DNA from: Streptomyces sp. Tu6071
Lineage (GTDB): Bacteria; Actinomycetota; Actinomycetes; Streptomycetales; Streptomycetaceae
DNA: 64,000 nt
NCBI RefSeq assembly: GCF_000213055.1
Contig: NZ_CM001165.1
Span: 5,850,945 to 5,914,944, forward strand
Direction of reading: 5' to 3'
Shown here: piece by piece, positions 1-64,000 of the stretch
How positions within the stretch are numbered: position 1 is the first letter of the stretch
How the letters are laid out: each line of letters opens with the position of its first letter
Notes under the pieces: model-generated
What the model was told of the DNA's origin: nothing
What the model saw: only the letters and a program-made list of their open reading frames with translations
Database searches by the model: none
Position numbers and translations under genes: made by a program

Positions 1-668
1 ATGCCGAGACCTCGACCGCAGTCGACCGTGGCCTGGTAGGGCTTGGGCAGGTGCGCCTGTAGGGCATCCGTCTGCTCCCACGACAGGGGTACATCCTTGG
101 CCGCCTTCTTGGACCGACGGGGTTTCACGCGCTTCACCGAGCCGGTCTCGCAGGGGTTTTTGGCGATCAGGTCATCGTCCACGGCCATGGCCAGGATGGA
201 CGAGAGGTGCGTGAAGACCAGCCCGACCGTGGTCTCGTCGAGAACCTGCATCCGACGCTTGATCCAGGTCTGCACGGTGGACGCTTTGATCTGGCGAAGC
301 TTGAGCGAGCCAAGAGGTCCGATGATGTGATTCCTGACGCGAGATTCGTACTGGGCGTTAGTCCTGGGGTTGGCGAAAGTCTGGTTCGCCAGCCACTGCT
401 CGGCCACTGCCTTGAGCTGAGCTTCGCCCCTTCGAGGGTCGATGTACGTGCCGTCGTCGACACTGCCCTGCATCCTCGTGAGGTGCAGCCGAGCGTCCTC
501 GTACCGGTCGAAGCTCTCGCTCTGCTGCTGCCCCTCCGGGTCGCGCCATCGAGCCAGCCACCGCTTGCCGCGACCATGCTCGCGGGACGGAACCTTCTTA
601 TGAGAGGTACAGGTCTCTTCTTTGGCTCCGGGTCGCTTCTTGTGCCAGCGGTCATACGGCTCAGACAT
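1..668 (-). CDS. Tyrosine-type site-specific integrase, N-terminal part (runs off left edge)
   Basis: About 222 residues are visible from an ATG at 668 with no stop before the edge. The protein begins MSEPYDRWHKKRPG. A basic arm-binding region (residues 1-70, with GRGKRWLARWRDPEG) is followed by a SAM-like core-binding domain (about 80-190, with AVAEQWLANQTFANPRTNAQ) and the start of the catalytic domain (SWEQTDALQAHLPKPY). This is the order of phage and actinobacterial ICE integrases. The catalytic R/H/R/Y residues would lie beyond position 1, so activity cannot be judged. The overlapping minus-strand frame at 167-826 is out of phase with this protein and is not the gene. Expected role is integration and excision of the element; the small HTH gene at 1103 is a candidate excision factor. 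Confidence 0.85.
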   Translation of the reverse strand, partial: MSEPYDRWHKKRPGAKEETCTSHKKVPSREHGRGKRWLARWRDPEGQQQSESFDRYEDARLHLTRMQGSVDDGTYIDPRRGEAQLKAVAEQWLANQTFANPRTNAQYESRVRNHIIGPLGSLKLRQIKASTVQTWIKRRMQVLDETTVGLVFTHLSSILAMAVDDDLIAKNPCETGSVKRVKPRRSKKAAKDVPLSWEQTDALQAHLPKPYQATVDCGRGLG

Positions 669-1102
669 GGCACCCCGCCACGGTGTGCGGGAGCGGAAGA
701 CCCGGCGAAAGACTGAAGGGGCGGGCGGTAGAGGGATAGGTCTTGATTGCGGTCGGTGCTATTGCTCCGGGTTCGTTCACCATGGCAGATAGATGTAGCT
801 CGAATCCGGTGAGTGTTGCAAGGCATATCTGTGGAACCGCGATCAGGCCGCCTCAGGGTGCTGAATCGGGGTATTCAGTGATGCGGAGGGGTCGTGTTAT
901 TGTGCCTCGTTTCATTTCAGGCGGCTCGGCTCTTCTGTAGGTCCGGCCGGGGTGCTGCGGATTCAATGCCCATGTTGGTGGTCGGTCTGGGGGCAAGGCG
1001 TCATGTTTGGAGCGGCCGAGGAATCTCTGCACAATGCCTCCCAGGGCGGTAACCCTGCCCTCGCTGCTTTGTTCGCCCATCGCTTCTGTGAAGGAGTTCG
1101 CA
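669..1102. other. Intergenic region between integrase and excisionase-like gene
   Basis: No convincing gene is seen in these 434 bases. The region separates two divergently transcribed genes, so it should hold both promoters. A short inverted repeat CTGAAT/ATTCAG lies at 861-866 and 873-878 and could be an operator half-site pair. That assignment is inference. Confidence 0.5.
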
Positions 1103-1306
1103 GTGCCTCGAACGCCTCGTCCCGCGACTGCCAGTGGTGCTGGCTTGTTGCCGCTGGCCACCCCAGAGGAAGTAGCGGCTTACCTGGGTGTGCCCGTGAA
1201 GACGCTCTACCAGTGGCGTCATCGTCGTACCGGCCCCACTGTCCATAAGGTTGGTCGCCACCTGAGGTATCGGTGGGGTGAGGTGGACGCGTGGCTGGAT
1301 GAGTGA
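1103..1306 (+). CDS. Small helix-turn-helix protein, excisionase-like
   Basis: A 67-aa protein starting at GTG 1103, chosen because AAGGAG at 1091-1096 sits six bases upstream. It holds one MerR/HTH_17-type winged helix: PEEVAAYLGVPVKTLYQWR is the recognition helix region and GRHLRYRWGEVDAWLDE the wing and C-terminal helix. This layout is shared by excisionases (Xis, AlpA, BldC-like) and fits the neighbouring integrase, with which it is divergent. A general plasmid regulator cannot be excluded. Confidence 0.75.
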   Translation: MPRTPRPATASGAGLLPLATPEEVAAYLGVPVKTLYQWRHRRTGPTVHKVGRHLRYRWGEVDAWLDE

Positions 1307-1589
1307 AAGGGATCGCTTGGGATGTGTCATCTTTTTCCGGCTTACGGGAAAATGACCTGCCGGACTTGTTAGTGGCTCTATCGGAGGTTTTCTCCTGCTT
1401 CCCGGTGTGCTCGCCGGGAAGTTGTGAGGGAGGTGATCGTGGAGTGATATTTCGTGGCCCGTGCAGTCCCCACCCGCTGCAATTACTTCCATGGGTGCGT
1501 GGCAGGCGCGTCTAAAAATCCCCGTATTGATAAGAAGTTTTACGGTCTGTCTGCTGCAACCCGATGAGCCCCCGTGACGCATCACAAAG
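1307..1589. other. Intergenic region with no assignable gene
   Basis: No ORF here has a good ribosome binding site together with recognisable content. It is less GC-rich than its surroundings (for example the stretch around 1510-1560). It lies where integrase-linked DNA gives way to acyl-CoA dehydrogenase homology, so an attachment-site junction could be here. No direct repeat was confirmed. Confidence 0.35.
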
Positions 1590-2031
1590 GGTGGAGCGGT
1601 GATGAAGACGCTCGACCACACGTATCATCATCGCCGCGCAGGCCCTGGGCATCGCGCAGGGCGCCCTCGACTACGCCAAGGGCTACGTCCAGGAGCGCAA
1701 GCAGTTCGGTAAGGCCATCGCCGACTTCCAGGGCATTCAGTTCATGCTCGCCGACATGGCCATGAAGATCTCCGCCGCGCGCGCCCTCACGTACCAGGCC
1801 GCCGCCTCCGAGCGCGGCGACGCCGACCTCACCTACCAGGGCGCCGCCGCCAAGTGCTTCGCCTCGGACGTCGCGATGGAGGTCACGTCCGACGCCGTCC
1901 AGCTCCTGGGCGGCTACGGCTACACGCGCGACTACCCGGTCGAGCGCATGATGCGCGACGCGAAGATCACCCAGATCTACGAGGGCACCAACCAGGTCCA
2001 GCGCATCGTCATGGCCCGCAACCTGCCGTAA
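1590..2031 (+). pseudogene. 3' fragment of an acyl-CoA dehydrogenase gene
   Basis: The last ~147 residues of an acyl-CoA dehydrogenase are clear, including [37 protein letters not shown] and [20 protein letters not shown], the FAD/acyl-CoA-binding C-terminal helical domain. Homology starts near 1590 ([10 protein letters not shown] in one frame) and continues in another frame from about 1621, so one base is missing near 1620. In-frame TGA at 1603 also blocks the downstream frame. The N-terminal ~230 residues are absent. This is a truncated chromosomal-type gene at the edge of mobile DNA, consistent with a recombination or integration boundary. Confidence 0.8.
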
Positions 2032-2218
2032 CGCCGAGGGCCGGGCAGGGACGATGTCGCGAGGGCAGGGTGCGGGCTCTCGCCAAGCTCGACGCGGTCC
2101 TCACCCGGCCGGATGCCGTCATGGCCTCCTGCGCGGCGTGACCGCTGATGCCGGCTCGCGATGCTGGTGGTGTTCGGCGTCGAGGCGAGAGCACGGGAGA
2201 CGGTTCCTCGCTTGAGCT

Positions 2219-2878
2219 TCACGCAGTGGCCTCCTGGTCCTTCGCGAGCGTGGCCTCGTCGACGTGCTGGAGGTCCGCAGGCAGTGGCGGGGGGGTCAGG
2301 CCGCGAGCGCGCATGCGGTCGCGATGCGCGCGCAGATCTTTGCGGTCCTCAAGCGAGAGCGCCTCGTAGGACCGGGCGCGTTCCTGCAAGCCCGGTACGA
2401 GCGTGGGGTCGAGGGCGGTCTCGGCGGCGCGGCGGCGGGCAGTGGCCATGGCGATGGAGGCTTCCACCGCCGCGAGCACGTCGTCGTGCGCCCGGTACAG
2501 GTCGAGAACCTCCTGGTGCTCACCGGAGGGGGCGGCGGAGTGTCGCCCCTCGCCGGTGAACCAGGCGAGACCGTCCCACGGGGAGGCGGTGCGATGAGGA
2601 AGAACTTCGACCTCCTCCTCGGTGCCGTCGAGCTGGAAGAGGAGCAGCACAGGGGGTACGCCCACGACATCGGCCAGGACGAGGAGGTCGGCGACGGAGA
2701 GGGACGTCTTCCGTCCGGTCTCCAGGTTCTTGATCGTCTGTGCGGTCATCTCCTCGTGTCCCCGTTCCGCGCAAGCGGCTGCGACGTCGGCCATCGTCAT
2801 GCCTGCCGTCGTGCGTGCGGAGCGCAAGGCGGATGCGATGCGCGCGGTCAGTTGCGAGGCCCACAAGGTAGGTGCCAT
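2219..2878 (-). CDS. XRE-family transcriptional regulator
   Basis: A 219-aa protein with an N-terminal lambda-repressor-type HTH (ALRSARTTAGMTMADVAAAC through TAQTIKNLETGRKTSLSVAD, about residues 18-63), then a hydrophobic dimerisation segment (VGVPPVLLLFQLDG) and an alpha-helical C-terminal half rich in Arg and Ala. The C-terminal half matches no domain I recognise. It faces the HTH gene at 2993 across a short intergenic region with a 7-bp-armed inverted repeat, the expected arrangement for an autoregulated immunity-type repressor of a mobile element. Confidence 0.8.
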   Translation of the reverse strand: MAPTLWASQLTARIASALRSARTTAGMTMADVAAACAERGHEEMTAQTIKNLETGRKTSLSVADLLVLADVVGVPPVLLLFQLDGTEEEVEVLPHRTASPWDGLAWFTGEGRHSAAPSGEHQEVLDLYRAHDDVLAAVEASIAMATARRRAAETALDPTLVPGLQERARSYEALSLEDRKDLRAHRDRMRARGLTPPPLPADLQHVDEATLAKDQEATA

Positions 2879-2882
2879 GTCG

Positions 2883-2906
2883 GCACTTTATGATCTGGGA
2901 AAGTGC
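2883..2906. promoter_or_regulatory. Inverted repeat, probable operator of the divergent XRE/HTH pair
   Basis: GCACTTT (2883-2889) and AAAGTGC (2900-2906) form perfect 7-bp arms around a 10-bp spacer, immediately upstream of the XRE gene (start 2878) and 86 bases before the HTH gene (start 2993). Size and position fit a dimeric XRE repressor site. The function is inferred. Confidence 0.5.
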
Positions 2907-2992
2907 GGCCGCAAGTTCTGTGCTACATGTACGCCCTGCTCGTTACCGTCGAAGTCGCGCTCGGGTGCGACGAGGGCACCAAAGGAGCCGTG

Positions 2993-3196
2993 ATGGATAA
3001 GGGTGTTGGCGCTAAGGATCTGCTGGCTCTGCCCGCCGTGATCAGCATCGAGGAGGCGAACGCTGTCCTTGCGATCGGGCGCTCCACCGGGTATGCCCTC
3101 GCGAAGAAGGGGGCATACCCGGTCAGGGTGCTGCGGCTGGGGCGTTCCTACCGGGTCGTCACGGCGGAGCTGATCGAGTTGCTCGGCGTCAACTGA
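2993..3196 (+). CDS. Small helix-turn-helix DNA-binding protein
   Basis: A 67-aa protein starting MDKGVGAKDLLALPAVISIE. ATG 2993 (or the in-frame GTG at 2990) follows AAAGGAG at 2981-2987. The HTH_17-like core is SIEEANAVLAIGRSTGYALA with the wing RLGRSYRVVTAELIELLG. It resembles the excisionase/AlpA class, like the 67-aa gene at 1103, but the two sequences are clearly different. Its 3' end overlaps the convergent gene ending at 3148 by 49 bases. Likely a regulator or second directionality factor of the element. Confidence 0.7.
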   Translation: MDKGVGAKDLLALPAVISIEEANAVLAIGRSTGYALAKKGAYPVRVLRLGRSYRVVTAELIELLGVN

Positions 3197-3465
3197 GCTG
3201 CGGGCGCGGAGGTTGGCCCGGCGCCGGCAGCGTCCTGTCGATTGCCGCCATGAGCCATGGTGACACCACTGGCTTTCAGGAGGCCCTGGATGGATCCGTA
3301 GGAGCGGCCTGTCTCCGTGGCTATGTCGCGGATGGTCATGGTCGGGTAGACGGCGAGCGCTGCTCGGGTGAGGTCGGCGGCTTCCTCTTCTGTCAGCCGC
3401 TTGCCCTTCGGGAAGCGGGGCAGCGTCCTCTGCTTCGCTGTCCGTTGCGGCACGATGTTTTCCAC
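3148..3465 (-). CDS. Helix-turn-helix protein of the Streptomyces short-regulator type
   Basis: A 105-aa protein with GTG start at 3465. The central segment YPTMTIRDIATETGRSYGSI and GLLKASGVTMAHGG is a compact HTH in which the 'ETGRSYG' recognition helix matches a family common in Streptomyces, often annotated only as helix-turn-helix domain protein. The N-terminus is basic and the last ~30 residues look disordered. Target genes cannot be inferred. Confidence 0.6.
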   Translation of the reverse strand: MENIVPQRTAKQRTLPRFPKGKRLTEEEAADLTRAALAVYPTMTIRDIATETGRSYGSIQGLLKASGVTMAHGGNRQDAAGAGPTSAPAAQLTPSNSISSAVTTR

Positions 3466-3605
3466 TTTCCTCGGATGATCTCGTTTGGAGTTGTCAGTTC
3501 GAGACGTTGCTGTGGACGCTCCGCGCCCGCGGTCGCGGAGCGCCGGAGCCCGGTGACCCGCAGGAGCCGCCGTTTTTCAGGGGCATGAGGAGTTCGAGCC
3601 CAGCG

Positions 3606-3758
3606 CTAGTGCGGGTGGCCTTCGGGCTGTTCGGTGGGGTCCAGGTCTCCGCCCGGCTCGCCCTCGCCGAAGTACGGGATTTGCGCGGGCAGGAACAGCG
3701 CGGGATCGCACTGCTCACAGCCTGGGCAGGCCCCGCCTTCCGGGATCGGGCACGGCAT
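3606..3758 (-). CDS. 50-aa cysteine-containing small protein
   Basis: A 50-residue ORF starting MPCPIPEGGACPGCEQCDPA. Three cysteines in CPGCEQC could form a small metal site. The second half is acidic (YFGEGEPGGDLDPTEQPEG). The start is supported by AAGGAG ending five bases before the ATG at 3758. It lies 62 bases downstream of the zinc-ribbon gene on the same strand and is probably the last gene of the operon starting at 9248. Function unknown. Confidence 0.55.
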   Translation of the reverse strand: MPCPIPEGGACPGCEQCDPALFLPAQIPYFGEGEPGGDLDPTEQPEGHPH

Positions 3759-3820
3759 TGCGTACTCCTTCCAGGGGTAGGGATCAGGCTCATGCTCCGG
3801 GCCTCCGACCGACTGCCTTG

Positions 3821-4144
3821 TCAGGGTGCCGGTGGGCGTCCGCCGTTCGAGTGGCGACAGCGGGTGCCGCGCTCGATCGCGGCGAGGGAGGGACGGCGAA
3901 GTGCCCCGCACGTCGCGCACTTGCAGCGCCACCCGGCGTACTTGTCCTTGGGCACGGTCTCCAGCGGGATGTATCCGGCGGCCCGTGCCGTGCGGTCGGC
4001 AGCCTCTTGCTCCGGAGTCCTGGTCTCGGGCTGGGTCTGTGGGGCGGTGTGGAAGGAGCCGTCTCGCGGGTAGCGCAGGGGTGGCGGCGCGCCGATGATC
4101 CCGCCCAGGGAGACCCAACGGCGCGGTCCGGAAGAAGGGTTCAC
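3821..4144 (-). CDS. Zinc-ribbon-like hypothetical protein
   Basis: A 107-aa protein whose C-terminal half holds WRCKCATCGALRRPSLAAIE followed by RGTRCRHS. The C-x-C-x2-C plus a later C-x-H is typical of small actinobacterial and phage zinc-binding proteins. The N-terminal ~45 residues look disordered. Its ATG overlaps the stop of the M14 peptidase gene (ATGA), so it is translationally coupled to it. Nucleic-acid binding is likely by fold only. Confidence 0.65.
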   Translation of the reverse strand: MNPSSGPRRWVSLGGIIGAPPPLRYPRDGSFHTAPQTQPETRTPEQEAADRTARAAGYIPLETVPKDKYAGWRCKCATCGALRRPSLAAIERGTRCRHSNGGRPPAP

Positions 4145-5352
4145 TGGCGCCTCCAGAGGGCTTGGAGACCGGGTGCGCCGTGCACGGCGGCGATGAGGGC
4201 GCCGGTGTGGAAGGCGGCCGTGGTGGTGGGTGAGACGGCGCGGTAGCGCAGGCGCTCGGTCGTGGAGGCCAGCAGGGTGTGATGGAGGTCGACGGCGGCC
4301 TCGACGGCGGTGTCCGTCCCGGCGGTCGCGATCGCATGGGCGGCGAGGGCTGTGCTCACGCGCAGGAGTGCCCAGTCGGTGACGGGGCCGATGGACCGCT
4401 GGCGGGTGGCCTCCTGTTCGGCCAGGGGGGCGAGAAGACCGAGGCGTGAGCGGGCGGCCTCACCGTGCACGGTCAGGGCGAGGTCGGGCAGGTTCTCGGC
4501 GCACGTGGTCAGCCGTGCGTGAGCATCGTGGAGGCGGCGAGCGCTCATGGAGCCGTTCTCGCGGGTGGGCTCAATGATCCAGTTGGGGGCTTCGACGACG
4601 AGGCCGAGGGTGTCGTGGTGGTGGGCCGCGTAGTGCCAGGCGCTCGTGCGGCACTCGGGGCCAAACCCCGTGTCGTGGGCGGCGAGCCAGACACCGTGGG
4701 CCAGCCGGTCGGTGAGGGGATCGCCGCCTTCATCGCCGCTCAGCGCGAGGGGGACACCGGCCTGTGCGGCGATGTCCGGTGTCAAGGCGTTGGTCGGTGG
4801 GTGGGAACGGGTGGTGAGGGTGTAGGCGCCGCCGGAGAGGCAGCGGTGGAAGTCGCCCAGCAGGTCGGGGCTGGTTTCGTCGAGGAGGGCGCGCAGGACG
4901 AGGGTGGTCTTCGACTCGGCGAAGCGCGGCGGGTCCTGGAGTGCGAAGCCCCACAACGGCTGGCGCTCGGTGGGGGGCCGGTAGAAGGCGCGGTGGTCGA
5001 AGTGGTTTGCGATGCTCAGCGAGCGACCGGCATGGGGGTGGTTGAGGGCGGAGCCGTCGGGGTCGGCGTCGAGTACAAGGTGCCAGGTGACGCCGGAGCG
5101 GAGAGTGGGGTGCGCGGCGAGGCGGAGCGTAAGTTCGAACAGCGAGTGGGCGGTGTCCTCGTCGGGGTGGGCTCCGGCGAGGACGACCACGTTGCGGTCG
5201 CTTCCGCCGCGCATGGTCAGGACCTCGATGGGCCTGCCGCCGTCGGTGGTGCCCGCGATCTGGTAGGTGCACCAGGAGTAGGAGCGGTCGAGTTGGAGCA
5301 CGAGGTGGCTGAGGGGGCTCGGCGGCCTCAGCCGGAAGAGGCCGGTGTTCAT
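4141..5352 (-). CDS. M14-type zinc carboxypeptidase-like protein
   Basis: A 403-aa protein with features of the M14 fold: LAGAHPDEDTAHSLFE gives the H-x2-E zinc ligands (around residues 61-64), LDADPDGSALN is the substrate-binding loop, DLLGDFHRC supplies the third ligand His, and LGLVVEAPNW is the likely catalytic-Glu strand. No signal peptide is seen, so it should act in the cytoplasm, unlike digestive carboxypeptidases. It starts four bases after the LuxR-type gene and overlaps the zinc-ribbon gene, so it is fourth in a coupled operon with a GH15 enzyme and a GHKL ATPase. Substrate unknown; amide or amino-acyl conjugates are possible. Confidence 0.75.
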   Translation of the reverse strand: MNTGLFRLRPPSPLSHLVLQLDRSYSWCTYQIAGTTDGGRPIEVLTMRGGSDRNVVVLAGAHPDEDTAHSLFELTLRLAAHPTLRSGVTWHLVLDADPDGSALNHPHAGRSLSIANHFDHRAFYRPPTERQPLWGFALQDPPRFAESKTTLVLRALLDETSPDLLGDFHRCLSGGAYTLTTRSHPPTNALTPDIAAQAGVPLALSGDEGGDPLTDRLAHGVWLAAHDTGFGPECRTSAWHYAAHHHDTLGLVVEAPNWIIEPTRENGSMSARRLHDAHARLTTCAENLPDLALTVHGEAARSRLGLLAPLAEQEATRQRSIGPVTDWALLRVSTALAAHAIATAGTDTAVEAAVDLHHTLLASTTERLRYRAVSPTTTAAFHTGALIAAVHGAPGLQALWRRQ

Positions 5353-5356
5353 GTGG

Positions 5357-6247
5357 TTACCCCTCGTTCCAGTTCCAGGCGTGGCCGCGTACGACGAGGC
5401 CGAGGGCGCTGTCGGTGCCCGCGTGCGCGGTGAGGTGGCGGACGGCGGGCCGGACAGCCTGCGGTGTGGTGCCGACGGCGTTGGCGATGTCCGAGAGCAG
5501 CGAGTTCGTGGTGATCGCCTTCCACAGGTGGAGTTGAGCGGCGGTCACGGGCGGGGACGGGACGGCGAGGGAGGGCGGGGTGGCCGCGCCGGTGGCGAAG
5601 AGGGTGTGCACCAGGACGTGGAGGGCGGTGCGGGGCGGGCACCCCAGGGCGGCTCGGGCGGCTTTGAGGTGGCTGGTGACCGTGTCGGGGCTCACGTGGA
5701 GGCGCGAGGCGATCTCTTCTTTGCCCATGCCGCGGGCCGCGAGGCCGAGGGCGGTGGCGCGGGCGGGCGGCAGGAGGCCGGGCCGAAGGGGGAGGGGCGC
5801 GTTTGCGTCGAGGGGGGTGCTGGCGAAGGCGCCGAGGGCATGCCCGAGCGCGACGAGGTGGGCCGTGCTGCGCGCGTGGATTTTGCGCAGCAGGGTCTGG
5901 GTCCACAAATCGACCTCGACGGGGGGCATGGCGAGTGCCTCGGCGACGGCAAGGCGGGTGGCATGTTCGCCCCACGCGCGCACGAGGCGCGCCTCCGTGG
6001 GGATCAGGGCCGGTCGCGTGTCGCGGGCGGGGACGGGGATGTAGCGCTGGGCGATGAGGTGGTGGACGAGCATGGCCCGCGAGGCGCTGTCCGGCAGGCG
6101 AAGCCCTTCCCGTAGTCGCTGCACCAAGGTGTTCACGCGGAGGGCGGGCAGGCCGGTACGGAAGGCGATCTCGCTGTTGCCCAGCCCGGCCGCCACGAGA
6201 CGCGCCACCCGCGCCTGCGCCGGGGGAAGCCATGTTGCCGTGTTCAC
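5357..6247 (-). CDS. Multi-HTH LuxR-type regulator
   Basis: A 296-aa protein starting at GTG 6247 behind AGGAGG. Three HTH-like units are visible: LPPAQARVARLVAAGLGNSE near the N-terminus, a canonical LuxR unit in the middle (LAARGMGKEEIASRLHVSPD then TVTSHLKAARAALG), and a third near the C-terminus (LLSDIANAVGTTPQAVRPAV). No receiver or ligand domain is present. Its GTGA start overlaps the stop of the GHKL ATPase gene. A protein made almost only of HTH repeats beside a kinase-like ATPase suggests a dedicated pair, but no phospho-receiver Asp is visible. Confidence 0.7.
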   Translation of the reverse strand: MNTATWLPPAQARVARLVAAGLGNSEIAFRTGLPALRVNTLVQRLREGLRLPDSASRAMLVHHLIAQRYIPVPARDTRPALIPTEARLVRAWGEHATRLAVAEALAMPPVEVDLWTQTLLRKIHARSTAHLVALGHALGAFASTPLDANAPLPLRPGLLPPARATALGLAARGMGKEEIASRLHVSPDTVTSHLKAARAALGCPPRTALHVLVHTLFATGAATPPSLAVPSPPVTAAQLHLWKAITTNSLLSDIANAVGTTPQAVRPAVRHLTAHAGTDSALGLVVRGHAWNWNEG

Positions 6248-7368
6248 CGGTGCGCCTCCTGCGTGCGGGCGCGGCGGGTGCCCGCGATCCAGTCCTCGGC
6301 CGTACCGCGCCGGCCCGAACCGCCCACCGCCTCCCCGCCCTCGTGGGGCCGGGCGGGGGCGGGGTGGGCGAGCAGCGTGCTGGGCAGGGTCAGGATGACC
6401 CGGGTGCCGCCCCAGGGGGCGGGGCTGATCAGGTCGGTGCCGATGCCGAAGTAACGGGTGAGCGCTCCGACGGTGCGCAGGCCGAGCTGCGGACGCGCGC
6501 CGAGCCGCAGCAGCATCTCCGGTCCCGTCTCGTTCAGCAGACCTCGTGCCGTGGCGAGTTGGTCTGCGGTCATGCCGGGTCCGGCGTCGTCGACGAGCAG
6601 GTAGGCCGAGCTGTCGGGACGCGCGTCGCAGGCCACCTGGACGCTGGTGGAGGCCCGGCCGGCGTTGTCGAGCAGCGCGGCCAGAAGGTGGGTGAGGCCC
6701 TCGACCGCGTCCCCGTGGACCATGACCTCGGGAATCTGGACGAGACGCGCCCGCTCGGTGACACCAGCCCGCCCGCACGAGGCCCGCACCAGGTCGGCCA
6801 GGCTCGTCGGCCCGGCGGGCGCGAACCGACTGCCCGCCAGGATCGCGTAGTTGATGGTGGCGAGCCGTACCGCCACCGCGTCCTGCGTGGGCAGCCCGCC
6901 TGCTACCGCGTCGTGGTCCTCGTGTGTGCGTGGAGTGTCCGGTGGCCGGGCGGGGCCCGCGCGGTGAGTGAGGTCCGCGAGACAGGCGCGCAAGGAACGG
7001 ACGTACTCCTGCTGTTCGCGCTCCGCGACCGTCCGGATCTGCTCCACCCGCACGCGCGCGTCCCGGCGTGCGGCCTCGACGCCGAGCGAGACGGCGGTGG
7101 ACACCCCGGACAGCACCCGGTACAACGCGGTCGCCAGGGAGGTGTCCCGAAGCTGCGGCGGGAACTCCGCCTCCCATTGCCCACCAGACACGAGGGCCCG
7201 CGCCACGTCACCCAACGCCGATTCGGCGGCACGCAGTTGTGCGGCCTTCCTCTCCTCGTCGGCGCGGACCTGCTGGAGGGCCTGCTTGTGCCGTCTGCGG
7301 GTGAGGAGGTGGTAAGCGGCAGCGAGCGCGGCCAAGGCGAAGGCGGCCACCACAGGGAGCATGATCAC
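6244..7368 (-). CDS. Membrane-anchored GHKL ATPase, conservon/sensor-kinase-like
   Basis: About 374 aa with GTG start at 7368, giving a GTGA overlap with the GH15 gene. One N-terminal membrane helix (MLPVVAAFALAALAAAYHLL) is followed by a coiled-coil-rich region (RRHKQALQQVRADEERKAAQ) and a C-terminal HATPase domain: N-box LLAALLDNAGRAS, G1 LVDDAGPGM, G2 GLRTVGALTRYFGIG. The segment where conservon CvnA-type kinases carry a DHL(A)xR motif reads VAVRLATINYAIL, with no His, so autophosphorylation is doubtful. Next gene in the operon is a multi-HTH protein. Role: likely nucleotide-dependent signalling at the membrane. Confidence 0.7.
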   Translation of the reverse strand: MIMLPVVAAFALAALAAAYHLLTRRRHKQALQQVRADEERKAAQLRAAESALGDVARALVSGGQWEAEFPPQLRDTSLATALYRVLSGVSTAVSLGVEAARRDARVRVEQIRTVAEREQQEYVRSLRACLADLTHRAGPARPPDTPRTHEDHDAVAGGLPTQDAVAVRLATINYAILAGSRFAPAGPTSLADLVRASCGRAGVTERARLVQIPEVMVHGDAVEGLTHLLAALLDNAGRASTSVQVACDARPDSSAYLLVDDAGPGMTADQLATARGLLNETGPEMLLRLGARPQLGLRTVGALTRYFGIGTDLISPAPWGGTRVILTLPSTLLAHPAPARPHEGGEAVGGSGRRGTAEDWIAGTRRARTQEAHR

Positions 7369-9248
7369 CGTCCGGCCCCCGTCCGGACGAGCGCCGGAGT
7401 GATCTCCTCGACGGCCGCGATCTCCACGTCCTGGGCGCCTCGGGCGGTGACCCGCTGGAGGAGGAGAGCGCTGCGGATGATCGCCTCGTGGGTGTAGGTC
7501 TGGGGGAAGTTGCCCAGCAGACATCCTGCGCCCGGGTCGTATTCCTCCGAGGCCAGCCCCAGGTCGTTGCGCACCGCCAGCAGGCGCGCGAACAAGGGGC
7601 GCGCCTCCTCGATACGGCCGCTGAGGGCGAGGGCGTCCACGAGCCAGAACGAACAGAGCAGGAAAGCGCCTTCGTCCCCCGCGAGCCCGTCCTCACCGAC
7701 CACGCCGCCCTTCGTCGGGTAGCGGAACACGAACCCGTCCGGGGTGGCGAGCTGCTCGCGTACGGCGTCGATGGTCCCGAGCACCCGCGGATCGTCCCCG
7801 GGCAGGAACCCCACGGCCGGGATCAGCAGCAGCGCGGCGTCGAGGTCGGGGGAGCCGTAGGACTGCGTGAAGGTGCGGCGGACCGGGTCGAAGCCCTTCT
7901 CGCACACCTCCTCGTGGATGCGCGCGGCCAGCTCGCGCAGCGGGGCCGGGTCGACGTCGAGGGCGCCGGCCTCCGCGAGACGGGCCGTGCGGTCCACGGC
8001 CACCCACAACATCACCTTCGAGTGGACGTAGTGCCGCAGCGGCCCCCGCCCCTCCCAGATCCCCGCATCCGGCTCCCGCCACAACGCCTGCACCTGCGTG
8101 ATCAGCCGCCGGTGCAGCGCGGCGGTGTCCTCGCACCGGGCCACGCCCGCCTCGTGCGCGAGGAAGAGCGTCTCGACCAGCTCGCCGTACACGTCGAGCT
8201 GTCGCTGCTGTGCGGCCCCGTTGCCCACCCGCACAGGAGCGGAACCCGCGTAGCCGGGAAGCCAGTACAAGTCCCGCTCCGGCAGGTCGTGTTCACCGCG
8301 CAGTCCGTACATGATCTGGAGCGGGCCCGAACCCACGGCGCGCAGCAGCCACCGCCGCCAGGCCACCGCCTCCTCCTGGTAGCCGGTCCCGAGCAGGGCG
8401 GCGAGCGTGCCCGCGCTGTCGCGCACCCACGAGTACCGGTAGTCCCAGTTCCGCGCGCCGCCGATCTCCTCGGGCAAAGACGTCGTCGGCGCGGCGACGA
8501 CCGCCCCGCTCTGCGCGTACGTCAGCGCCTTCAAGGTCAGAGCCGAGCGCACCACCGCGTCGCGGTGTGGGCCCCGGTACGTGCAGCGGGAGGCGAACTC
8601 CTGCCAGAACGAGGCCGCTTCGACGAGCGCGGCATCCGGGTCGGGCACGCGCGGTGGCGCCTCATGGGCGGGGGCCACGCTCAGCGCGAAGGCCACGATC
8701 TGCCCGGCCGACACCACGAACCGCCCGACGACGTCGCCATCCTTCTCGCTCTGACGGCACGGGCCGTCCAGCCACACCGCCACCCCGCCGCCCTCCGCGA
8801 CGACGCGGCCACCGTCCTCGTGCACCCACGGCGCCACCCGCCCGTATCCGGGCCGCGCCCGCAGCTCGGAGACCATCGCGACCTCACCGAACAGGCCCTC
8901 GACGATCCGTATGACCTGCGTCGTCCCCGCCGTCAACGGCATGAAGTCGGTGACTCGCACCATCCCGCTCTCCGTGTGCCACTGCGACTCCAGGACCAGG
9001 GAATCCCGCACGTAGCGGCGCGACACGCTCATCCTCTCCCCGCTCCCCGAACCGTGCTCCGGAGCGGTGGCCGGGGCGAGGCGCCAAGTGCCGTGCTCGG
9101 GCGTGCCCAGGAGCGCGGCGAAGACGGCCGGGCTGTCGAAGTCGGGCGCGCACAGCCAGTCGATCTCGCCGGTGTCCGCGACGAGAGCGATGGTGCGGGT
9201 GTTGCCGATCAGGCCGTAACGGTCGATCGGAAGAGAAGTGGAGGTCAT
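7365..9248 (-). CDS. Glycoside hydrolase family 15 protein (trehalase/glucoamylase-like)
   Basis: A 627-aa protein. The start at ATG 9248 is supported by GGAG seven bases upstream and by the conserved opening LPIDRYGLIGN. GH15 features run along its length: WLCAPDFDSPAVFAALLG (N-terminal domain), ARNWDYRYSWVRDSAGTLAA (first catalytic region), HDLPERDLYWLPGYAGS, and GDEGAFLLCSFWLVDALAL (second catalytic region). Actinobacterial homologues include trehalases. No signal peptide, so it is cytosolic. It is first in a coupled operon with a GHKL ATPase, a multi-HTH protein and an M14 peptidase, an unusual context for a sugar hydrolase. Confidence 0.85.
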   Translation of the reverse strand: MTSTSLPIDRYGLIGNTRTIALVADTGEIDWLCAPDFDSPAVFAALLGTPEHGTWRLAPATAPEHGSGSGERMSVSRRYVRDSLVLESQWHTESGMVRVTDFMPLTAGTTQVIRIVEGLFGEVAMVSELRARPGYGRVAPWVHEDGGRVVAEGGGVAVWLDGPCRQSEKDGDVVGRFVVSAGQIVAFALSVAPAHEAPPRVPDPDAALVEAASFWQEFASRCTYRGPHRDAVVRSALTLKALTYAQSGAVVAAPTTSLPEEIGGARNWDYRYSWVRDSAGTLAALLGTGYQEEAVAWRRWLLRAVGSGPLQIMYGLRGEHDLPERDLYWLPGYAGSAPVRVGNGAAQQRQLDVYGELVETLFLAHEAGVARCEDTAALHRRLITQVQALWREPDAGIWEGRGPLRHYVHSKVMLWVAVDRTARLAEAGALDVDPAPLRELAARIHEEVCEKGFDPVRRTFTQSYGSPDLDAALLLIPAVGFLPGDDPRVLGTIDAVREQLATPDGFVFRYPTKGGVVGEDGLAGDEGAFLLCSFWLVDALALSGRIEEARPLFARLLAVRNDLGLASEEYDPGAGCLLGNFPQTYTHEAIIRSALLLQRVTARGAQDVEIAAVEEITPALVRTGAGR

Positions 9249-9387
9249 TGCGGGCTCCGTGGATGTGTGCGGGCGGGGTAGACGTGTGGGGCCGGTACTT
9301 GCTGGTGGAGGGGAAGTGCGGCGCGCGCTGCGCGGGTCGGGGCTGGTGCCCGGCGGGCGAGGCCCGACGGGCACCAGGTGCAGAGGG

Positions 9388-9894
9388 TCAGCTCGTGGCG
9401 ATCTCCGGGACGTCGACCGGTTGCGGTCCGCGCGCAGCCAGAATCACGGCCTGGTACTCGCGCTCCATGACCTTGCTGAACTGCCGCAGGAGGACCGTGT
9501 CGTCCCAGTGGTCGCGGCCGTTGCGTTCCCAGTACGTGTGGAACGCGGGGAGACTCATGAGGTACTTGGCCTCCGTGCGCAGGTGATCCGCCGTGATTTG
9601 GTCGGTGCGCCAGAGCATGGTGAGGAAGCTCATTTGGCTGTTGCAGACCATGTCGATGCGGGTCTGTTCGGCACGGGACTCATCGCCAGCCATCACGAGA
9701 ACGCCGTCGGGGTCGTCCAAATAGGTGTCGATCAGATCCCGGTGCTACGCGGTCGACGCGATGGTCTTCCACTCCTCGTGGTGCTTCTTCCCCTGCTGGC
9801 GATACTCCTCGTGGCGGCGCTCGGTCACGACGTAGCCGGCAGTCAGCGCGGCCCCGACGAGGCCGACGAGGGTGGCGAATTGGTGGTTCTTCAC
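9388..9894 (-). pseudogene. DUF6082-type protein interrupted by an in-frame TAG
   Basis: Read from GTG 9894 (AAGGAG six bases upstream) the protein begins with a membrane helix (FATLVGLVGAALTAGYVVTE) and a basic linker (EEYRQQGKKHHEEWKTIAS). It hits TAG at 9747-9745, then continues in the same frame as HRDLIDTYLDDPDG through NSQMSFLTMLWRTDQITADH to the end. The part after the stop matches DUF6082 proteins, common in Streptomyces. One substitution therefore splits a ~168-codon gene; the rest of the frame is clean, so the lesion is recent or is a sequence error. Restart from TTG 9720 could give a 110-aa soluble product. Confidence 0.7.
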
Positions 9895-10009
9895 TTGGTG
9901 CTCCTTGATGGTGAGTGCGGGCGTTCGGGCGAGCCCGCTTCGATCGCACGCGGCGATGACGGGAAGCGGTGGGAGGCCAGAGCGACCAGCTCTTCGCGGG
10001 CGTGTCGAG

Positions 10010-10130
10010 CTAGACCCGCATCCCCTTGGCAGTGACGGTGATCTCGAAGTTGTGCAGACCGGGCTTGCCGATCGACCACCATCGCTCGTAGACGGCGAAG
10101 ACCTCTTCGGCGAGGGGCGGGGGTCGTGTC
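10010..10130 (-). pseudogene. C-terminal remnant resembling a Streptomyces O-methyltransferase tail
   Basis: A short reading segment ending at TAG 10012-10010 gives LAEEVFAVYERWWSIGKPGL followed by HNFEITVTAKGMRV. This resembles the C-terminus of protein-L-isoaspartate-type methyltransferases found in Streptomyces peptide (FxLD) systems, but nothing upstream in that frame is recognisable. Treated as a relic. The family guess rests on pattern memory only. Confidence 0.35.
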
Positions 10131-10216
10131 CGAGCGCGGTGGAACCCGCCGTCGCCCCGGGGACGGGAGAGTCGTCGCGTGGTCAAACACGCGCTCCCGG
10201 GGCGACAGCGGGGCTT

Positions 10217-10387
10217 TCAGACACCAGGCCGGGACGCCAAGGCCAGGTGCAGAAACAAGAGCGGCAGGCTGAAGAGCACCAGGGCGACGAACGCGCCTGT
10301 CCACCCGCTCTCGATCCAGCTCTGCCACTTCGGTCGGTGAGAGCTTCGCGCCCGCGCCCGCGTGCGGTTTTTCGTGCTCGTGAACAT
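10217..10387 (-). CDS. Small single-span membrane protein
   Basis: A 56-aa protein starting MFTSTKNRTRARARSSHRPK with GAGGAG seven bases before the ATG at 10387. A basic N-terminus is followed by one hydrophobic helix (WTGAFVALVLFSLPLLFLHL). By the positive-inside rule the N-terminus should be cytoplasmic. Unknown function; its neighbours are decayed genes. Confidence 0.5.
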   Translation of the reverse strand: MFTSTKNRTRARARSSHRPKWQSWIESGWTGAFVALVLFSLPLLFLHLALASRPGV

Positions 10388-10531
10388 CGACAGACTCCTC
10401 GTAGTGGGGATGGCCGCGGGCCACCCGCTCTGGTTGGCTGAGGCGCTGCCGAACGAGGACCTCGGTCCTGGAACTGGATGGAGCGCCAAGAACACACGCA
10501 GACGACAGACAGTTGTGCGGTGAGGTCATCA

Positions 10532-11059
10532 CTACGAAGCCGTGTGGACCGTGGCCGGGCACCGGAGCGGGCTCGCGTGCAGCACCACCCACGCGCGCCG
10601 AGTCGCTGCCTCGACGACGCTCCAGTAGTCGTTCGCCTCGCACGACAGGTCTCGCTCGTTAAGGGTGAGCAGCCCGTGTGCCCTGCCCTCGCGGACGAGG
10701 TTGTAGACGGTATGGAGGCCCGCACGGTCTTCTGGGGCGAGACCCGAGGGGTCCCACCACGCGCCGCACGTGTGAAAGCCGTGGGCGGCTGCGTGCTTCT
10801 CCAGCGCCGCGATCGTGTCTTTCGGACGCAACTCCGTCTCTCCGCATCCAAGACGCTGTCGCGCTCCGATCGCGTACACCGCTAGCGTCATCGGACGGCC
10901 GCCACGGCGTGACCGTATGGCCGCGAACGTCTCCGTCCGGAGACGGTGGGCGTCCCACCACCGGGACGTCGGACCGCTCAGAAGACGTCGCTCGGTGTCG
11001 TTCAGTACGCACGACTGGAGTCGTGCCGAAGTGTTGGAGAGAGGGGTGCTCTGGCTCAT
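10532..11059 (-). CDS. Hypothetical protein resembling a serine-recombinase catalytic domain
   Basis: A 175-aa protein. From residue 57 (MTLAVYAIGARQRLG) the order of a sheet-forming start, CGAWWDPSGLAPEDRAGLHT, NLVREGRAHGLLTLNERDLS and a C-terminal strand-rich part recalls the resolvase fold used by many Streptomyces recombinase-family proteins. The catalytic Ser position of true serine recombinases is not evident. It lacks a DNA-binding domain. Probably a domesticated or decaying homologue. The translation start is uncertain. Confidence 0.45.
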   Translation of the reverse strand: MSQSTPLSNTSARLQSCVLNDTERRLLSGPTSRWWDAHRLRTETFAAIRSRRGGRPMTLAVYAIGARQRLGCGETELRPKDTIAALEKHAAAHGFHTCGAWWDPSGLAPEDRAGLHTVYNLVREGRAHGLLTLNERDLSCEANDYWSVVEAATRRAWVVLHASPLRCPATVHTAS

Positions 11060-11375
11060 GCCGGCCTCGGCTCATGGACGCGTGGGGGCACATGAAGGGA
11101 CGAAGCGCGCGCTGACGCGCCCTCATTGAGGTCGCTATGCGCTTCCGCAACTATGTTGCCGAGCGCGATAATTAACATTCAAGCGAATCCACAAGCGAGC
11201 CCACATTGGCACATTCGGATGAGGACACAGGGGCTCGGGACGGACAGACAGCGCCCCCAAGGAGCCCGACGGCTGAGAGCAGTTGGCCGACGGTTGCACA
11301 CTGTTCCCGGACAGAACGGTTGAGTTCGGGGACAGAAGGCTCACGCAGGGGTACAGAGCGAGGGAGAGGCAAAAC
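11060..11375. other. Intergenic region upstream of the XRE/DUF397 pair
   Basis: These 316 bases separate a minus-strand gene from the plus-strand XRE regulator. The centre (about 11146-11215) is AT-richer than its surroundings and is where promoters are expected. GGGAGAGG at 11362-11369 is the ribosome binding site for the ATG at 11376. No gene supported. Confidence 0.4.
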
Positions 11376-12272
11376 ATGCCCGCACGCAAAGGTCCGACGC
11401 TGATGCGCATGATGCTGGGGAAGGAGCTGCGGACGCTGCGGTTGCAGCAACGCAGCCGCGCTGAGGCGGAGTCCGCTGCAGGAGCCGATGCGTTCACCGC
11501 CGAAGCCGTCAGCCTTCGCGTGAAGATGAGTCGGTCCCGGCTCAGCAGGATCGAGGCCGGCGACATCCCGATCCCGAAGATCGCCGACCTAGAGGCTCTC
11601 CTCGACGAGTTGGGCGTGACGGACCTGGAAGATCGGCAGACACTGCGCGAGCTACACCTGGAGTCCCTGAAGACCGATCCGGTGACGACGTACAGGAATG
11701 TCCTGCCGTCCGGGATGCCGCGCTACCTGAGCCTGGAGAAGGACAGCAAGACGATCCAGGGATTCGAGAACGCCGTCATACACGGTCTTCTTCAGTGTGA
11801 GGAGTACACCCGCGCCCTCATGGGCCGAGCAAAAACGGTCGAGGAGCGCACGACCGAGGCGGTAGAGAAGAGCGTCTACTCCCGATTGGAACGCAAGAGC
11901 ATCCTCGTAGAGGATCGGGAGGTCCACATCATCCTCACCGAAGGCACGCTGCGAACCCTCATCGGCTCCCCCGACGTGATGCGGGCCCAGTACGCCGAAA
12001 TCAGGTCGCTCTGCCGGATGGAGAACGTCGAGGTACAGATCATCCCGGAGCGCTCAAGCGCCTACCGCGCCCCCTTCCCCTTCACAAGGCTCACCTTCGA
12101 GGGCCTGCCGCCCATGATCCAGATGGACGGGTGGAGGTCGATCACGATCTATCGGGAAGAGGCGGACACAGGCTCCTTCCGTAGGCAGTTTGAAGCCATG
12201 GTGCGGGAGGCGCCAGGATCGGCCGAGACGCCGTCGTTTTTGAAACAACTGGAACAGGAACTATGGACATGA
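11376..12272 (+). CDS. XRE regulator with DUF5753 domain
   Basis: 298 aa from ATG 11376, chosen for GGGAGAGG seven bases upstream rather than the longer frame from 11283. An N-terminal HTH (KELRTLRLQQRSRAEAE through MSRSRLSRIEAGDIPIP) is followed by the DUF5753 effector domain (VTTYRNVLPSGMPRYLSLEK, AVIHGLLQCEEYTRALM, VEVQIIPERSSAYRAPFPFT, IYREEADTGSFRRQFEAM). These regulators are typical of Streptomyces and pair with DUF397 proteins, as here; some pairs behave like toxin-antitoxin or WhiJ-type developmental switches. The 3' end overlaps the DUF397 gene by ten bases. Confidence 0.9.
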   Translation: MPARKGPTLMRMMLGKELRTLRLQQRSRAEAESAAGADAFTAEAVSLRVKMSRSRLSRIEAGDIPIPKIADLEALLDELGVTDLEDRQTLRELHLESLKTDPVTTYRNVLPSGMPRYLSLEKDSKTIQGFENAVIHGLLQCEEYTRALMGRAKTVEERTTEAVEKSVYSRLERKSILVEDREVHIILTEGTLRTLIGSPDVMRAQYAEIRSLCRMENVEVQIIPERSSAYRAPFPFTRLTFEGLPPMIQMDGWRSITIYREEADTGSFRRQFEAMVREAPGSAETPSFLKQLEQELWT

Positions 12273-12490
12273 CAGACCACGTCACTCCGCCCGCCGCTTT
12301 CGCCTCGAACAGCGAGTGGCGCCGGTCCACCTACAGCGATCAAACAGGCGGCAACTGCGTCGAGATTGCCCGACACGCGCTCTCGGTCGGAGTGCGCGAC
12401 TCGAAGCAGTCGGCCGGCGCGGTGCTGGTGCTGCCGAGCACCGCCTTCGACGTCTTCATGACGTCGGTGAAGGATGGGAACACCGCCTGA
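12263..12490 (+). CDS. DUF397 protein
   Basis: A 75-aa protein with the DUF397 signature WRRSTYSDQTGGNCVEIARH then VGVRDSKQSAGAVLVLPSTA and a C-terminal FDVFMTSVKDG. It overlaps the XRE/DUF5753 gene and is co-translated with it. In characterised Streptomyces pairs the DUF397 partner modulates the regulator. A strong hairpin follows directly downstream. Confidence 0.9.
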   Translation: MDMTDHVTPPAAFASNSEWRRSTYSDQTGGNCVEIARHALSVGVRDSKQSAGAVLVLPSTAFDVFMTSVKDGNTA

Positions 12491-12495
12491 CGGAA

Positions 12496-12533
12496 CGGAG
12501 AGGGGGCCCCGGGTCTCGGGCGCCCCCTCTCCG
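12496..12533 (+). terminator. Intrinsic-type terminator after the XRE/DUF397 operon
   Basis: CGGAGAGGGGGC (12496-12507) pairs perfectly with GCCCCCTCTCCG (12522-12533) over a 14-nt loop. It begins six bases after the DUF397 stop. There is no U-tract, as is usual for high-GC actinobacterial terminators. Confidence 0.75.
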
Positions 12534-12643
12534 CGTGAGCGCGAAAAATGACAGATTCGCAGGAAGCTGGCTAGCTGGCAACGTGCCTGCGCGCCGAACT
12601 CCTGGAAGTCCGTCCCTCCGTCGCTAGAGCGTGACCGGGCCTA

Positions 12644-13535
12644 GGCAGTGTCTTCAAATGATCACCGCTGGTGGATCATGGTGTCGTGATACGTCGCCAT
12701 GAACTGTCGGATGCCGAGTGGGAGTTCGTCCGGCCGCTGCTGCCCGAGTCGTTGCGGGGACGCAAGCGGTTGGACGATCGCAGGGTCCTGAACGGGATCG
12801 TGTGGAAGTTCCGGACCGGGACGGCCTGGCGGGACGTGCCCGAGCGCTATGGCCCGTGGGCCACGCTGCATACGCGTTTCCGCAGGTGGGCGGCGGACGG
12901 GACGTTCGACCGGATGCTCCGCGCCGCCCAGGCGAAAGCGGATGCGGCGGGCGACGTCGACTGGCTGGTGTCCGTCGACTCGACGATCGTCCGCGCTCAC
13001 CAGCACGCGGCCGGGGCCCGAAAAGGGGGCTCCGCGACCCGGCCCTCGGCCGGTCAAGAGGCGGTCTGACCAGCAAAATCCACCTGGCCTGTGACGGGCG
13101 GGGCCGACCCCTGGCATTCGTGGTCACGGGTGGAAACACCAACGACTGCACCCGGTTCCCCGCCGTGATGGAAGCGATCCGCGTGCCCCGGATCGGACCC
13201 GGCCGTCCCCGGGTCCGGCCCGATCACGTCCTAGGCGACAAGGGCTACAGCTCGAAGGCGATCCGCGCCTGGCTCCGTCGCAAGGGCATCGCCCACACGA
13301 TTCCCGAGCGGGCCGACCAGGCCCGCAACCGGGCCCGGCGGGGCAGCCGCGGAGGCCGCCCGCCGGCCTTCGACCGCGAGGTCTACAAGCACCGCAACGT
13401 CGTGGAGCGGTGCTTCAACCGTCTGAAGCAGTGGCGCGGGATCGCCACCCGGTACGACAAGACTGCCGAGTCCTACGAAGCAGCTGTCACGCTCGCGTCA
13501 CTCCTGATGTGGGCGTGACATTTGACGACAGAACC
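12644..13535 (+). mobile_element. IS5-family (IS427-like) insertion sequence, apparently intact
   Basis: The imperfect terminal repeats GGCAGTGTCTTCAAATG (12644-12660) and its inverted partner ending at 13535 match at 13 of 17 positions. TA flanks both ends (12642-12643 and 13536-13537), within CTAG on each side, as expected for the TA/CTAG target of this group. The 892-bp element encodes a two-frame DDE transposase. It is inserted beside an older 23-bp repeat starting at 13534. Confidence 0.8.
12671..13518 (+). CDS. IS5-family transposase made by frameshifting (ORFA/ORFB)
   Basis: ORFA (12671-13069) begins MDHGVVIRRHELSDAEWEF and contains WRDVPERYGPWATLHTRFRR and the first catalytic Asp in VSVDSTIVRAHQHA. 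The protein continues in the -1 frame (to 13518) with GGLTSKIHLACDGRGRPLAF, the second Asp in VLGDKGYSSKAI and the catalytic Glu region NVVERCFNRLKQWRGIATRY. The frames overlap at CGAAAAGGGGGC near 13019-13030, a slippery A4G5 run typical of IS427-type programmed frameshifting. Full product is about 280 aa. Confidence 0.85.
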
Positions 13536-13556
13536 TAGTACTCCAGTCTGGTTTCG
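13534..13556. repeat. Left copy of a 23-bp inverted repeat
   Basis: The minus-strand reading CGAAACCAGACTGGAGTACT plus AGG matches 14816-14838 on the plus strand at 22 of 23 bases. The pair encloses a transposase remnant and a methyltransferase gene, suggesting terminal repeats of an old passenger-carrying insertion sequence. The younger IS5 element abuts this copy. Confidence 0.7.
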
Positions 13557-13860
13557 CGGCCTATCCAGAAGGTCGTCGAGAGACCGCCGACGGTAGTGGC
13601 TGCGCCGAGCTGTTGCCTGGTGGCGTCTGCGCCAGATGGACCAGTGCAGCAGCCTGGCTGCGGTCGCGGCCGACGGGGCGAAGACCGTGGTGAGCAGATG
13701 GCGGATCTCGGGGACGGTCAGGGAGATCGGGGCGCTGTCCCGAGTCGGGAAGTTCCGGTCGGCGGGTCGGCCGGGGGCCGCGTCGGCGGCGACGGCGGTC
13801 AGGAAGGCCAGGGCGAGCATGGCGAGCGTGATGTGCCGATGCCACGATGTTCAGTGCCTG
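13540..13860 (-). pseudogene. C-terminal remnant of an IS701-type transposase
   Basis: The minus strand reads WHRHITLAMLALAFLTAVAA, then DSAPISLTVPEIRHLLTTVF and LLHWSIWRRRHQATARRSHY, the C-terminal tail characteristic of IS701-like Streptomyces transposases. A TGA lies just upstream of the homologous part and the catalytic domain is missing. Confidence 0.7.
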
Positions 13861-13897
13861 AGCTGTTAGTGGTCGAGTCCGACCTGGCACCGGAGTA

Positions 13898-14686
13898 CTA
13901 ATACGCTTGCAGCACGAAGAACAGGAAGCACAGGAAGCGTGGCTCGGCCGCGATGGCCTCGGGGAACAGCTCGCGGGCGGCGGGATCAGGTTCCGGCTCG
14001 CTGATGACCGTAATCCGGAATCCGGCCCCGGTGAAAGCCTCGATCATCGCGTGCAGCGGCCTGTTCCAGCGACTCACCAGAGTGGTCTGGTCTCCAATGC
14101 TCCACTCTACGGTCCACTTGGTGGTGTCGAAGTAGTCGCACTCGGCCTCGCGACCGGCTTCGCGGTGAATGAGGTTGACGGCAAATGGATGGTCGACAGA
14201 CGCGATCAGCCGACCACCGGGCCTGAGTACGCGTCGCAGCTCGGCCAGCGCCGGTCCCCAGTCCTCCAGGTAGTGGAGCACCAGCGACGCCACTACATCG
14301 TCGAACGTGTCATCAGGGTAGGGAAGCGGGCTACCCAGCTCCGCCACCTGCAGATCCGCACCGTCGCCGAGCCGCTCCCGAGCCAGCCCCAGCATCCCGG
14401 CACTCGAGTCGAAGCCACTCACCATGGCGCCATGGTCACGCAGCGCGGCAAACAAGGCCCCCGAGCCACAGCCAGCGTCGAGGATCCGCCGGCCGGACAC
14501 GTCTCCAGCGAGGGCTAGCATCGCGGGACGCTCGTAGTAGGCATTGACCAGGTTGGTCTCGTTCGCGGCCGTGTACGCCTCGGCGAAGCTGTTGTAGTCG
14601 TTGGTCTTCGACGGATCCACACTCACCGAGGACGGGGAAACCAGCCTGGTGGAAAACGTGTGATCTTGGTGCTCGCTTGAGGTCAT
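13898..14686 (-). CDS. Class I SAM-dependent methyltransferase
   Basis: A 262-aa protein with a Methyltransf_11 fold: motif I RILDAGCGSGALFAALRDHG (SAM binding), motif II acidic residue in MVSGFDSSAGML, LPYPDDTFDDVVASLVLHYL (motif IV) and LRRVLRPGGRLIASVDHPF. The C-terminal half (HREAGREAECDYFDTTKWTV) is a substrate-binding insertion seen in small-molecule methyltransferases. It lies inside the 13534/14838 inverted repeat pair, next to transposase remnants, so it may be a passenger gene. Substrate unknown. Confidence 0.85.
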   Translation of the reverse strand: MTSSEHQDHTFSTRLVSPSSVSVDPSKTNDYNSFAEAYTAANETNLVNAYYERPAMLALAGDVSGRRILDAGCGSGALFAALRDHGAMVSGFDSSAGMLGLARERLGDGADLQVAELGSPLPYPDDTFDDVVASLVLHYLEDWGPALAELRRVLRPGGRLIASVDHPFAVNLIHREAGREAECDYFDTTKWTVEWSIGDQTTLVSRWNRPLHAMIEAFTGAGFRITVISEPEPDPAARELFPEAIAAEPRFLCFLFFVLQAY

Positions 14687-15075
14687 GGTGCGGGAGACGT
14701 GTGCTGCAGTAGTTCGGTTCCTGGCCTTGCGTGCCCACAGAGCCCGCCCCCAACTACAGCCCGGGTCAACGAATTTCGGGCAGGCCCGAGCGCGCAGTCG
14801 ACCCGCACGTGATCACGAAACCACACTGGAGTACTAGGAGCATGAGGCCAGGATTTTGGTGGCGCTTCGACGTAGTCGGGCGCGCGTAGAGCTGCCGGAA
14901 CGCCCAGGAGGTGCCCCCCGCAGATACCCGCCAACCAACAAGCCAGTTTCCGCGAGTTACGGATGCGCCGGACGCGGGACCGTCTGTGAGCGAGGAATGG
15001 AAACGTGGCGGCAGCCGGGGTGAAGAAATCGAGTTGCGCTGGTGCAACTACACCTGGCCGCCTAATAGTTGACGG
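14687..15075. other. Intergenic region upstream of the Mur-ligase cassette
   Basis: 389 bases with no supported gene between a minus-strand methyltransferase and a plus-strand XRE gene. It contains the right copy of the 23-bp inverted repeat (14816-14838). The promoter of the cassette starting at 15076 should lie in the last ~150 bases. Confidence 0.5.
14816..14838. repeat. Right copy of a 23-bp inverted repeat
   Basis: CGAAACCACACTGGAGTACT plus AGG, the inverted partner of 13534-13556 with one mismatch. The two copies are 1.3 kb apart, end to end, and likely mark the limits of a former mobile unit. Confidence 0.7.
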
Positions 15076-15873
15076 ATGAACGCTGTAGATGTGTCGTTGT
15101 TGCGGCGTGCTCGTACGGCGAAGGGCTGGACGCAGGAGCAAGTGTGCGCTCGGCTCAACGCGATCACGGGCGGAGGGACGTCCCCAACGCTCCTGAGTGC
15201 GTGGGAATCTGGGCGCAAACGAACCGGCTTACGTAACCGTGCGGCCCTGAGCAAGTTGTTCGAGGTTCCGGTGGTGCAGCTCTTCGCTCATCAAGATCGG
15301 CACGAGGCGACCACCGCGTTGGAGGTGGCAGGGACCGGCGCGGTAACCCGGGTTCTCACCCGGTACGAGGACCTGCTGAGGGCTATGACAGAGGTGGTCG
15401 TGGGGGCGCGGCGGCGCCTCGTCGTGACCGGCTCACGGTCGCGGGAGCCCGGCTACCTGCGGGCGATCGAGGACACGTTGGAGCACTTTCCAGACCTGGT
15501 GCATTACCGGGTGCTGTACGGGCCGCCGAGGCACCGCGCGCTCCATGAGCACTTGGACCGCGTGTTTCAGCTCCGTGATCCCTCCGAGCGTCGACACGGG
15601 ATCCGGACCCTGCATGTGGGGGTGGTTGACTCGCCGTCCGTGCTGGAGCGGCATTTTGTGGCTTCGGAGTCGGCGGCGGTTGTTCCCCTGCCGTCCTTTC
15701 ACGGCTTTGACGGTTTCGACTGCGGGGTCATGCTGGGGGCGGAAGCTGCCGCCGGTCTGGTGCAGCACGGGCGGGAGGCGTGCGCTGCCGCGCGAGCACT
15801 GGTATCGGCGGCGGAGGTGCGCCGTCTCCCCACGGGAAGCGGCCCGGACTTGGGGGAACGAGAGGCACTATGA
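15076..15873 (+). CDS. XRE regulator of the Mur-ligase cassette
   Basis: A 265-aa protein. The N-terminal HTH (LLRRARTAKGWTQEQVCARL, then SPTLLSAWESGRKRTGLRNR, residues 8-60) is joined to a ~190-residue effector domain with alternating strands (RRLVVTGSRSREPGYLRAIE, VHYRVLYGPPRHRALHEHLD, VVPLPSFHGFDGFDCGVMLG) that recalls PLD-like domains without catalytic HKD motifs. It heads a six-gene plus-strand run, and its stop overlaps the next start (ATGA). It is therefore the likely pathway-specific regulator; ligand unknown. Confidence 0.8.
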   Translation: MNAVDVSLLRRARTAKGWTQEQVCARLNAITGGGTSPTLLSAWESGRKRTGLRNRAALSKLFEVPVVQLFAHQDRHEATTALEVAGTGAVTRVLTRYEDLLRAMTEVVVGARRRLVVTGSRSREPGYLRAIEDTLEHFPDLVHYRVLYGPPRHRALHEHLDRVFQLRDPSERRHGIRTLHVGVVDSPSVLERHFVASESAAVVPLPSFHGFDGFDCGVMLGAEAAAGLVQHGREACAAARALVSAAEVRRLPTGSGPDLGEREAL

Positions 15874-17105
15874 GCGATGTTGTGGGACGGGTGGGGCGGC
15901 AGCGGATTGACTCGGTGGTAGGGCTGGCGCGGGACCTGGTGCGGCTGTCGAGCCGGGGTGGGATCGACGACTACGAGCGAGTTCTCTCCTGCGTGGAGGG
16001 GTGGCTACGTGTGCGAGGACTGCCGTGCCGACGGCTGCATGACACCGAGGTCGGAGATGTCGGGCTGCTCGTTGAGATCGCGGGCGGGCGCCCGGGGCCG
16101 TGGTGGACGCTGGATGCCTGTCTCGACACGGCCCCGTTCGGCGACGAGGCGGCCTGGACGTTCTCCCCGACCGCCGGGGATGTCCTAGACGGGTGGCTGC
16201 GCGGCAGAGGGGCGGCGGACAGCAAGCTCGCCGCGTCCTTGTTCTGCCACCTTGCGGAAGAAGTCCACGGTCGAGCCGCCGAGCTGGCCGGCGGGCTGAG
16301 CGTGCTCCTGGACGTGGACGAGCACACTGGCCGATTCGGCGGAGCTCGCGCGTTCCTGGCCGATGAAAGGGCGCAGACCCCGGCCGGGGTGATGATCGGC
16401 TACCCGGGGTTCGATGAGGTCGTGGTGGGCGGGCGCGGCTTGTGGCGGGCCCGCGTGACCATCCACGCGCAGGCAGGGCACTCCGGCTCCAGCAGGCAGG
16501 TCACCGGGGCCATCTCCCGCGCCGCACATTTCGTCACGCTGCTGGACGCTGAGCAGCTTCCCGGGCCCGATGAGCGGTTCCCGTTGCCCGCGCGGGCGAG
16601 CGTGACGGCGTTCTCGGGCGGGGCGGGCTTCTCCGTCGTGCCCGACCGCGTGGACCTGAACGTCGATGTCCGCCTCACTCCCGCCTTCGACGGCGAGGCC
16701 GCCGCCGCGCTCGTGACGGCGCTCGTGCGGCGCCTGGACACCGATCTTCCCGCGCCCGCGCCGACCGAGGTGCACCGCGTGGCCTGCTGGCCCCCGTTCC
16801 GGCTCTCTCCCCGAGACGAACCCGCCGCCGCCCTGCTACGCGCTGCCGCCACCCGGGGGGTACGCGTGCGGGCCAAGACGGCAGGCCCCTCCAACATCGG
16901 CAACCTCCTTGCCGGACGCGGCGTTCCGGCGACAGCCGGGTTTGGCGTCCGATATGAGGGCCTGCACGGCATCGACGAGCGAGCCCACCTCGCCGAGCTG
17001 CCCGACGTCTACGCCGTCTACCTCGACGCACTCCGTGACCTGATGGCGGCCCGCTCTGCCTCCGAGAAGGTGCCAGTTTCAGACCATGCCAGGTCAGGAA
17101 ACTGA
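15870..17105 (+). CDS. M20-family peptidase/deacylase homologue with altered metal ligands
   Basis: 411 aa from ATG 15870, coupled (ATGA) to the regulator. The M20 scaffold is clear: W..LDACLDTAP (84-90), GWLRGRGAADSKLAA with D117, DVDEHTGRFGG (148-158), the dimerisation-domain motif AGHSGSSRQVTGAI and a final GLHGIDERAHLAELPDVY. Compared with di-zinc M20 enzymes, the first ligand His of HxD is Cys84, the catalytic/ligand Glu-Glu pair is E151-H152, and the later ligand Glu is Y178. D117 and the C-terminal His persist. It may use another metal arrangement, or bind rather than hydrolyse. The cassette suggests a peptide or acyl-amino-acid substrate. Confidence 0.8.
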   Translation: MSDVVGRVGRQRIDSVVGLARDLVRLSSRGGIDDYERVLSCVEGWLRVRGLPCRRLHDTEVGDVGLLVEIAGGRPGPWWTLDACLDTAPFGDEAAWTFSPTAGDVLDGWLRGRGAADSKLAASLFCHLAEEVHGRAAELAGGLSVLLDVDEHTGRFGGARAFLADERAQTPAGVMIGYPGFDEVVVGGRGLWRARVTIHAQAGHSGSSRQVTGAISRAAHFVTLLDAEQLPGPDERFPLPARASVTAFSGGAGFSVVPDRVDLNVDVRLTPAFDGEAAAALVTALVRRLDTDLPAPAPTEVHRVACWPPFRLSPRDEPAAALLRAAATRGVRVRAKTAGPSNIGNLLAGRGVPATAGFGVRYEGLHGIDERAHLAELPDVYAVYLDALRDLMAARSASEKVPVSDHARSGN

Positions 17106-17219
17106 CCACGCAGGAAGAACTTCCGCGCCTTCTTCAGCGTGCCCGAACGCGGTGTGATGAAAGCGCCGAAAGGCCACTGCACCAAGTGGTGGCCTGCACC
17201 AGTGAATCGGGAGTTCGCC

Positions 17220-18683
17220 ATGAACAGTACCGTGATCACGCCGGGCGTCCACCTTGACCAGTCCAGGCCCATCCACTTCGTCGGCATCGGCGGTTGCTCC
17301 ATGAGCGGCCTCGCCTTGATGCTGCACCACGGAGGCCACATCGTGACGGGCTCGGACCGGGTATCCGGGCCGAACACTGAGACTGTTGCCACAGCGGGCA
17401 TCACGGTGACGATCGGACACCGGGCCGATAACGTCCCTCAAGACGCCCAGTTGGTCGTCGTGACGTCCGCCGCCGTCGACCCCGGCAACCCCGAGCTGGC
17501 TCGCGCACGCGAGACGGACGTATCGGTCGTGGACCGAGCCGCACTGTTGGGCATGATGTCGGAGGCCGCTGAACAGCGGATCGCCATCGCCGGGACGAGC
17601 GGTAAGACCACCACTACATCCTTGGTCGGCCGCATGATTCTGGCGTGCGAGCTGGACCCCACCATCGCGGTCGGCACCCGGGCCGGCGACTTCACCGACG
17701 GCGGTAACTTCCGCCTCGGGGAAGGCCCCTTCGTCACCGAGGCGTGCGAATACCACGAAGCGTTCCGATTCCTGGAGCCCGACGCGGCCGTGGTGCTGAA
17801 CGTCTACCACGATCACGGCGACTTCTTCACCGAGGGGATCAGGACCATTGAGGAGGCGTTCGCGCGGTTCGTCGCCCGCACCAGGCCCGGCGGCCTGGTG
17901 GTGGTCGGAGCGGACTGCCCGCGCGCCCGGCTTCTGGAGGTACCAGCAGCGGTCCGGAGGGTGAGTGTGGGCTTCGCCGCAGACGCCGACTACCGGATCG
18001 GTGACGTCGTCTGGAAGGCGGGCCGGGCAAGCTTCAGCATCGGCGGTCCCGGAAGGCGCCGTGTCCGCCTCGACCCGGCCCTCCCAGGCAGGCACAACAT
18101 CCTCAACGTCGCCGCCGCCTTCGCGCTGGCGAGCGAGCTGGACCTGCCGCTCGAAAAGGCGGTTCCTGCCCTCAATGGGTTCACCGGAGCCCCGCGACGC
18201 CTGGAGTACCAGGGCAACGCGGACGGCATCGCGGTCTGGGACGACCTGGCGTGCAGCACAGGCGAAGCCACCGCGACCATGGAAGCGGTCCGCGGGCTGG
18301 CGCAGGGCGGCAGGATCACGGTCGTCCTGCGCCCGAACTCCTTCAGCCGTGTGCGCGACAACTTCGCCGAGTACGCGGGCGTCTTCACCACGACCGAGCA
18401 CGTGATCGTCACCGACATCTTCCCAGGTCGCGACACTGAGACCTTCGGGCAGCATGCCCGCGACCTGGTGGCCAACATGGCCGCCAAGGGCCGCGACGTC
18501 GTGTACGTCCCGGACCTCAACGGCCGCCCCGACCGGGAGCGGATCTTCGACCTGCTGAACGCGCGGCTGGAGAGTGGCGACATCCTGGTCACGCTCGGAC
18601 CGGTGGACCTCGCGGGTCTCGCGGCCGATTACCGGCAGCGTCGGACCTCCCGGTGGTGGAATGAGGAAGATTTCACCGCATAG
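17220..18683 (+). CDS. MurC-like amide ligase (divergent Mur ligase)
   Basis: 487 aa from ATG 17220 (GGGAG upstream). It has the three Mur ligase domains: nucleotide-sugar-binding N-domain (HFVGIGGCSMSGLALML), ATPase domain with GTSGKTTTT (125-133), FVTEACEYHEAFRFLEPDAA and NVYHDHGDFF, and a C-terminal Rossmann-like domain with LRPNSFSRVRDNFAEY. The MurC signature DDYxHHPTE is replaced by DDLACSTGE (341-349), losing both His residues near the substrate site. A housekeeping MurC would keep them, so a different acceptor or amino acid is likely. Reaction class: ATP-dependent carboxylate-amine ligation. Confidence 0.85.
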   Translation: MNSTVITPGVHLDQSRPIHFVGIGGCSMSGLALMLHHGGHIVTGSDRVSGPNTETVATAGITVTIGHRADNVPQDAQLVVVTSAAVDPGNPELARARETDVSVVDRAALLGMMSEAAEQRIAIAGTSGKTTTTSLVGRMILACELDPTIAVGTRAGDFTDGGNFRLGEGPFVTEACEYHEAFRFLEPDAAVVLNVYHDHGDFFTEGIRTIEEAFARFVARTRPGGLVVVGADCPRARLLEVPAAVRRVSVGFAADADYRIGDVVWKAGRASFSIGGPGRRRVRLDPALPGRHNILNVAAAFALASELDLPLEKAVPALNGFTGAPRRLEYQGNADGIAVWDDLACSTGEATATMEAVRGLAQGGRITVVLRPNSFSRVRDNFAEYAGVFTTTEHVIVTDIFPGRDTETFGQHARDLVANMAAKGRDVVYVPDLNGRPDRERIFDLLNARLESGDILVTLGPVDLAGLAADYRQRRTSRWWNEEDFTA

Positions 18684-18714
18684 GGCACTGCCACCGAACC
18701 CAAGGGGCTCCACG

Positions 18715-20178
18715 ATGAAGCTGGCCGCACTGCTCGCCGGACACCCGCACGACCTCCTCCAGGGAGACGCCGACACCGACGTCACCGGCATCGCGACGGA
18801 CTCGCGGCAGGTACGGTCCGGCTTCCTCTTCGTGGCGGTGCCGGGACGGCGCGTGGACGGGCACGCCCACCTGGAGCAGGCCGTCGAGCAGGGCGCAGTC
18901 GCCGCGCTCGTGAGCACTACCGCGCACCCGCTTCCCTCCGCTCTCACCATCGCACGCGTGGAGAGCACCCCGGTGGCCGCATCCCTGGCGGCCTCGCGCC
19001 TCCACGGGGAGCCGGGTCGGCGGATGCGGGTGGTGTCCATCACCGGCACCAACGGAAAGACGTCCACGGCCGCGATGCTGGAGTCGGTCATCGCCGCGCT
19101 CAGTACGGCACCGGTCGGAGTGATCGGCACGGGCGGCCCGCGCGTCGACGGGATTCCCGTCCCGCTGAAAACCACCACGCCGACCACTCCGCAGGCAGTC
19201 GAACTCCAGCCGATCCTGCGGTACATGGCCGATCAGGGCGCGGGGACCGTGGTCATGGAAGCGTCGTCACTCGCGTTGTGGCAGCACCGGCTCGATCACG
19301 CCTTCACCGATATCGGCGTGTTCACGAACCTGAGCCCTGACCACCTCGACGACCACGGCACCATGGACGCCTACAAGGCGGCCAAGCTCCTGCTCTTCTC
19401 CGGGATGTCCTCCGACGCGGTGGTCAACACGGATGATCCGGTCAGTCAGGAGATCTTGGAGCGGATGCCGCGGGCGACCACCTTCGGGATGGACAAGACC
19501 GCAGACTTCACCGCACGCGCCTTCGAGGTCTCCGCCACCGGCACCCGCTTCCTCCTGGTGCACGACGGCCAGGAGTATCCCGCCCACCTGCCCATCCCGG
19601 GCCGGTTCAACGTCGCCAACGCGCTGGCTGCCGTCGCGGTCTGCCACCGGCTCGGTTACGAGACCAAGGCCGCCCTTCACGCCCTGGAGACATTGCCGCA
19701 GATTCCGGGCCGCATGGAAACGCTGCGCCGCGCCGACGGCACCAGCATCGTCGTCGACTACGCGCACTCCGCCGACTCCCTGGAGAAGACCCTGCGCACC
19801 CTGCGGGAGGTCAGCTCCGGCCGTCTCCTCACAGTCTTCGGCTGCGGCGGCGACCGCGACGCCAGCAAGCGCATCCCCATGGGCTCCCTCGCGGGCCACC
19901 TGTCCGACCACGTCGTGATCACCAGCGACAACCCACGCACCGAGGACCCCGAGACCATCATCAACGCCGTCGAACGCGGGGTGCGAACCACCGACACCCC
20001 CTACGACCGAATCACCGACCGCCGCGCGGCCATCGCCCGTGCCCTGTCCCTCGCCGAGCCCGGCGACACCGTCCTCGTCGCGGGCAAGGGCGCGGAAACC
20101 TACCAGCTCATCGGCGAAGCCGCCCTCCCCTTCGAGGACATGGCCGTCGTACGGGAGCTGACCGACACAGCGGCCTGA
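18715..20178 (+). CDS. MurE-like amide ligase
   Basis: 487 aa from ATG 18715, 31 bases after the MurC-like gene. N-domain: VTGIATDSRQVRSGFLFVAV and VDGHAHLEQAVEQGAVAALV. ATP site: GTNGKTSTAAML (111-122); TTPTTPQ; YKAAKLLLF with the position of the carbamylated Lys. C-domain: VVDYAHSADSLEKTL, FGCGGDRDASKRI and SDNPRTEDPE. The DNPR motif (405-408) is the signature of diaminopimelate-adding MurE enzymes, so a DAP-like or other dibasic substrate is plausible. It lies in a cassette lacking MurF and all lipid-stage genes, so it is unlikely to serve bulk peptidoglycan synthesis. Confidence 0.85.
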   Translation: MKLAALLAGHPHDLLQGDADTDVTGIATDSRQVRSGFLFVAVPGRRVDGHAHLEQAVEQGAVAALVSTTAHPLPSALTIARVESTPVAASLAASRLHGEPGRRMRVVSITGTNGKTSTAAMLESVIAALSTAPVGVIGTGGPRVDGIPVPLKTTTPTTPQAVELQPILRYMADQGAGTVVMEASSLALWQHRLDHAFTDIGVFTNLSPDHLDDHGTMDAYKAAKLLLFSGMSSDAVVNTDDPVSQEILERMPRATTFGMDKTADFTARAFEVSATGTRFLLVHDGQEYPAHLPIPGRFNVANALAAVAVCHRLGYETKAALHALETLPQIPGRMETLRRADGTSIVVDYAHSADSLEKTLRTLREVSSGRLLTVFGCGGDRDASKRIPMGSLAGHLSDHVVITSDNPRTEDPETIINAVERGVRTTDTPYDRITDRRAAIARALSLAEPGDTVLVAGKGAETYQLIGEAALPFEDMAVVRELTDTAA

Positions 20179-20244
20179 CTGGGTCCGGGCGTCCGCCCGC
20201 TCGCGGTCAGGACGCCCCACCTACTCGCCCCGAAGGGGGCCGCC

Positions 20245-21600
20245 ATGCAGATCAAGCACGCCCACGTCCTGATCCTGGGCCTCGGCATCAGCGGCGAATC
20301 CGCCGCCCTCCTGTGCGCAGAACGCGGAGCCCACGTCACCGTCCACGACCAGCGCGAGGCCGGCACCTTCACCGATGCCCGCGCGCGCCTGTCCGCCCAC
20401 CCGGTTGACTACCAGCTCGGTGTGACCGCGCCCGACCCCGCCGACTACCACCTCGTCGTCCGAAGCCCCGGCATACCTGCCCACCACCCGGCCCTCAGCC
20501 GCGCCGCCGAGGCCCAGGTCCCGGTCTGGAGCGAGATCGAACTCGCCCACCAGCTCACGCCCTGCCCGATCGTCGCGGTCACCGGGACCAACGGCAAGGG
20601 AACGACCACCGCGCTCATCGCGGACATGTTCCACGCCTGCGGCATCACTGCCCACCGCGCCGGGAACATGGGCATCCCGCTCGCCCCCGCGCTCTCCACC
20701 GCCAAACCCGCCGATGTCCTCGTCCTGGAGGTCTCCGCCGCACAGTTGGAAAACGTGCACGCCTTCGCCCCGAGCGTCGCGGTGATCACCAACATCCAGC
20801 CCGAACACCGCAACCTGTACTCCTGGCAGACCTACCACCGCATCAAAGCGGAGATCTTGCGCCGCCACACCGACGCGAGCGCCACCGTCGTCTCCTACGA
20901 CGACCCCACAGCCCGGGGCCTGGTCACCGCCGTCCCCGGGCGCCTCCTCTACACGAGCGCCCTCGGCCCCCTGCCCGCAAGCCTCGACGGCGTGTACGTC
21001 GAAAACGGGTACGTCCTCGCGCGTGAAGACGGTCGTGAACGGGCCCTGCTCACCGTGGCCGACCTCTCGGCCCGCGGTGTCCTGGCCAACGTCGTCTCGG
21101 CAGCAGCCGCAGTGATTCTGTGGGGGGTCGGTGACCGGGCCATCGCCGAAGCCGCGCGCGCCTACCGGGGCAAGGAACACGTCCTGGAGTTCGTCGCCGA
21201 GCGCTCGGGCATCGCCTTCTACAACGACGCCAAGGCCACCAACCCGTACTCGACGCTCCACGCCGTCAGCGCGTTCGAGGACCGTCCTCTCGTCCTGATC
21301 GCGGGGGGCAAGGACACGAAGGACGCCGACTTCACCGCGCTCGCGGCCCCCACCATGCGCCGCGTCCGCCACCTCGTCCTCTTCGGCGAGACCGCCGGAG
21401 CTATCCACCGTGCCCTCACCGACGGCGGCCTCGACCTGCCCACCACCGTCACCGAGGACTTCACGGACGCCACCGCCACCGCGCGCACGCTGGCCCGGCC
21501 CGGCGACGCGGTCCTGTTCAGCCCCGGCACCCACACCTGGGACATGACCCCCGACTACCTCACCCGCGGCGTCCTCTTCAAGCAGCTCGTCCTCAGCTGA
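20245..21600 (+). CDS. MurD-like amide ligase
   Basis: 451 aa. N-domain Rossmann motif HVLILGLGISGESAALLCAE; ATP site GTNGKGTTT (114-122), with the FolC-like extra Gly; substrate motif NDAKATNPYSTLHAVSAF and LIAGGKDTKDADF typical of MurD. The usual MurD SPA(C/S)ASFD segment reads LFSPGTHTWDMTPDYLTRGV, changed in the residues preceding the Trp-Asp. With the MurC-like and MurE-like neighbours it completes three successive ATP-dependent ligases in the order C-E-D. These probably add three residues to a carboxylate scaffold. Confidence 0.85.
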   Translation: MQIKHAHVLILGLGISGESAALLCAERGAHVTVHDQREAGTFTDARARLSAHPVDYQLGVTAPDPADYHLVVRSPGIPAHHPALSRAAEAQVPVWSEIELAHQLTPCPIVAVTGTNGKGTTTALIADMFHACGITAHRAGNMGIPLAPALSTAKPADVLVLEVSAAQLENVHAFAPSVAVITNIQPEHRNLYSWQTYHRIKAEILRRHTDASATVVSYDDPTARGLVTAVPGRLLYTSALGPLPASLDGVYVENGYVLAREDGRERALLTVADLSARGVLANVVSAAAAVILWGVGDRAIAEAARAYRGKEHVLEFVAERSGIAFYNDAKATNPYSTLHAVSAFEDRPLVLIAGGKDTKDADFTALAAPTMRRVRHLVLFGETAGAIHRALTDGGLDLPTTVTEDFTDATATARTLARPGDAVLFSPGTHTWDMTPDYLTRGVLFKQLVLS

Positions 21601-21648
21601 TTGCCCCGCGCCCTCGCGGTCTCACATCCACCGATCCGGGAGACACCC

Positions 21649-22812
21649 ATGCCTAAGAGCATTCCCCTCGCGTCCCGCTTCTACGAGCCGGTCGTCGACC
21701 AGCACGAGTCCTGGATCGCGGTCAACCCGCGCCAGGGCTGCCCGAAGAACTGCGGGTACTGCTACCTCAAGGACCGGGGCCAGACCCTCGTCAAGCCCGT
21801 CGAGGTGGCCACCCCCAAGGACACGGTCGCCCAGCTCCTCGCGAGCCCGTACTACCACCGCGACGCCGTCCTCGCCCTCTACACCTGCACCGACGCCCTC
21901 GCCACCCCGCCCAACCGCGCCCACCTCATCAAGCTGCTCCACGCCCTGGCCGCCGAGTGCATCCCCAACCCGGTCTGCCTCATCACCAAGTGCGCCTTCA
22001 CCCCCGAAGTCCTCACCTGCCTGGAGACCGTTCAGCGCAAGGGACTTCGGGTGATCGTCTACCTCTCGTACTCCGGCCTCGGCCCCGACGTCGAACAGGG
22101 CATCGACCACGACGCGCTCCGCGCCAACTTCCCCGCCCTGCACCACATCGGCACTCCCGTCATCCACTACTGGCGCCCGTTCCTCCCCACCAACTCCACC
22201 CCCGAGGCCGTCACCCGAGTTCTCGACCACGTCACCCAGTACGCCCGGTGCAGCGTCGCCATCGGCCTCAAGGTCAAGCCCGGCGGACACGAACTCCTCA
22301 CCGGCCTGTGGCCCGAACTCGCCGACAACGCCAAGGACGACGTCGAACGCGCCTCCTCCGTCTGGCCCGAGCAGATGCGCGCCATGCTCCCCCACCTGCC
22401 CGACACCTACGGCGACTACCCCATCTACGAAACCAACACCTGCGCCCTCTCTTACGTCCTCGACCAGCCCGACCGCTTCCACATCCTCGGCTCGACGGTG
22501 TGCGAGAAGCAGAACCACTGCCCCGCTGCCCAACGCGCCCTCTGCGAGAGGGGTGAGTCAGCACCGCCCGTCAACGAGAACACGATCACCGCCCATCTCG
22601 AAAAGCTGGGCGTCACTCAGGTGCGGTGGAGCTGGGACCCGGCCTCGAAGACCCTGACCTTCCTCGCCCCGATCCCCACCGCCCCCGCCAACAACCTCGC
22701 CCAGACCCTGCGCATACGGGTCCGGACGGCGGCCAACGCGAGTGATCACTACTGGACCGGGAAGGTCACCGGCAGCGTCCCGTTGATGATCCCGGACAAC
22801 CGCGACATCTAG
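21649..22812 (+). CDS. Radical SAM protein of the Mur-ligase cassette
   Basis: 387 aa from ATG 21649 with GGGAG seven bases upstream. The cluster motif is C-x3-C-x2-C (C31, C35, C38, in NPRQGCPKNCGYCYLKDRG), followed by a TIM-barrel pattern (LALYTCTDALATPPNRAHLI, NPVCLITKCAFTPEVLTCL, GLRVIVYLSYSGLGPDVEQG, PVIHYWRPFLPTNSTPEAVT). Near the C-terminus VCEKQNHCPAAQRALCERG has three further cysteines that could bind an auxiliary cluster. Best overall resemblance is to SPL-like radical SAM proteins. It should modify the peptide-like product or its precursor by radical chemistry; the reaction is unknown. Confidence 0.85.
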   Translation: MPKSIPLASRFYEPVVDQHESWIAVNPRQGCPKNCGYCYLKDRGQTLVKPVEVATPKDTVAQLLASPYYHRDAVLALYTCTDALATPPNRAHLIKLLHALAAECIPNPVCLITKCAFTPEVLTCLETVQRKGLRVIVYLSYSGLGPDVEQGIDHDALRANFPALHHIGTPVIHYWRPFLPTNSTPEAVTRVLDHVTQYARCSVAIGLKVKPGGHELLTGLWPELADNAKDDVERASSVWPEQMRAMLPHLPDTYGDYPIYETNTCALSYVLDQPDRFHILGSTVCEKQNHCPAAQRALCERGESAPPVNENTITAHLEKLGVTQVRWSWDPASKTLTFLAPIPTAPANNLAQTLRIRVRTAANASDHYWTGKVTGSVPLMIPDNRDI

Positions 22813-22861
22813 AAGTTCGAGCAGGTGCAACTGTGCCGACGCGACCAAGCTGACGGTCACG

Positions 22862-23215
22862 GTGTCCGCGCTTCCCTCGGCGCGCCTCGCCGAGCGGGCC
22901 GACGGGATCCGGGAAGCGGCGCTCGCCCGTACGTACGGCAACATGCGGGTGGCCAGCCGCAAGCCCGCCACCGCAGCCGCGATGCCTGGGCTCACCCGAC
23001 CGCTCGCGGGGATGGTGCAGGCCGAGCGCCTACGCCTGGCACTCGCCTTCCAGTGCGACGTACGGGAGTGGACCACCGACGTGGCGGCCTGGACGACCGA
23101 GGTCTTCGCGGACTCGATCCGGACGGTGACCGGGCTCTCCGGTCTTGTCCTCATCGCGGTGTCCTCGGACCCGGTCGCGGCCTGGCCGGCGTCCGTCCCG
23201 CCGCGCGGACCCTGA
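22862..23215 (+). CDS. Unassigned ORF with coding-like base use
   Basis: A 117-aa frame from GTG 22862 with very high third-position GC, which favours real coding in this frame. No ribosome binding site is obvious and no family is recognised. It has Ala/Arg-rich helices and a C-terminal hydrophobic strand (GLSGLVLIAVSSDPVAAWPA). It lies between the radical SAM gene and the convergent P450, and could be the tail of a decayed gene. Confidence 0.35.
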   Translation: MSALPSARLAERADGIREAALARTYGNMRVASRKPATAAAMPGLTRPLAGMVQAERLRLALAFQCDVREWTTDVAAWTTEVFADSIRTVTGLSGLVLIAVSSDPVAAWPASVPPRGP

Positions 23216-23244
23216 TACCGCCGTCCGCCCTTCAGCCCGCCACG

Positions 23245-24447
23245 TCAATCGCAGGGACGAGGGCGCGCCACGCCCTCCGATCCGCTGTGCAGGACCGGAA
23301 GCGACTCCGGGCCGCGGACGAGGCGGGTCCGGCGCCAGCGGACGTGCTCGGGGGGGACGGCGAGGCGGATGGCGGGGAAGCGGCGCAGTACCGCCCCCAG
23401 GGCGATTTCGGCCTCCGCTTTCGCGAGTGGGGCGCCGAGGCAGCGGTGGATGCCGTGGCCGAAGGCGAGGTGTCCCGCGGCGTCGCGGTCGAGGTCGAGG
23501 GTGTCCGGGGCCGGGAAGCGGGCGGGGTCGCGGTTGGCGGCGCCAAGTGCGATGTGGACGGGGCGGCCCGCGGGGATCTCCGTGCCGCCGAGCGTGACGG
23601 GCTCGGTGGTGAAGCGGAACGTGGCGGTGCTTACCGGGGAGTCGAAGCGGAGCAGTTCGTCGAGCGCGGACGGGATTCGGTCGGGGTGCTCGCGAAGGTG
23701 CTCCTTCGCCACTGGGTGAAGGAGGAGCGCCAAGAGGGCGTTGCCGAGGAAGTTGGTGGACGTCTCGTGGCCTGCGACGAGAAGCAGCACGGCGAGGGAG
23801 ACGAGTTCGTCCTCGGTCAGTGCGTCGTGCCCGTCGTGGGCGGCGATGAGGCGGTCCAGCAGGGCGGTACCGGGGTGTGCGCGTTTCGACGCGACGAGTT
23901 CGGTCATGTACGTCGCGAGGGAGTGCGAGGCCGCGTCGATGACGTCGGGCGCGGCTGCCGCGAAGAGTTCGGCGGACCAACGCCGGATGCTGGGCCGGTC
24001 CTCGTCCGGGACGCCGAGCAGCTCGCAGATCACGGTGACGGGCAGGGGGCCCGCGAGGCCGGCGACGAAGTCGAAGGGCTCGTCGGGCGTCCAGCGGTCG
24101 AGCAGCTCGTTGGTGATCCGGGTGATCGCCGGACGGAGTTCGGCGGCGGCTCCGGTGGTGAACGCCCCGGTCACGAGTTTGCGCAGCCTGGTGTGCTCGG
24201 GTGGATCGCTGGCGAGCATGTGGTGCGCCAGGGCCGGGTGAAGGGCGCGGCTTGATCCCTTGCCCGCGAAGAAGGCGGCCGTGTCCTTTGACAGCCGGGC
24301 GTCACCGAGGGCCTGCCGGGCCTCGGAGTAGCCGGTGACCAGGTAACTGCTTCTGCCGGTCGGCCCGGAGGAGACGAATTGCACGGGGCAGGCGGAGCGG
24401 GCTGCTGTGTAGGCGGAGTACGGGCCGTGGGCTGTGGGTTCGGTCAT
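23245..24447 (-). CDS. Cytochrome P450
   Basis: A 400-aa bacterial class I P450. I-helix oxygen-activation motif AGHETS (225-230), K-helix ELLR (264-267), and heme-binding loop FGHGIHRCLGAPLAKAE with proximal Cys336. The N-terminus MTEPTAHGPYSAYTAARSAC is soluble, as in CYP105/107-type enzymes. It starts four bases after the upstream MAB_1171c-type gene ends, so it belongs to that operon and not to the convergent Mur-ligase cassette. No ferredoxin gene is nearby. Substrate unknown. Confidence 0.92.
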   Translation of the reverse strand: MTEPTAHGPYSAYTAARSACPVQFVSSGPTGRSSYLVTGYSEARQALGDARLSKDTAAFFAGKGSSRALHPALAHHMLASDPPEHTRLRKLVTGAFTTGAAAELRPAITRITNELLDRWTPDEPFDFVAGLAGPLPVTVICELLGVPDEDRPSIRRWSAELFAAAAPDVIDAASHSLATYMTELVASKRAHPGTALLDRLIAAHDGHDALTEDELVSLAVLLLVAGHETSTNFLGNALLALLLHPVAKEHLREHPDRIPSALDELLRFDSPVSTATFRFTTEPVTLGGTEIPAGRPVHIALGAANRDPARFPAPDTLDLDRDAAGHLAFGHGIHRCLGAPLAKAEAEIALGAVLRRFPAIRLAVPPEHVRWRRTRLVRGPESLPVLHSGSEGVARPRPCD

Positions 24448-24451
24448 GGAC

Positions 24452-25675
24452 TCAGGCTCCTACGGGTCGAGGCTCACCGTCGTCGGCGACGGGGCCGGTC
24501 TGGCGGTTGTAGGCGCGGGCAACGAGAACGAGCCACTTCGCCTCTCCACGCAGGTCGGTCTGGGCGAGGGCTCGGGGCGACGGCGGGGCTAGTTCGACGG
24601 GCGGCAGTTCGGCGTTGAATGCGGCCAGGGCTGCCCTGACGAGCGCTGCTTCTACGGCCGCGGCGCTCTCGTCCGTGTCGGCTGTGTAGATGCGCTCCGC
24701 GCTCTCCCGTACCGCGCGAGACCGGTAGGGGCGCAGGGCGAGAATGCCGTCGCTTATCTCGACGACACGCCGGTGAAGAAGGTAGTCGGAGTCGTCCGCG
24801 AAGGCGGAGGCGTCTGCGAAGGCGGAGGCGTCTGCGAAGGCGGAGGCGTCTGCGAAGGCGGAGTCGTCCAGGACGATGTGCGGCATCACGGCCGTCATGT
24901 CATGCCACAAGGGTTCGAGTGCGGCCAGAGACCGCGTCTCCCAACGGATTCTCCGCGTGTGACTGATCGGGTACGCGATAGCGGGCAGGGTGAGGCCGAC
25001 GCCGATCAGGAGTACGGCGAGCGCGGGAGCGGTGACGCTGAAGGCGCAGGTACCGCTCACGGGCGAGGAACATTCGGTGTGGTGGACGAGACCGACGCCG
25101 ACGGCCGTGGAGACGAGCCTCACGATCTTGTACGCGACGTATACCAGCGCGAACAGGCAACCTACGGCGGCGATCCGGAGTCCGACGCGGACGCTCGCGC
25201 GACGGGCTGATTGCGACTGGCGCACCGCTTGGAGGAGGAAGTCCATGGCGGCGAAGCCGAGGTGAGAAACGAATACGAGGAGGTAGAGCGCGCGGAGTCG
25301 CGGCCGATCCAACGCCTCCTCCGCCGCGAAGAGTGCGGTCATCGCCGCGACCGAGGCGGCGAGGAGCAGAAGGCGTCGGCGAATCCTGCCTCTGGCCTCG
25401 ACCGGCTCCAGGTCGAGTTGGAAGATGACGGCCAGCACGGCGGTGGCTGCACACACGGAGGCCACGTTGCTCAGCAGACGGGCCACGTGCGGTACCGCGT
25501 TCTCGACGGTGTTCTGGACCGACGGAGCGTAGGAGAAGAAGGCCAGGGCGAAGGCGGTCAGGAGGGCGCTCATGGCCCATGTTCCGGTCGGCCGTGGAGT
25601 TCCTCGGCCGACGGACCAGTAGGCGGCGCCCACTATGAGGAGGGAGCCCATGCCGAGAAAGAGAGCGTCCATCAC
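24452..25675 (-). CDS. MAB_1171c/DUF6545-type membrane protein
   Basis: About 407 aa from GTG 25675, overlapping the ImmA-like gene (GTGATG). The N-terminal half has six to seven membrane helices (ALFLGMGSLLIVGAAYWSVG, MSALLTAFALAFFSYAPSVQ, LYLLVFVSHLGFAAMDFLLQ, VTAPALAVLLIGVGLTLPAI). The soluble C-terminal half starts WETRSLAALEPLWHDMTAVM and has VEISDGILALRPYRSR, typical of this family, often called putative transporter. In many Streptomyces it accompanies an ImmA/IrrE-like protein and XRE regulators, as here. A Ser-Ala-Phe-Ala-Asp repeat interrupts the soluble domain. Confidence 0.8.
   Translation of the reverse strand: MMDALFLGMGSLLIVGAAYWSVGRGTPRPTGTWAMSALLTAFALAFFSYAPSVQNTVENAVPHVARLLSNVASVCAATAVLAVIFQLDLEPVEARGRIRRRLLLLAASVAAMTALFAAEEALDRPRLRALYLLVFVSHLGFAAMDFLLQAVRQSQSARRASVRVGLRIAAVGCLFALVYVAYKIVRLVSTAVGVGLVHHTECSSPVSGTCAFSVTAPALAVLLIGVGLTLPAIAYPISHTRRIRWETRSLAALEPLWHDMTAVMPHIVLDDSAFADASAFADASAFADASAFADDSDYLLHRRVVEISDGILALRPYRSRAVRESAERIYTADTDESAAAVEAALVRAALAAFNAELPPVELAPPSPRALAQTDLRGEAKWLVLVARAYNRQTGPVADDGEPRPVGA
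24798..24869. repeat. 18-bp tandem repeat, four units, inside the membrane-protein gene
   Basis: Unit GCGAAGGCGGAGGCGTCT occurs at 24798, 24816 and 24834 exactly and at 24852 with two changes. It encodes six-residue DASAFA repeats on the minus strand. Unit length is a multiple of three, so copy-number change would keep the frame. Confidence 0.9.
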
Positions 25676-26211
25676 GGGCGGGACCCGCCCCTCTTGAGCG
25701 GACGAGCGAAGAGCGCGTCCCAACTGTCCGCGCCCCTCGCCGGGTGCCGGGAGGGCATTTCGCGGTGTCGGTACATGCGCTGACGGATGATGGAGGCCAT
25801 CGTCTCGGCCTCTCGTTCGTCGGCTGTCGTGTAGCTCGTCCTGCCGGACATGCGCGCCACCAGCGTGGTGTTGATCCCGATGGCACCGGCTTGGCGGGCA
25901 TCGAGCGACACGCTCCCGGGGTGATCGCAGTACACGTGGCACAGCTCGTGGGTAAGGATGTGCCGACGGTGGTGTACCGAGGTGCCCTCTTCAAACAGGA
26001 GGAGGTCCACGTCGGGGAGTTCGATCCGTATGCCGCAGGGTGCGTCGGCGGTCATGGCCTCGGGAAGCGGGCGCAACTTGATTGGCTTGCCCCGACGGGC
26101 GGCAATCGCCTGGCACAGTTCTCGGGTGCTGAAACCATGGGGGAGTGCCAGCCGGTCCACCAGTTTCTCGCAGGCAGCACGCAGACGAATCTCAGTATTT
26201 GGCATGGGCAT
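25672..26211 (-). CDS. ImmA/IrrE-like zinc metalloprotease
   Basis: 179 aa from ATG 26211 (MPMPNTEIRLRAACEKLVDR). The zinc-protease motif is HILTHELCHVYCDH, an H-E-x2-H. VDLLLFEEGTSVHHRRH precedes it and REAETMASIIRQRMYR follows, the usual ImmA/IrrE order. Family members cleave repressors in mobile elements or respond to stress. It opens a coupled operon with the MAB_1171c-type gene and the P450. The divergent MmyB-type regulator at 26553 and the XRE gene at 27857 are candidate partners. Confidence 0.8.
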   Translation of the reverse strand: MPMPNTEIRLRAACEKLVDRLALPHGFSTRELCQAIAARRGKPIKLRPLPEAMTADAPCGIRIELPDVDLLLFEEGTSVHHRRHILTHELCHVYCDHPGSVSLDARQAGAIGINTTLVARMSGRTSYTTADEREAETMASIIRQRMYRHREMPSRHPARGADSWDALFARPLKRGGSRP

Positions 26212-26301
26212 GAAGGTGTTCCTCTCGCGTCGGCAGGCAGCGACTGCGGGTGACGAGTGGCAGAGCGCGAGAATGCCAAGAGGAGAGGGGAACTCGGAGT
26301 T

Positions 26302-26320
26302 CCGGAATTTGTAATTCCGG
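26302..26320. promoter_or_regulatory. Palindromic operator upstream of the ImmA-like operon
   Basis: CCGGAATT (26302-26309) and AATTCCGG (26313-26320) are perfect 8-bp arms around TGT. The site lies about 90 bases upstream of the ImmA-like start and stands out as AT-rich in GC-rich DNA. A nearby XRE protein is the likely binder. Function inferred. Confidence 0.5.
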
Positions 26321-26552
26321 TTACCAAAGGTGAGGCGCGCGAGCGTAGTGGTGCCCGAGGGGCACGCCGGGCGGACGGCAGCCTTCCGCAAGTGCCCGCC
26401 TTTCGGCACGCCTTGGAGACTGAGCGCAATATTTGAACAGGCGACTATCCGTTATGTCCAATCACTCGCGGTGACTATGTGGAGTGTCGTACGCGAAGTG
26501 GGTGCGCGTGTTGTGACGCAAGTCACCTATCCGGCCGGGCTACTCTCGCGGG

Positions 26553-27398
26553 ATGGATGCGGGGCACGAGCAAGGCGCGAAGGCGCTCGACGCGGAATCG
26601 CTTCCTGAACTGCTGCGATCGTGGCGGCGGCGCCTCAGCCCTCGCGCTTTCCCGGGGTTGCGGGCCGCCGGGCGCAGGGCCTCGGGCTTGACGCAGCGCG
26701 ATGTGGCACGGCTGGTCGGCGTGAGTGAGCGCTGGTACGGAACCCTGGAGCGTGGTAGGCAGGCGGGGTACTCCGCCGAGGTCCTCGACCGACTGGCCAC
26801 CGTGCTGCGACTGAGCCGTCCCGAGCGCAACGCGCTGTACATGAAGACGGTGGGTCATCCGCCGGCGCCTCCGGCGGCAGCGGACGCGCGGGCGGCGGTT
26901 GAGATGGACGAAGCGCTGCAGCGGTTCCTGGACAATCAGGCCCCCAATCCCGCCTACGTCACAGACCTCGCGTGGAACATCATCGGGGTGAACGCCCCCC
27001 TCACGCGATGGTTCCCGTGGGCCGCGCATCGGGCCAATCTCATGCGGTGGGCCCTTCTCGACCCCGAGGCGCGCGAGCAGCTCGTGGACTGGGAGGAGAC
27101 CTGGGCGCACTCGTACCTCGGGCAGATTCGCTACGAGCGGGCTCGGTACCCCCGTGACGAAAGTCTGTCGCAACTGGAGCGCGAGGTCCGCGCTGGATCG
27201 CCTTTCGTGCGGGCAATCTGGGAGCAGGGCGAGCTGGTCGAGCACACGGACGGGAAACTGGCCCGGCTCCGATTGCCCTATCACCAAGGCCGCGAAATCG
27301 CTGTTCGCATCATCAGCTTCCGTCCCATGCGCACCGATCTGCTCCGCGTGATCGTGCTGATGCAGGAGGGTCAACCCGGCGTGGAGGGCCAACCCTGA
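26553..27398 (+). CDS. MmyB-type XRE transcriptional regulator
   Basis: 281 aa. An N-terminal HTH (ASGLTQRDVARLVGVSERWY, GTLERGRQAGYSAEVLDRLA) is followed by the MmyB-like ligand-binding domain with FLDNQAPNPAYVTDLAWNII, FPWAAHRANLMRWALLDPEA, GSPFVRAIWEQGELVEHTDG and C-terminal DLLRVIVLMQEG. This family regulates secondary metabolism or binds small hydrophobic ligands. It is divergent from the ImmA-like operon and convergent with the XRE gene ending at 27411. Confidence 0.88.
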   Translation: MDAGHEQGAKALDAESLPELLRSWRRRLSPRAFPGLRAAGRRASGLTQRDVARLVGVSERWYGTLERGRQAGYSAEVLDRLATVLRLSRPERNALYMKTVGHPPAPPAAADARAAVEMDEALQRFLDNQAPNPAYVTDLAWNIIGVNAPLTRWFPWAAHRANLMRWALLDPEAREQLVDWEETWAHSYLGQIRYERARYPRDESLSQLEREVRAGSPFVRAIWEQGELVEHTDGKLARLRLPYHQGREIAVRIISFRPMRTDLLRVIVLMQEGQPGVEGQP

Positions 27399-27410
27399 GG
27401 AGACGCCCCC

Positions 27411-27857
27411 CTAGTCGTCGAGAAGTCCGGGGTTCTCGACGTCCTCGGGCATTCCCTCCAGTTTGCGCGCCTGGTCAATGACGGTGGCGAGCATCTGCAG
27501 GCTCGACGCGCTCAGCCCGTTTGCTCGCAGGGCGACGTTCCGCACATCCCGGTCACGCATGGCGGCCAGGACCTGGATCTCGGCACGCTGCCGCTCCGCC
27601 TCCTCCTCATCGAAGAAATACGCGGGGCTCACACCGAAGAAGCTGGCCAACGAACGGATGGTCTGCATCTTCGGGTTGGTGTTGATCCCGGTGCGAAGCT
27701 GCTGGATCGCGCTTGCGGAGATGGCGATGTCGGAGGACTCACGGATGCGTTGTGAGACCTCTGCGTATGTGTACGGGCCGCGCCCCTTGGGGTGCACTTC
27801 GCGGAACAGGTAGTCCAGCAGCTCCGCGAACGACCGCGCGGCGTTCGTCTCCGTCAT
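27411..27857 (-). CDS. EspR-like XRE regulator
   Basis: A 148-aa protein starting MTETNAARSFAELLDYLFRE. The HTH YTYAEVSQRIRESSDIAISA then SAIQQLRTGINTNPKMQTIR and LASFFGVSPAYFFDEEEAER match the EspR-type architecture, followed by a C-terminal helix bundle (LSASSLQMLATVIDQARKLE) for dimerisation. Such genes are regularly found beside ImmA/MAB_1171c pairs in Streptomyces, so it probably controls that module. Confidence 0.85.
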   Translation of the reverse strand: MTETNAARSFAELLDYLFREVHPKGRGPYTYAEVSQRIRESSDIAISASAIQQLRTGINTNPKMQTIRSLASFFGVSPAYFFDEEEAERQRAEIQVLAAMRDRDVRNVALRANGLSASSLQMLATVIDQARKLEGMPEDVENPGLLDD

Positions 27858-28281
27858 CTACAGCCCTTCGTCACGGCGACCAGCCTATCCATTCCAGTGG
27901 CGATCATGCAGGTCGAGGCAGGGTTTGTACCCACCACAGTGGACAACTGCGCAGCACTGCGGTGTGCTCGCTGGTGTTGCTTCGTCCATTGCAGTGTCGC
28001 GTGCCTGATCAGAGCGGGTGTGAAGGGGTGGACTTGCACGGAGGGCTCGGCCTATGGTCGTGATCCCCGTACCGGCAGATCGCCGACCGAGGCGACGCGG
28101 GGCGAAAGGGGAAGCGCGTGCGCGGGCCGCGAGCCCGCAGAAGAAATGTGACCGGCGCCCGGGAGCTACCAACTCCCAAGCGCCGGGGCCGGCCCCCGAA
28201 GAGGGGGCCGAATCAAGCTCGCGGGCGGCGGGGCTTTTGGACGAGAACCGCCGGACCGCGCTACAAGCATCGGAGTATCGC
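27858..28281. other. Intergenic region upstream of the replication operon
   Basis: 424 bases between a minus-strand XRE gene and the plus-strand operon beginning at 28282. The long frame running in from 28054 lacks family features before residue 77, so it is not called. The region holds two adjacent hairpins (28152-28210) and GGAG at 28272-28275 before the ATG at 28282. Confidence 0.5.
28152..28210 (+). promoter_or_regulatory. Two adjacent hairpins in the leader of the replication operon
   Basis: Hairpin 1: CCGGCGC (28152-28158) pairs with GCGCCGG (28180-28186) and encloses GGGAG/CTCCC (28161-28165, 28173-28177). Hairpin 2: CGGCCCCC (28190-28197) pairs with GGGGGCCG (28203-28210) over GAAGA. 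They lie 70-130 bases before the first gene. An attenuator, antisense-controlled leader or structured replication signal are all possible. Function inferred. Confidence 0.5.
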
Positions 28282-28605
28282 ATGCTCGCCACGCCGAGCG
28301 GAACCTCGTCGTGCCCGGACGCCGACCGCCATCAGCGGCTCGCTGCGCAGCTCGCAGACATGATCCCGGGTGCGGCCACGATCCGCGTCAGCCTCACCGA
28401 CCCGGGCCGGACGTGGCCCCACCCGTACACGATCGTCAAGGACGAAAACGGGACGACGCTGACCGTGCGCCGCACGACGGCCCACATCGCCGCTCGCTGG
28501 ATCATGCGGGCCTGGCCGGAGGCCGACTGGAGCGAGGCCAACACCCTCGTCCTCGCCACTGCCACCCTGACCCGGAGCGACGAGATCGTCGGGCGGGTGG
28601 GCTGA
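28282..28605 (+). CDS. Hypothetical protein at the head of the replication operon
   Basis: 107 aa from ATG 28282 (GGAG six bases upstream). Contents such as HQRLAAQLADMIPGAATIRV, HPYTIVKDENGTTLTVRRTT and AHIAARWIMRAWPEADW suggest a small alpha/beta domain. No known family. It ends one base before the initiator gene, so it is co-expressed with replication functions. Confidence 0.6.
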   Translation: MLATPSGTSSCPDADRHQRLAAQLADMIPGAATIRVSLTDPGRTWPHPYTIVKDENGTTLTVRRTTAHIAARWIMRAWPEADWSEANTLVLATATLTRSDEIVGRVG

Positions 28606-28606
28606 C

Positions 28607-29590
28607 GTGGCACGTATCCGCACGGTGAAGCCCGAACTCTGGACCAACGAGCGCGTGGCGACCTGCTCGCCGCCGAGCGTCCTCACCTACATCGGTCTCT
28701 TCACTCAGGCCGACGACTTCGGCCGCCACAGGGACAACGCGGCGATCATCGCCGGGGTGCTGTGGCCCCTGCGTGCCGAGCACACCCCCGTGCACGTCGA
28801 GGACGACCTCACCCAGCTCGCCGAAGCCGGGCTCATCTGCCGGTACACGGGCTGCGACGGCCGCTCCTACCTGCACATCACCGGCTGGCGGGAGCACCAG
28901 AAGATCGACCGGCCCAGTCAGTCGCGTACGCCGGTCTGCCCCGAGCACCAGCACGAGGACCGGTGCGGCAGGTGCAAGGGCCCCTGCGTCTCCACGACCC
29001 CTCGCGAAGCCCTCGGTGAGTCCTCGCCGAGCCCTCGCGCACCCGTCGCCGAGCCCTCGCCGAGCCCTCGCGAGGCCCGCGCGACGTCTCGGGTCGGGCT
29101 CGAAAGTCTCTCCTCGGCCGCGCCCGGCACGACGGAGACGCCAGAAGAGAGCAAGGCCGCTGTCTCTGCGGAAGGCGCAGGTCAGAGGGGGGTTCTGGCG
29201 GATTCGTCGAGGGCTCCACGAGGGCTCGACGAGCCCTCGGCGTCTGGATCTAGGATCTTGGATCCTGGATCTTCTTCCCCTACGGGGCGCGAGGCGCCAG
29301 AGGCCGGTCCCAAGGCCGACTCTCTGCTCGCGGAGTACATCCGCTCCTGCCCCCGGCGTCCGCCCCAGGGCGTCCTCGGCCACCTCGGACGCGTCATCAA
29401 GCAGCTCCTGGCCGAGGGCATCGACCCGGTCCACGTACGGGCCGGTCTCGGCCGGTACAGCGAGATCCAGGGCCATCCCTCGCGGCTGCCGAGCCTGGTG
29501 AACGACGCCATGAACCGCCCGCTCGCAGGGGCCCACAGCGCCTGGACGAACCCCACCGATGCCGCTTCCGCCTACGAGGAGGAACTGTGA
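28607..29590 (+). CDS. Phage-O/DnaD-like replication initiator (replisome organiser)
   Basis: 327 aa from GTG 28607. The opening MARIRTVKPELWTNERVATC and VLTYIGLFTQADDFGRHRDN, then IAGVLWPLRAEHTPVHVEDD and YLHITGWREHQKIDRPSQSR, is the winged-helix N-terminal domain of phage/plasmid replisome organisers. A long Ser/Pro-rich linker (about 120-240) follows, then a C-terminal helical domain (LLAEYIRSCPRRPPQGVLGH) suited to loader or helicase contact. The linker DNA carries repeated AGCCCTCG, as in phages whose origin lies inside the initiator gene. The stop overlaps the loader gene (GTGA). Confidence 0.75.
   Translation: MARIRTVKPELWTNERVATCSPPSVLTYIGLFTQADDFGRHRDNAAIIAGVLWPLRAEHTPVHVEDDLTQLAEAGLICRYTGCDGRSYLHITGWREHQKIDRPSQSRTPVCPEHQHEDRCGRCKGPCVSTTPREALGESSPSPRAPVAEPSPSPREARATSRVGLESLSSAAPGTTETPEESKAAVSAEGAGQRGVLADSSRAPRGLDEPSASGSRILDPGSSSPTGREAPEAGPKADSLLAEYIRSCPRRPPQGVLGHLGRVIKQLLAEGIDPVHVRAGLGRYSEIQGHPSRLPSLVNDAMNRPLAGAHSAWTNPTDAASAYEEEL
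29008..29275. repeat. Iteron-like repeats and GGATC array inside the initiator gene
   Basis: AGCCCTCG occurs at 29008, 29030, 29052, 29063 and 29232; its reverse complement CGAGGGCT occurs at 29208 and 29219. The first three copies are exactly 22 bp apart, two helical turns. Just downstream (29246-29273) is a four-copy GGATCT-type array that is less GC-rich than the surrounding DNA. This combination resembles a replication origin. Pattern directly seen; origin function inferred. Confidence 0.55.
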
Positions 29591-30273
29591 GCACGAGCGA
29601 GCCCGTGCGCATCGGCGATGGCCCGCTGCGCGCGGTCCAGCGAATCCTCCGGGCCAGGGGCCTGGACCCGCGCGCTCTGCCCGAGACCGGCCCCGAGCCG
29701 GACCTCGCACGACGGTACGAGGCGCGGATTCCCCCGCGCTACCGGGGCGCGGCCCTCGGCCACCCGGCGGTCCGCGTCTGGGCCGACCAGGTCGTCGCCG
29801 CCGCCGAGCGCCCGAATCCCGGTGCCCGCGCGGCGGTGACCACCGGGCCGAGCCTCCTGCTGGCGGGGCCGACCGGCGTGGGGAAGACGCACGAGGCGTA
29901 CGGCGCGGTCCGCGCGCTCGCCGACGCGGGCCTCGCCGTCCGCTGGGAGGCGACCACCGCCGCCGACCTCTACGCGGAGCTGAGGCCGCAGCCGGGGAGC
30001 GACCCGGAGCGTGTCCTCGCCAGGGTGTCCCGTGTCCCGCTCCTGCTCCTCGACGACCTCGGGGCCGCCCGGAGTAGCGAGTGGGTCGAGGAGATCACGT
30101 ACCGCCTCATCAACCGCAGGTACAACCACGAGCTGCCGACGCTCATCACCACCAACCTGCCCATCCGGGACCTGCGCGCCACCCTCGGCGACCGCATCGC
30201 GAGCCGTCTCGCGGAGATGACGGACCGCGTCGTGCTCGACGGCGCCGACCGCAGACGCCGCTCCGCCGCCTGA
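29587..30273 (+). CDS. DnaC/IstB-like helicase-loader ATPase
   Basis: 228 aa with GTG start overlapping the initiator stop. Walker A is LLLAGPTGVGKTHEAYGAVR (about residues 93-112), Walker B VPLLLLDDLGAARSSEWVEE, then sensor-I region LPTLITTNLPIRDLRATLGD and RIASRLAEMTDRVVLDGADR, the typical DnaC/IstB order with an Arg finger. With the upstream initiator it forms the O/P-type pair used by phages to load the host DnaB helicase. Confidence 0.88.
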   Translation: MSTSEPVRIGDGPLRAVQRILRARGLDPRALPETGPEPDLARRYEARIPPRYRGAALGHPAVRVWADQVVAAAERPNPGARAAVTTGPSLLLAGPTGVGKTHEAYGAVRALADAGLAVRWEATTAADLYAELRPQPGSDPERVLARVSRVPLLLLDDLGAARSSEWVEEITYRLINRRYNHELPTLITTNLPIRDLRATLGDRIASRLAEMTDRVVLDGADRRRRSAA

Positions 30274-30341
30274 ACTCCCGGATCCCTACCGCGCCCACGC
30301 CCCCGCGACGCCCACTCGCGCGGGGGCGGATCGGAATACCC

Positions 30342-30866
30342 ATGAGCCTCGACCCCACCCGCTACGTCCACCGGCTTCTCGGCGACCAGACCTGGCAGGC
30401 CGACGCCGTGTGCCACAGCACCCCGTACCACCAGGTCGATCCGGAGATCTTCTTCCCGGTCCCCGACGACGCCGAGCGCATCGCCGCCGCCAAGAGCCTC
30501 TGCGCCCAGTGCCCCGTACGCCGGGCCTGCCTCGATGCCGCCCTCGAAACCCGCGACACCTGGGGGATCCGGGGTGGCGTGACCGAGGAAGAGCGCGCGA
30601 CCCTCCACGAGGGCCTCGCCGACCGTCTCGACCGCAGCCGCGTCGCCGAGGCCCTCGACGGCCGGGACATCCACCTGAGCGCGGCCGAGCGCAAAGCGGT
30701 CGCCGCCGGGGCGCACCGCCAGGGCTACTCGAAGGAAAAGCTGGCCCGGATCCTGAAGATCACACCCGGCCACGCGCAGAAGATGATGCGCGCCGCCCGC
30801 CGTGCGGAAGAACATCGCGCGAACGCCCAGGGCGGCGAACAGGACGACTTCGGGACGGCCGCGTGA
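30342..30866 (+). CDS. WhiB-family iron-sulfur regulator
   Basis: 174 aa from ATG 30342. Four Fe-S ligands: C24, C54, C57 and C63 (AVCHS, LCAQCPVRRACLDAA), followed by the turn motif WGIRGGVTEEER, where the usual GVWGG Trp is Arg. A C-terminal extension (YSKEKLARILKITPGHAQKM) forms an extra HTH-like unit absent from most Wbl proteins. Plasmid-borne Wbl genes often control transfer or copy number. The stop overlaps the DUF2637 gene (GTGA). Confidence 0.9.
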   Translation: MSLDPTRYVHRLLGDQTWQADAVCHSTPYHQVDPEIFFPVPDDAERIAAAKSLCAQCPVRRACLDAALETRDTWGIRGGVTEEERATLHEGLADRLDRSRVAEALDGRDIHLSAAERKAVAAGAHRQGYSKEKLARILKITPGHAQKMMRAARRAEEHRANAQGGEQDDFGTAA

Positions 30867-31960
30867 GCGACTCGAAGCGCAGCTCCGCGACCTGGTGGGA
30901 CCGGGCCGTCGTCGTCGCCCTCGGCGGCGCCGCCTGCGCACTCTCCTACGACTCCCTGCAGCAGATGGCCGTGTCCGTCCACGTCCGAGGCGCCCTCACC
31001 TACCTTTTCCCGCTCGTGATCGACGGCTTCATCGCCTACGGCGTCCGCGCTCTCCTCGTCCTCCAGGACGCCCCGCTGCGTGCCCGCGCGTACCTCTGGG
31101 GGCTCTTCGGCGCCGCGACGGCCACGAGCATCTGGGCGAACGGCATCCACGCCGTCCGCCTCAACGAGGTCGCGACGGCCACCCAGGGCCTGCATCTGGG
31201 CGACAAGGTGGTCGCCGTACTGTCCACCATCGCACCGCTCGCCCTCGCCGGGGCGACTCACCTCTACATCCTCATCGACCGGGGGACGGACAAGGCCCGC
31301 TCCGCTGCCAAGAAGGCCACCCTCGACCGCCAGCGCCCTGAAACGGTCGTGGACGCCCGCTCTGTGGACCGGGCACCCGAGGTGTCCGCCGCCCCGGTCG
31401 ACGAGCGTGGGCACCGCGAAGCTCTGATGGCCAGTCGGGTGTCCGAGCCGGTGGAGCAGCAGAATGCGGACGCTCCGCACGACACCGTGGCCGCCAAGGG
31501 GGAGGACAGCATCCGGAGCGACAGGCCGGTCGATTCGCACGAGGGCGGACAGCCGGTCCTGCCCGGCCTGACCGCTACGAACGCGGGGCCGACAACCGGA
31601 GTGGCCCCCGGTACGGAGACGGGGCCGCGCCTGATCAAGGGGGCTGCTGCGGCGGACGCTCCGCAGGGGCCGTCCACGGCGGCGGAGGACAGCCCGCGCC
31701 CCACGCCCACCCGGACGGCGCCCCGCGCGGGAGCCCCTGTCCGCCCAGGCCAGAGGCCCAATCAGGACCCGGACCATACCGAGCGACTGCTGCAGATCGC
31801 GCGCGAAGCGGTGCGGGCCGAAGGCCGCCTCACCCGGAAGGTCGTCGCGGAAGCGATCCGCGGACGCGACCTCACGCTGTCCAACGATCGCTTGACCGAG
31901 CTGGTGCACGCCCTGAAGAACCAGCCCGGACAGTCCCGCAGCGGACACCGTCCGGGGTGA
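30863..31960 (+). CDS. DUF2637 membrane protein (SpdB-like)
   Basis: 365 aa from GTG 30863. Four membrane helices in the first 140 residues (VVALGGAACALSYDSLQQMA, TYLFPLVIDGFIAYGVRALL, AYLWGLFGAATATSIWANGI, VVAVLSTIAPLALAGATHLY) form the DUF2637 domain found in Streptomyces plasmid spread/transfer proteins. A long disordered linker ends in a small helical domain (LLQIAREAVRAEGRLTRKVV, AEAIRGRDLTLSNDRLTELV) likely to bind DNA. Probably acts in intramycelial spread or transfer. Confidence 0.8.
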   Translation: MSDSKRSSATWWDRAVVVALGGAACALSYDSLQQMAVSVHVRGALTYLFPLVIDGFIAYGVRALLVLQDAPLRARAYLWGLFGAATATSIWANGIHAVRLNEVATATQGLHLGDKVVAVLSTIAPLALAGATHLYILIDRGTDKARSAAKKATLDRQRPETVVDARSVDRAPEVSAAPVDERGHREALMASRVSEPVEQQNADAPHDTVAAKGEDSIRSDRPVDSHEGGQPVLPGLTATNAGPTTGVAPGTETGPRLIKGAAAADAPQGPSTAAEDSPRPTPTRTAPRAGAPVRPGQRPNQDPDHTERLLQIAREAVRAEGRLTRKVVAEAIRGRDLTLSNDRLTELVHALKNQPGQSRSGHRPG

Positions 31961-31968
31961 GAACCCGG

Positions 31969-32122
31969 GTGACCGGCCGGACAGTCCGGCCGGTCACCCT
32001 CCCTGTGCAGACCGCCGCCCCGGTCACCCCGGCCGGTCCGGTCACTTGCCGACACCTCTCTTCTGCCCGGCTGTCCGGGCGGAGGACACCGAGAGGAGGC
32101 CGGACAGCCGCGCTGTCCGGCC
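31969..32122. promoter_or_regulatory. Palindrome-rich region before mobC and relaxase; candidate oriT or regulatory site
   Basis: Three perfect inverted repeats are packed here: 14-bp arms GTGACCGGCCGGAC/GTCCGGCCGGTCAC around one base (31969-31997); GCCCGG/CCGGGC (32065-32080); and 11-bp arms GGCCGGACAGC/GCTGTCCGGCC with a 3-nt loop (32098-32122). They share the core CCGGACAG/CTGTCCGG. The segment directly precedes the mobilisation genes, the usual place for oriT, but terminator or operator roles are possible. Confidence 0.55.
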
Positions 32123-32145
32123 GACCCAGGAAAGGGAGAAGAGCG

Positions 32146-32370
32146 ATGCGCACCACCCGAGCAACGGTCACCGAGGCCGACGTCTGGCTCACCGTCCTCC
32201 ACCGTGCCGGTCACGTCCACGCGGTCGAGGCGCACGAGGACGGCACCTGGACCGTCCGCGAACGACCGGACAGCCTCCCCTGGACTCTGCACCACCCGGT
32301 GCTCGCCATGGACTGGATCGCCGCCGTGCTGCGCGGCAGCGACGCCGACGGTCAGAACCGCGCGAAGTGA
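32146..32370 (+). CDS. Small hypothetical protein upstream of mobC
   Basis: 74 aa from ATG 32146 with AAAGGGAG seven bases upstream. TEADVWLTVLHRAGHVHAVE, DGTWTVRERPDSLPWTLHHP and VLAMDWIAAVLRGSD suggest a compact alpha/beta fold. Its stop overlaps the MobC start (GTGA), so it belongs to the mobilisation operon. No family recognised. Confidence 0.65.
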   Translation: MRTTRATVTEADVWLTVLHRAGHVHAVEAHEDGTWTVRERPDSLPWTLHHPVLAMDWIAAVLRGSDADGQNRAK

Positions 32371-32987
32371 CCTCCCCCGACGGCGAAGCCGCCACCGGAC
32401 AGGACACGGCCACCGGCCGAGCAAGCTATACCGTACGACCGTCCTACGGCCGGACGAACGGAGCCCCCGCCCAGGAGGGCGGGGGCGGCCCGTCGGGTTC
32501 CCGGACGAGGGCGCCCGGGAACCCGACGGACAGGGACCGGCACCAGGGGGCGCCGGTCCCGGAAACGGACAAGCCCGCCACGCCCCCGCGCGCTCCGCGC
32601 CGCCGCCCCCGCAACCACGCCCCGCGCCAGCGCACCCGCAAAGTCACCACCCGCCTCGCCGAGACCGAGCACGAAGAGATCCTCGCCGCCGCACGCCGCC
32701 GCGCCGTAACCACCGCGCGCTTCCTCGCCGCCGCCGGACTCGCCGCCGCGCGAGGCACCACCGCCCTCGAACCCCACGAGAAGCGCGACACGGTCATCGA
32801 CGAGCTGGCGCTCACGCGCGCCCAGCTCGCCCGCGTCGGCAACAACCTCAACCAGCTCACGCGCGCCACGCACCTCGGCATCGCGCCGCACCCGGACGAC
32901 CTCGCGCACACCCTCGACCGCCTCCGCCGCGTCCTCGCCTCGATCGACGACGCGGCGACCGCTCTCGCGAAGCGCAGGTCGGCATGA
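32367..32987 (+). CDS. mobC: MobC-type relaxosome protein
   Basis: 206 aa from GTG 32367. A disordered basic N-terminus is followed by a ribbon-helix-helix-like part (TTRLAETEHEEILAAARRRA, VTTARFLAAAGLAAARGTTA) and the MobC signature ELALTRAQLARVGNNLNQLT with RATHLGIAPHPDDL. MobC proteins bind oriT and assist nicking by the relaxase. Its stop overlaps the relaxase start (ATGA). Confidence 0.85.
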   Translation: MTSPDGEAATGQDTATGRASYTVRPSYGRTNGAPAQEGGGGPSGSRTRAPGNPTDRDRHQGAPVPETDKPATPPRAPRRRPRNHAPRQRTRKVTTRLAETEHEEILAAARRRAVTTARFLAAAGLAAARGTTALEPHEKRDTVIDELALTRAQLARVGNNLNQLTRATHLGIAPHPDDLAHTLDRLRRVLASIDDAATALAKRRSA

Positions 32988-34648
32988 ACCCGAACATCAC
33001 CCGGGGCAGCCGCATCCACGGCCTCCTCGCCTACCTCTACGGGCCCGGCCGCCACAACGAACACACCGACCCCCACCTCGTCGGCTCCTGGGACGGCTTC
33101 GCCCCCGACCCCGGCTGCAACCCCAACGCCACCCTCAAGCACCTCGCGAACACCCTCGACCTGCGCCCCTCCCAGCTCGGCGACGCCCTGCACAAGCGCC
33201 ACGTGTGGCACTGCTCGGTCCGCGCCGCACCCGAGGATCGCGAACTCACCGATAAAGAATGGGACATGATCGCCCGCCGAGTCCTTCACGCCGTCGGCGT
33301 CAGCAGCGAAGGAGACGACGACGGCTGCCGATGGGTAGCCGTCCGCCACGCCCGAGACCACATCCACATCGCCGCCACCCTCGTACGCGGCGACCTGCGC
33401 AAGGTCTACCCCCGCGACGACTACCCCAAGGCCCAGGCCGCCTGCCGCAAACTCGAAGCCGAACTCGGCCTGCGCCGCCTCAACCCCGGAGACCGCACGG
33501 CGGCGAAGCGCGCGAGCACGGGGGAGCGGCGCAAGGCCGAGCGCCTGAACCTGCCCGCACTCCCCAGCGACACCCTCCGCACCGCCGTACGCCAGGCCCT
33601 CGCCGCCGCGGGCACCGAAGAGGACTTCTTCGACCGCCTCGCCGCCGCCCGCATCCTCGTCAGGCACAAGAAGGGGCCCAGCGGCGACGTCCTCGGCTAC
33701 TCCGTCGCCCTCCCCGACGACGACACCCCGATCTGGTACGCGGGCAGCACCCTCGCCCCCGACCTCTCCCTCCCCAAGATCCGCCAGGCCCTCCCGGACA
33801 CCACCGCCCCTCTGAGCGTCCAGGCAGCCCGCGCCAGCCGCCCAGAGGCAGCCCGCAGGCACGCAACCTCCCGCCTCGACCGCGCTCAGCACGCCCTTGC
33901 ACGCGGCGCAGACGACGCCGCGGACGACCTCGCCGGGACCGGAGCAGTCCTCGACGCACTCGCCGCCACCGCGAACGATCCGACCCGCACCGAAATACTC
34001 CAGGCAGCAAGGGCGTTCGAGCGAGCAACACGAAGCCACGTCCGCGCCGAGAACGCCGACCTGCGCGCGCTGCGCGCCGCAGCCCGAGAGATCATCCACG
34101 CCGGAACCCCCCGCCGCGACGACGGAGCCGCCGCAGCAGCAATCCTCACCGCCCTCCTCCTCACCGTCGCCGCCGCCGCGCGGTGGCACGCGGCGCGCGG
34201 GCATGCCCAGCAGGCCGCCGCCGCCCGCTCGACAGCCCAACACCTGCGCTCCGCCTACCGCATGGCCGCCGCTTCCCCCATGGCCACCCTCCGGGGCCGC
34301 GCGGCCCACCTTCCCGCCGAGCAACGCGCCCGCCTCGACGCTGTCGTCGCCACCACACCGGCGGGCACCGGACATGGAACGCGCTCCACGCCGCCGATGG
34401 ACGCCCTCACCGCCACCCTCGCCGAGGCGCAGGAGGCTGGCTACGACCCCGAGACCCTGCTGCGGGAGGCGTCCGACGCGCGTGAACTGCGTACTGCCGT
34501 GAGCGTCGAAGACGTCCTCGTGTGGCGCATACGCCGTCTCGCCCGCCTCCCCTCTCCTGACGGCCCAAACGACGACGCGGGCCGGGCCGCGAACCGCCCG
34601 CGCACAGCAAAGGAGCAGGCGGCCAGCCGCCCCAACCCGACGCGGTAA
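32984..34648 (+). CDS. Relaxase/mobilisation nuclease
   Basis: 554 aa from ATG 32984. N-terminal relaxase domain: GSRIHGLLAYLYGPGRHNEH, HVWHCSVRAAPEDRELTDKE, and the metal-binding His cluster WVAVRHARDHIHIAATLVRG (H..DHIHI). The remaining ~300 residues are helical and basic, with one hydrophobic stretch (AAAILTALLLTVAAAARWHA). It would nick oriT and pilot the strand to the coupling protein at 50.3-52.2 kb. MobC and a palindromic region lie directly upstream. Confidence 0.88.
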   Translation: MNPNITRGSRIHGLLAYLYGPGRHNEHTDPHLVGSWDGFAPDPGCNPNATLKHLANTLDLRPSQLGDALHKRHVWHCSVRAAPEDRELTDKEWDMIARRVLHAVGVSSEGDDDGCRWVAVRHARDHIHIAATLVRGDLRKVYPRDDYPKAQAACRKLEAELGLRRLNPGDRTAAKRASTGERRKAERLNLPALPSDTLRTAVRQALAAAGTEEDFFDRLAAARILVRHKKGPSGDVLGYSVALPDDDTPIWYAGSTLAPDLSLPKIRQALPDTTAPLSVQAARASRPEAARRHATSRLDRAQHALARGADDAADDLAGTGAVLDALAATANDPTRTEILQAARAFERATRSHVRAENADLRALRAAAREIIHAGTPRRDDGAAAAAILTALLLTVAAAARWHAARGHAQQAAAARSTAQHLRSAYRMAAASPMATLRGRAAHLPAEQRARLDAVVATTPAGTGHGTRSTPPMDALTATLAEAQEAGYDPETLLREASDARELRTAVSVEDVLVWRIRRLARLPSPDGPNDDAGRAANRPRTAKEQAASRPNPTR

Positions 34649-34709
34649 AGCCCTCGACACCGCGCCAAAACCCCTGCTAAGCCAGAGAACCGAGCAGAAC
34701 GGAGCCTCC

Positions 34710-35105
34710 GTGAGAACCGCCACCGAGCCCACGGCCGATACCACCGAGACCATCAGCCACCGGCCCCTCCCCGCCCCTTCGCCGGACCCGGAACCGCGCC
34801 ACGAGCCGGGAAGTGACACAGGACCCGAGGCGGTCCGCATCGTGGAGCACGCTGGCCAGTACGACCTGCGCGGCATGCCCGTGTGGTGCGCCGAGTGCGG
34901 CGCCCGCCGAGACTGGGCCTTCATCGGCCAGGGGCGGAACGTGTGGATCGCCTGCCGATGCGGCACGGTCTGGTACGAGCCGGAGATGGGCCGCCACGAC
35001 ATCGACGCCCTCTACCGCTCCGGCGGGACCACCTACCCGACGGTCAAGCAGGCGCTCCACGCCCTCGGGCGTGATGGCACCTTCCGGGGCCTGTACTTCA
35101 CGTAG
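34710..35105 (+). CDS. Hypothetical zinc-ribbon protein
   Basis: 131 aa from GTG 34710. The C-terminal half has VWCAECGARRDWAFIGQGRN and IACRCGTVWYEPEMG, a CxxC...CxC zinc ribbon, then MGRHDIDALYRSGGTTYPTV. The N-terminal ~45 residues are Pro/Glu-rich. It follows the relaxase and is closed by a strong hairpin, so it is the last gene of the plus-strand transfer block. Confidence 0.65.
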   Translation: MRTATEPTADTTETISHRPLPAPSPDPEPRHEPGSDTGPEAVRIVEHAGQYDLRGMPVWCAECGARRDWAFIGQGRNVWIACRCGTVWYEPEMGRHDIDALYRSGGTTYPTVKQALHALGRDGTFRGLYFT

Positions 35106-35152
35106 ACGGTTCGCCCACGCTGCCTCGCTGGACAAGCAGCCCAGGGAAGAAA

Positions 35153-35192
35153 CGACAGGGCCGCTCCGCACATGTGCGGAGCGGCCCTGTCG
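35153..35192. terminator. Strong bidirectional hairpin terminator
   Basis: Perfect 20-bp arms CGACAGGGCCGCTCCGCACA and TGTGCGGAGCGGCCCTGTCG meet without a spacer, at the end of the plus-strand block and just before a minus-strand gene's end at 35197. Suited to terminate both directions. Confidence 0.8.
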
Positions 35193-35196
35193 TCGG

Positions 35197-35771
35197 TCAG
35201 GAGAGCGCGAGCGTGAGTGCCTTCTTCGTGAGGCGGAAGGCGGAGAAGAGGCCACGCACCTCGCAGAGCGTGGGGCGGACGACCTCCGGCCAGTGATCGG
35301 GGACGGACGGCCAGGAGGCCAAGAGCACCGAGTCCTTGGCGAGACCCAGGTGTGCCTGGACGTCCCATCCGGAGTCGGCGCCCGGCTCCCACAGGAGACT
35401 CATCTGGCCGGGGAGCAGGGGGACTCCCCGAGAGCGCCACGCGATACGGATGGGACTGTCATGGGAGCGGGAGCGCTGAGGACGAGGGCTCCGTCACTTC
35501 CGTCCGGTACGCGGCGGGTGGCGTGCTGGTGCAGGTACAGGATGGGCTCCATTCTGGTCAGCCCCACGCGAGGGCCCGCGTCGCGGCGGGTGGCAGGTGG
35601 CCGTCCTGCCCGGCCTCGGCGATGTACGCGACGCCCCCGCTGACGACTATCGAGGGGTACAGGGTGTGCGCGAAGGGGAAGTCGGGCTGGATAGCCAGGC
35701 GGACCCGGAGGTATCCGGGAACCTGTCGGAGCGACGGCGATGAGGTCGTCGACGGTGTAGTCGTCGGGCAC
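35197..35771 (-). pseudogene. Unidentified gene broken by several frameshifts
   Basis: Coding-like sequence continues through three frames: MPDDYTVDDLIAVAPTGS (start 35771), then YLRVRLAIQPDFPFAHTLYP and AYIAEAGQDGHLPPAATRAL, then LTRMEPILYLHQHATRRVPD, then IAWRSRGVPLLPGQMSLLWE to LFSAFRLTKKALTLALS. At least three indels are needed to join them. The repaired product would be about 190 aa. Family unknown; the neighbour at 35963 is a broken DUF317 gene. Confidence 0.5.
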
Positions 35772-35872
35772 ATGGAGGTCCTCTCGTGTGGGAGCTGAAG
35801 CCGGAGGACAGGGAGTCCTCGGCGTGATCGGACGTCGAGCGGGGTGTGGCCGGTGGGTGTTCAGTCCACAAG

Positions 35873-35935
<63 letters not shown>

Positions 35936-35962
35936 GGGGGTGCCGATGCCGAACTCCTGCGT

Positions 35963-36186
35963 TCAGGGCTCATGGCCGGCAGAGGGCGCGGTGACGCGTA
36001 CGTGGATGCCTCGCGCCCAGGCGCCGGGGTCCTCGGGGAGCCACCCGATGTAGAGCCGTCCGTCCGGCGACGTCGCGTGGACATCGGCAGGGCGCGTTTC
36101 CACGAGCGTCCGCGACGCACCGTGAGGAGGTCTAGAAGCGGACCCGCTTCGTAGTCGGGGGCGAGTACAGGGAGGGAAGATGGCAT
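35963..36186 (-). pseudogene. DUF317 gene fragment with frameshift
   Basis: Starts MPSSLPVLAPDYEAGPLLDL at ATG 36186. After a frameshift near 36090-36110 it continues LVETRPADVHATSPDGRLYI, GWLPEDPGAWARGIHVRVTA and stops at 35965-35963. The 'HATSPDGR-Y-GWLPEDP' signature is DUF317, a Streptomyces-specific domain usually present twice in longer proteins. The second half is lost. Confidence 0.6.
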
Positions 36187-36227
36187 TTCGATTCGCCTTT
36201 CAAGTCGAGGGTTGACGAATGTCCGTA

Positions 36228-37100
36228 GAGCTCGTAACACGATCATGGTCGGGTCTTCTTGAGGCGCCGGTAGCAGATGAGGCTGCAGGCGAGGGAGACG
36301 AAGGCGTCGTGGAGTTCATCGGCAAGCTCCGCTACGTCGTCGAACAGACCTTCGACCTGCTCCACTCCACCGATGTTCGGTGATCCTTTGCGGGAGATGA
36401 CGGGCGGGACGGGACGGGACTCGTCGGCGACGCGACGGAGCTCGTCGCGGTGGGGGTTCGAGTCGTAGCCTTTGTCGCCGAGCAGGGCGTCGGGTCGTCT
36501 GCGGGGCCGGCCGGGGCGGCCTGCGACGGGTGGGATGCCGTCGACCAGGGCGAGGGTCTGGGTGACGTCGTTGACGTTGGCCGCGGTTGTGATGTTTGAG
36601 CGGGGTGCCGCGCTCATCGCAGATCAGGTGGTGGTTGCTGCCAGTCTTCCGCCGGTCGACCGGCGACGGACCGGTGTCGGCGCCCCCTTTTTCGCGCGGA
36701 TATGGGGACCGTCCACACAAGCACGGGACCAGTCGAGTTCACCGGCCGCGTTCAGCTCCGCGAGCAGGCCCCGGTGCAACTGGTCGAAGACACCTGCCTG
36801 CTGCCACCGGTCCAGTCGGCGCCAGCAGGTCTGCCCCGACCCGAACCCCAGCTCCAGGGGCAGGAGTTGTTAGGCTATGTCGTTGTAGAGGACGAACAGG
36901 ATGCCCTGGAGGCAGAGCCGGTCCGACACCGGCCTCGGCCCCGGAGACCGCTCCGGCCACGGTGGCGGCAACGGCTCGATCAACGCCCACAGCCCATCGT
37001 CCACGATCCACGGTCGAGTACCCACGCCCTCACGAACGGCCGAATCATCACACCGGTAACGTCCTACCAGGACGATTCAGCAAGATCGTGTTACGAGCTC
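36228..37100. mobile_element. Defective IS5-family insertion sequence
   Basis: Perfect 17-bp terminal inverted repeats GAGCTCGTAACACGATC (36228-36244) and GATCGTGTTACGAGCTC (37084-37100), flanked on both sides by GTA, a likely 3-bp target duplication. The 873-bp element encodes a minus-strand transposase that is no longer intact. Confidence 0.85.
36243..37025 (-). pseudogene. IS5-family transposase, inactivated
   Basis: From GTG 37025: RPWIVDDGLWALIEPLPPPW, then ILFVLYNDIA followed by TAA where the family has a Trp-like position, QLLPLELGFGSGQTCWRRLD and WSRACVDGPHIRAKKG. A slippery A5G5 run near 36688-36697 shifts to KGGADTGPSPVDRRKTGSNH. A further shift leads to NVNDVTQTLALVDGIPPVAG, LLGDKGYDSNPHRDEL and the C-terminus. 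The TAA and the second shift make it a pseudogene. Confidence 0.8.
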
Positions 37101-37198
37101 GTAGGTTGACATGCGTGCCGGGTGTTTGCGTAGTCCATTTCCGCTACCCGCGTCTTCTGGAGCGGAATAAGCGGACAGAAAGCCGGAGGCATCAAAAG

Positions 37199-37233
37199 CC
37201 CGCGCCGTCGGCCTGAAAGGCCGACGGCGCGGG
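37199..37233 (-). terminator. Terminator of the split PAPS-reductase-like gene
   Basis: CCCGCGCCGTCGGCCT (37199-37214) pairs perfectly with AGGCCGACGGCGCGGG (37218-37233) over GAA. It lies 22 bases beyond the stop at 37255, oriented to end minus-strand transcription. Confidence 0.8.
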
Positions 37234-37254
37234 CGGGCAAGACTTATTACCGGA

Positions 37255-37866
37255 TCAGGATGCCAGGCCGAACTCGTCAGGGCCCGGCGTGTCGGCGGAG
37301 CCGCGGCAGGCCCACGGCGAGCAGCCCTCCTCCGCGCCGGTCTCCAGGTCCCCCTCGTCCGCACCGTCCAGGGTCAGCTGCTGGTTGAGCTGAGCGCGCT
37401 CGGCGCCAGTGACGTGGTCGATGGGTGCCTGTGCGAGGGGGATGCGGGACCGGTGGAGGAAGGCTTCGCCGAGCAGGGGGTGGCCGGACGCGGTCGCGTG
37501 CGCGGCTCCCTTGCGGATCTCGGCGTCAAAGGCGACGACGTCGTCCCACTCGGCCGGAGAGGCGCGGATGCGGCGCCACTGGCGGTTGCCGTGAAACGGG
37601 CACCCGAGGCAGGAACTCTTCGGAGTTCCGCCCAAACCGATCGCCGTGAGGTAACGCAGGCAGTCCTCGCGCGACCAGTCGAGGTCGATCAGGGGATGCC
37701 GGTTGTGCATGTACCGGACATCGGCATCCTTGGCGCGATGAAATTCATCGGTGGAGATCCCCACCCACTGCTCCACGAATACCGAGGCAGGAATGCGCTG
37801 CGGATACGGATATCCGAGAAGTTCCCGCACCTTCTTCTTGATCGGCTTTATTTTGTATTCGCCGGT
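37255..37866 (-). pseudogene. 3' part of a PAPS-reductase-like gene split by a transposon
   Basis: The frame resumes at TGEYKIKPIKKKVRELLGYP and continues RHPLIDLDWSREDCLRYLTA, GGTPKSSCLGCPFHGNRQWR and WDDVVAFDAEIRKGAA, the C-terminal half of the PAPS-reductase/adenine-nucleotide alpha-hydrolase-like family common in actinophages and plasmids. CLGCPFH is a likely metal or Fe-S site. The 5' part is at 43863-44195, joined exactly at the Thr of QCT-GEYK. The upstream frame in this copy is transposon sequence, not native. Confidence 0.85.
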
Positions 37867-38024
37867 ACTTCTCTGCACTTCACCCTCATGGGTGAAGGCG
37901 GGTATGTGATTCGTCAAAGGGCCTCCGAGATGGATGGGATGGGGGTCAGGGGTGGGAGCGGCGCCGGCGACCGCAGGGCAGATCCCCACGCGTCGGTAAG
38001 ATCAGCGCTCTCAATGGGGGTGCG

Positions 38025-38843
38025 ATGCAAACATCTGGGCGGGGCGACGATGGGCAGAAGTACTCGCTGACCTCGGGCGAGGACGACAGCGACTTCTGGG
38101 GCTTCGCTCAGGAAGCGGAGGGGTTGTTCACGCCCCTGGCGGATGAAGAAGGAGCGCGCCGAGTGCACCTGGCGGGTTGCCTCCCGCAGGGTGGCCTACT
38201 GAGGTGCGTCGACCATGTCGGCAGTCGTCGTGCCGTGGCGGGGAACGCCTGGTTCGAGCTCCTCGATGGTGACGGTGCCACCATGGGGTCCTACTTCGTC
38301 AACGAGGTCACCGTCATCGACGTCAAGCCCTCCGCCAGTGGTGCCGGCCTCGTCGACCTCACGGTGACGCTCTGGTGCGAGAACGCCCTGCCTGGAGCTG
38401 AACGACCGTGGGAGCTGGTCCGCACCGGTCGCCTGAACCACACCGGAATGTGGCACGAACTCGCACCCGAGGACCGACACGCATGGCTGTCGGTGGCCCT
38501 ATGGTCCCGGGAGTACCAACGCCAGGGGAAGCCCGATGCGCCTGCAGGCCAGGTGTTCACCTTGGATGGTCGACACATCGCTGACCGGGACACCTTCTAC
38601 TGCGCGATCGGTGAGGCCATCAACGGACCCGGTGGATACTTCGGCTGGAACCTGGACGCTCTGGACGACTGTCTGAGAGGCGGCTGGGGCGCGACCACTC
38701 CGTTCACCTTGCGCTGGGACTTCTCTGCCGAGGCTCGGACGCGGTTGGCGGAACGCGTGCCCGCCGGTGATCGCGAGCTTGTGCTGTTCGACCTTTTCCT
38801 GGAGATCTTCGAGGAACGGGGTGTGAGCGTCATCCTTCGGTGA
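38025..38843 (+). CDS. Barstar-domain protein (immunity-like)
   Basis: 272 aa. The C-terminal ~95 residues, FTLDGRHIADRDTFYCAIGE, GGYFGWNLDALDDCLRGGWG and FTLRWDFSAEARTRLAERV, match the barstar (barnase-inhibitor) fold with its conserved G-x-N-LDAL-DCL helix. The N-terminal ~170 residues (WELVRTGRLNHTGMWHELAP and others) are an unknown domain. No barnase-like nuclease lies in the transposon, so it is an orphan immunity gene carried as cargo. It is divergent from the other cargo genes. Confidence 0.75.
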   Translation: MQTSGRGDDGQKYSLTSGEDDSDFWGFAQEAEGLFTPLADEEGARRVHLAGCLPQGGLLRCVDHVGSRRAVAGNAWFELLDGDGATMGSYFVNEVTVIDVKPSASGAGLVDLTVTLWCENALPGAERPWELVRTGRLNHTGMWHELAPEDRHAWLSVALWSREYQRQGKPDAPAGQVFTLDGRHIADRDTFYCAIGEAINGPGGYFGWNLDALDDCLRGGWGATTPFTLRWDFSAEARTRLAERVPAGDRELVLFDLFLEIFEERGVSVILR

Positions 38844-38928
38844 CAGCTCGTTGCTTGTCGGCGTACTCCTGTGCGTGCTCCACCAAGTACGGAGATATGT
38901 GCACCAGGGAGGAGGTGAGCCAGCGACA

Positions 38929-39543
38929 TCATCCCGCGGGCCTGGCGGCGGCAGGACGATGAACCTCCAGGATGACTGCGGTGCCTGCCACAGTGCGGTC
39001 CTCGTGCATGTTGATCTGCTGGCCGGGCTGGACGTGCGTCCAGTGGGAGGGAGTGAGGGGCACGAGGCGAACTGTGGCTCGCTCGCCGGGCTCCAGATAC
39101 GGCATGTCCTCAACCCAGAGACGGGCAACGCTGACCGCACGTCCACCTGTGGGCGAGAGGTGGCCGATGTCCCACATGGGCCGCAGAACACCGGCGCCGG
39201 AGACTGGCGTTGTGCGTCGCGCCTCGGCGGCAGGACGGAGCGTCAGATCCGCCCGGATCACGCCGTTGCGGGTCTCGGAACACCGCCAATGGCACCAAGC
39301 TGCGCTCCGCTCAAGACGGAGCTGCTCAGCCGCGTCGGCAAGCTTCTCCCAGAACGCCAGAGGGAGCGAGCGACCGTCCCCCAGCTCCTCCAGCAGGCCC
39401 AGGGCAATCTCCCACTCGTCATGGACGAGGTAGTCCCAGATATCTCGCACCGTGATGTCGTTCTCGGTGGCAGTCTCTTCCGAAACCAGCAGGGAAGCTG
39501 ACTCGAGCAGCCCAGGGACGTCCATGCGTTCATTGTCGACCAT
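38929..39543 (-). CDS. Hypothetical transposon cargo protein
   Basis: About 204 aa from ATG 39543; the ATG at 39525 is an alternative start, and neither has a strong ribosome binding site. ENDITVRDIWDYLVHDEWEI and FWEKLADAAEQLRLERSAAW form an immunity-protein-like helical N-terminal part. The C-terminal half (LSPTGGRAVSVARLWVEDMP, VRLVPLTPSHWTHVQPGQQI) is beta-rich with a translation-factor-like barrel pattern. Role in toxin immunity is an inference from its neighbours. Confidence 0.6.
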   Translation of the reverse strand: MVDNERMDVPGLLESASLLVSEETATENDITVRDIWDYLVHDEWEIALGLLEELGDGRSLPLAFWEKLADAAEQLRLERSAAWCHWRCSETRNGVIRADLTLRPAAEARRTTPVSGAGVLRPMWDIGHLSPTGGRAVSVARLWVEDMPYLEPGERATVRLVPLTPSHWTHVQPGQQINMHEDRTVAGTAVILEVHRPAAARPAG

Positions 39544-39641
39544 GTGAAAATCAGGCTGCGCTCGCCTGGTCTTGCTCGATGGCAGCGAGCCGGTTCTGGG
39601 GCCGTTGATGGAGATGGCGTCGCAGCCTGATCGCCAGGTCT

Positions 39642-39998
39642 TCACAGATCAGGCCAAAGGTGTCCTTCGGAGTAGTCGTGCCAGCCCCGGAAGAACCAGC
39701 TGGTCAGATCGCTGATTCGTTCCATGCAGTCCTCGTAGTAGGTCTCGGGGGTTGGCCGTGGGAAGTTCGGATGTGAGGTCCACGTCGGGACCCACGTTGC
39801 GATCTCATAGAACCCCTCGGCCAGCCACCGATCGAGCTTCTCGTTACCTTGAGACTGCTCGCACGCAACCCGCATAGCCCGTTCAAGGCGGGTGAAAGCA
39901 GAACGATCCCACTCCAGGTCCCCACGCAACCGCAGTAGAAAGCTCCCCTCCTCTGCGTCGAACTCCCGCTTCAGAATCTTCTCGATGGCCGCGTCCAT
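39642..39998 (-). CDS. Small acidic hypothetical protein, immunity-like
   Basis: 118 aa from ATG 39998 (MDAAIEKILKREFDAEEGSF). Acidic, Trp- and Tyr-rich, all-helical pattern (EKLDRWLAEGFYEIATWVPT, YYEDCMERISDLTSWFFRGW), resembling small immunity proteins of polymorphic toxin systems. No family named with certainty. It lies between two other transposon genes on the same strand as the recombinases. Confidence 0.6.
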   Translation of the reverse strand: MDAAIEKILKREFDAEEGSFLLRLRGDLEWDRSAFTRLERAMRVACEQSQGNEKLDRWLAEGFYEIATWVPTWTSHPNFPRPTPETYYEDCMERISDLTSWFFRGWHDYSEGHLWPDL

Positions 39999-40156
39999 GA
40001 CGAGATCATGGCAGCCTCTGAACGGAACTTCGGCACGGCCCTGCGACGGTGAGGCAGTCATCCCGTCACCTACCCGGTGGTGCACGTAGATCTGTACTTG
40101 GCGGAGCACTCGGAGAGGTACGCCGAAATCGCTTCGAAGCATCGGTCTGGGGAACG

Positions 40157-42607
40157 TCACTCGGACTCCTCCGCACGGCGGCGTGCGGGGATGCCGAGGT
40201 GGACGGCCGGTCGCTGGGCTCGGCGTTGGGTCTCGTCGCGCTTCGCGCGGAGGAAGGTGAGGGTGAGGTCGGTGCCCTCGATCTCACCGATCCAGCCTTC
40301 GGCCTCGGCCTGCGTCCTGCGTTGCAGGAGGTCGGCTTCGAGCTCGGAGAGCCGGGCGAGCATCTTGGGATTGACGTGGAGCATCGGGCAGCGGATGCAG
40401 GCGTGTTCGTGCTGGCAGGGGGTGCCGTATGGGCGTCCGCAGGAGCCGAGCTCGACCTTGCGGCGGTCGAAGTGCTCCTCGAACTCGGTCCACTCCTGCT
40501 CGGTGGCGTCCCGGTACTCCTCCGAGGGCCGGACCTGGCGCCTCTTGTGGAGGTGGGCCTGGTAATGGCGGATCACGTCCTCGTCGAAGACGGCGACATA
40601 GCCGCGGGTGGTCTGGATGCTGAGGTGACCCAGCAGCGCGGCGCCGATATGGATGGGCAGGCCACTGTTGACCAGCTCGGTGGCGAAGATCCTCCGGAAG
40701 TCGTGCGGGGTGAACTTCAGCCCGCGGAAGCCAGGGTGGGTCTCGGCCAGGTCCTCACAGCGTCGGCTGATCATCTTCTGGATGGTGCCGGGGTTGAAGA
40801 TCTTCGATCCGATCGCTCCGTTCTGGCGCTGGAAGAGGAACGGCATCGGCGCACTCCAGACCTTGTCGTGCGGGTCGTAGCGGCTGACCAGCGGAATCGG
40901 CCTTCCTCGCCGGCCATGGCGCCGGATGATCGAGGCGATGACGTGGAACAGCTCGGCCGACATCGGGATGACGCGCTCGCGGTCGGTCTTGGACGGTTCG
41001 ATGACGAGCAGGGCGATGACCTCGCCGTTCGCGCGCTGATACTGGCGGATGCTGAGGTGGGTCAGCTCGCACAGCTCCTCGATGCGGACTCCGGAATGCC
41101 GCAAGGTCTCCACTGCCGCCCAGTCCCAGAAGGCAGCCTCCTCCTCCGTGCCGATATGCCTCAGCTCACCGGAGTCCAGGTCCAGCACACGGGTGGGAAC
41201 GGCGTCGCCGTGCCGGAGCCTCTTCTGGTCCGATTCGCTGATCACCCGGCGGTAGGCGTTGCCAGCGTATGTGAACTCCTCCCCGTCGGCGGCCTGGTCG
41301 GCGCGTTCGAGCAGGAGCCGGGCATGGTCGTAGCGGGACTCGACGTGCTCGACCAGGACGGGCAAGAGCGGCTGGCGCTGCCGGGTGCGGTCCGCGGAGC
41401 GTTCGGTCCCCTTCCGCCGGCGGACGCCCAGACCGTGGAATTCACCAGGTGGGACGGGACACGGCGCGACCCAGGCTGCCCAGCGTTCGGGTTCAGCAGC
41501 AGCCCAGGTGTGCAGGTCGTAGTAGAAGCTGCGGACCGAGATGACGATGTCGTCCTGGCCCCGTCGGTGGGTGCCGTCGTCCTTGAGACGGATCGTCTCG
41601 CGCCAGCGCGTATAGAGGTCCGGTGCGATCCGAAGGCCCTGCTGGCCGGGGTTGAGCTGCTCGATCTTCACCCAGAAGTGCTTGACCAGCAGGAGCGCGA
41701 GCTGCTTCAGGCTGGAGTAATCGAGATCCGCTCGGCGCCGGCCGAAGTAGTCGATCAGCAGGCCGCGGACGGCCTGGTCACGGATCCCGTACTGATCGAC
41801 GAGCTCCTCGATGGTCCGCTGGCCGCGCATCATCGCCGCCCGCATAGTCGTCGGCGTGGAGGCCGGGAACCGCCCCATCGTGATCAGGGCCGTCCACATC
41901 CCGTGCCCGAACAGGCGGTTTGAGGCCGGTTGCCCGGGCTGGAGGCGGCAGCGGGCCAGCCGGTTGTCGTGCGCGTACTGGAGGATCGACTCCGGCGTGA
42001 CGTCGGCCAGCGCGACGCCTTGGTAGGTCAGGAGCGTGCACATGTCGAGCACTGCCTCCCGCTGGTGCTTGAGCCGCAGCTCCTGTGCGGCGATGTGCTC
42101 CTCGAAGGTGACCAGCAGCGGGTCGTTCTGCGCGGAGATGAACAAGGGCGTGAAGTTGTTCAGCTGGTTTTGCCGGAAGGCGAGCATCGTGGGCTGGACG
42201 ACGCGAAGGCAGAACAGCGTGCGGACCCCCGGGGTGACCGCGAGGCCGGTCGTCCGGCGGGCACCCAGACTGTTCGCCTTGATCAGCCCCTTGCCCAGAG
42301 GGCTGGCGTCCCACCGGTCCTGCCAGGTGTGCCCCGGGTGGGTGGACAGGTACTGAAGGATGCCGCGGGTGGCCTGGGCGCGCTGGTGCCGGGTAACGGT
42401 GGAAGCGTCTTCCCAGACGTCGAAGGCCAGCTTGGAGATGTGGTTGATCGACGCTGCAGACAGTTCTCCGTGCGGTCGCGGCGGCGGCTCCGAGACCGCA
42501 GGCTGCGGCTTCATCGGGCCGCCCACGAACCTGCTGGGAAAAGTGAGCCCCTCCACGATGGGCCCGTGACGGCGGCTGACACCGGTGGTCGTGCTGGACC
42601 TAGCCAC
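40157..42607 (-). CDS. TnpB-like large tyrosine recombinase
   Basis: About 816 aa from GTG 42607, placed by AAGGTGG six bases upstream and overlap with the TnpA-like stop. The catalytic domain is at residues ~480-700: first Arg in LRHSGVRIEELCELTHLSIR, FTPHDFRRIFATELVNSG (HxxR), LLGHLSIQTTRGYVAVFDED (His and nucleophile Tyr). The C-terminal tail CGRPYGTPCQHEHACIRCPM, then RLSELEADLLQRRTQAEAEG, is the Cys-rich tail and coiled coil of Tn554 TnpB-type proteins. It works with the smaller recombinase to excise and insert the transposon. Confidence 0.85.
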   Translation of the reverse strand: MARSSTTTGVSRRHGPIVEGLTFPSRFVGGPMKPQPAVSEPPPRPHGELSAASINHISKLAFDVWEDASTVTRHQRAQATRGILQYLSTHPGHTWQDRWDASPLGKGLIKANSLGARRTTGLAVTPGVRTLFCLRVVQPTMLAFRQNQLNNFTPLFISAQNDPLLVTFEEHIAAQELRLKHQREAVLDMCTLLTYQGVALADVTPESILQYAHDNRLARCRLQPGQPASNRLFGHGMWTALITMGRFPASTPTTMRAAMMRGQRTIEELVDQYGIRDQAVRGLLIDYFGRRRADLDYSSLKQLALLLVKHFWVKIEQLNPGQQGLRIAPDLYTRWRETIRLKDDGTHRRGQDDIVISVRSFYYDLHTWAAAEPERWAAWVAPCPVPPGEFHGLGVRRRKGTERSADRTRQRQPLLPVLVEHVESRYDHARLLLERADQAADGEEFTYAGNAYRRVISESDQKRLRHGDAVPTRVLDLDSGELRHIGTEEEAAFWDWAAVETLRHSGVRIEELCELTHLSIRQYQRANGEVIALLVIEPSKTDRERVIPMSAELFHVIASIIRRHGRRGRPIPLVSRYDPHDKVWSAPMPFLFQRQNGAIGSKIFNPGTIQKMISRRCEDLAETHPGFRGLKFTPHDFRRIFATELVNSGLPIHIGAALLGHLSIQTTRGYVAVFDEDVIRHYQAHLHKRRQVRPSEEYRDATEQEWTEFEEHFDRRKVELGSCGRPYGTPCQHEHACIRCPMLHVNPKMLARLSELEADLLQRRTQAEAEGWIGEIEGTDLTLTFLRAKRDETQRRAQRPAVHLGIPARRRAEESE

Positions 42608-43796
42608 CGAACACCACCTTGATGTCATCCGCGGAGTACCCGGTGGGGTAGCTCGTCGCCGGCCGCGGCGTGCTGTAGTGCTCCGCGAGCTTGTCGAACA
42701 TCTCCTCCACCCGCGCCGTCAGGTAGCGGCTGGTGGTCTGGATGTTGGCGTGCCGCATGATCGCTTGGACCTCGACCGGCGTGAGCTTCCCGCCGTTGGC
42801 CATCCGGGACGCCGCCGTGTGCCGAAGGTCGTGCAGGGTCCAATTCGTGCCCAGCAGCTCGTTCGCCCGCTGCATGATCCGGCGCATCGCCCAGTAGGAC
42901 AGGGGGCGATCGCTCCCGCGACGAGTTCGCCAGACCGACTCGCCCCGTGCCGGCGTGCCCGCTTCGTCGAGATACCGGGCCAGCCGGACGAACGCCTGCG
43001 GCGAGGCCGGCACCGCTTCCCTCTCCCGGGTGCCCTTGGAGATCACGTAGATCCGCTGGCCGGCCCAGTCGATGTCGTTCACCCTCACCCCGAGCAGTTC
43101 GACCGCGCGGGCGCCGCTGGATACGTAGAACTCCAGCAGGGCTCGGTCACGCTCACAGCCCATGCGATCGAACAGCTCGTCCCACAGCCGGTCGGGAATC
43201 GAACGGGGCGGCCGGTCGGAGACCTTCTGCCGCAGCCGGGTCCGCCCCACGACCGCCCGCGGCTCCAACGGACTCCGGTGCGCAAGGGCATGTCGGCGCT
43301 GCGGCGAGATGGGGACAGGGTTGACCACCGGCCCGTTGCCCTGGTGGGTGTGGAACCCATAGAAGCCGCTGACCACCGACAACGCATGGTTGATCGTTCT
43401 GGGCGCGTATCCGGCACGGAGCGTCGGCTTGCCGGTCCTGAGGTTCACCGACCCGGGCACGTGTCCGCCCGGTTGAGTCCGCCGTCGCTGCGGATTCGAG
43501 GCCGTCCGCAGCCACCCCGCCAGCACCGCGACCTCAGCCTCGGTCGCCTTCTCCCACGTCACCCCCAGCAGCCACAGCAGCCGGAACCACCGCAGTAGGC
43601 CGTACCCGTAGCTGCGTACCGTCAGCGGACTGCAGTCGTTCAGTGCCAGATCCCGCAGGTAGGCGGTAGCCGCCTCGATCTCGTCGTCGTACGCGTTCAC
43701 GACGATGTACGGCGGGTGGACGCCCCGAGCGGGGACAACGGCCCCCACCCGGGGCAGCTCCGCCCGCCCCTCGATCAGTTCCTGTCGCAGTTCCAA
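42600..43796 (-). CDS. TnpA-like tyrosine recombinase
   Basis: About 398 aa. TTG 43796 is preferred because GAGGAGG lies six bases upstream; GTG 43820 is an alternative. Core-binding domain LNDCSPLTVRSYGYGLLRWF; catalytic residues in YVSSGARAVELLGVRVNDID (Arg), WTLHDLRHTAASRMANGG (HxxR) and AIMRHANIQTTSRYLTARVE (His, Tyr). Complete, with XerC/D-like catalytic order. First gene of the transposon, overlapping the TnpB-like gene. Confidence 0.88.
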   Translation of the reverse strand: MELRQELIEGRAELPRVGAVVPARGVHPPYIVVNAYDDEIEAATAYLRDLALNDCSPLTVRSYGYGLLRWFRLLWLLGVTWEKATEAEVAVLAGWLRTASNPQRRRTQPGGHVPGSVNLRTGKPTLRAGYAPRTINHALSVVSGFYGFHTHQGNGPVVNPVPISPQRRHALAHRSPLEPRAVVGRTRLRQKVSDRPPRSIPDRLWDELFDRMGCERDRALLEFYVSSGARAVELLGVRVNDIDWAGQRIYVISKGTREREAVPASPQAFVRLARYLDEAGTPARGESVWRTRRGSDRPLSYWAMRRIMQRANELLGTNWTLHDLRHTAASRMANGGKLTPVEVQAIMRHANIQTTSRYLTARVEEMFDKLAEHYSTPRPATSYPTGYSADDIKVVFGG

Positions 43797-43862
43797 GGTG
43801 TTCCTCCTCGTCGATCGCACTGACCATCACGTCGATCAACGAGGGGAGTTGGTGCAGATAAC

Positions 43863-44195
43863 TGTGCACTGGCGTCGGGCCATTCCGGGCCTGCCGTCCG
43901 CGTTGCGAATATGGAGTGGCATGCTCGCGAAACGGTGGCTGGGATCGAGGGCGTCGGCGCGAATATTGCCGGAAGAGACGCGGAGGACGGGGATTCCTGC
44001 CGGTCGTGCGATCTCCTCCTCGATGCGGTCAAGGTGCGCGTAGACGGCCTGCGGTTCCCAGCCGGTATCAGCGAAAATGGCGTAGTCGGCCTTGGGGAGG
44101 ATTCCCTTGGCGGACAGGGCGAGCATCGTGGTGGACTGGACTCCGGCACCCAGGGAAATGATGTGGAAAAAGGGGTCAGTGATAGGAGGCTCCAT
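43863..44195 (-). pseudogene. 5' part of the split PAPS-reductase-like gene
   Basis: Starts MEPPITDPFFHIISLGAGVQ at ATG 44195. SLGAGVQSTTMLALSAKG is the P-loop-like (SGGxDS-type) nucleotide site, YAIFADTGWEPQAVYAHLDR and LRVSSGNIRADALD the typical continuation. RPGMARRQCT is the last native stretch before transposon sequence. With 37255-37866 it makes a ~315-aa protein. The family is frequent in actinophages and mobile elements beside DNA methyltransferases, as here; role possibly in nucleic-acid or sulfur modification. Confidence 0.85.
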
Positions 44196-44224
44196 TCGGA
44201 AAGGGGAGATGCCGGGTGGCGCGT

Positions 44225-44428
44225 TTACCTCCGACGCTGGACCGGGCTCTTTACCACTGCGGCAGCGGTCGGCGGCTCTGCAGGCTCTTGCACGTGCAGG
44301 GCGAGGCGGCCCTCAGTCGTCACGCGCACGCTCTGTGACCCGAGGGGGAACGTCCTTGCGCCAACCACGACGAGGCCATGCGTCCGCAGGGCCTGGAACG
44401 GCTTCGGGTGGACGGTGTGGGCCCGCAT
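44225..44428 (-). CDS. 67-aa hypothetical protein
   Basis: From ATG 44428: MRAHTVHPKPFQALRTHGLV, VVGARTFPLGSQSVRVTTEG, RLALHVQEPAEPP. Third codon positions are about 85% G/C, supporting coding. No ribosome binding site is evident and a stop lies 10 codons upstream. It ends 29 bases before the PAPS-reductase-like start, so the two were co-transcribed. Confidence 0.5.
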   Translation of the reverse strand: MRAHTVHPKPFQALRTHGLVVVGARTFPLGSQSVRVTTEGRLALHVQEPAEPPTAAAVVKSPVQRRR

Positions 44429-44738
44429 GGATCGACGCGCCGCGAGAGAAGCTGCTCACCTTGGTGTCGTGGCGGGCGATCTTGCAGAGGCGGCGTACTG
44501 GGCTGCCGTCAGGGTGGGAACAGCGGGGCGCCGACCGTCGCGGTGCAGCGGCAGAGCGGCTCGTGCGCGGATCGGGGTGGGGCAGCGAGTCACGGAGCAT
44601 GCCGTTGCGGGACGGGGCGCTTGCCGCGGTGTAGTGGTCGTTGGGGGCGTAAGCGGCCGAAGACAAGGCGGGCAACTGCCGGGGACTGGTGAGAGGCCGC
44701 GCGGCGCAATGCCGCGCTGACGCTTGAGTGCGGCCCGG

Positions 44739-45527
44739 TCATCGGCGTGTCGAAGCACCGGCAGACGGGCGGGGCAGTGACCAGGGGGTGACATGTTCGA
44801 CGTGGCTGAACTCCGGTACTGCGGGCGGAACTCGCACGGCATTCTCGCGTCGTGGTGCGTCGGGTGCAGGTGCCTTCCGGGAGAGGGGGCGATGCGGGGC
44901 CGCTGCCATCCGGTCGTGAGGTTTCGGCCGGTTCCACGAGGCGATCTGGTCGAGCAATCCGGGGGCGTCCACCCCGGCACGGGTGACGAAGAGGTTGCCT
45001 CGGGCGCGAAGACCTCCGTTGTCTTCCACGAGGATTCCACTCGCGCAGAGCCGGACGACTCCGTACTGGGCGCTCACGTAGGGCAGATCAAGTGCGTGCG
45101 CGAGCTGAGCGATGGTCGCACCCGGGTTCGAGGTGAGGTGGTTCAGGAAGGGCGCCAGGTGCTTGTACGCGAGGTGGTGGAGAGCGTCCTCGACGCGCTC
45201 GGCTTCCGGTGCGGGAGGGGCGAGCAGGTCGTGCTGGCGCGACCAGTCCCCGAGTGCGGTGTGGACGTCGCGAAGGCTGGCCCCCAGGGGGGTGAGGGCC
45301 ACGGGCTTGCGCGGCGCCGCGGATTCGATGAGTCCGTCGGCGGCCATGCGTGTCAGCCGCTTGGCGAGGACGCCGTTTGGGACGAAAGGCAGGTTCTTTG
45401 CCAGGGCGCCCGGCTGGAGGGGGCCGTGGTGCTCCAGGGTCTGCACAACCCAGGTCGTCCACCGGGGGGCGATCTTGCTGATTGCCTGTCCGGCGTCGGT
45501 CGCTTGCTTCGTCGGCTGGGGGCTCAT
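44739..45527 (-). CDS. HxlR/MarR-like winged-helix protein
   Basis: 262 aa from ATG 45527 (MSPQPTKQATDAGQAISKIA). Winged helix of HxlR type: APRWTTWVVQTLEHHGPLQP, GVLAKRLTRMAADGLIESAA, PVALTPLGASLRDVHTALGD. A second wHTH-like segment follows (HLTSNPGATIAQLAHALDLP, VVRLCASGILVEDNGGLRAR), then a disordered tail. The start overlaps the stop of the upstream gene (ATGA). Likely a regulator or DNA-binding partner within the transfer array. Confidence 0.7.
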   Translation of the reverse strand: MSPQPTKQATDAGQAISKIAPRWTTWVVQTLEHHGPLQPGALAKNLPFVPNGVLAKRLTRMAADGLIESAAPRKPVALTPLGASLRDVHTALGDWSRQHDLLAPPAPEAERVEDALHHLAYKHLAPFLNHLTSNPGATIAQLAHALDLPYVSAQYGVVRLCASGILVEDNGGLRARGNLFVTRAGVDAPGLLDQIASWNRPKPHDRMAAAPHRPLSRKAPAPDAPRRENAVRVPPAVPEFSHVEHVTPWSLPRPSAGASTRR

Positions 45528-46147
45528 GCGACGGTCTCCGTTCGGGAAAGCAGTGCGCGGACGAGGTGGGGAAGGGATTCGGGGCCGCCGGGCGCGAGGT
45601 TCTCCGGGCTGTGGAGTGCCTCGGCGTCCTCCCGGAGTCCGGCGGCAATCTCTTCGCACTCGGTGTCCAGCCGGGCCCCGGCCTCAAGGGCGGAGGCGAG
45701 TGCACCGGCGTAGCGATCGGGCGCGATGTCGCACAGGGCGGCGGCTGCCCGGACGGAGGCGAGCGGGAGCGTGTGGGGCGCGGTGGCGGTCGACGCCGGG
45801 AGGGGAGGGGAGTCGGGGGAGCCCTCGGGCAAACCGGTGTTGTCGCAGATCGTTTCGACGGCGTGAATCAGGGTGGTGAGGGATTCGGTGTACCAGCCGA
45901 GGGCCGAGGCGAGGCTGGACAGGGCGAAGAGGTCCGCGAGGGTACGACCTGGGTTGTCGATGAGGGTGTCGAGCTGCTCGGACAGGTGGGCTGCCACCTG
46001 CGGGCCGGCGGCCAGGGGGCCCAGGACGGGGTGGAGGTAGGAGCGCGTGGGCGGGGTCGGGTAGGGGGCCGTGAGGCTTGCGGCCACCTGGTCGGCTGCC
46101 TCGTTCAGAAGGTCGGCCAGTTCCTCGGTGGTTGAGAGTGCGGGCAC
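45524..46147 (-). CDS. Hypothetical helical protein of the transfer array
   Basis: 207 aa from GTG 46147. STTEELADLLNEAADQVAAS, VAAHLSEQLDTLIDNPGRTL, FALSSLASALGWYTESLTTL and LASALEAGARLDTECEEIAA indicate an all-helical protein. No known domain. Coupled to the HxlR-like gene and only 11 bases from the upstream gene. Confidence 0.65.
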   Translation of the reverse strand: MPALSTTEELADLLNEAADQVAASLTAPYPTPPTRSYLHPVLGPLAAGPQVAAHLSEQLDTLIDNPGRTLADLFALSSLASALGWYTESLTTLIHAVETICDNTGLPEGSPDSPPLPASTATAPHTLPLASVRAAAALCDIAPDRYAGALASALEAGARLDTECEEIAAGLREDAEALHSPENLAPGGPESLPHLVRALLSRTETVA

Positions 46148-46158
46148 GGATTCTCGTT

Positions 46159-46623
46159 TCAGCGGTTGCGTGCGGGGGCTGCGGAGGGGTGCAGCTCGGT
46201 GCGGGGCGAGGCAGCGGCCTGGCGGCCGGTCCGCGCGCGCAGGGCGTGGGGAGAGCGAGCCCGCGCCGCGGCGAGCTGCTCCGGGGAGGGGGCGTCTCGT
46301 TCGTTGATCCGGTCGAGGCGGAGCTGGGCGTCGCGGTAGACGGTGTAGCCCCTGCGGGGACCCGCCGCGATGAGGAATACCTCCTGGTCGTGGTGAAGGT
46401 CGTAGCGGGTGTCCCGGTACTCGACGACGAGTCGCCACCGCGCCTCGGGATCGAGGACGACCTTGTGGGCGCCGTCGAGCGCGCCTCGGAGCGGATGGGC
46501 TGTGCCTTCGCCGTGGACCAAGCGCTGCAATTCCAGAAGGGCGCGATCGCGGATCCCTTCCGGCAGCCTGCGCAAGTCGAGCAGCGCGTCGGGGTGCGCG
46601 GCGAATCCGTACCGCGCCGTCAC
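46159..46623 (-). CDS. ParE/RelE-like domain protein
   Basis: 154 aa from GTG 46623. The first ~100 residues (ARYGFAAHPDALLDLRRLPE, ALLELQRLVHGEGTAHPLRG, ARWRLVVEYRDTRYDLHHDQ, EVFLIAAGPRRGYTVYRDAQ) have the length and strand-helix order of the RelE/ParE toxin fold. No antitoxin-like gene sits directly upstream; the co-transcribed 45524-46147 protein could partner it. The rest is disordered. The toxin role is tentative. Confidence 0.5.
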   Translation of the reverse strand: MTARYGFAAHPDALLDLRRLPEGIRDRALLELQRLVHGEGTAHPLRGALDGAHKVVLDPEARWRLVVEYRDTRYDLHHDQEVFLIAAGPRRGYTVYRDAQLRLDRINERDAPSPEQLAAARARSPHALRARTGRQAAASPRTELHPSAAPARNR

Positions 46624-47342
46624 AGCGACCGCCCACGCTCGCGCGCGCCTTGCGGCGCGGGAACCTCGCCGTACGCCGGGACGCTTGAGGAGTACGAGGA
46701 GCGGCTGCGGGCTGCTCGGACCCGCAGGTCCGGCGAAGGCGGGGGCGGGAGAGGGGTACGCCGGTCGCCGCGGAGCCAGGCCCGTGCGGTGGTCGTGGAC
46801 GCGAACGCGCCCTCCTTGAGGGAGTAAGTGTCGGCTCGTGCCGTCTCCAGGAAGACCCGAAGGGGGCGCGCGCGGGCGGTCTTGTCGATGCCCATGACCC
46901 AGGACTCATCCTGCCCGTGCCATTGGTCGAGGATCCGCAGACGGCTCCGGCGCAGCCGGTTCTCGGCGATGACCGTGAAGGGGTCGCCTGGCCGGGGCAG
47001 TCCGTCGGCGAGCCGGACGGCAGCGGCGCCGGGGCAGCCGTGTTCGATGAGCCATGCCTGTGCGAGAGGAGCCAGGGTGTGCCGCTGGTGCTCCATGCGG
47101 AACAGGCCGGCCTCGGGCGCCCGCTCGACCCGGGCGGAGAGCAGGGGCGGTTGGCCGGCGACGGCCCACCCGGCTGAGGTGTCGTGGAGCAAGTACCACG
47201 ACGTCGTGCCGGTATCGGTGGTGTTCTCGTGGTGCTCCGTGAGCGGTTCGAGGTCTGTCTCCAGAGGAGCCTTGATGGAGAAAAGCGTTGCCCCTTCGTC
47301 GGGGACGAGGCCCTCCAGGCCGAAGGAGAAGCCGGTCTTCAC
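46620..47342 (-). CDS. Hypothetical protein of the transfer array
   Basis: 240 aa from GTG 47342 with GTGA overlaps at both ends. FGLEGLVPDEGATLFSIKAP, TTSWYLLHDTSAGWAVAGQP, LLSARVERAPEAGLFRMEHQ and DQWHGQDESWVMGIDKTARA suggest a beta-rich N-terminal domain; the C-terminus is Arg/Ser/Pro-rich. No family recognised. Confidence 0.65.
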   Translation of the reverse strand: MKTGFSFGLEGLVPDEGATLFSIKAPLETDLEPLTEHHENTTDTGTTSWYLLHDTSAGWAVAGQPPLLSARVERAPEAGLFRMEHQRHTLAPLAQAWLIEHGCPGAAAVRLADGLPRPGDPFTVIAENRLRRSRLRILDQWHGQDESWVMGIDKTARARPLRVFLETARADTYSLKEGAFASTTTARAWLRGDRRTPLPPPPSPDLRVRAARSRSSYSSSVPAYGEVPAPQGARERGRSL

Positions 47343-47878
47343 GCGTCCGCCAGGTCGGCCGGGGACGGAAGGAGACGGTGGGCTGGACGGGCGGCGTTGG
47401 TGGTGCACGCCGCGAACGGACCGTCCGAGGAACGAAGTTGCGCCATGACGTGGTCAAGGTGGTCGCGGTGCCAGACGGCCGGCCCCGTCAGGCCCGCCTC
47501 AACGTCGGTGAGCGACTGCCAGGCCAGCCACAGCCCGTGGAGCCGGGCAACCGCCTCGGGGTGCTCGCGCCAGTCGGGGCACCACGGTCGCGCGGCGCTG
47601 ATCTCCCTGCCGTACACGGGAAGCAGGAGGTACTCGACCCAAGCGGTGAGCCCCTCCAGCTCTCGCGCGTACTCCTCGCCCCCGAGTGCGAGGATGAAGA
47701 AGGACTCGCCCTCCTCCTCGCCTTCCACAAGCGGCTCCAGGGCGGGGACTGCCCCGTCGGCGCCACCCGAGACCCGTTCGATCTTCCGCTGGAGCGCGGA
47801 ACGGACGTCCGCCAGCTCGTCGTCGTCCAGACGCACCTCGTCCGGTATCGGATCAGGTTCGACGTTCTCCGCTGTCAA
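47339..47878 (-). CDS. DUF4913 protein
   Basis: 179 aa from TTG 47878, with AGGAGGAG a few bases upstream. DUF4913 features: VEYLLLPVYGREISAARPWC, PDWREHPEAVARLHGLWLAW, GPAVWHRDHLDHVMAQLRSS and DGPFAACTTNAARPAHRLL. The family is carried by Streptomyces conjugative plasmids and ICEs near coupling-protein genes. A 15-codon upstream ORF ends on its ribosome binding site. Confidence 0.85.
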   Translation of the reverse strand: MTAENVEPDPIPDEVRLDDDELADVRSALQRKIERVSGGADGAVPALEPLVEGEEEGESFFILALGGEEYARELEGLTAWVEYLLLPVYGREISAARPWCPDWREHPEAVARLHGLWLAWQSLTDVEAGLTGPAVWHRDHLDHVMAQLRSSDGPFAACTTNAARPAHRLLPSPADLADA

Positions 47879-47887
47879 AATCTCCTC

Positions 47888-47935
47888 CTACGGCTCGGGT
47901 GGGCACAGGGTCCGCAGAAACCGCGGTTTGGCCAT
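47888..47935 (-). promoter_or_regulatory. 15-aa leader ORF (MAKPRFLR type) upstream of DUF4913
   Basis: ATG at 47935 encodes MAKPRFLRTLCPPEP; the TAG stop (47890-47888) overlaps the AGGAGG of the next gene. A second copy of the first ten codons occurs at 55441, where four of five base differences are synonymous. A pyrimidine-rich CCTCCTCCCCC tract just upstream on the mRNA could pair with the downstream AGGAGG. Regulatory leader role is inferred. Confidence 0.5.
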
Positions 47936-47963
47936 GCCGTGGGGGAGGAGGTAGAGACGGTCG

Positions 47964-49128
47964 CTACCGCACCGCGTGCTCGCCGTGCGCGCAGGCGAAT
48001 TCCGGCACGAGGAGGCGCAGAGCCTCCTGGGCCTGCTGGGGGACGACGCCGTTGCCCAGCAGTGTGAGGGAGGCCGGACGCCCGAGCCCCGGTGCGTGCG
48101 TGACCCAGCCCTCTGGGAGGCCCTGCATCCACTCCACGAACTCGGGCCGCAGGCGGCCCTCGACGGTGGGCGCGGGCGCGGGACGAGTCAATCGCTCCCA
48201 CCGGGTGATGGCAGCGTCGTACGGGCCCCACTGCCGCTCTGGCCCGGGTTGCGGCACGGAGCCGAGTTGCTGGTGCTGCGAGGGCAACTCGGTTTGCCCG
48301 GCGTCGACCTGAGCGCGGCTACCGCGCCGGGCAGGGCGGGGTCGCCTCGTCCATACGCCTGCCGGGGGGAGCCTTTCGGGCCGTCGCTGGCCTTCGGCGT
48401 CGGGAGAAGGTGCTCGACCTCGTCCTGGAGGTTCGGTCCGTGGCCCCCGGCTCGACGGCGATCGGGGTGCTGGCTCCCCCCGTTCGAGCCGAGGTTGCTC
48501 GTCGGCGTCTTGAAGAGAGTGGCTGGGCCGGGCGACGAGGAAGACCCGCTCGCGTCGGTGCGGGGCACCGATCGCGGAAGCGGGTAGCACGAGCCATCGA
48601 GCGTCATACCGGAGGTCGGCCAAGGAGCCGAGTACGGCGCCGAGTGCCCGCAGACCAGGATCTGCCTGGTCTCCCATGCACCACGGGCAGGGTTCCAGGT
48701 CGCGAGAGGGGGCGGCGGGGGAGGTGAGGAGTCCTCGGACGTTTTCGATCACCACCAGGCAGGGGCGGAGGGCCTCGATGGCGCGCGCGACGTGCAGCCA
48801 CAGGCCCGAGCGGGTGGACGGGGCAAGACCGGTACGCGGACCGGCGACCGAGACGTCTTTGGCAGGGGAAACCAGCAGTCAGCACGCATACGGATGGAAA
48901 TTCGGCCCAGGGCACGGTGCGGATATCGCCCAGGTTGGGTACTGCGGGCCAGTGGCGCTCCAGGACGCGTGAGGCAGCGGGATCGGTCTCCGCGTGCCAG
49001 ATGACCTGGCCGTGGAAGTAGTCCTCCACGGCCAGGTCCAGGCCGCCGTAGCCGGAGCAGAGGCTGCCGACCGGGCGCGCGCAAGTCGTCGAGGCTCGTG
49101 GGGGCGGTTCGCGTGGGGGCGAGGTCAT
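47964..49128 (-). pseudogene. C5-cytosine DNA methyltransferase with one frameshift
   Basis: Starts at ATG 49128. Motif I is VGSLCSGYGGLDLAVEDYFH; motif IV VLTAGFPCQ holds the catalytic Cys. Directly after PCQ an extra A (TGCCAAAGAC) shifts the frame; the protein resumes in the next frame as DVSVAGPRTGLAPSTRSGLW and VVIENVRGLLTSP (motif VI ENV), then IGAPHRRERVFLVARP (motif VIII) and SLTLLGNGVVPQQAQEALRL (motif X). Repaired length is about 388 aa. All motifs are intact, so the indel is recent or a sequencing error. It is coupled (ATGA) to the DnaB-N-like gene. Confidence 0.85.
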
Positions 49129-50291
49129 CGCGCGTGTCCCTCCTTCGAGCGCGCTGAGGGGTGTGAGGAGGGCTTGGCTGCGGCGCTCGTTGCAGCGGGG
49201 CGACTGCGGGCGCGCGCGAGGCCGGGCTGGGCTGCCTCGCGGATCTGCTCTTCCCGCGTCCGGCCGACGGCGGGAGGCATTCCCGTGCGCGCCTGCTCCC
49301 GCCGGTTGCGGGGAGAGGAGATCGTTTCGAGAGCCAAGCGCCCGTGGTGCACGAGCCGGGCGGGGGAGTACCGGATATCACCGGCCATGTTCTGCACGCG
49401 GTCGGCGGCGAGATCGATGGCCCGGAGCAGGCCGGAGGCGAGAACGCGCTCGCCTAGCCAGTCGAGCGAACCCGCTGCCGGTCCCCGGCTGACGGCGTCG
49501 AGGCGGCGGCGGTTCTCGGGCGACAGCAAGTCGCGCCGACGGACCTCCCACGTCAACGTCAGGGTGTCGACGGGCTCTCCACGGTGTGCGAGAGCGCGTG
49601 CGCAGGTGAACAGATCCCCGTACGCGGCGAAGTCGCCGGGTTCGAGCCAGGAGATCGCCTCCAGCCCAGAGGCCCTTCCCCGTTCGAGTGCGGCGAGAAG
49701 GTCACGTTCGTGCTCGACGGGGAGGTTGAGCGGCGAGTGCACCGCGTCGTCGAGGGCCGGCGCGTGCCCCCTGGCCCGGGGAGGTGCGCCCCACCGCCGT
49801 CCCACGGCGTCGAGGTGCTCGGCGAGGGCGTCCACGCGACGAAGAGCAGTGCTCAGTGCTGTGTCCAGGCCGGAGCGGTGCACCTCCCGCGCGGCTTGTC
49901 GTGTGGCCGTGGCGTGGCGCAGTACGGAGCGGTGGAGCGAGCCTTCGAGGACCATGCGCCCGTAGACCGGAGCGTGGTCGACGTACGGGCAGGAAGCGAT
50001 CAGGTCGTGGAGGTACGGAGCCGAGAGCCCGCGCACGCGCCGCTGAGCCTCGCCGAGGATCGCCTGCGGCCAGGCGAGGGTGACCGGCTCGGCCTGCGCC
50101 TCGGTTGCCTTCGCGGGGGCCATGGCCTGGGCGGCGGCGAACAGGGCGGTGTGGTGGGGGGAGTGGAAGTCGTCGGGATGCAGCCAGGAGAGACGGTCGA
50201 GTTGGGAGGGTGAGAGCAGGACGGCCCCGAGCAGGGCCTGCTCGGCGCGCAGCAGCGGGTCGACCCACGGCGTCATGCGGGCGTGTTCCAC
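49125..50291 (-). CDS. DnaB N-terminal-domain-like protein
   Basis: 388 aa. Two repeats of the DnaB-N helical domain: RAEQALLGAVLLSPSQLDRL with HPDDFHSPHHTALFAAAQAM (residues ~15-120), and PVEHERDLLAALERGRASGL with LEPGDFAAYGDLFTCARALA (~190-300). There is no RecA-like ATPase domain, so it is not a helicase itself; it may bind primase or host DnaB to recruit them to the element. The tail is disordered. It sits between the coupling protein and the DNA methyltransferase. Confidence 0.75.
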   Translation of the reverse strand: MEHARMTPWVDPLLRAEQALLGAVLLSPSQLDRLSWLHPDDFHSPHHTALFAAAQAMAPAKATEAQAEPVTLAWPQAILGEAQRRVRGLSAPYLHDLIASCPYVDHAPVYGRMVLEGSLHRSVLRHATATRQAAREVHRSGLDTALSTALRRVDALAEHLDAVGRRWGAPPRARGHAPALDDAVHSPLNLPVEHERDLLAALERGRASGLEAISWLEPGDFAAYGDLFTCARALAHRGEPVDTLTLTWEVRRRDLLSPENRRRLDAVSRGPAAGSLDWLGERVLASGLLRAIDLAADRVQNMAGDIRYSPARLVHHGRLALETISSPRNRREQARTGMPPAVGRTREEQIREAAQPGLARARSRPAATSAAAKPSSHPSARSKEGHAR

Positions 50292-50325
50292 TTCGGCGGG
50301 GCCGGCCAGCTCAGGGGTGGTGTGG

Positions 50326-52153
50326 TCATGAGCACGCTCCGAAGTCGTCCTGGGTGAGCTTGGCGAGGGCCCGGTCAGTGATGGATGCGGTCGCGGCGTC
50401 CGAGGCGGGCCCGAGGGTCTTGGCCGAGGGCTCCGCGTACCAGGGCTTGAGATCGATGAGCGCGATGCGCGTACCGGTGGCCAGAACCAGCGCCTTGCCC
50501 TTGGGGAGGGCGCGGATCTGGTCCGGGGGGAGGATGCGCTCGGTGCGCAAGCTCACCGAGGTTGACGTGCCGCTCTCGGAGCGCGAGACGGAGGTCGTCT
50601 GCACTTCGTGCTCGCCGATGGCCCGCGAGAGCTGGTCCGCGAAGTCGATGTCGTCGATGCCGGAGCCGACCAGCTTGATCGTCGCGGCCGACCAGAGGGC
50701 GTCCATACCGTTGTCGCCCCACACGCGTTTCCCCTGCTTGTAGCTCTGCAAGATCGTGATGGGGAGTACGCCTCGGCTGCCCAAGTGCGAGTAGAGATCG
50801 GGGAGATCGCTGATGCGGCAGACGTTCGCGGCTTCGTCGAGTACGCACAGGGCGGGCGGGTCGAGCCTGCCTCCGCTGCGCTCGGCGACGGCGACGGCCG
50901 CGCGCATCACCGAGTCGGCGGCGGCGGCGATGATCGCCGCCGCGCTCCCGCCCCCGTCCTTGGAGAGCAGGAAGAGGGTGTCCCGGGACTGGGCGAAGTC
51001 GAACGGCCGGAACTCGGGCAGTTTTGCCGAGCGGGTCACCCACGCGGCGATCTCCGGTTCGAGGAGGCAGCTCGCGTACTGACGGGACGTCTCGTAGATC
51101 CCGTCCCGGGTCTCGACGGCACCGGAGACGGTGCCCTGGAGCTGAGCGGCCACGGCGTGGTGGCCGGCGTCGGCCAGCAGGTCGACGGGGGTGCGGTCCG
51201 AGGGCGAGGCGAGCCAGGCGAGGACATCGGTCACGGGCCGTCCGGCGGAGGCGGCGGCGAGGAAGAGCGCCGCCAAGGTGTTGCTCGCGGCGGTCGACCA
51301 GAAGTCGTTGCTGTTGTTCTCGTCCACCGACGCGGCCACGAAGTGCCCCGCCAAGCGCTTCGCGCCCGCCAGATCATGAGCGGAATCGAGGATGTCCCAC
51401 CACATCCGCCGGGGGTAGTGCGCGATCTGCTGGGGATCGAGCGTCCACACGGTCCCCACCGCAGCCCGCGCGTCGAACGTCGTGGTGAAGGCATCGCCGC
51501 CCGCCTTGTTCGAGGTGAGGACCACCGGCCCGGGGGCATCCAGCATCGCGGGGATCGCCAAGCCCGTCGTCTTGCCGGAGCGCGGAGCCATGATTGCGAC
51601 GATCACGTCCTCCCAGCTCGCGCGCACCTCGGCGCGGCCCAGGACACCGAGACGGACGCCCCGGTCCGCGGCAGGTACCTCTTTTCCAGCTCCGGTCCTT
51701 CAGGCTCGGGCGGAGCGCGATCGCCCGCCGCGCGATCGCCTTGCCCGTGAGGGCGGCCACGTCCTTGCGCGAGGCCATCCCCTGGCGGCGACCGGAGGCG
51801 AAGCGCGCCCAGAGGAGGGCGGCGAGCCCGGCGAGAGCGACGGTGAGAACGGCGGGCACGATCCGGACGCCGACCAGGAGCGCGAGCGGAGGCAGCCGCG
51901 GCCAGAGGACGTCAGGGTGGAGCGCGGCCTCCACGGGGGCGAAGGGCGACCAACCACGCTGCCCAAGCGCGAGGTTGACGGCGTTCCCCACGAGGTAGGC
52001 GAAGGTGCCGTACGTGAGGCCGGCGCCGACGGCGCCGAGCAGCGTGACAAGAGCTGCGTCGGTGCCGGTGGCGGAGGTGGGCGGGCGAGGGGTGCGCAAA
52101 CGTTTCTCCAGGTGGGCTGGCGACGGGGGCGTGCTGCCTGCTGCGGTCTGCAC
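50326..52153 (-). pseudogene. VirD4/TraG-type coupling protein with one frameshift
   Basis: The N-terminal part (start near GTG 52153) has two membrane helices, LLGAVGAGLTYGTFAYLVGN and VGVRIVPAVLTVALAGLAAL, and a linker to RPSLKDRSWK. One extra A in the AAAA run near 51681 shifts the frame; the C-terminal part reads EVPAADRGVRLGVLGRAEVR, Walker A IMAPRSGKTTGLAIPAMLDA, Walker B PPALCVLDEAANVCRISDLP and ITILQSYKQGKRVWGDNGMD. Repaired length is about 608 aa. It would link the relaxosome to the secretion channel. Either inactive or affected by a base-calling error. Confidence 0.85.
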
Positions 52154-52223
52154 ATCAGAGGTCCCATACCGGTACGAGGGCTGAGGGTGGTCCCGGATCG
52201 GCGCCCGCGCGGGACCGGCTCTT

Positions 52224-53483
52224 CTACTGCGCAGGCTCGGGTTCGACGTGGAGCACGAGCGCGGCTTCTGCCGCGTCCCGTGCGGTGACGGCGTCGGTGA
52301 GCGTGGGCCCCGAGGTGATGAGGTAGCCGATGCGCGCCTCGTCGAGGGAACCGTTCGGGGGGAGCGCGACCCGGTCTCCGGCGTCACGCAGCCAGCCCCA
52401 CTCGCCAAGGCGGCCCGCACCGCTGCCCCTGGGAGGAAGGGCGTTGAAACGCCGCTCGGTGAGGGTGCCGGAGGTCTTGGGGTAGAGGAGGCGTACGGCC
52501 GCCGCACCGTGGCGGGTCGGCATGAGGTCGGGCGTCATGTCCGCCGCCACCGAGGCGGCAATGCCCGGGAGGTCAAGGCCAGTCGCCCGGCACACCAGGC
52601 GTCCGATCCAGTCGCCGCCGATACGTGCGTTCACCTCGATGATGCGCGGCCCGTTCTTCGTGACGCGCATCTCGACGTGCGAGATCCCGTCCGTCACACC
52701 GAGCGCCGCGAGGGCCTGCCGGGCGACCGGGGAGACGAGGGGAAGCAGCGAATCGTCGCGCTCCACGGTGTGGCCGACCTCTTCGAAGAAGGGCGCGAAC
52801 GAGACCTCCTTGCGAGTGACGGCGAGAGCAACGGTCTCGCCCGCGAAGGTCATGCACTCCACCGAGATCTCCGGCCCGTCCAGGTACTCCTCGACGAGAA
52901 CGCCGTGCCCTTCGGGGCCCTGCTCCCCGGCTCCCGCATTCGCGAACTCCCATGCCTCGGCCAGCGCTTCGGGCCGGGAGGCCTTGATCACGCCGATGCT
53001 CGCGGCGTGGGAGGCCGGCTTCAAGACGACGGGGTAGCCGATGGTGGCGGCGGCCTGGGCCGCCTCGTGCACCGACTGGACACGCACCGACCGGGCCGAG
53101 GGCACTCCGGCCTCGGCGAACAGGCGCCGGGTGGTTCCCTTGTCCCGGCAGGCGAGCATCGCCTCGACGGAGTTGCCGCGCAGCCCGAGCCGTTGGGTGA
53201 GGGTGGCGGCGGGGACGAGAGCGTATTCGTCCCACGTCAGCACACCACCGATCTCATGACGTGCGGCAATGGCCAGACCGGCGGCGACCACGGCGTCGGC
53301 ATCACGCGGGTCGGCGACCTCGTGGTCGACGACGAGGTCGCCGACCAGCCCGGCAGGAGGCGCGGCGTCGATGACGACGAGTTCATGCTCGGCGGCGGCC
53401 GACTCCCAGCAGTAGCCACGGTATGTCTCATCCGTCCCGCCCACGATCACGAGGACGGGCAGAGCGGAGGAAGAGAAGGGCAT
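52224..53483 (-). CDS. ATP-grasp carboxylate-amine ligase
   Basis: 419 aa from ATG 53483 with GGAG seven bases upstream. N-domain VLVIVGGTDETYRGYCWESA; ATP-grasp core GYPVVLKPASHAASIGVIKA, HGVLVEEYLDGPEISVECMT, metal-binding HVEMRVTKNGPRIIEVNARI with E and N ligands, and GLDLPGIAASVAADM. It resembles single-domain L-amino-acid ligases and BtrJ-like enzymes making amides or dipeptides from free acids. The adjacent MFS gene suggests export of the product. Confidence 0.85.
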   Translation of the reverse strand: MPFSSSALPVLVIVGGTDETYRGYCWESAAAEHELVVIDAAPPAGLVGDLVVDHEVADPRDADAVVAAGLAIAARHEIGGVLTWDEYALVPAATLTQRLGLRGNSVEAMLACRDKGTTRRLFAEAGVPSARSVRVQSVHEAAQAAATIGYPVVLKPASHAASIGVIKASRPEALAEAWEFANAGAGEQGPEGHGVLVEEYLDGPEISVECMTFAGETVALAVTRKEVSFAPFFEEVGHTVERDDSLLPLVSPVARQALAALGVTDGISHVEMRVTKNGPRIIEVNARIGGDWIGRLVCRATGLDLPGIAASVAADMTPDLMPTRHGAAAVRLLYPKTSGTLTERRFNALPPRGSGAGRLGEWGWLRDAGDRVALPPNGSLDEARIGYLITSGPTLTDAVTARDAAEAALVLHVEPEPAQ

Positions 53484-53518
53484 GGTGATACTCCAAGTTC
53501 CTTTTGCGGGTGGGTATT

Positions 53519-54730
53519 TCAGAGCGCGGTGGTAGGGGCGTCGCTCGTGCGTAGCCGCCACAGCGCGCCCCCGAGCACGAGGCCCTGGACGAGAGAGCAG
53601 ACGGCCACCACGGTCCCCAGGTGAGAGGACGGGACCGCTCCGACGACGAGGCCGGCCACGGGGAGGGGCACGAGGACGCAGATGATCGACGCGGAGAGGG
53701 TCGACGCGAAACCCGAGGCCGGGATGAGCCGAGCGCGAAGGGTCCGGAGCACCACGGTCAGGCCGCCCTCGGCGGCCATCATCACCGCCACCGCCCCCGC
53801 GTAGGACGCGAAGTCCGGGGCCACGGCGACGGCGAAGCAGCCGGTGGTGCAGAGCCCGGCCGAGGCAGCTCCCACAGGCCATATCCCCCAGCGGGTGATG
53901 AGCCGCTGAGCAGCCCAGACGACGCCGAGCGAGCCGAGTGCCGCCAGCGTCCACACGAGACCGAGGTGCGCGGCCGACCCGTCGAAGCGCTCGACGACCA
54001 CGATCGGCGCGCCGGCCTGCACGAGCCCGGTCGCGGCATTCGAGGCCGCCAGGCCGCCGACGAGCCACAGCAAAGCGGGTATCGAGCACAAGGTCCGCCA
54101 GCCGTTTCGCAGCCCGCCTCCAGCGCGATGAGGCGCGGTCAATGCTTCCGTCTGCTTCGGCGTGAGGCAGCTCGTCGCGAGTGCAAGAGCGGTGACGCTC
54201 AGGAGGAGAGGCACCGGTCCCGCGAGGAGGAGCAGCCCACCGAGAGCCGGCCCCGCCAGACCTGCCCCCATGTCGATCCCGGTGAGACCCGCCTGCACCC
54301 GGTGCGGGACGGACGCGTGGCGCGCCGCCTCCGCGCCGAGCGCTTCCGAGGCCACGTACCCGATCTCCGCGAGCAATCCGCTGAGCGCGCCGAGGACGAG
54401 CACCGTCGCCGTACGGCCTCGGTCTTCGTGCACACCGAGGAGGACGGCCGCAGCGCCGCACAAGCAACCGGCCCGCACCAAATTCCCCCAGCGAAGAATC
54501 CGCGCGGGGCCGTACCGGTCCGCGAGGCCGCCCGCAATTCCGAAGGCCCCGATCCGGGGCGTCCACTCCACGGCGAAGACGAGCCCGGTGAGCGCGGGCG
54601 AGCCCGTCGTGAGCAGGACCAGCAGCGGGATCGCGTACGTGATGAGCGCACTCGCCAGGGCGTCCGACCCCCGCACCGCGTACAGCCTCGGACGGGAAAG
54701 GGAGGTGAGAGCGACGGTCACCGCACACAT
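53519..54730 (-). CDS. MFS transporter, probable exporter
   Basis: 403 aa with about 12 hydrophobic helices (for example ASALITYAIPLLVLLTTGSP, TATVLVLGALSGLLAEIGYV, GPVPLLLSVTALALATSCLT, SASIICVLVPLPVAGLVVGA). GGLADRYGPARILRWGN is the MFS loop 2-3 signature (G-x-x-(A)D-R-x-G-x-x). It is 35 bases upstream of the ATP-grasp gene on the same strand and overlaps the preceding gene by 13 bases, so the three are one operon. Confidence 0.85.
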   Translation of the reverse strand: MCAVTVALTSLSRPRLYAVRGSDALASALITYAIPLLVLLTTGSPALTGLVFAVEWTPRIGAFGIAGGLADRYGPARILRWGNLVRAGCLCGAAAVLLGVHEDRGRTATVLVLGALSGLLAEIGYVASEALGAEAARHASVPHRVQAGLTGIDMGAGLAGPALGGLLLLAGPVPLLLSVTALALATSCLTPKQTEALTAPHRAGGGLRNGWRTLCSIPALLWLVGGLAASNAATGLVQAGAPIVVVERFDGSAAHLGLVWTLAALGSLGVVWAAQRLITRWGIWPVGAASAGLCTTGCFAVAVAPDFASYAGAVAVMMAAEGGLTVVLRTLRARLIPASGFASTLSASIICVLVPLPVAGLVVGAVPSSHLGTVVAVCSLVQGLVLGGALWRLRTSDAPTTAL

Positions 54731-55356
54731 CCGCCTCGTCCAGCCGCAGGAGGCGGGATCGGGGGAAGAGCGGGTTCGCCTGCACCACGTCCGCTGTTCT
54801 GCACCTGCGAAGCACGGACTGCCACGTCCCGGGCCGGGTCGAGGGAGGCGGTTTCGGCAGGCACGCTCTTGAGGTCCTCCGCGATGGACCAGAGGAGATC
54901 GGCCGCACCCTCAAGGCGATCCGGCAACTCGTACGCCTCGGGGGCAAGATCCTTCACCTGCTCGGCCGCCGCCTGCACCGCCTCCTGCACGCGCACCAGC
55001 GCACCGTGTTCGGGGTCGAGGAGCTGGCGGAGGTGATCGCCGAGGGCGACGGCGCCTTCGGCGCCCCGTACGGCATCCGACAGATCCCGGATGCGGTCCC
55101 CGAGCGGGTGGAGACGCTCGCCGAGGCCGGGAGAGAAGCGGACCTCGTAGCGGGCCGTAGTAAGCATGTCCACGGCGTGGGCGGTGGTCGAGTCCCGGAG
55201 GGACGGCTCCATCTGTGCCGCCAGCCGGTGCCGAAGGCCGTGCCAGTCCGAGTGGCGCTTGAACCCCGCGCGCTCCAGCAGTTGATGGGCCAGGGTGTCG
55301 CCGCCGAGGGCGACGACAGCTCCGGTCGGCTGCTGAGTGATCGTGATCGACAACAT
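54718..55356 (-). CDS. Hypothetical helical protein
   Basis: 212 aa. TGAVVALGGDTLAHQLLERA, GFKRHSDWHGLRHRLAAQME and ARYEVRFSPGLGERLHPLGD precede long amphipathic helices (LVRVQEAVQAAAEQVKDLAP). No family named. Opens the ATP-grasp/MFS operon. The MAKPRFLR-type motif lies 85 bases upstream. Confidence 0.65.
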   Translation of the reverse strand: MLSITITQQPTGAVVALGGDTLAHQLLERAGFKRHSDWHGLRHRLAAQMEPSLRDSTTAHAVDMLTTARYEVRFSPGLGERLHPLGDRIRDLSDAVRGAEGAVALGDHLRQLLDPEHGALVRVQEAVQAAAEQVKDLAPEAYELPDRLEGAADLLWSIAEDLKSVPAETASLDPARDVAVRASQVQNSGRGAGEPALPPIPPPAAGRGGCVR

Positions 55357-55719
55357 GAACTCCCGCCGCGCGGCACTGTGAAGGCCCTGTGCCTGAGACC
55401 GCGTTGGGGGAGAGGATCCGGAGAAAGCGCGGTTTGGCCATGCCGAAGAAACCTGGTAGAAGCCCCGAGGACTCGCATTAGGGAAAATGCTTCCCTTCTC
55501 CTCGAAAGCGGCAACTCTTTCCAGTCAACTTTGCCGTCACTTGGCGTACGTATCCGTCCCCACCCTCGTGAAGCACCTTGCTCCATCTGGGCCTCCCTTG
55601 ATCGCGAAGTGAAGGTGTTGCTGACCTGAAATTTGCTATGCAAGCCCTTCCATCTATCGGGACGTGTCGTCGAGGTGATGGCATAGGAGGCGTCAGCAGG
55701 CAACGACAGAAGGGCATTC
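55357..55719. other. Divergent intergenic region with second MAKPRFLR motif
   Basis: 363 bases between the minus-strand operon and the secreted nuclease gene. Minus-strand 55441-55408 repeats the leader motif found at 47935-47902 (29 of 34 bases identical). The part from about 55475 to 55719 is less GC-rich than flanking DNA, matching the nuclease islet. No other gene supported. Confidence 0.5.
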
Positions 55720-56997
55720 GTGACTAATAGCCGAAGAACGAATTCCGAAGGCGTGTGGCGGCTATTCCTGCTTTTCGTGGCAGGGCTTCTGGTGGTCGCT
55801 ACTGCCACCGACGCCAGCGCCGGTTCTCAGTCGGCTTCCGTGCGAGGGCACGGAAACAGGCAAAGCGTACGGCCGTCGCAGGAGAATACTCCGGGCTCCA
55901 ATGAGGTGGCGTCTAAGCCAGGGCCGAAAAGTCTCCGGGCCCGCGAAAACTGCAGCTCACCCGATCCCGCTGGACGTGGGACGTGCTGGAGTATATCTAG
56001 CGAGGGTAGCTCCGGCATGCTCGCTCGTCATCCGTCGAATGCGGCGGCAATCGCATATCCTGAATGGTGTGCAGACGCCATAGGGGGAGTTCGGGGTGTG
56101 CGGACGAAGGTCTGCGAAAGCACCCCTAACGCGCGGTTTCAGACCTATAAGACCGTAGACGGCGTACGGACAGTGACAGGCGAGGCGAACATCGTCGTCA
56201 TCAGCTATTCGTACGGTGACACCGGCCTGTCCACGATCGGCCACGCTCTGACTCTCTCTGCAACATCTAGTTGGGGCGACACAACCGGCGCGACATACAC
56301 GGCCGTGGCGGAGAGCGTTGACAGCAAGTGCCCCTTGGACGCTCCTAGCAGCTTCACCGGAGCCGTCTCCCCTCTCAACACATGGGGCGAAGGGGAGGCA
56401 TTCTTCGCTAGCACCGCCACTACGTCGGGAGATGTTGAGTATTGCCCCACCAGCTGGGGCGTAACGTTCACGGCGCCCGGTTATGCGGAGAGCACAACGG
56501 GGCATTTCAGCTTCGATGAATTCCGGTGTGACAACGCAACTGAGGGGCGAACGGCCGCTGGCTGCGTCGTCCCGTGGTACGCGTCCACGCTCTACTATCC
56601 GAGTGCCACTTACCCCGAGCTGGCCTCCCATGTGGCTCGTGCTCAAGCGTCGGGTCTCCCTGGAGCGACTTTCGACGCCCCCCTGACTCGCCTCTATAAT
56701 GGGACATCGTCGGAGCTAAATCGGCAGATGGCATGCGGGGATGCCCCGAGTGTTACCGGTAAGTCCTGCGACGAGTACCCGATCGCCCTCTCGGAGCAAG
56801 GTCTGGCCTTTGGTGGGACGCGTCGAACATTCTCCGGCTGCTCCATGGCCGGCGTGCCGTCCGGAACCGGCCCTTCCGGCGTGAGTGCGTGCATGATCAA
56901 GGCGCAAGAGAATAATGCGCAGGGCGGCCTCAATACGCAGTTCTTCCGCCGCGAAAGAGTGCTGCTCCACGATCCGTTCCGCGTGGATCCATCGTGA
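55720..56997 (+). CDS. Secreted NucA/NucB-type nuclease, probable toxin or DNase
   Basis: 425 aa. N-terminal signal peptide with core LFLLFVAGLLVVATATDASA. A long middle region with several Cys (YPEWCADAIGG, SKCPLDAPSSFTGA, EYCPTSWGVTF) is followed by a C-terminal NucA/NucB-like domain: GKSCDEYPIALSEQGLAFGG, KAQENNAQGGLNTQFFRRER and LLHDPFRVDP, matching the CDEYPFA...EN..QG...DPF pattern. Base use is less GC-rich than the flanking operons, suggesting separate acquisition. A hairpin and a small gene follow; the small gene may encode immunity. Confidence 0.75.
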   Translation: MTNSRRTNSEGVWRLFLLFVAGLLVVATATDASAGSQSASVRGHGNRQSVRPSQENTPGSNEVASKPGPKSLRARENCSSPDPAGRGTCWSISSEGSSGMLARHPSNAAAIAYPEWCADAIGGVRGVRTKVCESTPNARFQTYKTVDGVRTVTGEANIVVISYSYGDTGLSTIGHALTLSATSSWGDTTGATYTAVAESVDSKCPLDAPSSFTGAVSPLNTWGEGEAFFASTATTSGDVEYCPTSWGVTFTAPGYAESTTGHFSFDEFRCDNATEGRTAAGCVVPWYASTLYYPSATYPELASHVARAQASGLPGATFDAPLTRLYNGTSSELNRQMACGDAPSVTGKSCDEYPIALSEQGLAFGGTRRTFSGCSMAGVPSGTGPSGVSACMIKAQENNAQGGLNTQFFRRERVLLHDPFRVDPS

Positions 56998-57022
56998 CAA
57001 GTTAGTTCCGCGCGATTCGCCA

Positions 57023-57068
57023 TCACGTGGCCGGGGAAAATGGGGAACCATCTTCCCCGGCCACGTGA
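57023..57068 (+). terminator. Hairpin after the nuclease gene
   Basis: TCACGTGGCCGGGGAA (57023-57038) pairs perfectly with TTCCCCGGCCACGTGA (57053-57068); the loop holds a smaller ATGG/CCAT stem. It starts 26 bases after the nuclease stop and 35 bases before the next ATG, so it may terminate or attenuate transcription into that gene. Confidence 0.75.
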
Positions 57069-57102
57069 TTCATCCGCCGACGTGTGCAAAGTTAAGGATC
57101 AC

Positions 57103-57582
57103 ATGACACGCCTATTGATCACCGATGGAATCTTTGGAGTTCTCGACGACGGCGAGATCCCCATTCAGTCGATAGCCTGGGGGAATGGGCTTGCCTCCGC
57201 CATGCAGAGCGGGGCAATCATTACAACAGGACTGCATTATGGGCACGTTAACGTAGAATGTGAATCACTCGCGGCAAAGCCTGCCTTGGGCTGTGACGGA
57301 GCGTGGGAGGAAATCGTAGAAATCAGCATCACCGCTCCAAAAGCTCGGCTTTTTGTCGAATCTATGGAAAATGGGCCGCACTCGGATCTTCCGATGCTGA
57401 GTAACGAAAAAGATCGCTCCTATCGCCTTCGCGTGTCAGCAAAAGGAAGATCCGCGCCGGATGTCGAAGTTCGAGCAGAAGAGTTCTACAAGCTGCAGTG
57501 CTGGCCACAGCCTCCGTCTGCCCAGTGCGTTCTCCTGAGTAGTGACGCCATCGACCGATCTATTCGGGAGGACCCTCTCTGA
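57103..57582 (+). CDS. Small cytosolic protein, possible immunity partner of the nuclease
   Basis: 159 aa from ATG 57103 with AAGGATC upstream. MTRLLITDGIFGVLDDGEIP, QSIAWGNGLASAMQSGAIIT, WEEIVEISITAPKARLFVES and EVRAEEFYKLQCWPQPPSAQ suggest a beta-rich single domain without signal peptide. Codons are markedly richer in A/T than in neighbours, shared with the upstream nuclease. Pairing as toxin-immunity is inferred from adjacency, localisation and base composition. Confidence 0.6.
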   Translation: MTRLLITDGIFGVLDDGEIPIQSIAWGNGLASAMQSGAIITTGLHYGHVNVECESLAAKPALGCDGAWEEIVEISITAPKARLFVESMENGPHSDLPMLSNEKDRSYRLRVSAKGRSAPDVEVRAEEFYKLQCWPQPPSAQCVLLSSDAIDRSIREDPL

Positions 57583-57646
57583 GTGAAAGGAATCCGCGGT
57601 CGGCGGCCATCGATGCTCTTTATGGTTGGTGGTTCGAGGTCCGAAT

Positions 57647-58098
57647 TCAAATTGCGTACGTTGCTGCTTCCAGCAGCTCCGGAAGGTCGGAGGGGTCGGT
57701 CTTGCGCTGGTCGAGCCACCAGCCCGCGTAGTCCACGCTTCGTGCGGCTTCCTCGACGGTCTCCCACTCGGCCTCCGTCGTGTCTCCCTCCATCACGAGG
57801 GCGGTGTACGCGTCGGAGAGGAGCTGGTGGCGGCAACGGGTAGCCCACGGGACCATTCGTTCCGTGCCATGGAGAACGGCATCTGGTGAAGTTTCGCCCA
57901 CTCCTCGATGGCCTTCTCTTCGGCCGCGCGTTCCTTTGAACGTTCGGCGGCGCGCGCGGTTTTCCAGCAGGTGGTGCAGGGTTGTGCCCCGAGCCACTCG
58001 GCGAAGCCGGCCCGGCGATCGGCGGGGCGGGTAGTGAGGTCTCGTGCTTCCGTGTGGCCGCAGGCGTGCTCGATTGTCCATTCCGTGGGGATTGCCAC
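57647..58098 (-). pseudogene. Zinc-finger hypothetical gene with one frameshift
   Basis: From GTG 58098: AIPTEWTIEHACGHTEARDL, AGFAEWLGAQPCTTCWKTAR (CGH...CxxC zinc site), then EEWAKLHQMP. The frame shifts near 57870 to VLHGTERMVPWATRCRHQLL, VMEGDTTEAEWETVEEAARS and YAGWWLDQRKTDPSDLPELL. Both halves are well preserved, so the indel is recent or an error. Typical of Streptomyces mobile elements; function unknown. Confidence 0.65.
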
Positions 58099-58153
58099 GT
58101 GGTTGTTCCTGCTTTCTGTCCTTTGGGCCTAATCAGCGTGGCTGTATGGCGGC

Positions 58154-59953
58154 TCAGCGTGTCTTGCGGATGGCGTCTGTGGCGGCCTTGGCGATGGCGG
58201 CGGGCGCGCTGGAGGGCTTGGGCAGGTGGAGGAGGGTGGTCCCCGGGAGGTGTTGGGACTCCGAGGTGAGGGTGAGTTGGAGTACGGCGCAGCCGGCGGT
58301 CGTGAGCTGCTTGACGCGGGTGACGGCCTGGGTGGTTTCGTCGATGCCGTACCGGGCGTCGGTGACGATCACGAGGAGGCGGCCCGCGCCCGGGCGGCTG
58401 AGTTCGAGGCCGTGGTCGAGTGCGTCGAGCGCGTCGGCGAGGTTGTGGGCGCCGCCGTTGGCATTGAACGTGGTCACGCGCTCGGGCGCGCGGTTGCTGG
58501 GCCGGGTCAGTGCGGTCAGGTGCATGTCGTAGGCGATGGTGGCGGTAAGGGAGTCGGGGTCGGTCAGGGCCGCTGCGCGGGCCACGATCCAGGCGGCGGA
58601 CGCGACGGGCGCGCAGGCAGCACTCATCGAACCGGAGACATCGACGGCGATGCCCACGCGCAGCGGTGGGGTGGGGGAGTTACGGCGGCGAGTGTGGGTG
58701 AAGGGCTCCGCGGTGGGGACCGACCCGGCCGCGCGCTGTGCGTCGCGGGCGAGGGCACGGCCCATGTTGAGGCGGCCGGGAGGGGTGGGGCTGGTGGTCC
58801 GTTCCTCGGTGCGCTCGCGGTAGGCGGCGGCGCGCAGGGCGCGGCTCAGGCGCGCGGCGGCACTCTGCTCGGCGGCGGTGGGCTTGCGGGTGCCGGTGAC
58901 CGGGTTACCGCGGGGCGCCGGTGTGCCGTCGGGGGTGACAGTGGTGCCATGGGGATTGAAAACGCTCTTGGCGGTAGCGGCCTTACGCCGCTGGTTGGCG
59001 GCCCGCTGGGCGCGGTCCTGGGCCTGCGCCTTGGACCGCGCGGCGACGGCGACGTCCGCTGCGACCTGTGCCGCGAGGTCGGCGGCGTCGGTCGCGGCCA
59101 TGCTGTCCATGACGGACTCCACGGCACCGGACAGCAGATCGCTGAGGTTCCCCGGCACGGGCAGGGCGGGGGCCGCGCCGTCCAGAGCCTCGCACCATTC
59201 CTGAGCGTGGGCGAGCATGGTCGCGGCGTCGTGGTCGGCGCACTGGTGGGCGGCGGTCCAGATGCGGGTGAGCGTGCCCAGCAGGTCTGCGCCCAGGACC
59301 TTTTCGCAGAGGTCGGCGACGGCCCGGGTCTCGCCCGCGTCCAGGATGCCGACGTCGCGGCGGCCGAGGATCAGGGCCGCCACGGTGGCGGCGTGCTCGA
59401 TGCCCTGGAGGGTGGGGTGGGCGATGTCGGGCATGACGAGGGTCCGGGCACTGGTGCGCAGGTACGTGCGGTCGGTGGGCCGCGTGACCAAGTGCGCGCC
59501 TTCGACGCGGCTCTCCTCCAGCAGGAGCGCGGCCTCCACGACACGGGGGTTCGCTCCGGCAGGCTTCGTCCAGACGGAGTGGGCCGCGTGTGCGGCCTCG
59601 TGGACGAACACCCCCCACGCGCCGGGATACCGCGCCTCATCGCCCACGATCCGTGGATGGATCTCGTGGGGCTGGAGCGGGGCGAACAGCCGGGCGTCGA
59701 ACTCGACCTCGGCCAGAGAGGGGAAGAACGCGGCGGGTGCGCCGCTGCGGGTGCCGGGCCGGCAGGTGACGAGGAGGTCCTGGCGGCCGGCGAGGTCGAC
59801 GAGGCGGTCGCCGAGTTCTGCTCCCACGCGCAGCCACGCGGCCGGGGAGGAGCGGGGCCGTGCGGGCGGGGCGCCGTCGTCGTCCCAGCGGGCGAGGTCG
59901 GCCTCGTCGTCCGGCGTGGTGGCGGAGGGCTGGACGTGGTGGTGGGCGCTCAT
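58154..59953 (-). CDS. VWA-domain protein with N-terminal HExxH motif
   Basis: 599 aa. The N-terminal region contains WGVFVHEAAHAAHSVW, an HExxH zincin motif with EESRVEGAHL further on, recalling a metallopeptidase-like fold. The C-terminal region is a von Willebrand A domain with MIDAS VGIAVDVSGSMSAACAPVAS, FNANGGAHNLADALDALDHG and LLVIVTDARYGIDET. A basic linker (SKAQAQDRAQRAANQRRKAA) separates them. Paired with a MoxR-like AAA+ ATPase (ATGA overlap). Such pairs assemble or remodel metal- or protein-complexes. Confidence 0.85.
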   Translation of the reverse strand: MSAHHHVQPSATTPDDEADLARWDDDGAPPARPRSSPAAWLRVGAELGDRLVDLAGRQDLLVTCRPGTRSGAPAAFFPSLAEVEFDARLFAPLQPHEIHPRIVGDEARYPGAWGVFVHEAAHAAHSVWTKPAGANPRVVEAALLLEESRVEGAHLVTRPTDRTYLRTSARTLVMPDIAHPTLQGIEHAATVAALILGRRDVGILDAGETRAVADLCEKVLGADLLGTLTRIWTAAHQCADHDAATMLAHAQEWCEALDGAAPALPVPGNLSDLLSGAVESVMDSMAATDAADLAAQVAADVAVAARSKAQAQDRAQRAANQRRKAATAKSVFNPHGTTVTPDGTPAPRGNPVTGTRKPTAAEQSAAARLSRALRAAAYRERTEERTTSPTPPGRLNMGRALARDAQRAAGSVPTAEPFTHTRRRNSPTPPLRVGIAVDVSGSMSAACAPVASAAWIVARAAALTDPDSLTATIAYDMHLTALTRPSNRAPERVTTFNANGGAHNLADALDALDHGLELSRPGAGRLLVIVTDARYGIDETTQAVTRVKQLTTAGCAVLQLTLTSESQHLPGTTLLHLPKPSSAPAAIAKAATDAIRKTR

Positions 59954-61164
59954 CGCGCGTGTCCCCGGTGCGCGGAGCCGGCGCTCGGGGGCTGCCGGGC
60001 GGCCGAGGCGGGGAGCTGCTTGCCGAGGGTGAGGGGCGCGACGTTCTTGACCCCGGCGGCCTTGGTGACGGCCTCGGCGACGGCGTCACGATCCTCCAGC
60101 GGAGCGATGCCGATCAGATTTGCGAGCGCGGCCTTGGTGCCGAGGACGGCCTCGGTCTTTTGGTAGCTGAGCAGCTCGCGAAGCTGCGGTGCCCAGCCAA
60201 GTTCGCCGAGTTCGACCTGGCGGGCGAGGTGCCGGGCGACCCGGACCACCCGGGCATCGATTTTCAGCGCCAGGGCGAGGTCGTAGTCCGTGCCGACCTG
60301 GATCTGCACGCTGAAACGACTCGACAGCGCTTCCGTCAGCACTGCCCCGTGGACGCCGGGATTGTGGCCCGCGACCACGTAGAAGCCGCTCTCGGCCTTG
60401 ATGGTCTCGCCCTTGTGGGCCTTGACCTGGATCTGCCTGCGCCCGTCCATCGCGGGATACAGCGCCGCCAAGACCTTCGGCGAGATCAAGCTGGCGTCGT
60501 CGATCAGCAGGGCGCGGCCCTCGGTCATCGCGGTGACCACCGGGCCGTACTGGAACACGTAGGCCCCCGCGTCGTCCTGCGTGTACTCGCCGATCAGGTC
60601 GCCGACCGTGGTGTCACCGTCGCCGGCAACGGTGAGCAGGTCCGGGAACGCCGCCTCCACCAACGACGTCTTACCGGTGCCCGGAGGGCCGTAGAGCAGC
60701 ACCGGCACATCGGCGTCACGCAAGCGGTTCAGCGCCTCGACATCGGGCAGATCGGCCAGCTCCCGGGGGTGGTAGAGCTGGCCCCCCGCGCGACGGATCG
60801 GGCCGGTCTGCCTGGGCGTGGTTGCTGCGGGAATGGTCGTGCGGGCCGTCGCCGCCTGGGCGCGGGGAGAGTGGGTGCCCGGTGGGCTGATCACAGCGGC
60901 TCGACCCGCTGCGGAAGTCTTCGCGTTCGCGCGGAACGTGGGCTGTCCGGTTCCGGTCCCGTTTCCGTCTTGATCGGCCTCGCCGCGTCGCACCAGGGTG
61001 AGGGCGGCGTTGCGGACGGCGCCGTGGGAGTGCCCCAGTTGCCTGGCCATGTCCCCGATGGTGAGCGCATCCGCAGGCCGGTCGGCCATCAACCGGGCAA
61101 CCTTGGCCCGTAGTTCGCCAGCCCTCGTGCGTGCTGGACTGGTGGGCGGTCCTGGTGTGGTCAA
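59950..61164 (-). CDS. MoxR-like AAA+ ATPase with N-terminal winged helix
   Basis: 404 aa from TTG 61164 (GAAGGG eight bases upstream). The N-terminus has a wHTH (LTIGDMARQLGHSHGAVRNA, ALTLVRRGEADQDG). AAA+ core: Walker A VPVLLYGPPGTGKTSLVEAA, Walker B EGRALLIDDASLISPKVLAA, sensor 1 GFYVVAGHNPGVHGAVLTEA and Arg finger SSRFSVQIQVGTDYD. The MoxR/CbbQ class drives partner VWA proteins, and the VWA gene directly follows. The added DNA-binding-like domain is unusual for MoxR proteins. Confidence 0.85.
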   Translation of the reverse strand: MTTPGPPTSPARTRAGELRAKVARLMADRPADALTIGDMARQLGHSHGAVRNAALTLVRRGEADQDGNGTGTGQPTFRANAKTSAAGRAAVISPPGTHSPRAQAATARTTIPAATTPRQTGPIRRAGGQLYHPRELADLPDVEALNRLRDADVPVLLYGPPGTGKTSLVEAAFPDLLTVAGDGDTTVGDLIGEYTQDDAGAYVFQYGPVVTAMTEGRALLIDDASLISPKVLAALYPAMDGRRQIQVKAHKGETIKAESGFYVVAGHNPGVHGAVLTEALSSRFSVQIQVGTDYDLALALKIDARVVRVARHLARQVELGELGWAPQLRELLSYQKTEAVLGTKAALANLIGIAPLEDRDAVAEAVTKAAGVKNVAPLTLGKQLPASAARQPPSAGSAHRGHAR

Positions 61165-61176
61165 AGCGGGAACCCT

Positions 61177-61539
61177 TCAGCGGATGGGGACACGAACCGA
61201 GTTGGCGATGTGCTGCAAGGCGGGCCGGTCTCGAAGCGGGCCAGGACTGTGCCGACGTCGCCGACCGGCCCGGCCGGGCCGTGGCGTCGGCGCTCACCAG
61301 ATGACCGAGGGATCGGTCCACATGCACGGGGTGGTCGGCGACGAGCAGTTCGCCGGCCGCCGAGCAGGGCCGGGCGTCCGCTCCGTACCGGGCTTGGTCG
61401 CTTCGCAGGCGCAGTCGGGCGTCTCGTCGAAGCCGGACTCGAGCAGGATCCTCCGGGCGGCGGCGTTGTAGCTGGTCGTGGTGATCTCGCCGGTGAGGGC
61501 GTGCCGGATCGTCATGAACGACTCTGGCGCTTCGGACAA
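61177..61539 (-). pseudogene. Hypothetical gene with two frameshifts
   Basis: Frame 1 from ATG 61539: FMTIRHALTGEITTTSYNAA, ARRILLESGFDETPDCACEA. Frame 2: AGELLVADHPVHVDRSLGHL then VSADATARPGRSATSAQSWP. Frame 3: RPALQHIANSVRVPIR and stop at 61179-61177. All three stretches are coding-like and in order, so at least two indels break a ~120-aa gene. Family not named; the position between transfer genes fits ICE-type accessory proteins. Confidence 0.55.
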
Positions 61540-61547
61540 GGGATCTC

Positions 61548-62015
61548 CTACCGGTGGTGACGAGGATGAGGTGGGGTGGTGGGCGAAGGCGACGCGGGCG
61601 ACGAGATGCTGATGTTCGGTTCGCCTACTGCGGGTGTGGGATTGCGCCGTGGGGCGGGAGCGGTCTGCACAGCCGCGACTGCGGCGTGGGGCCCCACGCG
61701 AGACGCGAGCGGAGCGGCGTTGCGGGCCTCGGTGCGACTGTGGAAGACGGCCTGGGCAAGGCCGGGGTCGGCTGCGACGATCCGCCCCTTGTTCTGCAGG
61801 GCCCGGATGGAGCCCGAGACGACGGTCAGGGCCGAGGCCCGGTCCAGTCGTCCCGGCAGCGTGAAGATGTCCAGTTCTTCGTGGTGAATCCAGCCGCGAG
61901 CGGTGAGAGCGTGGTCGCCTCGGTCGGGCCCGTCGGGGGTGCTGGCGGTGGCGGCGAAGATGCCGAGTTCGGGGTGCTCGGCGAAGACGACGTCCGGATC
62001 GGGGAGAGAGGCCAT
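61548..62015 (-). CDS. Hypothetical protein of the transfer array
   Basis: 155 aa from ATG 62015. DPDVVFAEHPELGIFAATAS, ALTARGWIHHEELDIFTLPG, ALTVVSGSIRALQNKGRIVA and PGLAQAVFHSRTEARNAAPL form one alpha/beta domain, followed by a Pro-rich tail. No family recognised. Eight bases upstream of the gene ending region at 61539 on the same strand. Confidence 0.6.
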   Translation of the reverse strand: MASLPDPDVVFAEHPELGIFAATASTPDGPDRGDHALTARGWIHHEELDIFTLPGRLDRASALTVVSGSIRALQNKGRIVAADPGLAQAVFHSRTEARNAAPLASRVGPHAAVAAVQTAPAPRRNPTPAVGEPNISISSPASPSPTTPPHPRHHR

Positions 62016-62071
62016 GGAAGCGTCTTCTTCCTCTCGGTGATGGCGAGAACGCTGTGCGATGGAGGGGCGCC

Positions 62072-62755
62072 TTAGCGGGAGCGGTGCGGTGGCGCCGGTG
62101 GGGGAGGTGCTGGGGGCCGTCGGCCAGCGGGTGTCTCGCCTGTCGGCGCGGCCGGTCGGGAGGGCGCGGCGTGGGGACGCACGGAGGGCACTGGCGGGCC
62201 GGTGCGGCTTGCGAGGTGGGCTCCGACGCGCGCGAGCGCCGCTCCCTGGGCGGACAGGAGGTCGGCGTAGTGCCATCCTTCGCTGTTGCGCAGTTCGATG
62301 GCCCGGATCTCGTACAGGTCCCGGTACCTGGACGGCATGGGGTTGAGGTAGGTGACGGCCTCCGCCCACTCGTCCTGCAGCTCGGCGGCCCGTTCGAGAG
62401 TGGTGTCGATCCTGCGCAGTACGCTCAGGTCGAGACTGATCGGGCCGTTCAGGTAATCCACCGCCAGCGCGCTCGCCCGGACGCCTGCGAGGACTTCGGG
62501 ACCGTGGGCGAGGAAGGTCTCGACGTGGGTCCATGCCTCGGCGTCGCGGCGGACTTTGCCGTCGGCGTAGCGATCTTCGTCCAAGGGCCAGCCGTCGCTG
62601 TCGCACAGGGAGTCCGAGATGGCGTCCCATGCGTCGGAGGCGCGGATGATGCCCTCGGCTGCGGCAGCCAGCGCGGGGACGTGATGAATCCAGGCGGGCT
62701 CCTCGTCGCGCTCAGAGCCGGGGGCGCCGGCCGGGGTGGTGTTTGCGTCGGTCAT
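62072..62755 (-). CDS. Hypothetical helical protein next to the VirB4-like gene
   Basis: 227 aa. HHVPALAAAAEGIIRASDAW, GKVRRDAEAWTHVETFLAHG, LDLSVLRRIDTTLERAAELQ and RNSEGWHYADLLSAQGAALA indicate an all-helical protein with a disordered Pro-rich C-terminus. It starts 40 bases after the VirB4-like stop, so it is in the same transcription unit. Confidence 0.65.
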   Translation of the reverse strand: MTDANTTPAGAPGSERDEEPAWIHHVPALAAAAEGIIRASDAWDAISDSLCDSDGWPLDEDRYADGKVRRDAEAWTHVETFLAHGPEVLAGVRASALAVDYLNGPISLDLSVLRRIDTTLERAAELQDEWAEAVTYLNPMPSRYRDLYEIRAIELRNSEGWHYADLLSAQGAALARVGAHLASRTGPPVPSVRPHAAPSRPAAPTGETPAGRRPPAPPPPAPPHRSR

Positions 62756-62795
62756 GTGGTGGACCTCGTGGAGTGTGCGGGCCCTTGCCGGGCGC

Positions 62796-64000
62796 TCAGC
62801 GGGAGCGGGGGGACAGCAAGGGGGCCGCTGGGTCCGCGACCTCGGCGTTTTCGGGTCCCATGCGTGCGTCGGTGTCGAAGAGTCGGCGTTCTTCGGGGTG
62901 GAGGATGTGCTGGGTGATGAAGCTGCGGCCGGCGACCTTCCAGAGTCCCCGGCCGCGGGTCAGGGCGGAGACGGCCAGGGCCTCGACGCCGGTGAGACCG
63001 AGGAGCGCGGTCGCGGCGGCGAGCTGGTCCTGCTCCTGGCGGTAGATGACGCGCGTGGAGCAGTCGCTGAGAAGTCCTTCGGCCAGGGCGCGTCCGCGCG
63101 AGCCCGCCGAACCGGCGGCGAGGAGGTCGCTGAGCCGGTGAATGATCATCCAGTTGGCGATGCCGAGGCCGCGGGAGAGCTTCCACTGCGCCTGCATGCG
63201 TTCCAGGAGCCCGGTGTGGCGCATGACGCGCCAGGCTTCGTCGTAGATGACCCAGCGGCGCCCGGCCTCGGGATCGGCGAGGGCGGCCTCCATCCAGGCG
63301 CTGGCGCAGGTCATGGCGAGGACGAGGCCGAGGTCGTCGCCGGTGCCGCCGAGGCGGGAGAGGTCGATGGTGAGCATCGGCGCGTTCGGGTCGAAGGCGA
63401 CGGTGGAGGGGGCGTCGAACATCCCGCTCAGGTCGCCGTGAAGCAGGCGGCGGAGGGCGTGGCCGAGGTCGTCGGCGGCGGTCGCGATGCGTCCGGCGGA
63501 CCCGGCGAGGACGGCGTCGATGCGGTCCGGGTGGGTGAGGACGCTGGCGACGTCGCCGAGCAGCGGGACGGCGCCGGCGCCCTCGGCCTCGGCGACGGCG
63601 AGGTCGAGCGCCGTGTCCAGTGCGGTGTGCTCGGCGGGGCGAAGGTCGCGCCCCAGGATGGTGCGGACGAGTCCGGCGAGCAGCAGAAGGCGCCGCTTGC
63701 GGACTTCGCCGCGCCAGTCCTGCGGCGATACCGAGGCGGGCCGGGCCGGGGCGTCCAGCGGGTTGAGGCGTCCGCTCAGTCCCGGGCCGAGCGCGATCGT
63801 TTGCCCGCCCAGGGCCGAGGCGACCGGCCCCCACTCTCCCTTGGGGTCGGAGGGCACGTAGATCTTGTAGCCGTGCGCGATGGCGCGCAGCGCGATGCTC
63901 TTGGCGAGCGCGGACTTGCCTGTCCCGATGATCCCGGCGATCACGCCGTTGGGGTTGGTGAAGCCCTCGACGCGGCCGGAGGCGTACAGGGCGAAGGGGT
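62796..64000 (-). CDS. VirB4/TraC-like conjugation ATPase, partial at the right edge
   Basis: About 400 C-terminal residues; the frame stays open to base 64000 with ALYASGRVEGFTNPNGVIAG before the Walker A IIGTGKSALAKSIALRAIAH. Then YKIYVPSDPKGEWGPVASAL, PMLTIDLSRLGGTGDDLGLV (Walker B), RRWVIYDEAWRVMRHTGLLE (DEAW), IANWMIIHRLSDLLAAGSAG and DCSTRVIYRQEQDQLAAATA. This is the VirB4 ATPase order that powers type IV secretion in actinobacterial conjugative elements. Its N-terminus lies outside the window. Confidence 0.88.
   Translation of the reverse strand, partial: PFALYASGRVEGFTNPNGVIAGIIGTGKSALAKSIALRAIAHGYKIYVPSDPKGEWGPVASALGGQTIALGPGLSGRLNPLDAPARPASVSPQDWRGEVRKRRLLLLAGLVRTILGRDLRPAEHTALDTALDLAVAEAEGAGAVPLLGDVASVLTHPDRIDAVLAGSAGRIATAADDLGHALRRLLHGDLSGMFDAPSTVAFDPNAPMLTIDLSRLGGTGDDLGLVLAMTCASAWMEAALADPEAGRRWVIYDEAWRVMRHTGLLERMQAQWKLSRGLGIANWMIIHRLSDLLAAGSAGSRGRALAEGLLSDCSTRVIYRQEQDQLAAATALLGLTGVEALAVSALTRGRGLWKVAGRSFITQHILHPEERRLFDTDARMGPENAEVADPAAPLLSPRSR

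Follow-up and report, generated by a model that had tools for sequence, protein, structure and literature searches.

Mur ligases are textbook single-purpose enzymes. Mur-fold ligases employed outside bacterial peptidoglycan are represented by the pseudomurein enzymes pMurC/D/E, which the locus described here would resemble in this respect. A second point of comparison lies in the octosyl-acid pathways, where the enolpyruvyl group is installed by a MurA-like enzyme and the gene for this enolpyruvyl transferase adjoins that of the radical SAM (rSAM) enzyme PolH or NikJ. PMC5365060 describes PolH of the polyoxin pathway, one of the octosyl-acid nucleoside pathways, as an rSAM enzyme acting on 3'-enolpyruvyl-UMP, an enolpyruvyl nucleotide.

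The window (the whole 64,000-nucleotide stretch of Streptomyces sp. Tu6071 DNA that was analysed) carries a set of genes which, judged from their sequences, look like a small and hitherto undescribed assembly line for a peptide-bearing sugar-nucleotide compound. We assign a probability of roughly 55% to the reading that they encode a neofunctionalised, UDP-sugar-linked peptide assembly line of peptidoglycan-enzyme descent with a muramyl-peptide-like compound as its likely product. No report of a cassette of the MurC-E-D-rSAM kind appeared among the papers listed by searches of an open-licence library. The preliminary description of six same-strand genes with short gaps or overlaps was confirmed, with all open reading frames lying as listed in Table 1, intergenic distances from gene 1 to gene 6 of -4, 114, 31, 66, and 48 nt, and an XRE/M20 overlap of 4 nt (ATGA). 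It had also described the cassette as free of MurA and MurF, and both points stand: a scan of the own genome for the EPSP-synthase fold (MurA/AroA) identified five places, none of them in the window, and the best family scores of the three ligases were to murC, murE, and murD, not murF. Pfam matches were obtained for five of the six genes, the exception being the rSAM gene, and there is no transporter among the six.

Table 1. Genes of the cassette, with positions in the window and the annotation evidence for each.
Feature	Position	Strand	Evidence
XRE/HTH_3 regulator	15076-15873	+	Pfam HTH_3
M20 metallo-hydrolase	15870-17105	+	PF01546 65 bits, PF07687 47.5 bits
MurC-like ligase, incoming-amino-acid contacts replaced (L343, C345, N373)	17220-18683	+	TIGR01082 324.9 bits
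MurE-like ligase	18715-20178	+	TIGR01085 461 bits, cut-off 257
MurD-like ligase, cassette clade	20245-21600	+	TIGR01087 327 bits, cut-off 212
Radical SAM (rSAM) enzyme	21649-22812	+	CX3CX2C; AlphaFold2 model; fold matches

Housekeeping mur genes are retained at other places in the host genome, murC at 1.46 Mb and murE/F/D at 6.07 Mb, and the three cassette ligases account for three of its nine Mur_ligase_M places. Cassette rows were defined as those above the score gap among the best 120 of 3310 MurC matches and the best 120 of 1376 MurD matches, which for MurC gave 14 rows, 13 of them distinct, among the matches listed. With every third listed outside relative included (37 of 109 rows), the MurC cassette clade received a support of 100/100 on a branch of length 0.9. 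In quick trees, the MurE and MurD cassette clades each reached an SH-aLRT of 100; the MurD trees again used every third listed outside relative (36 of 107 rows). The first MurD tree had placed a long-branch outsider, P0164, inside the cassette clade, and the supported MurD tree was built without P0164, L094, and P0122, the last being a MurD relative from strain DT18 with an unalignable C-terminal end. The row P0250, a fragment, lacks domain 1. The expectation that the ligases would stand apart from the housekeeping clades thus held in the trees built, and a housekeeping origin is rejected on the trees and the residue changes. On this evidence, the three cassette ligases form a lineage separate from housekeeping MurC/D/E.

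The MurC-like protein falls narrowly under the curated TIGR01082 cut-off of 335.1 bits, and its match to Mpl-type recycling ligases is weak (129 bits against a cut-off of 389). The putative catalytic residues K129, E174, E177, H199, N296, R326, R327, D341, and R377 are kept in 14/14 cassette MurC rows among the matches listed. Across the same 14/14 rows among the matches listed, Y343 is replaced by L/I, H345 by C, and H373 by N, positions kept in 66, 66, and 65 of 66 housekeeping MurC rows. These positions correspond to Y346, H348, and H376 of HiMurC, reported as contacts of the incoming amino acid in PMC3060825. HiMurC R380 is kept in cassette MurC, and the HiMurC R377 position is Ser in 14/14 rows, a position that varies among housekeeping MurCs as well. 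Beside the P-loop, H127 is replaced in 12/14 cassette rows and kept in 2/14. PMC3060825 also assigns triphosphate binding to the Mpl His that matches MurC H345; the change of H345 to Cys together with the replacement of H127 suggests a possible effect on ATP handling as well, so that MurC-like activity is not assured. With domain borders set by hand, 0/16, 3/28, and 11/24 of the near-invariant columns of domains 1, 2, and 3 differ in the majority of cassette rows, a total of 14/68 compared with 4/85 and 5/66 at other deep splits of the tree. The window MurC has one near-invariant UDP-domain column changed (L56 to V), and this column is kept in 7/14 rows. Overall, the MurC-like ligase appears to keep most catalytic residues and the UDP-sugar domain with its incoming-amino-acid contacts replaced, and the clade-wide nature of this replacement supports a non-housekeeping ligation.

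The other two ligases score above the cut-offs of their families. The MurE-like protein scores 474 bits against PRK00139.1-4 (cut-off 373); in the MurE set, which has three cassette rows and no outside relatives, the DNPR motif is kept in 3/3 cassette rows. In the window protein SSH has become SSL and GKGHE has become GKGAE, the His of each is replaced in 3/3 cassette rows, and R86, replaced in 2/3 rows, is the one changed column of six near-invariant UDP-domain columns. Among the MurD matches listed, the R313 column is V in 14/15 cassette rows, D187 is E in 15/15, and C429 is replaced in 15/15; S431 is kept in 10/15 rows and is T in the window protein. Since both proteins score above ordinary family cut-offs and DNPR is kept, some of the steps may still be those of normal peptidoglycan synthesis.

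The murC-murE-murD genes recur together with the rSAM gene in Streptomyces sp. SID11385 at 88–94% identity, where XRE and M20 are absent from the locus read, and the MurC-E-D trio recurs in another Streptomyces (genome G454) at 49–54% identity, with no rSAM gene found beside it. This conservation makes chance or decay an unlikely origin of the cassette genes. In Kitasatospora sp. NPDC059577, a cassette MurC, a MurD, and an rSAM protein of 59% identity occur in one genome, physical linkage not being seen. The preliminary description had taken the six genes as one conserved cassette, which was not upheld: the order MurC-E-D is held in 3/3 loci read (window, SID11385, and G454) and the rSAM gene is attached in 2/3, while the six-gene order was present in no other locus read. 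A conserved unit of six is rejected, as SID11385 has the four-gene core only and XRE-M20 precedes other genes elsewhere; the conserved unit comprises three to four genes. The best reading of these comparisons is a four-gene biosynthetic operon, murC-murE-murD-rSAM, with a borrowed XRE-M20 pair in front; an alanine racemase gene next to the G454 trio is in keeping with it. The proposal of a dedicated biosynthetic pathway probably holds, given ligases outside the housekeeping clades, a kept MurC-E-D order, and replaced MurC contacts.

The alternative that survives best, which we nevertheless consider unlikely, is that the genes form an alternative cell-wall set, supplying a variant UDP-MurNAc-tripeptide (with Gly, Ser, or a D-residue for L-Ala, for example) to the normal MurF/MraY/MurG for self-resistance or a developmental change of the wall. 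The family-level scores of the MurE-like and MurD-like proteins, the kept DNPR motif, and the alanine racemase gene of G454 are consistent with it as well, and PMC10745416 records substitution of L-Ala by Gly or L-Ser as very rare. However, the cassette has no MurF-like ligase, all three MurC contacts are replaced clade-wide, the distribution is very sparse, and a cell-wall set would leave the rSAM gene without a role.

The XRE-M20 genes appear from their neighbourhoods to be a separately travelling front pair common to other plasmid-borne gene sets. M20 relatives were present in nine plasmid records (E<=1e-60), and the contexts of seven (L059 and L061-L066) were read, the remaining two being S. 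clavuligerus records. An XRE relative lies immediately 5' of M20 in 7/7 of these contexts, with 60–65% identity in six; in L065, XRE and M20 each match in two pieces, those of XRE at 48 and 38%. The pair leads into annotated lasso-type genes in 3/7 contexts (L062-L064), and L066 has, in the same place, a gene 32% identical to the asparagine-synthase-like protein of L062. The M20 protein itself is distant from DapE/ArgE; its closest PDB match is the DapE 7uoi (E 9e-16), and all NCBIfam matches listed are far under cut-off.

The rSAM protein gave no Pfam match and weak NCBIfam rSAM matches only. In an alignment of 61 of the 120 listed matches, the CX3CX2C cysteines (C31, C35, and C38) are invariant, as are four further cysteines (C265, C285, C291, and C299). 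The AlphaFold2 model (pLDDT 94.4) matches rSAM folds, and by motif and predicted core fold the protein belongs to the radical SAM superfamily; the common core of the model says little about function. Matches occurred in 14/293 genomes of the order, the 13 besides the own genome at only 24–31% identity, and six of 11 distant contexts (exonuclease, AAA-kinase, and aldo/keto reductase) held no substrate clue. Plasmid relatives lie directly 3' of a MurA homologue in 8/14 records and of a GalU-type gene in 4/14, neighbourhoods that represent few independent lineages, with five records of the S. anthocyanicus kind. These neighbours suggest a substrate of UDP-sugar type, and from them we infer that action on a sugar or enolpyruvyl part is at least as likely as late modification of a peptide. 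Phage cargo was rejected, since a scan of 50,697 phage records gave no match to the rSAM protein; in viral contigs, neither rSAM nor MurD relatives were found.

It is improbable, in our estimate, that the trio and the rSAM gene are two unrelated pieces of cargo joined by mobile-element turnover, with no common pathway. The rSAM-free trio of G454, the 14 plasmid records with no trio gene within the 6–8 kb flanks of the rSAM relative, the relaxase, coupling protein, and integrase elsewhere in the window, and a transposase-like gene read by eye directly 3' of the rSAM gene at SID11385 would all fit such an origin. Against it, trio and rSAM share a strand with a 48-nt gap and stay together in SID11385, cassette MurC, MurD, and rSAM proteins co-occur in the Kitasatospora genome (linkage not seen), and the repeated adjacency of rSAM relatives to a MurA homologue follows the same pathway logic. 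That these are decayed or silent accessory peptidoglycan genes, functionless today, is very improbable: the mobile setting, the residue changes near the MurC P-loop, and the unaligned end of P0122 can be cited for it, but the frames are open with coding composition, most catalytic residues are kept, and the genes are conserved between strains.

In the favoured UDP-sugar-linked assembly line, each ligase would use ATP to phosphorylate a UDP-linked sugar acid at its carboxylate and then join one amino acid. The MurC-like enzyme would add a first residue other than L-Ala, the MurD-like enzyme the second, and the MurE-like enzyme a third, possibly DAP-like residue, as suggested by the kept DNPR arginine. 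Either ahead of the ligations or following them, the rSAM enzyme could perform a radical rearrangement or crosslink on the UDP-sugar itself or on its enolpyruvyl/lactyl arm. The product would likely be a muramyl-peptide-like nucleotide, or a peptide released from one, with a putative role as antimetabolite or signal. Points against this reading are the lack of a MurA-like gene in the window and of a transporter among the six genes, the trio of G454 with no rSAM gene at its side, and the small number of independent lineages behind the MurA/GalU neighbourhoods. More tentatively, and with the odds somewhat against it, the locus may define a new class of actinobacterial natural products, in which a neofunctionalised MurC-MurE-MurD relay uses a UDP-sugar carboxylate as the base for an NRPS-free non-ribosomal peptide, and the sugar/enolpyruvyl arm is remodelled by an rSAM enzyme that has a second Fe-S cluster. 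If true, this rSAM family would be a general UDP-sugar editor that plasmids and integrative elements combine with modules of the MurA, GalU, or Mur-ligase type. A clade with catalytic residues mostly kept and L-Ala contacts swapped, away from the host mur genes, would show peptidoglycan machinery turned into a peptide assembly line. The order MurC-E-D, the rSAM protein with its 3+4 Cys, or the MurC signature L/I-x-C plus N (343, 345, and 373) would then provide a handle for mining genomes for possible mimics of cell-wall precursors.

Compared with known systems, the cassette ligases resemble housekeeping MurC/MurD/MurE in being, by sequence, of the three-domain, ATP-dependent type with the P-loop lysine and most catalytic residues kept, and near-invariant UDP-domain columns of MurC are kept in most cassette rows; they differ in their separate clades, in the C-E-D order without a MurF-like ligase, and in the rSAM gene at 2/3 loci. 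From pseudomurein pMurC and pMurE the MurC-like protein is distant, with scores of 52 bits (cut-off 560) and 20 (cut-off 600). Orthology of the rSAM enzyme to PolH/NikJ is not supported, since motif placement and neighbouring gene differ: the PolH motif starts at C225 (PMC5365060), whereas that of the cassette enzyme starts at C31 and is accompanied by four extra Cys, and the window has no MurA-like gene (0 of 5 EPSP-synthase places). The fold matches listed for the model include no structure of PolH or NikJ, an absence that carries no weight. Identity between the cassette enzyme and the rSAM folds compared, among them spore photoproduct lyase, is 12–13%, and a C-terminal region with four invariant Cys sets the cassette enzyme apart from them.

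The six same-strand genes of the preliminary description are in place, with the families it named and intergenic spacings of -4, 114, 31, 66 and 48 nt, within 5.85–5.91 Mb on contig 1 of a 7.5 Mb genome. The window also encodes a relaxase, a T4SS coupling protein and an integrase-family protein, which places the cassette close to a probable integrative conjugative element. An ATP-grasp ligase-like gene also sits amid the conjugation-type genes, and the adjoining gene product looks membrane-bound, as judged by eye.

Cassette genes and conjugation-type genes of the window
Feature	Position	Strand
XRE regulator, M20 hydrolase, MurC-like, MurE-like and MurD-like ligases, radical SAM (rSAM) protein, in this order	15076-22812	+
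Relaxase	32984-34648	+
Large integrase-family protein	40157-42607	-
T4SS coupling protein	50326-51627	-
ATP-grasp ligase-like protein	52224-53483	-
Protein adjoining the ATP-grasp ligase-like gene	53519-54676	

The host retains murE, murF and murD at 6.07 Mb and one murC at 1.46 Mb, and its own copies share 35% (MurC), 41% (MurE) and 34% (MurD) identity with those of the cassette. Database match scores dropped from 377 to 283 bits after relative P0251 for MurC and from 387 to 303 bits after P0133 for MurD; identities were 44–93% above the gap and, among the 120 matches listed, 32–40% (MurC) and 33–43% (MurD) below it. In the midpoint-rooted MurC tree, the 14 cassette sequences formed one clade (support 100/100, branch 0.9) beside 16 outside MurCs, one from Clostridium sp., and away from 29 actinobacterial MurCs. 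Fourteen cassette MurDs also formed one clade (SH-aLRT 100) after three unreliable sequences were left out; with these kept, the long-branch outsider P0164 fell inside it. The three cassette MurEs grouped together. The MurD-like protein P0122 of Streptomyces sp. DT18 (93% identity) has a C-terminal end that could not be aligned with the family.

We compared the 14 cassette MurCs (13 distinct sequences) with 66 housekeeping MurCs. Nine catalytic-type residues were retained in 14/14, and in all 14 Y343 was replaced by Leu or Ile, H345 by Cys and H373 by Asn. On the E. coli 2f00 alignment these correspond to Y346, H348 and H376 of the reference HiMurC, three of the five residues to which binding of the incoming amino acid is attributed (PMC3060825); with an offset of 6, all five named residues fit. 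The R380 equivalent is retained, and that of R377 is Ser in the cassette and variable in housekeeping MurCs as well. Counting the near-invariant columns at which the majority of cassette sequences differ gave 0/16 in the UDP-sugar domain, 3/28 in the ATP domain and 11/24 in the C-terminal domain (C-terminal versus other domains, Fisher p = 0.0003, the columns not being independent), and the same scan gave 4/85 and 5/66 at other deep splits of the tree. The only altered UDP-domain column of the window MurC is L56 to V, a column retained in 7/14 sequences. ATP handling may have shifted too, since the His of Mpl matching H345 is assigned to triphosphate binding in PMC3060825, and H127, beside the P-loop, is substituted in 12/14.

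The MurE-like ligase retains the DAP-type DNPR motif, with SSH changed to SSL/SSM and GKGHE to GKGAE/GKGSE; the window MurD-like ligase has SPGTHT in place of SPACAS. By domain, 1/6, 3/29 and 0/17 near-invariant columns were changed in MurE-like and 0/5, 1/20 and 1/14 in MurD-like ligases, and therefore strong remodelling is confined to MurC.

Judged by their sequences, the cassette ligases are distinct from the host wall set. Both the proposed divergence and a dedicated role have good support.

The proposal that all six genes form one unit did not hold: Streptomyces sp. SID11385 keeps murC-murE-murD-rSAM in the same order (92, 92, 88 and 94% identity, respectively), and XRE-M20 is absent from that locus. 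Another Streptomyces genome, G454, carries the MurC-MurE-MurD trio in the same order (50, 54 and 49%), followed by a protein that scores as alanine racemase (258 bits against a cut-off of 168) and by a PEP-synthase-like protein; no rSAM was found in the 44 kb examined. Among protein-database matches, cassette-clade MurC and MurD come from contigs of equal length in four further cases, including Kineosporia sp. NBRC 101677 and Kitasatospora sp. NPDC093550, and Kitasatospora sp. NPDC059577 has both plus an rSAM at 59%. The clade is rare: MurD (E<=1e-80) occurred in 2/392 genomes of the genus and 1/394 of the class, and MurC (E<=1e-88) in 1/394 of the family and 1/396 of the phylum, own genome counted and draws overlapping.

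M20 relatives (49–71% identity) occurred in nine plasmid records, with an XRE relative directly upstream in 7/7 contexts examined (L059, L061-L066), on Streptomyces plasmids and one Streptosporangium plasmid (L065). The pair precedes lasso-type genes in L062-L064 and probably L066, a dehydroquinate-synthase/flavoprotein set in L061 and an oxidoreductase/methyltransferase set in L065; in L059 it lies ~5 kb from a GalU-rSAM-glycosyltransferase cassette, in opposite orientation. Because it recurs on plasmids before varied gene sets, XRE-M20 is probably a travelling front end, presumably regulatory, separate from the core; its position suggests that the genes following it in the window are a biosynthetic cassette. 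In L065 (about 5230-7172) the XRE and M20 relatives each gave two separate partial matches, and the two genes are therefore possibly disrupted there.

The rSAM relatives have recurrent neighbours of their own. Plasmids L026, L038, L039 and L040 share a set of GalU-type nucleotidyltransferase, rSAM, glycosyltransferase and HAD hydrolase, which looks like an undescribed sugar-nucleotide pathway; in L026 and L038 it is preceded by dCTP-deaminase-like, cytidine-deaminase-like and methyltransferase genes. Eight others (L024, L025, L027, L042-L046) share a class II aldolase, a MurA homologue and an rSAM, with a hexapeptide-transferase-like protein and a GT4 in 7/8. Distant four-extra-Cys relatives adjoin a small AAA-kinase in six loci from the order search (L050-L052, L054-L056), with an exonuclease and an aldo/keto reductase also adjacent, and on a Nostoc plasmid (L047).

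The suggestion of a dedicated pathway is partly supported, as regards ligase divergence and role (trees, residues) but not six-gene unity, with XRE-M20 missing from SID11385 and found elsewhere on plasmids. Literature searches in an open-licence library yielded no description of a MurC-E-D-rSAM cassette. In the putative pathway, housekeeping MurA/MurB, or a modified version, would supply a UDP-sugar acid, to which the MurC-like ligase, with its changed contacts, may join a residue other than Ala. The MurD-like and MurE-like ligases would lengthen the chain, MurE perhaps with DAP, and the neighbours of its relatives suggest that the rSAM could act on the sugar/enolpyruvyl arm or on the peptide. 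A possible chemical analogue of this last reaction is PolH, which cyclises 3'-enolpyruvyl-UMP (PMC5365060); its architecture differs from that of the cassette rSAM, and the relation is therefore one of likeness rather than membership.
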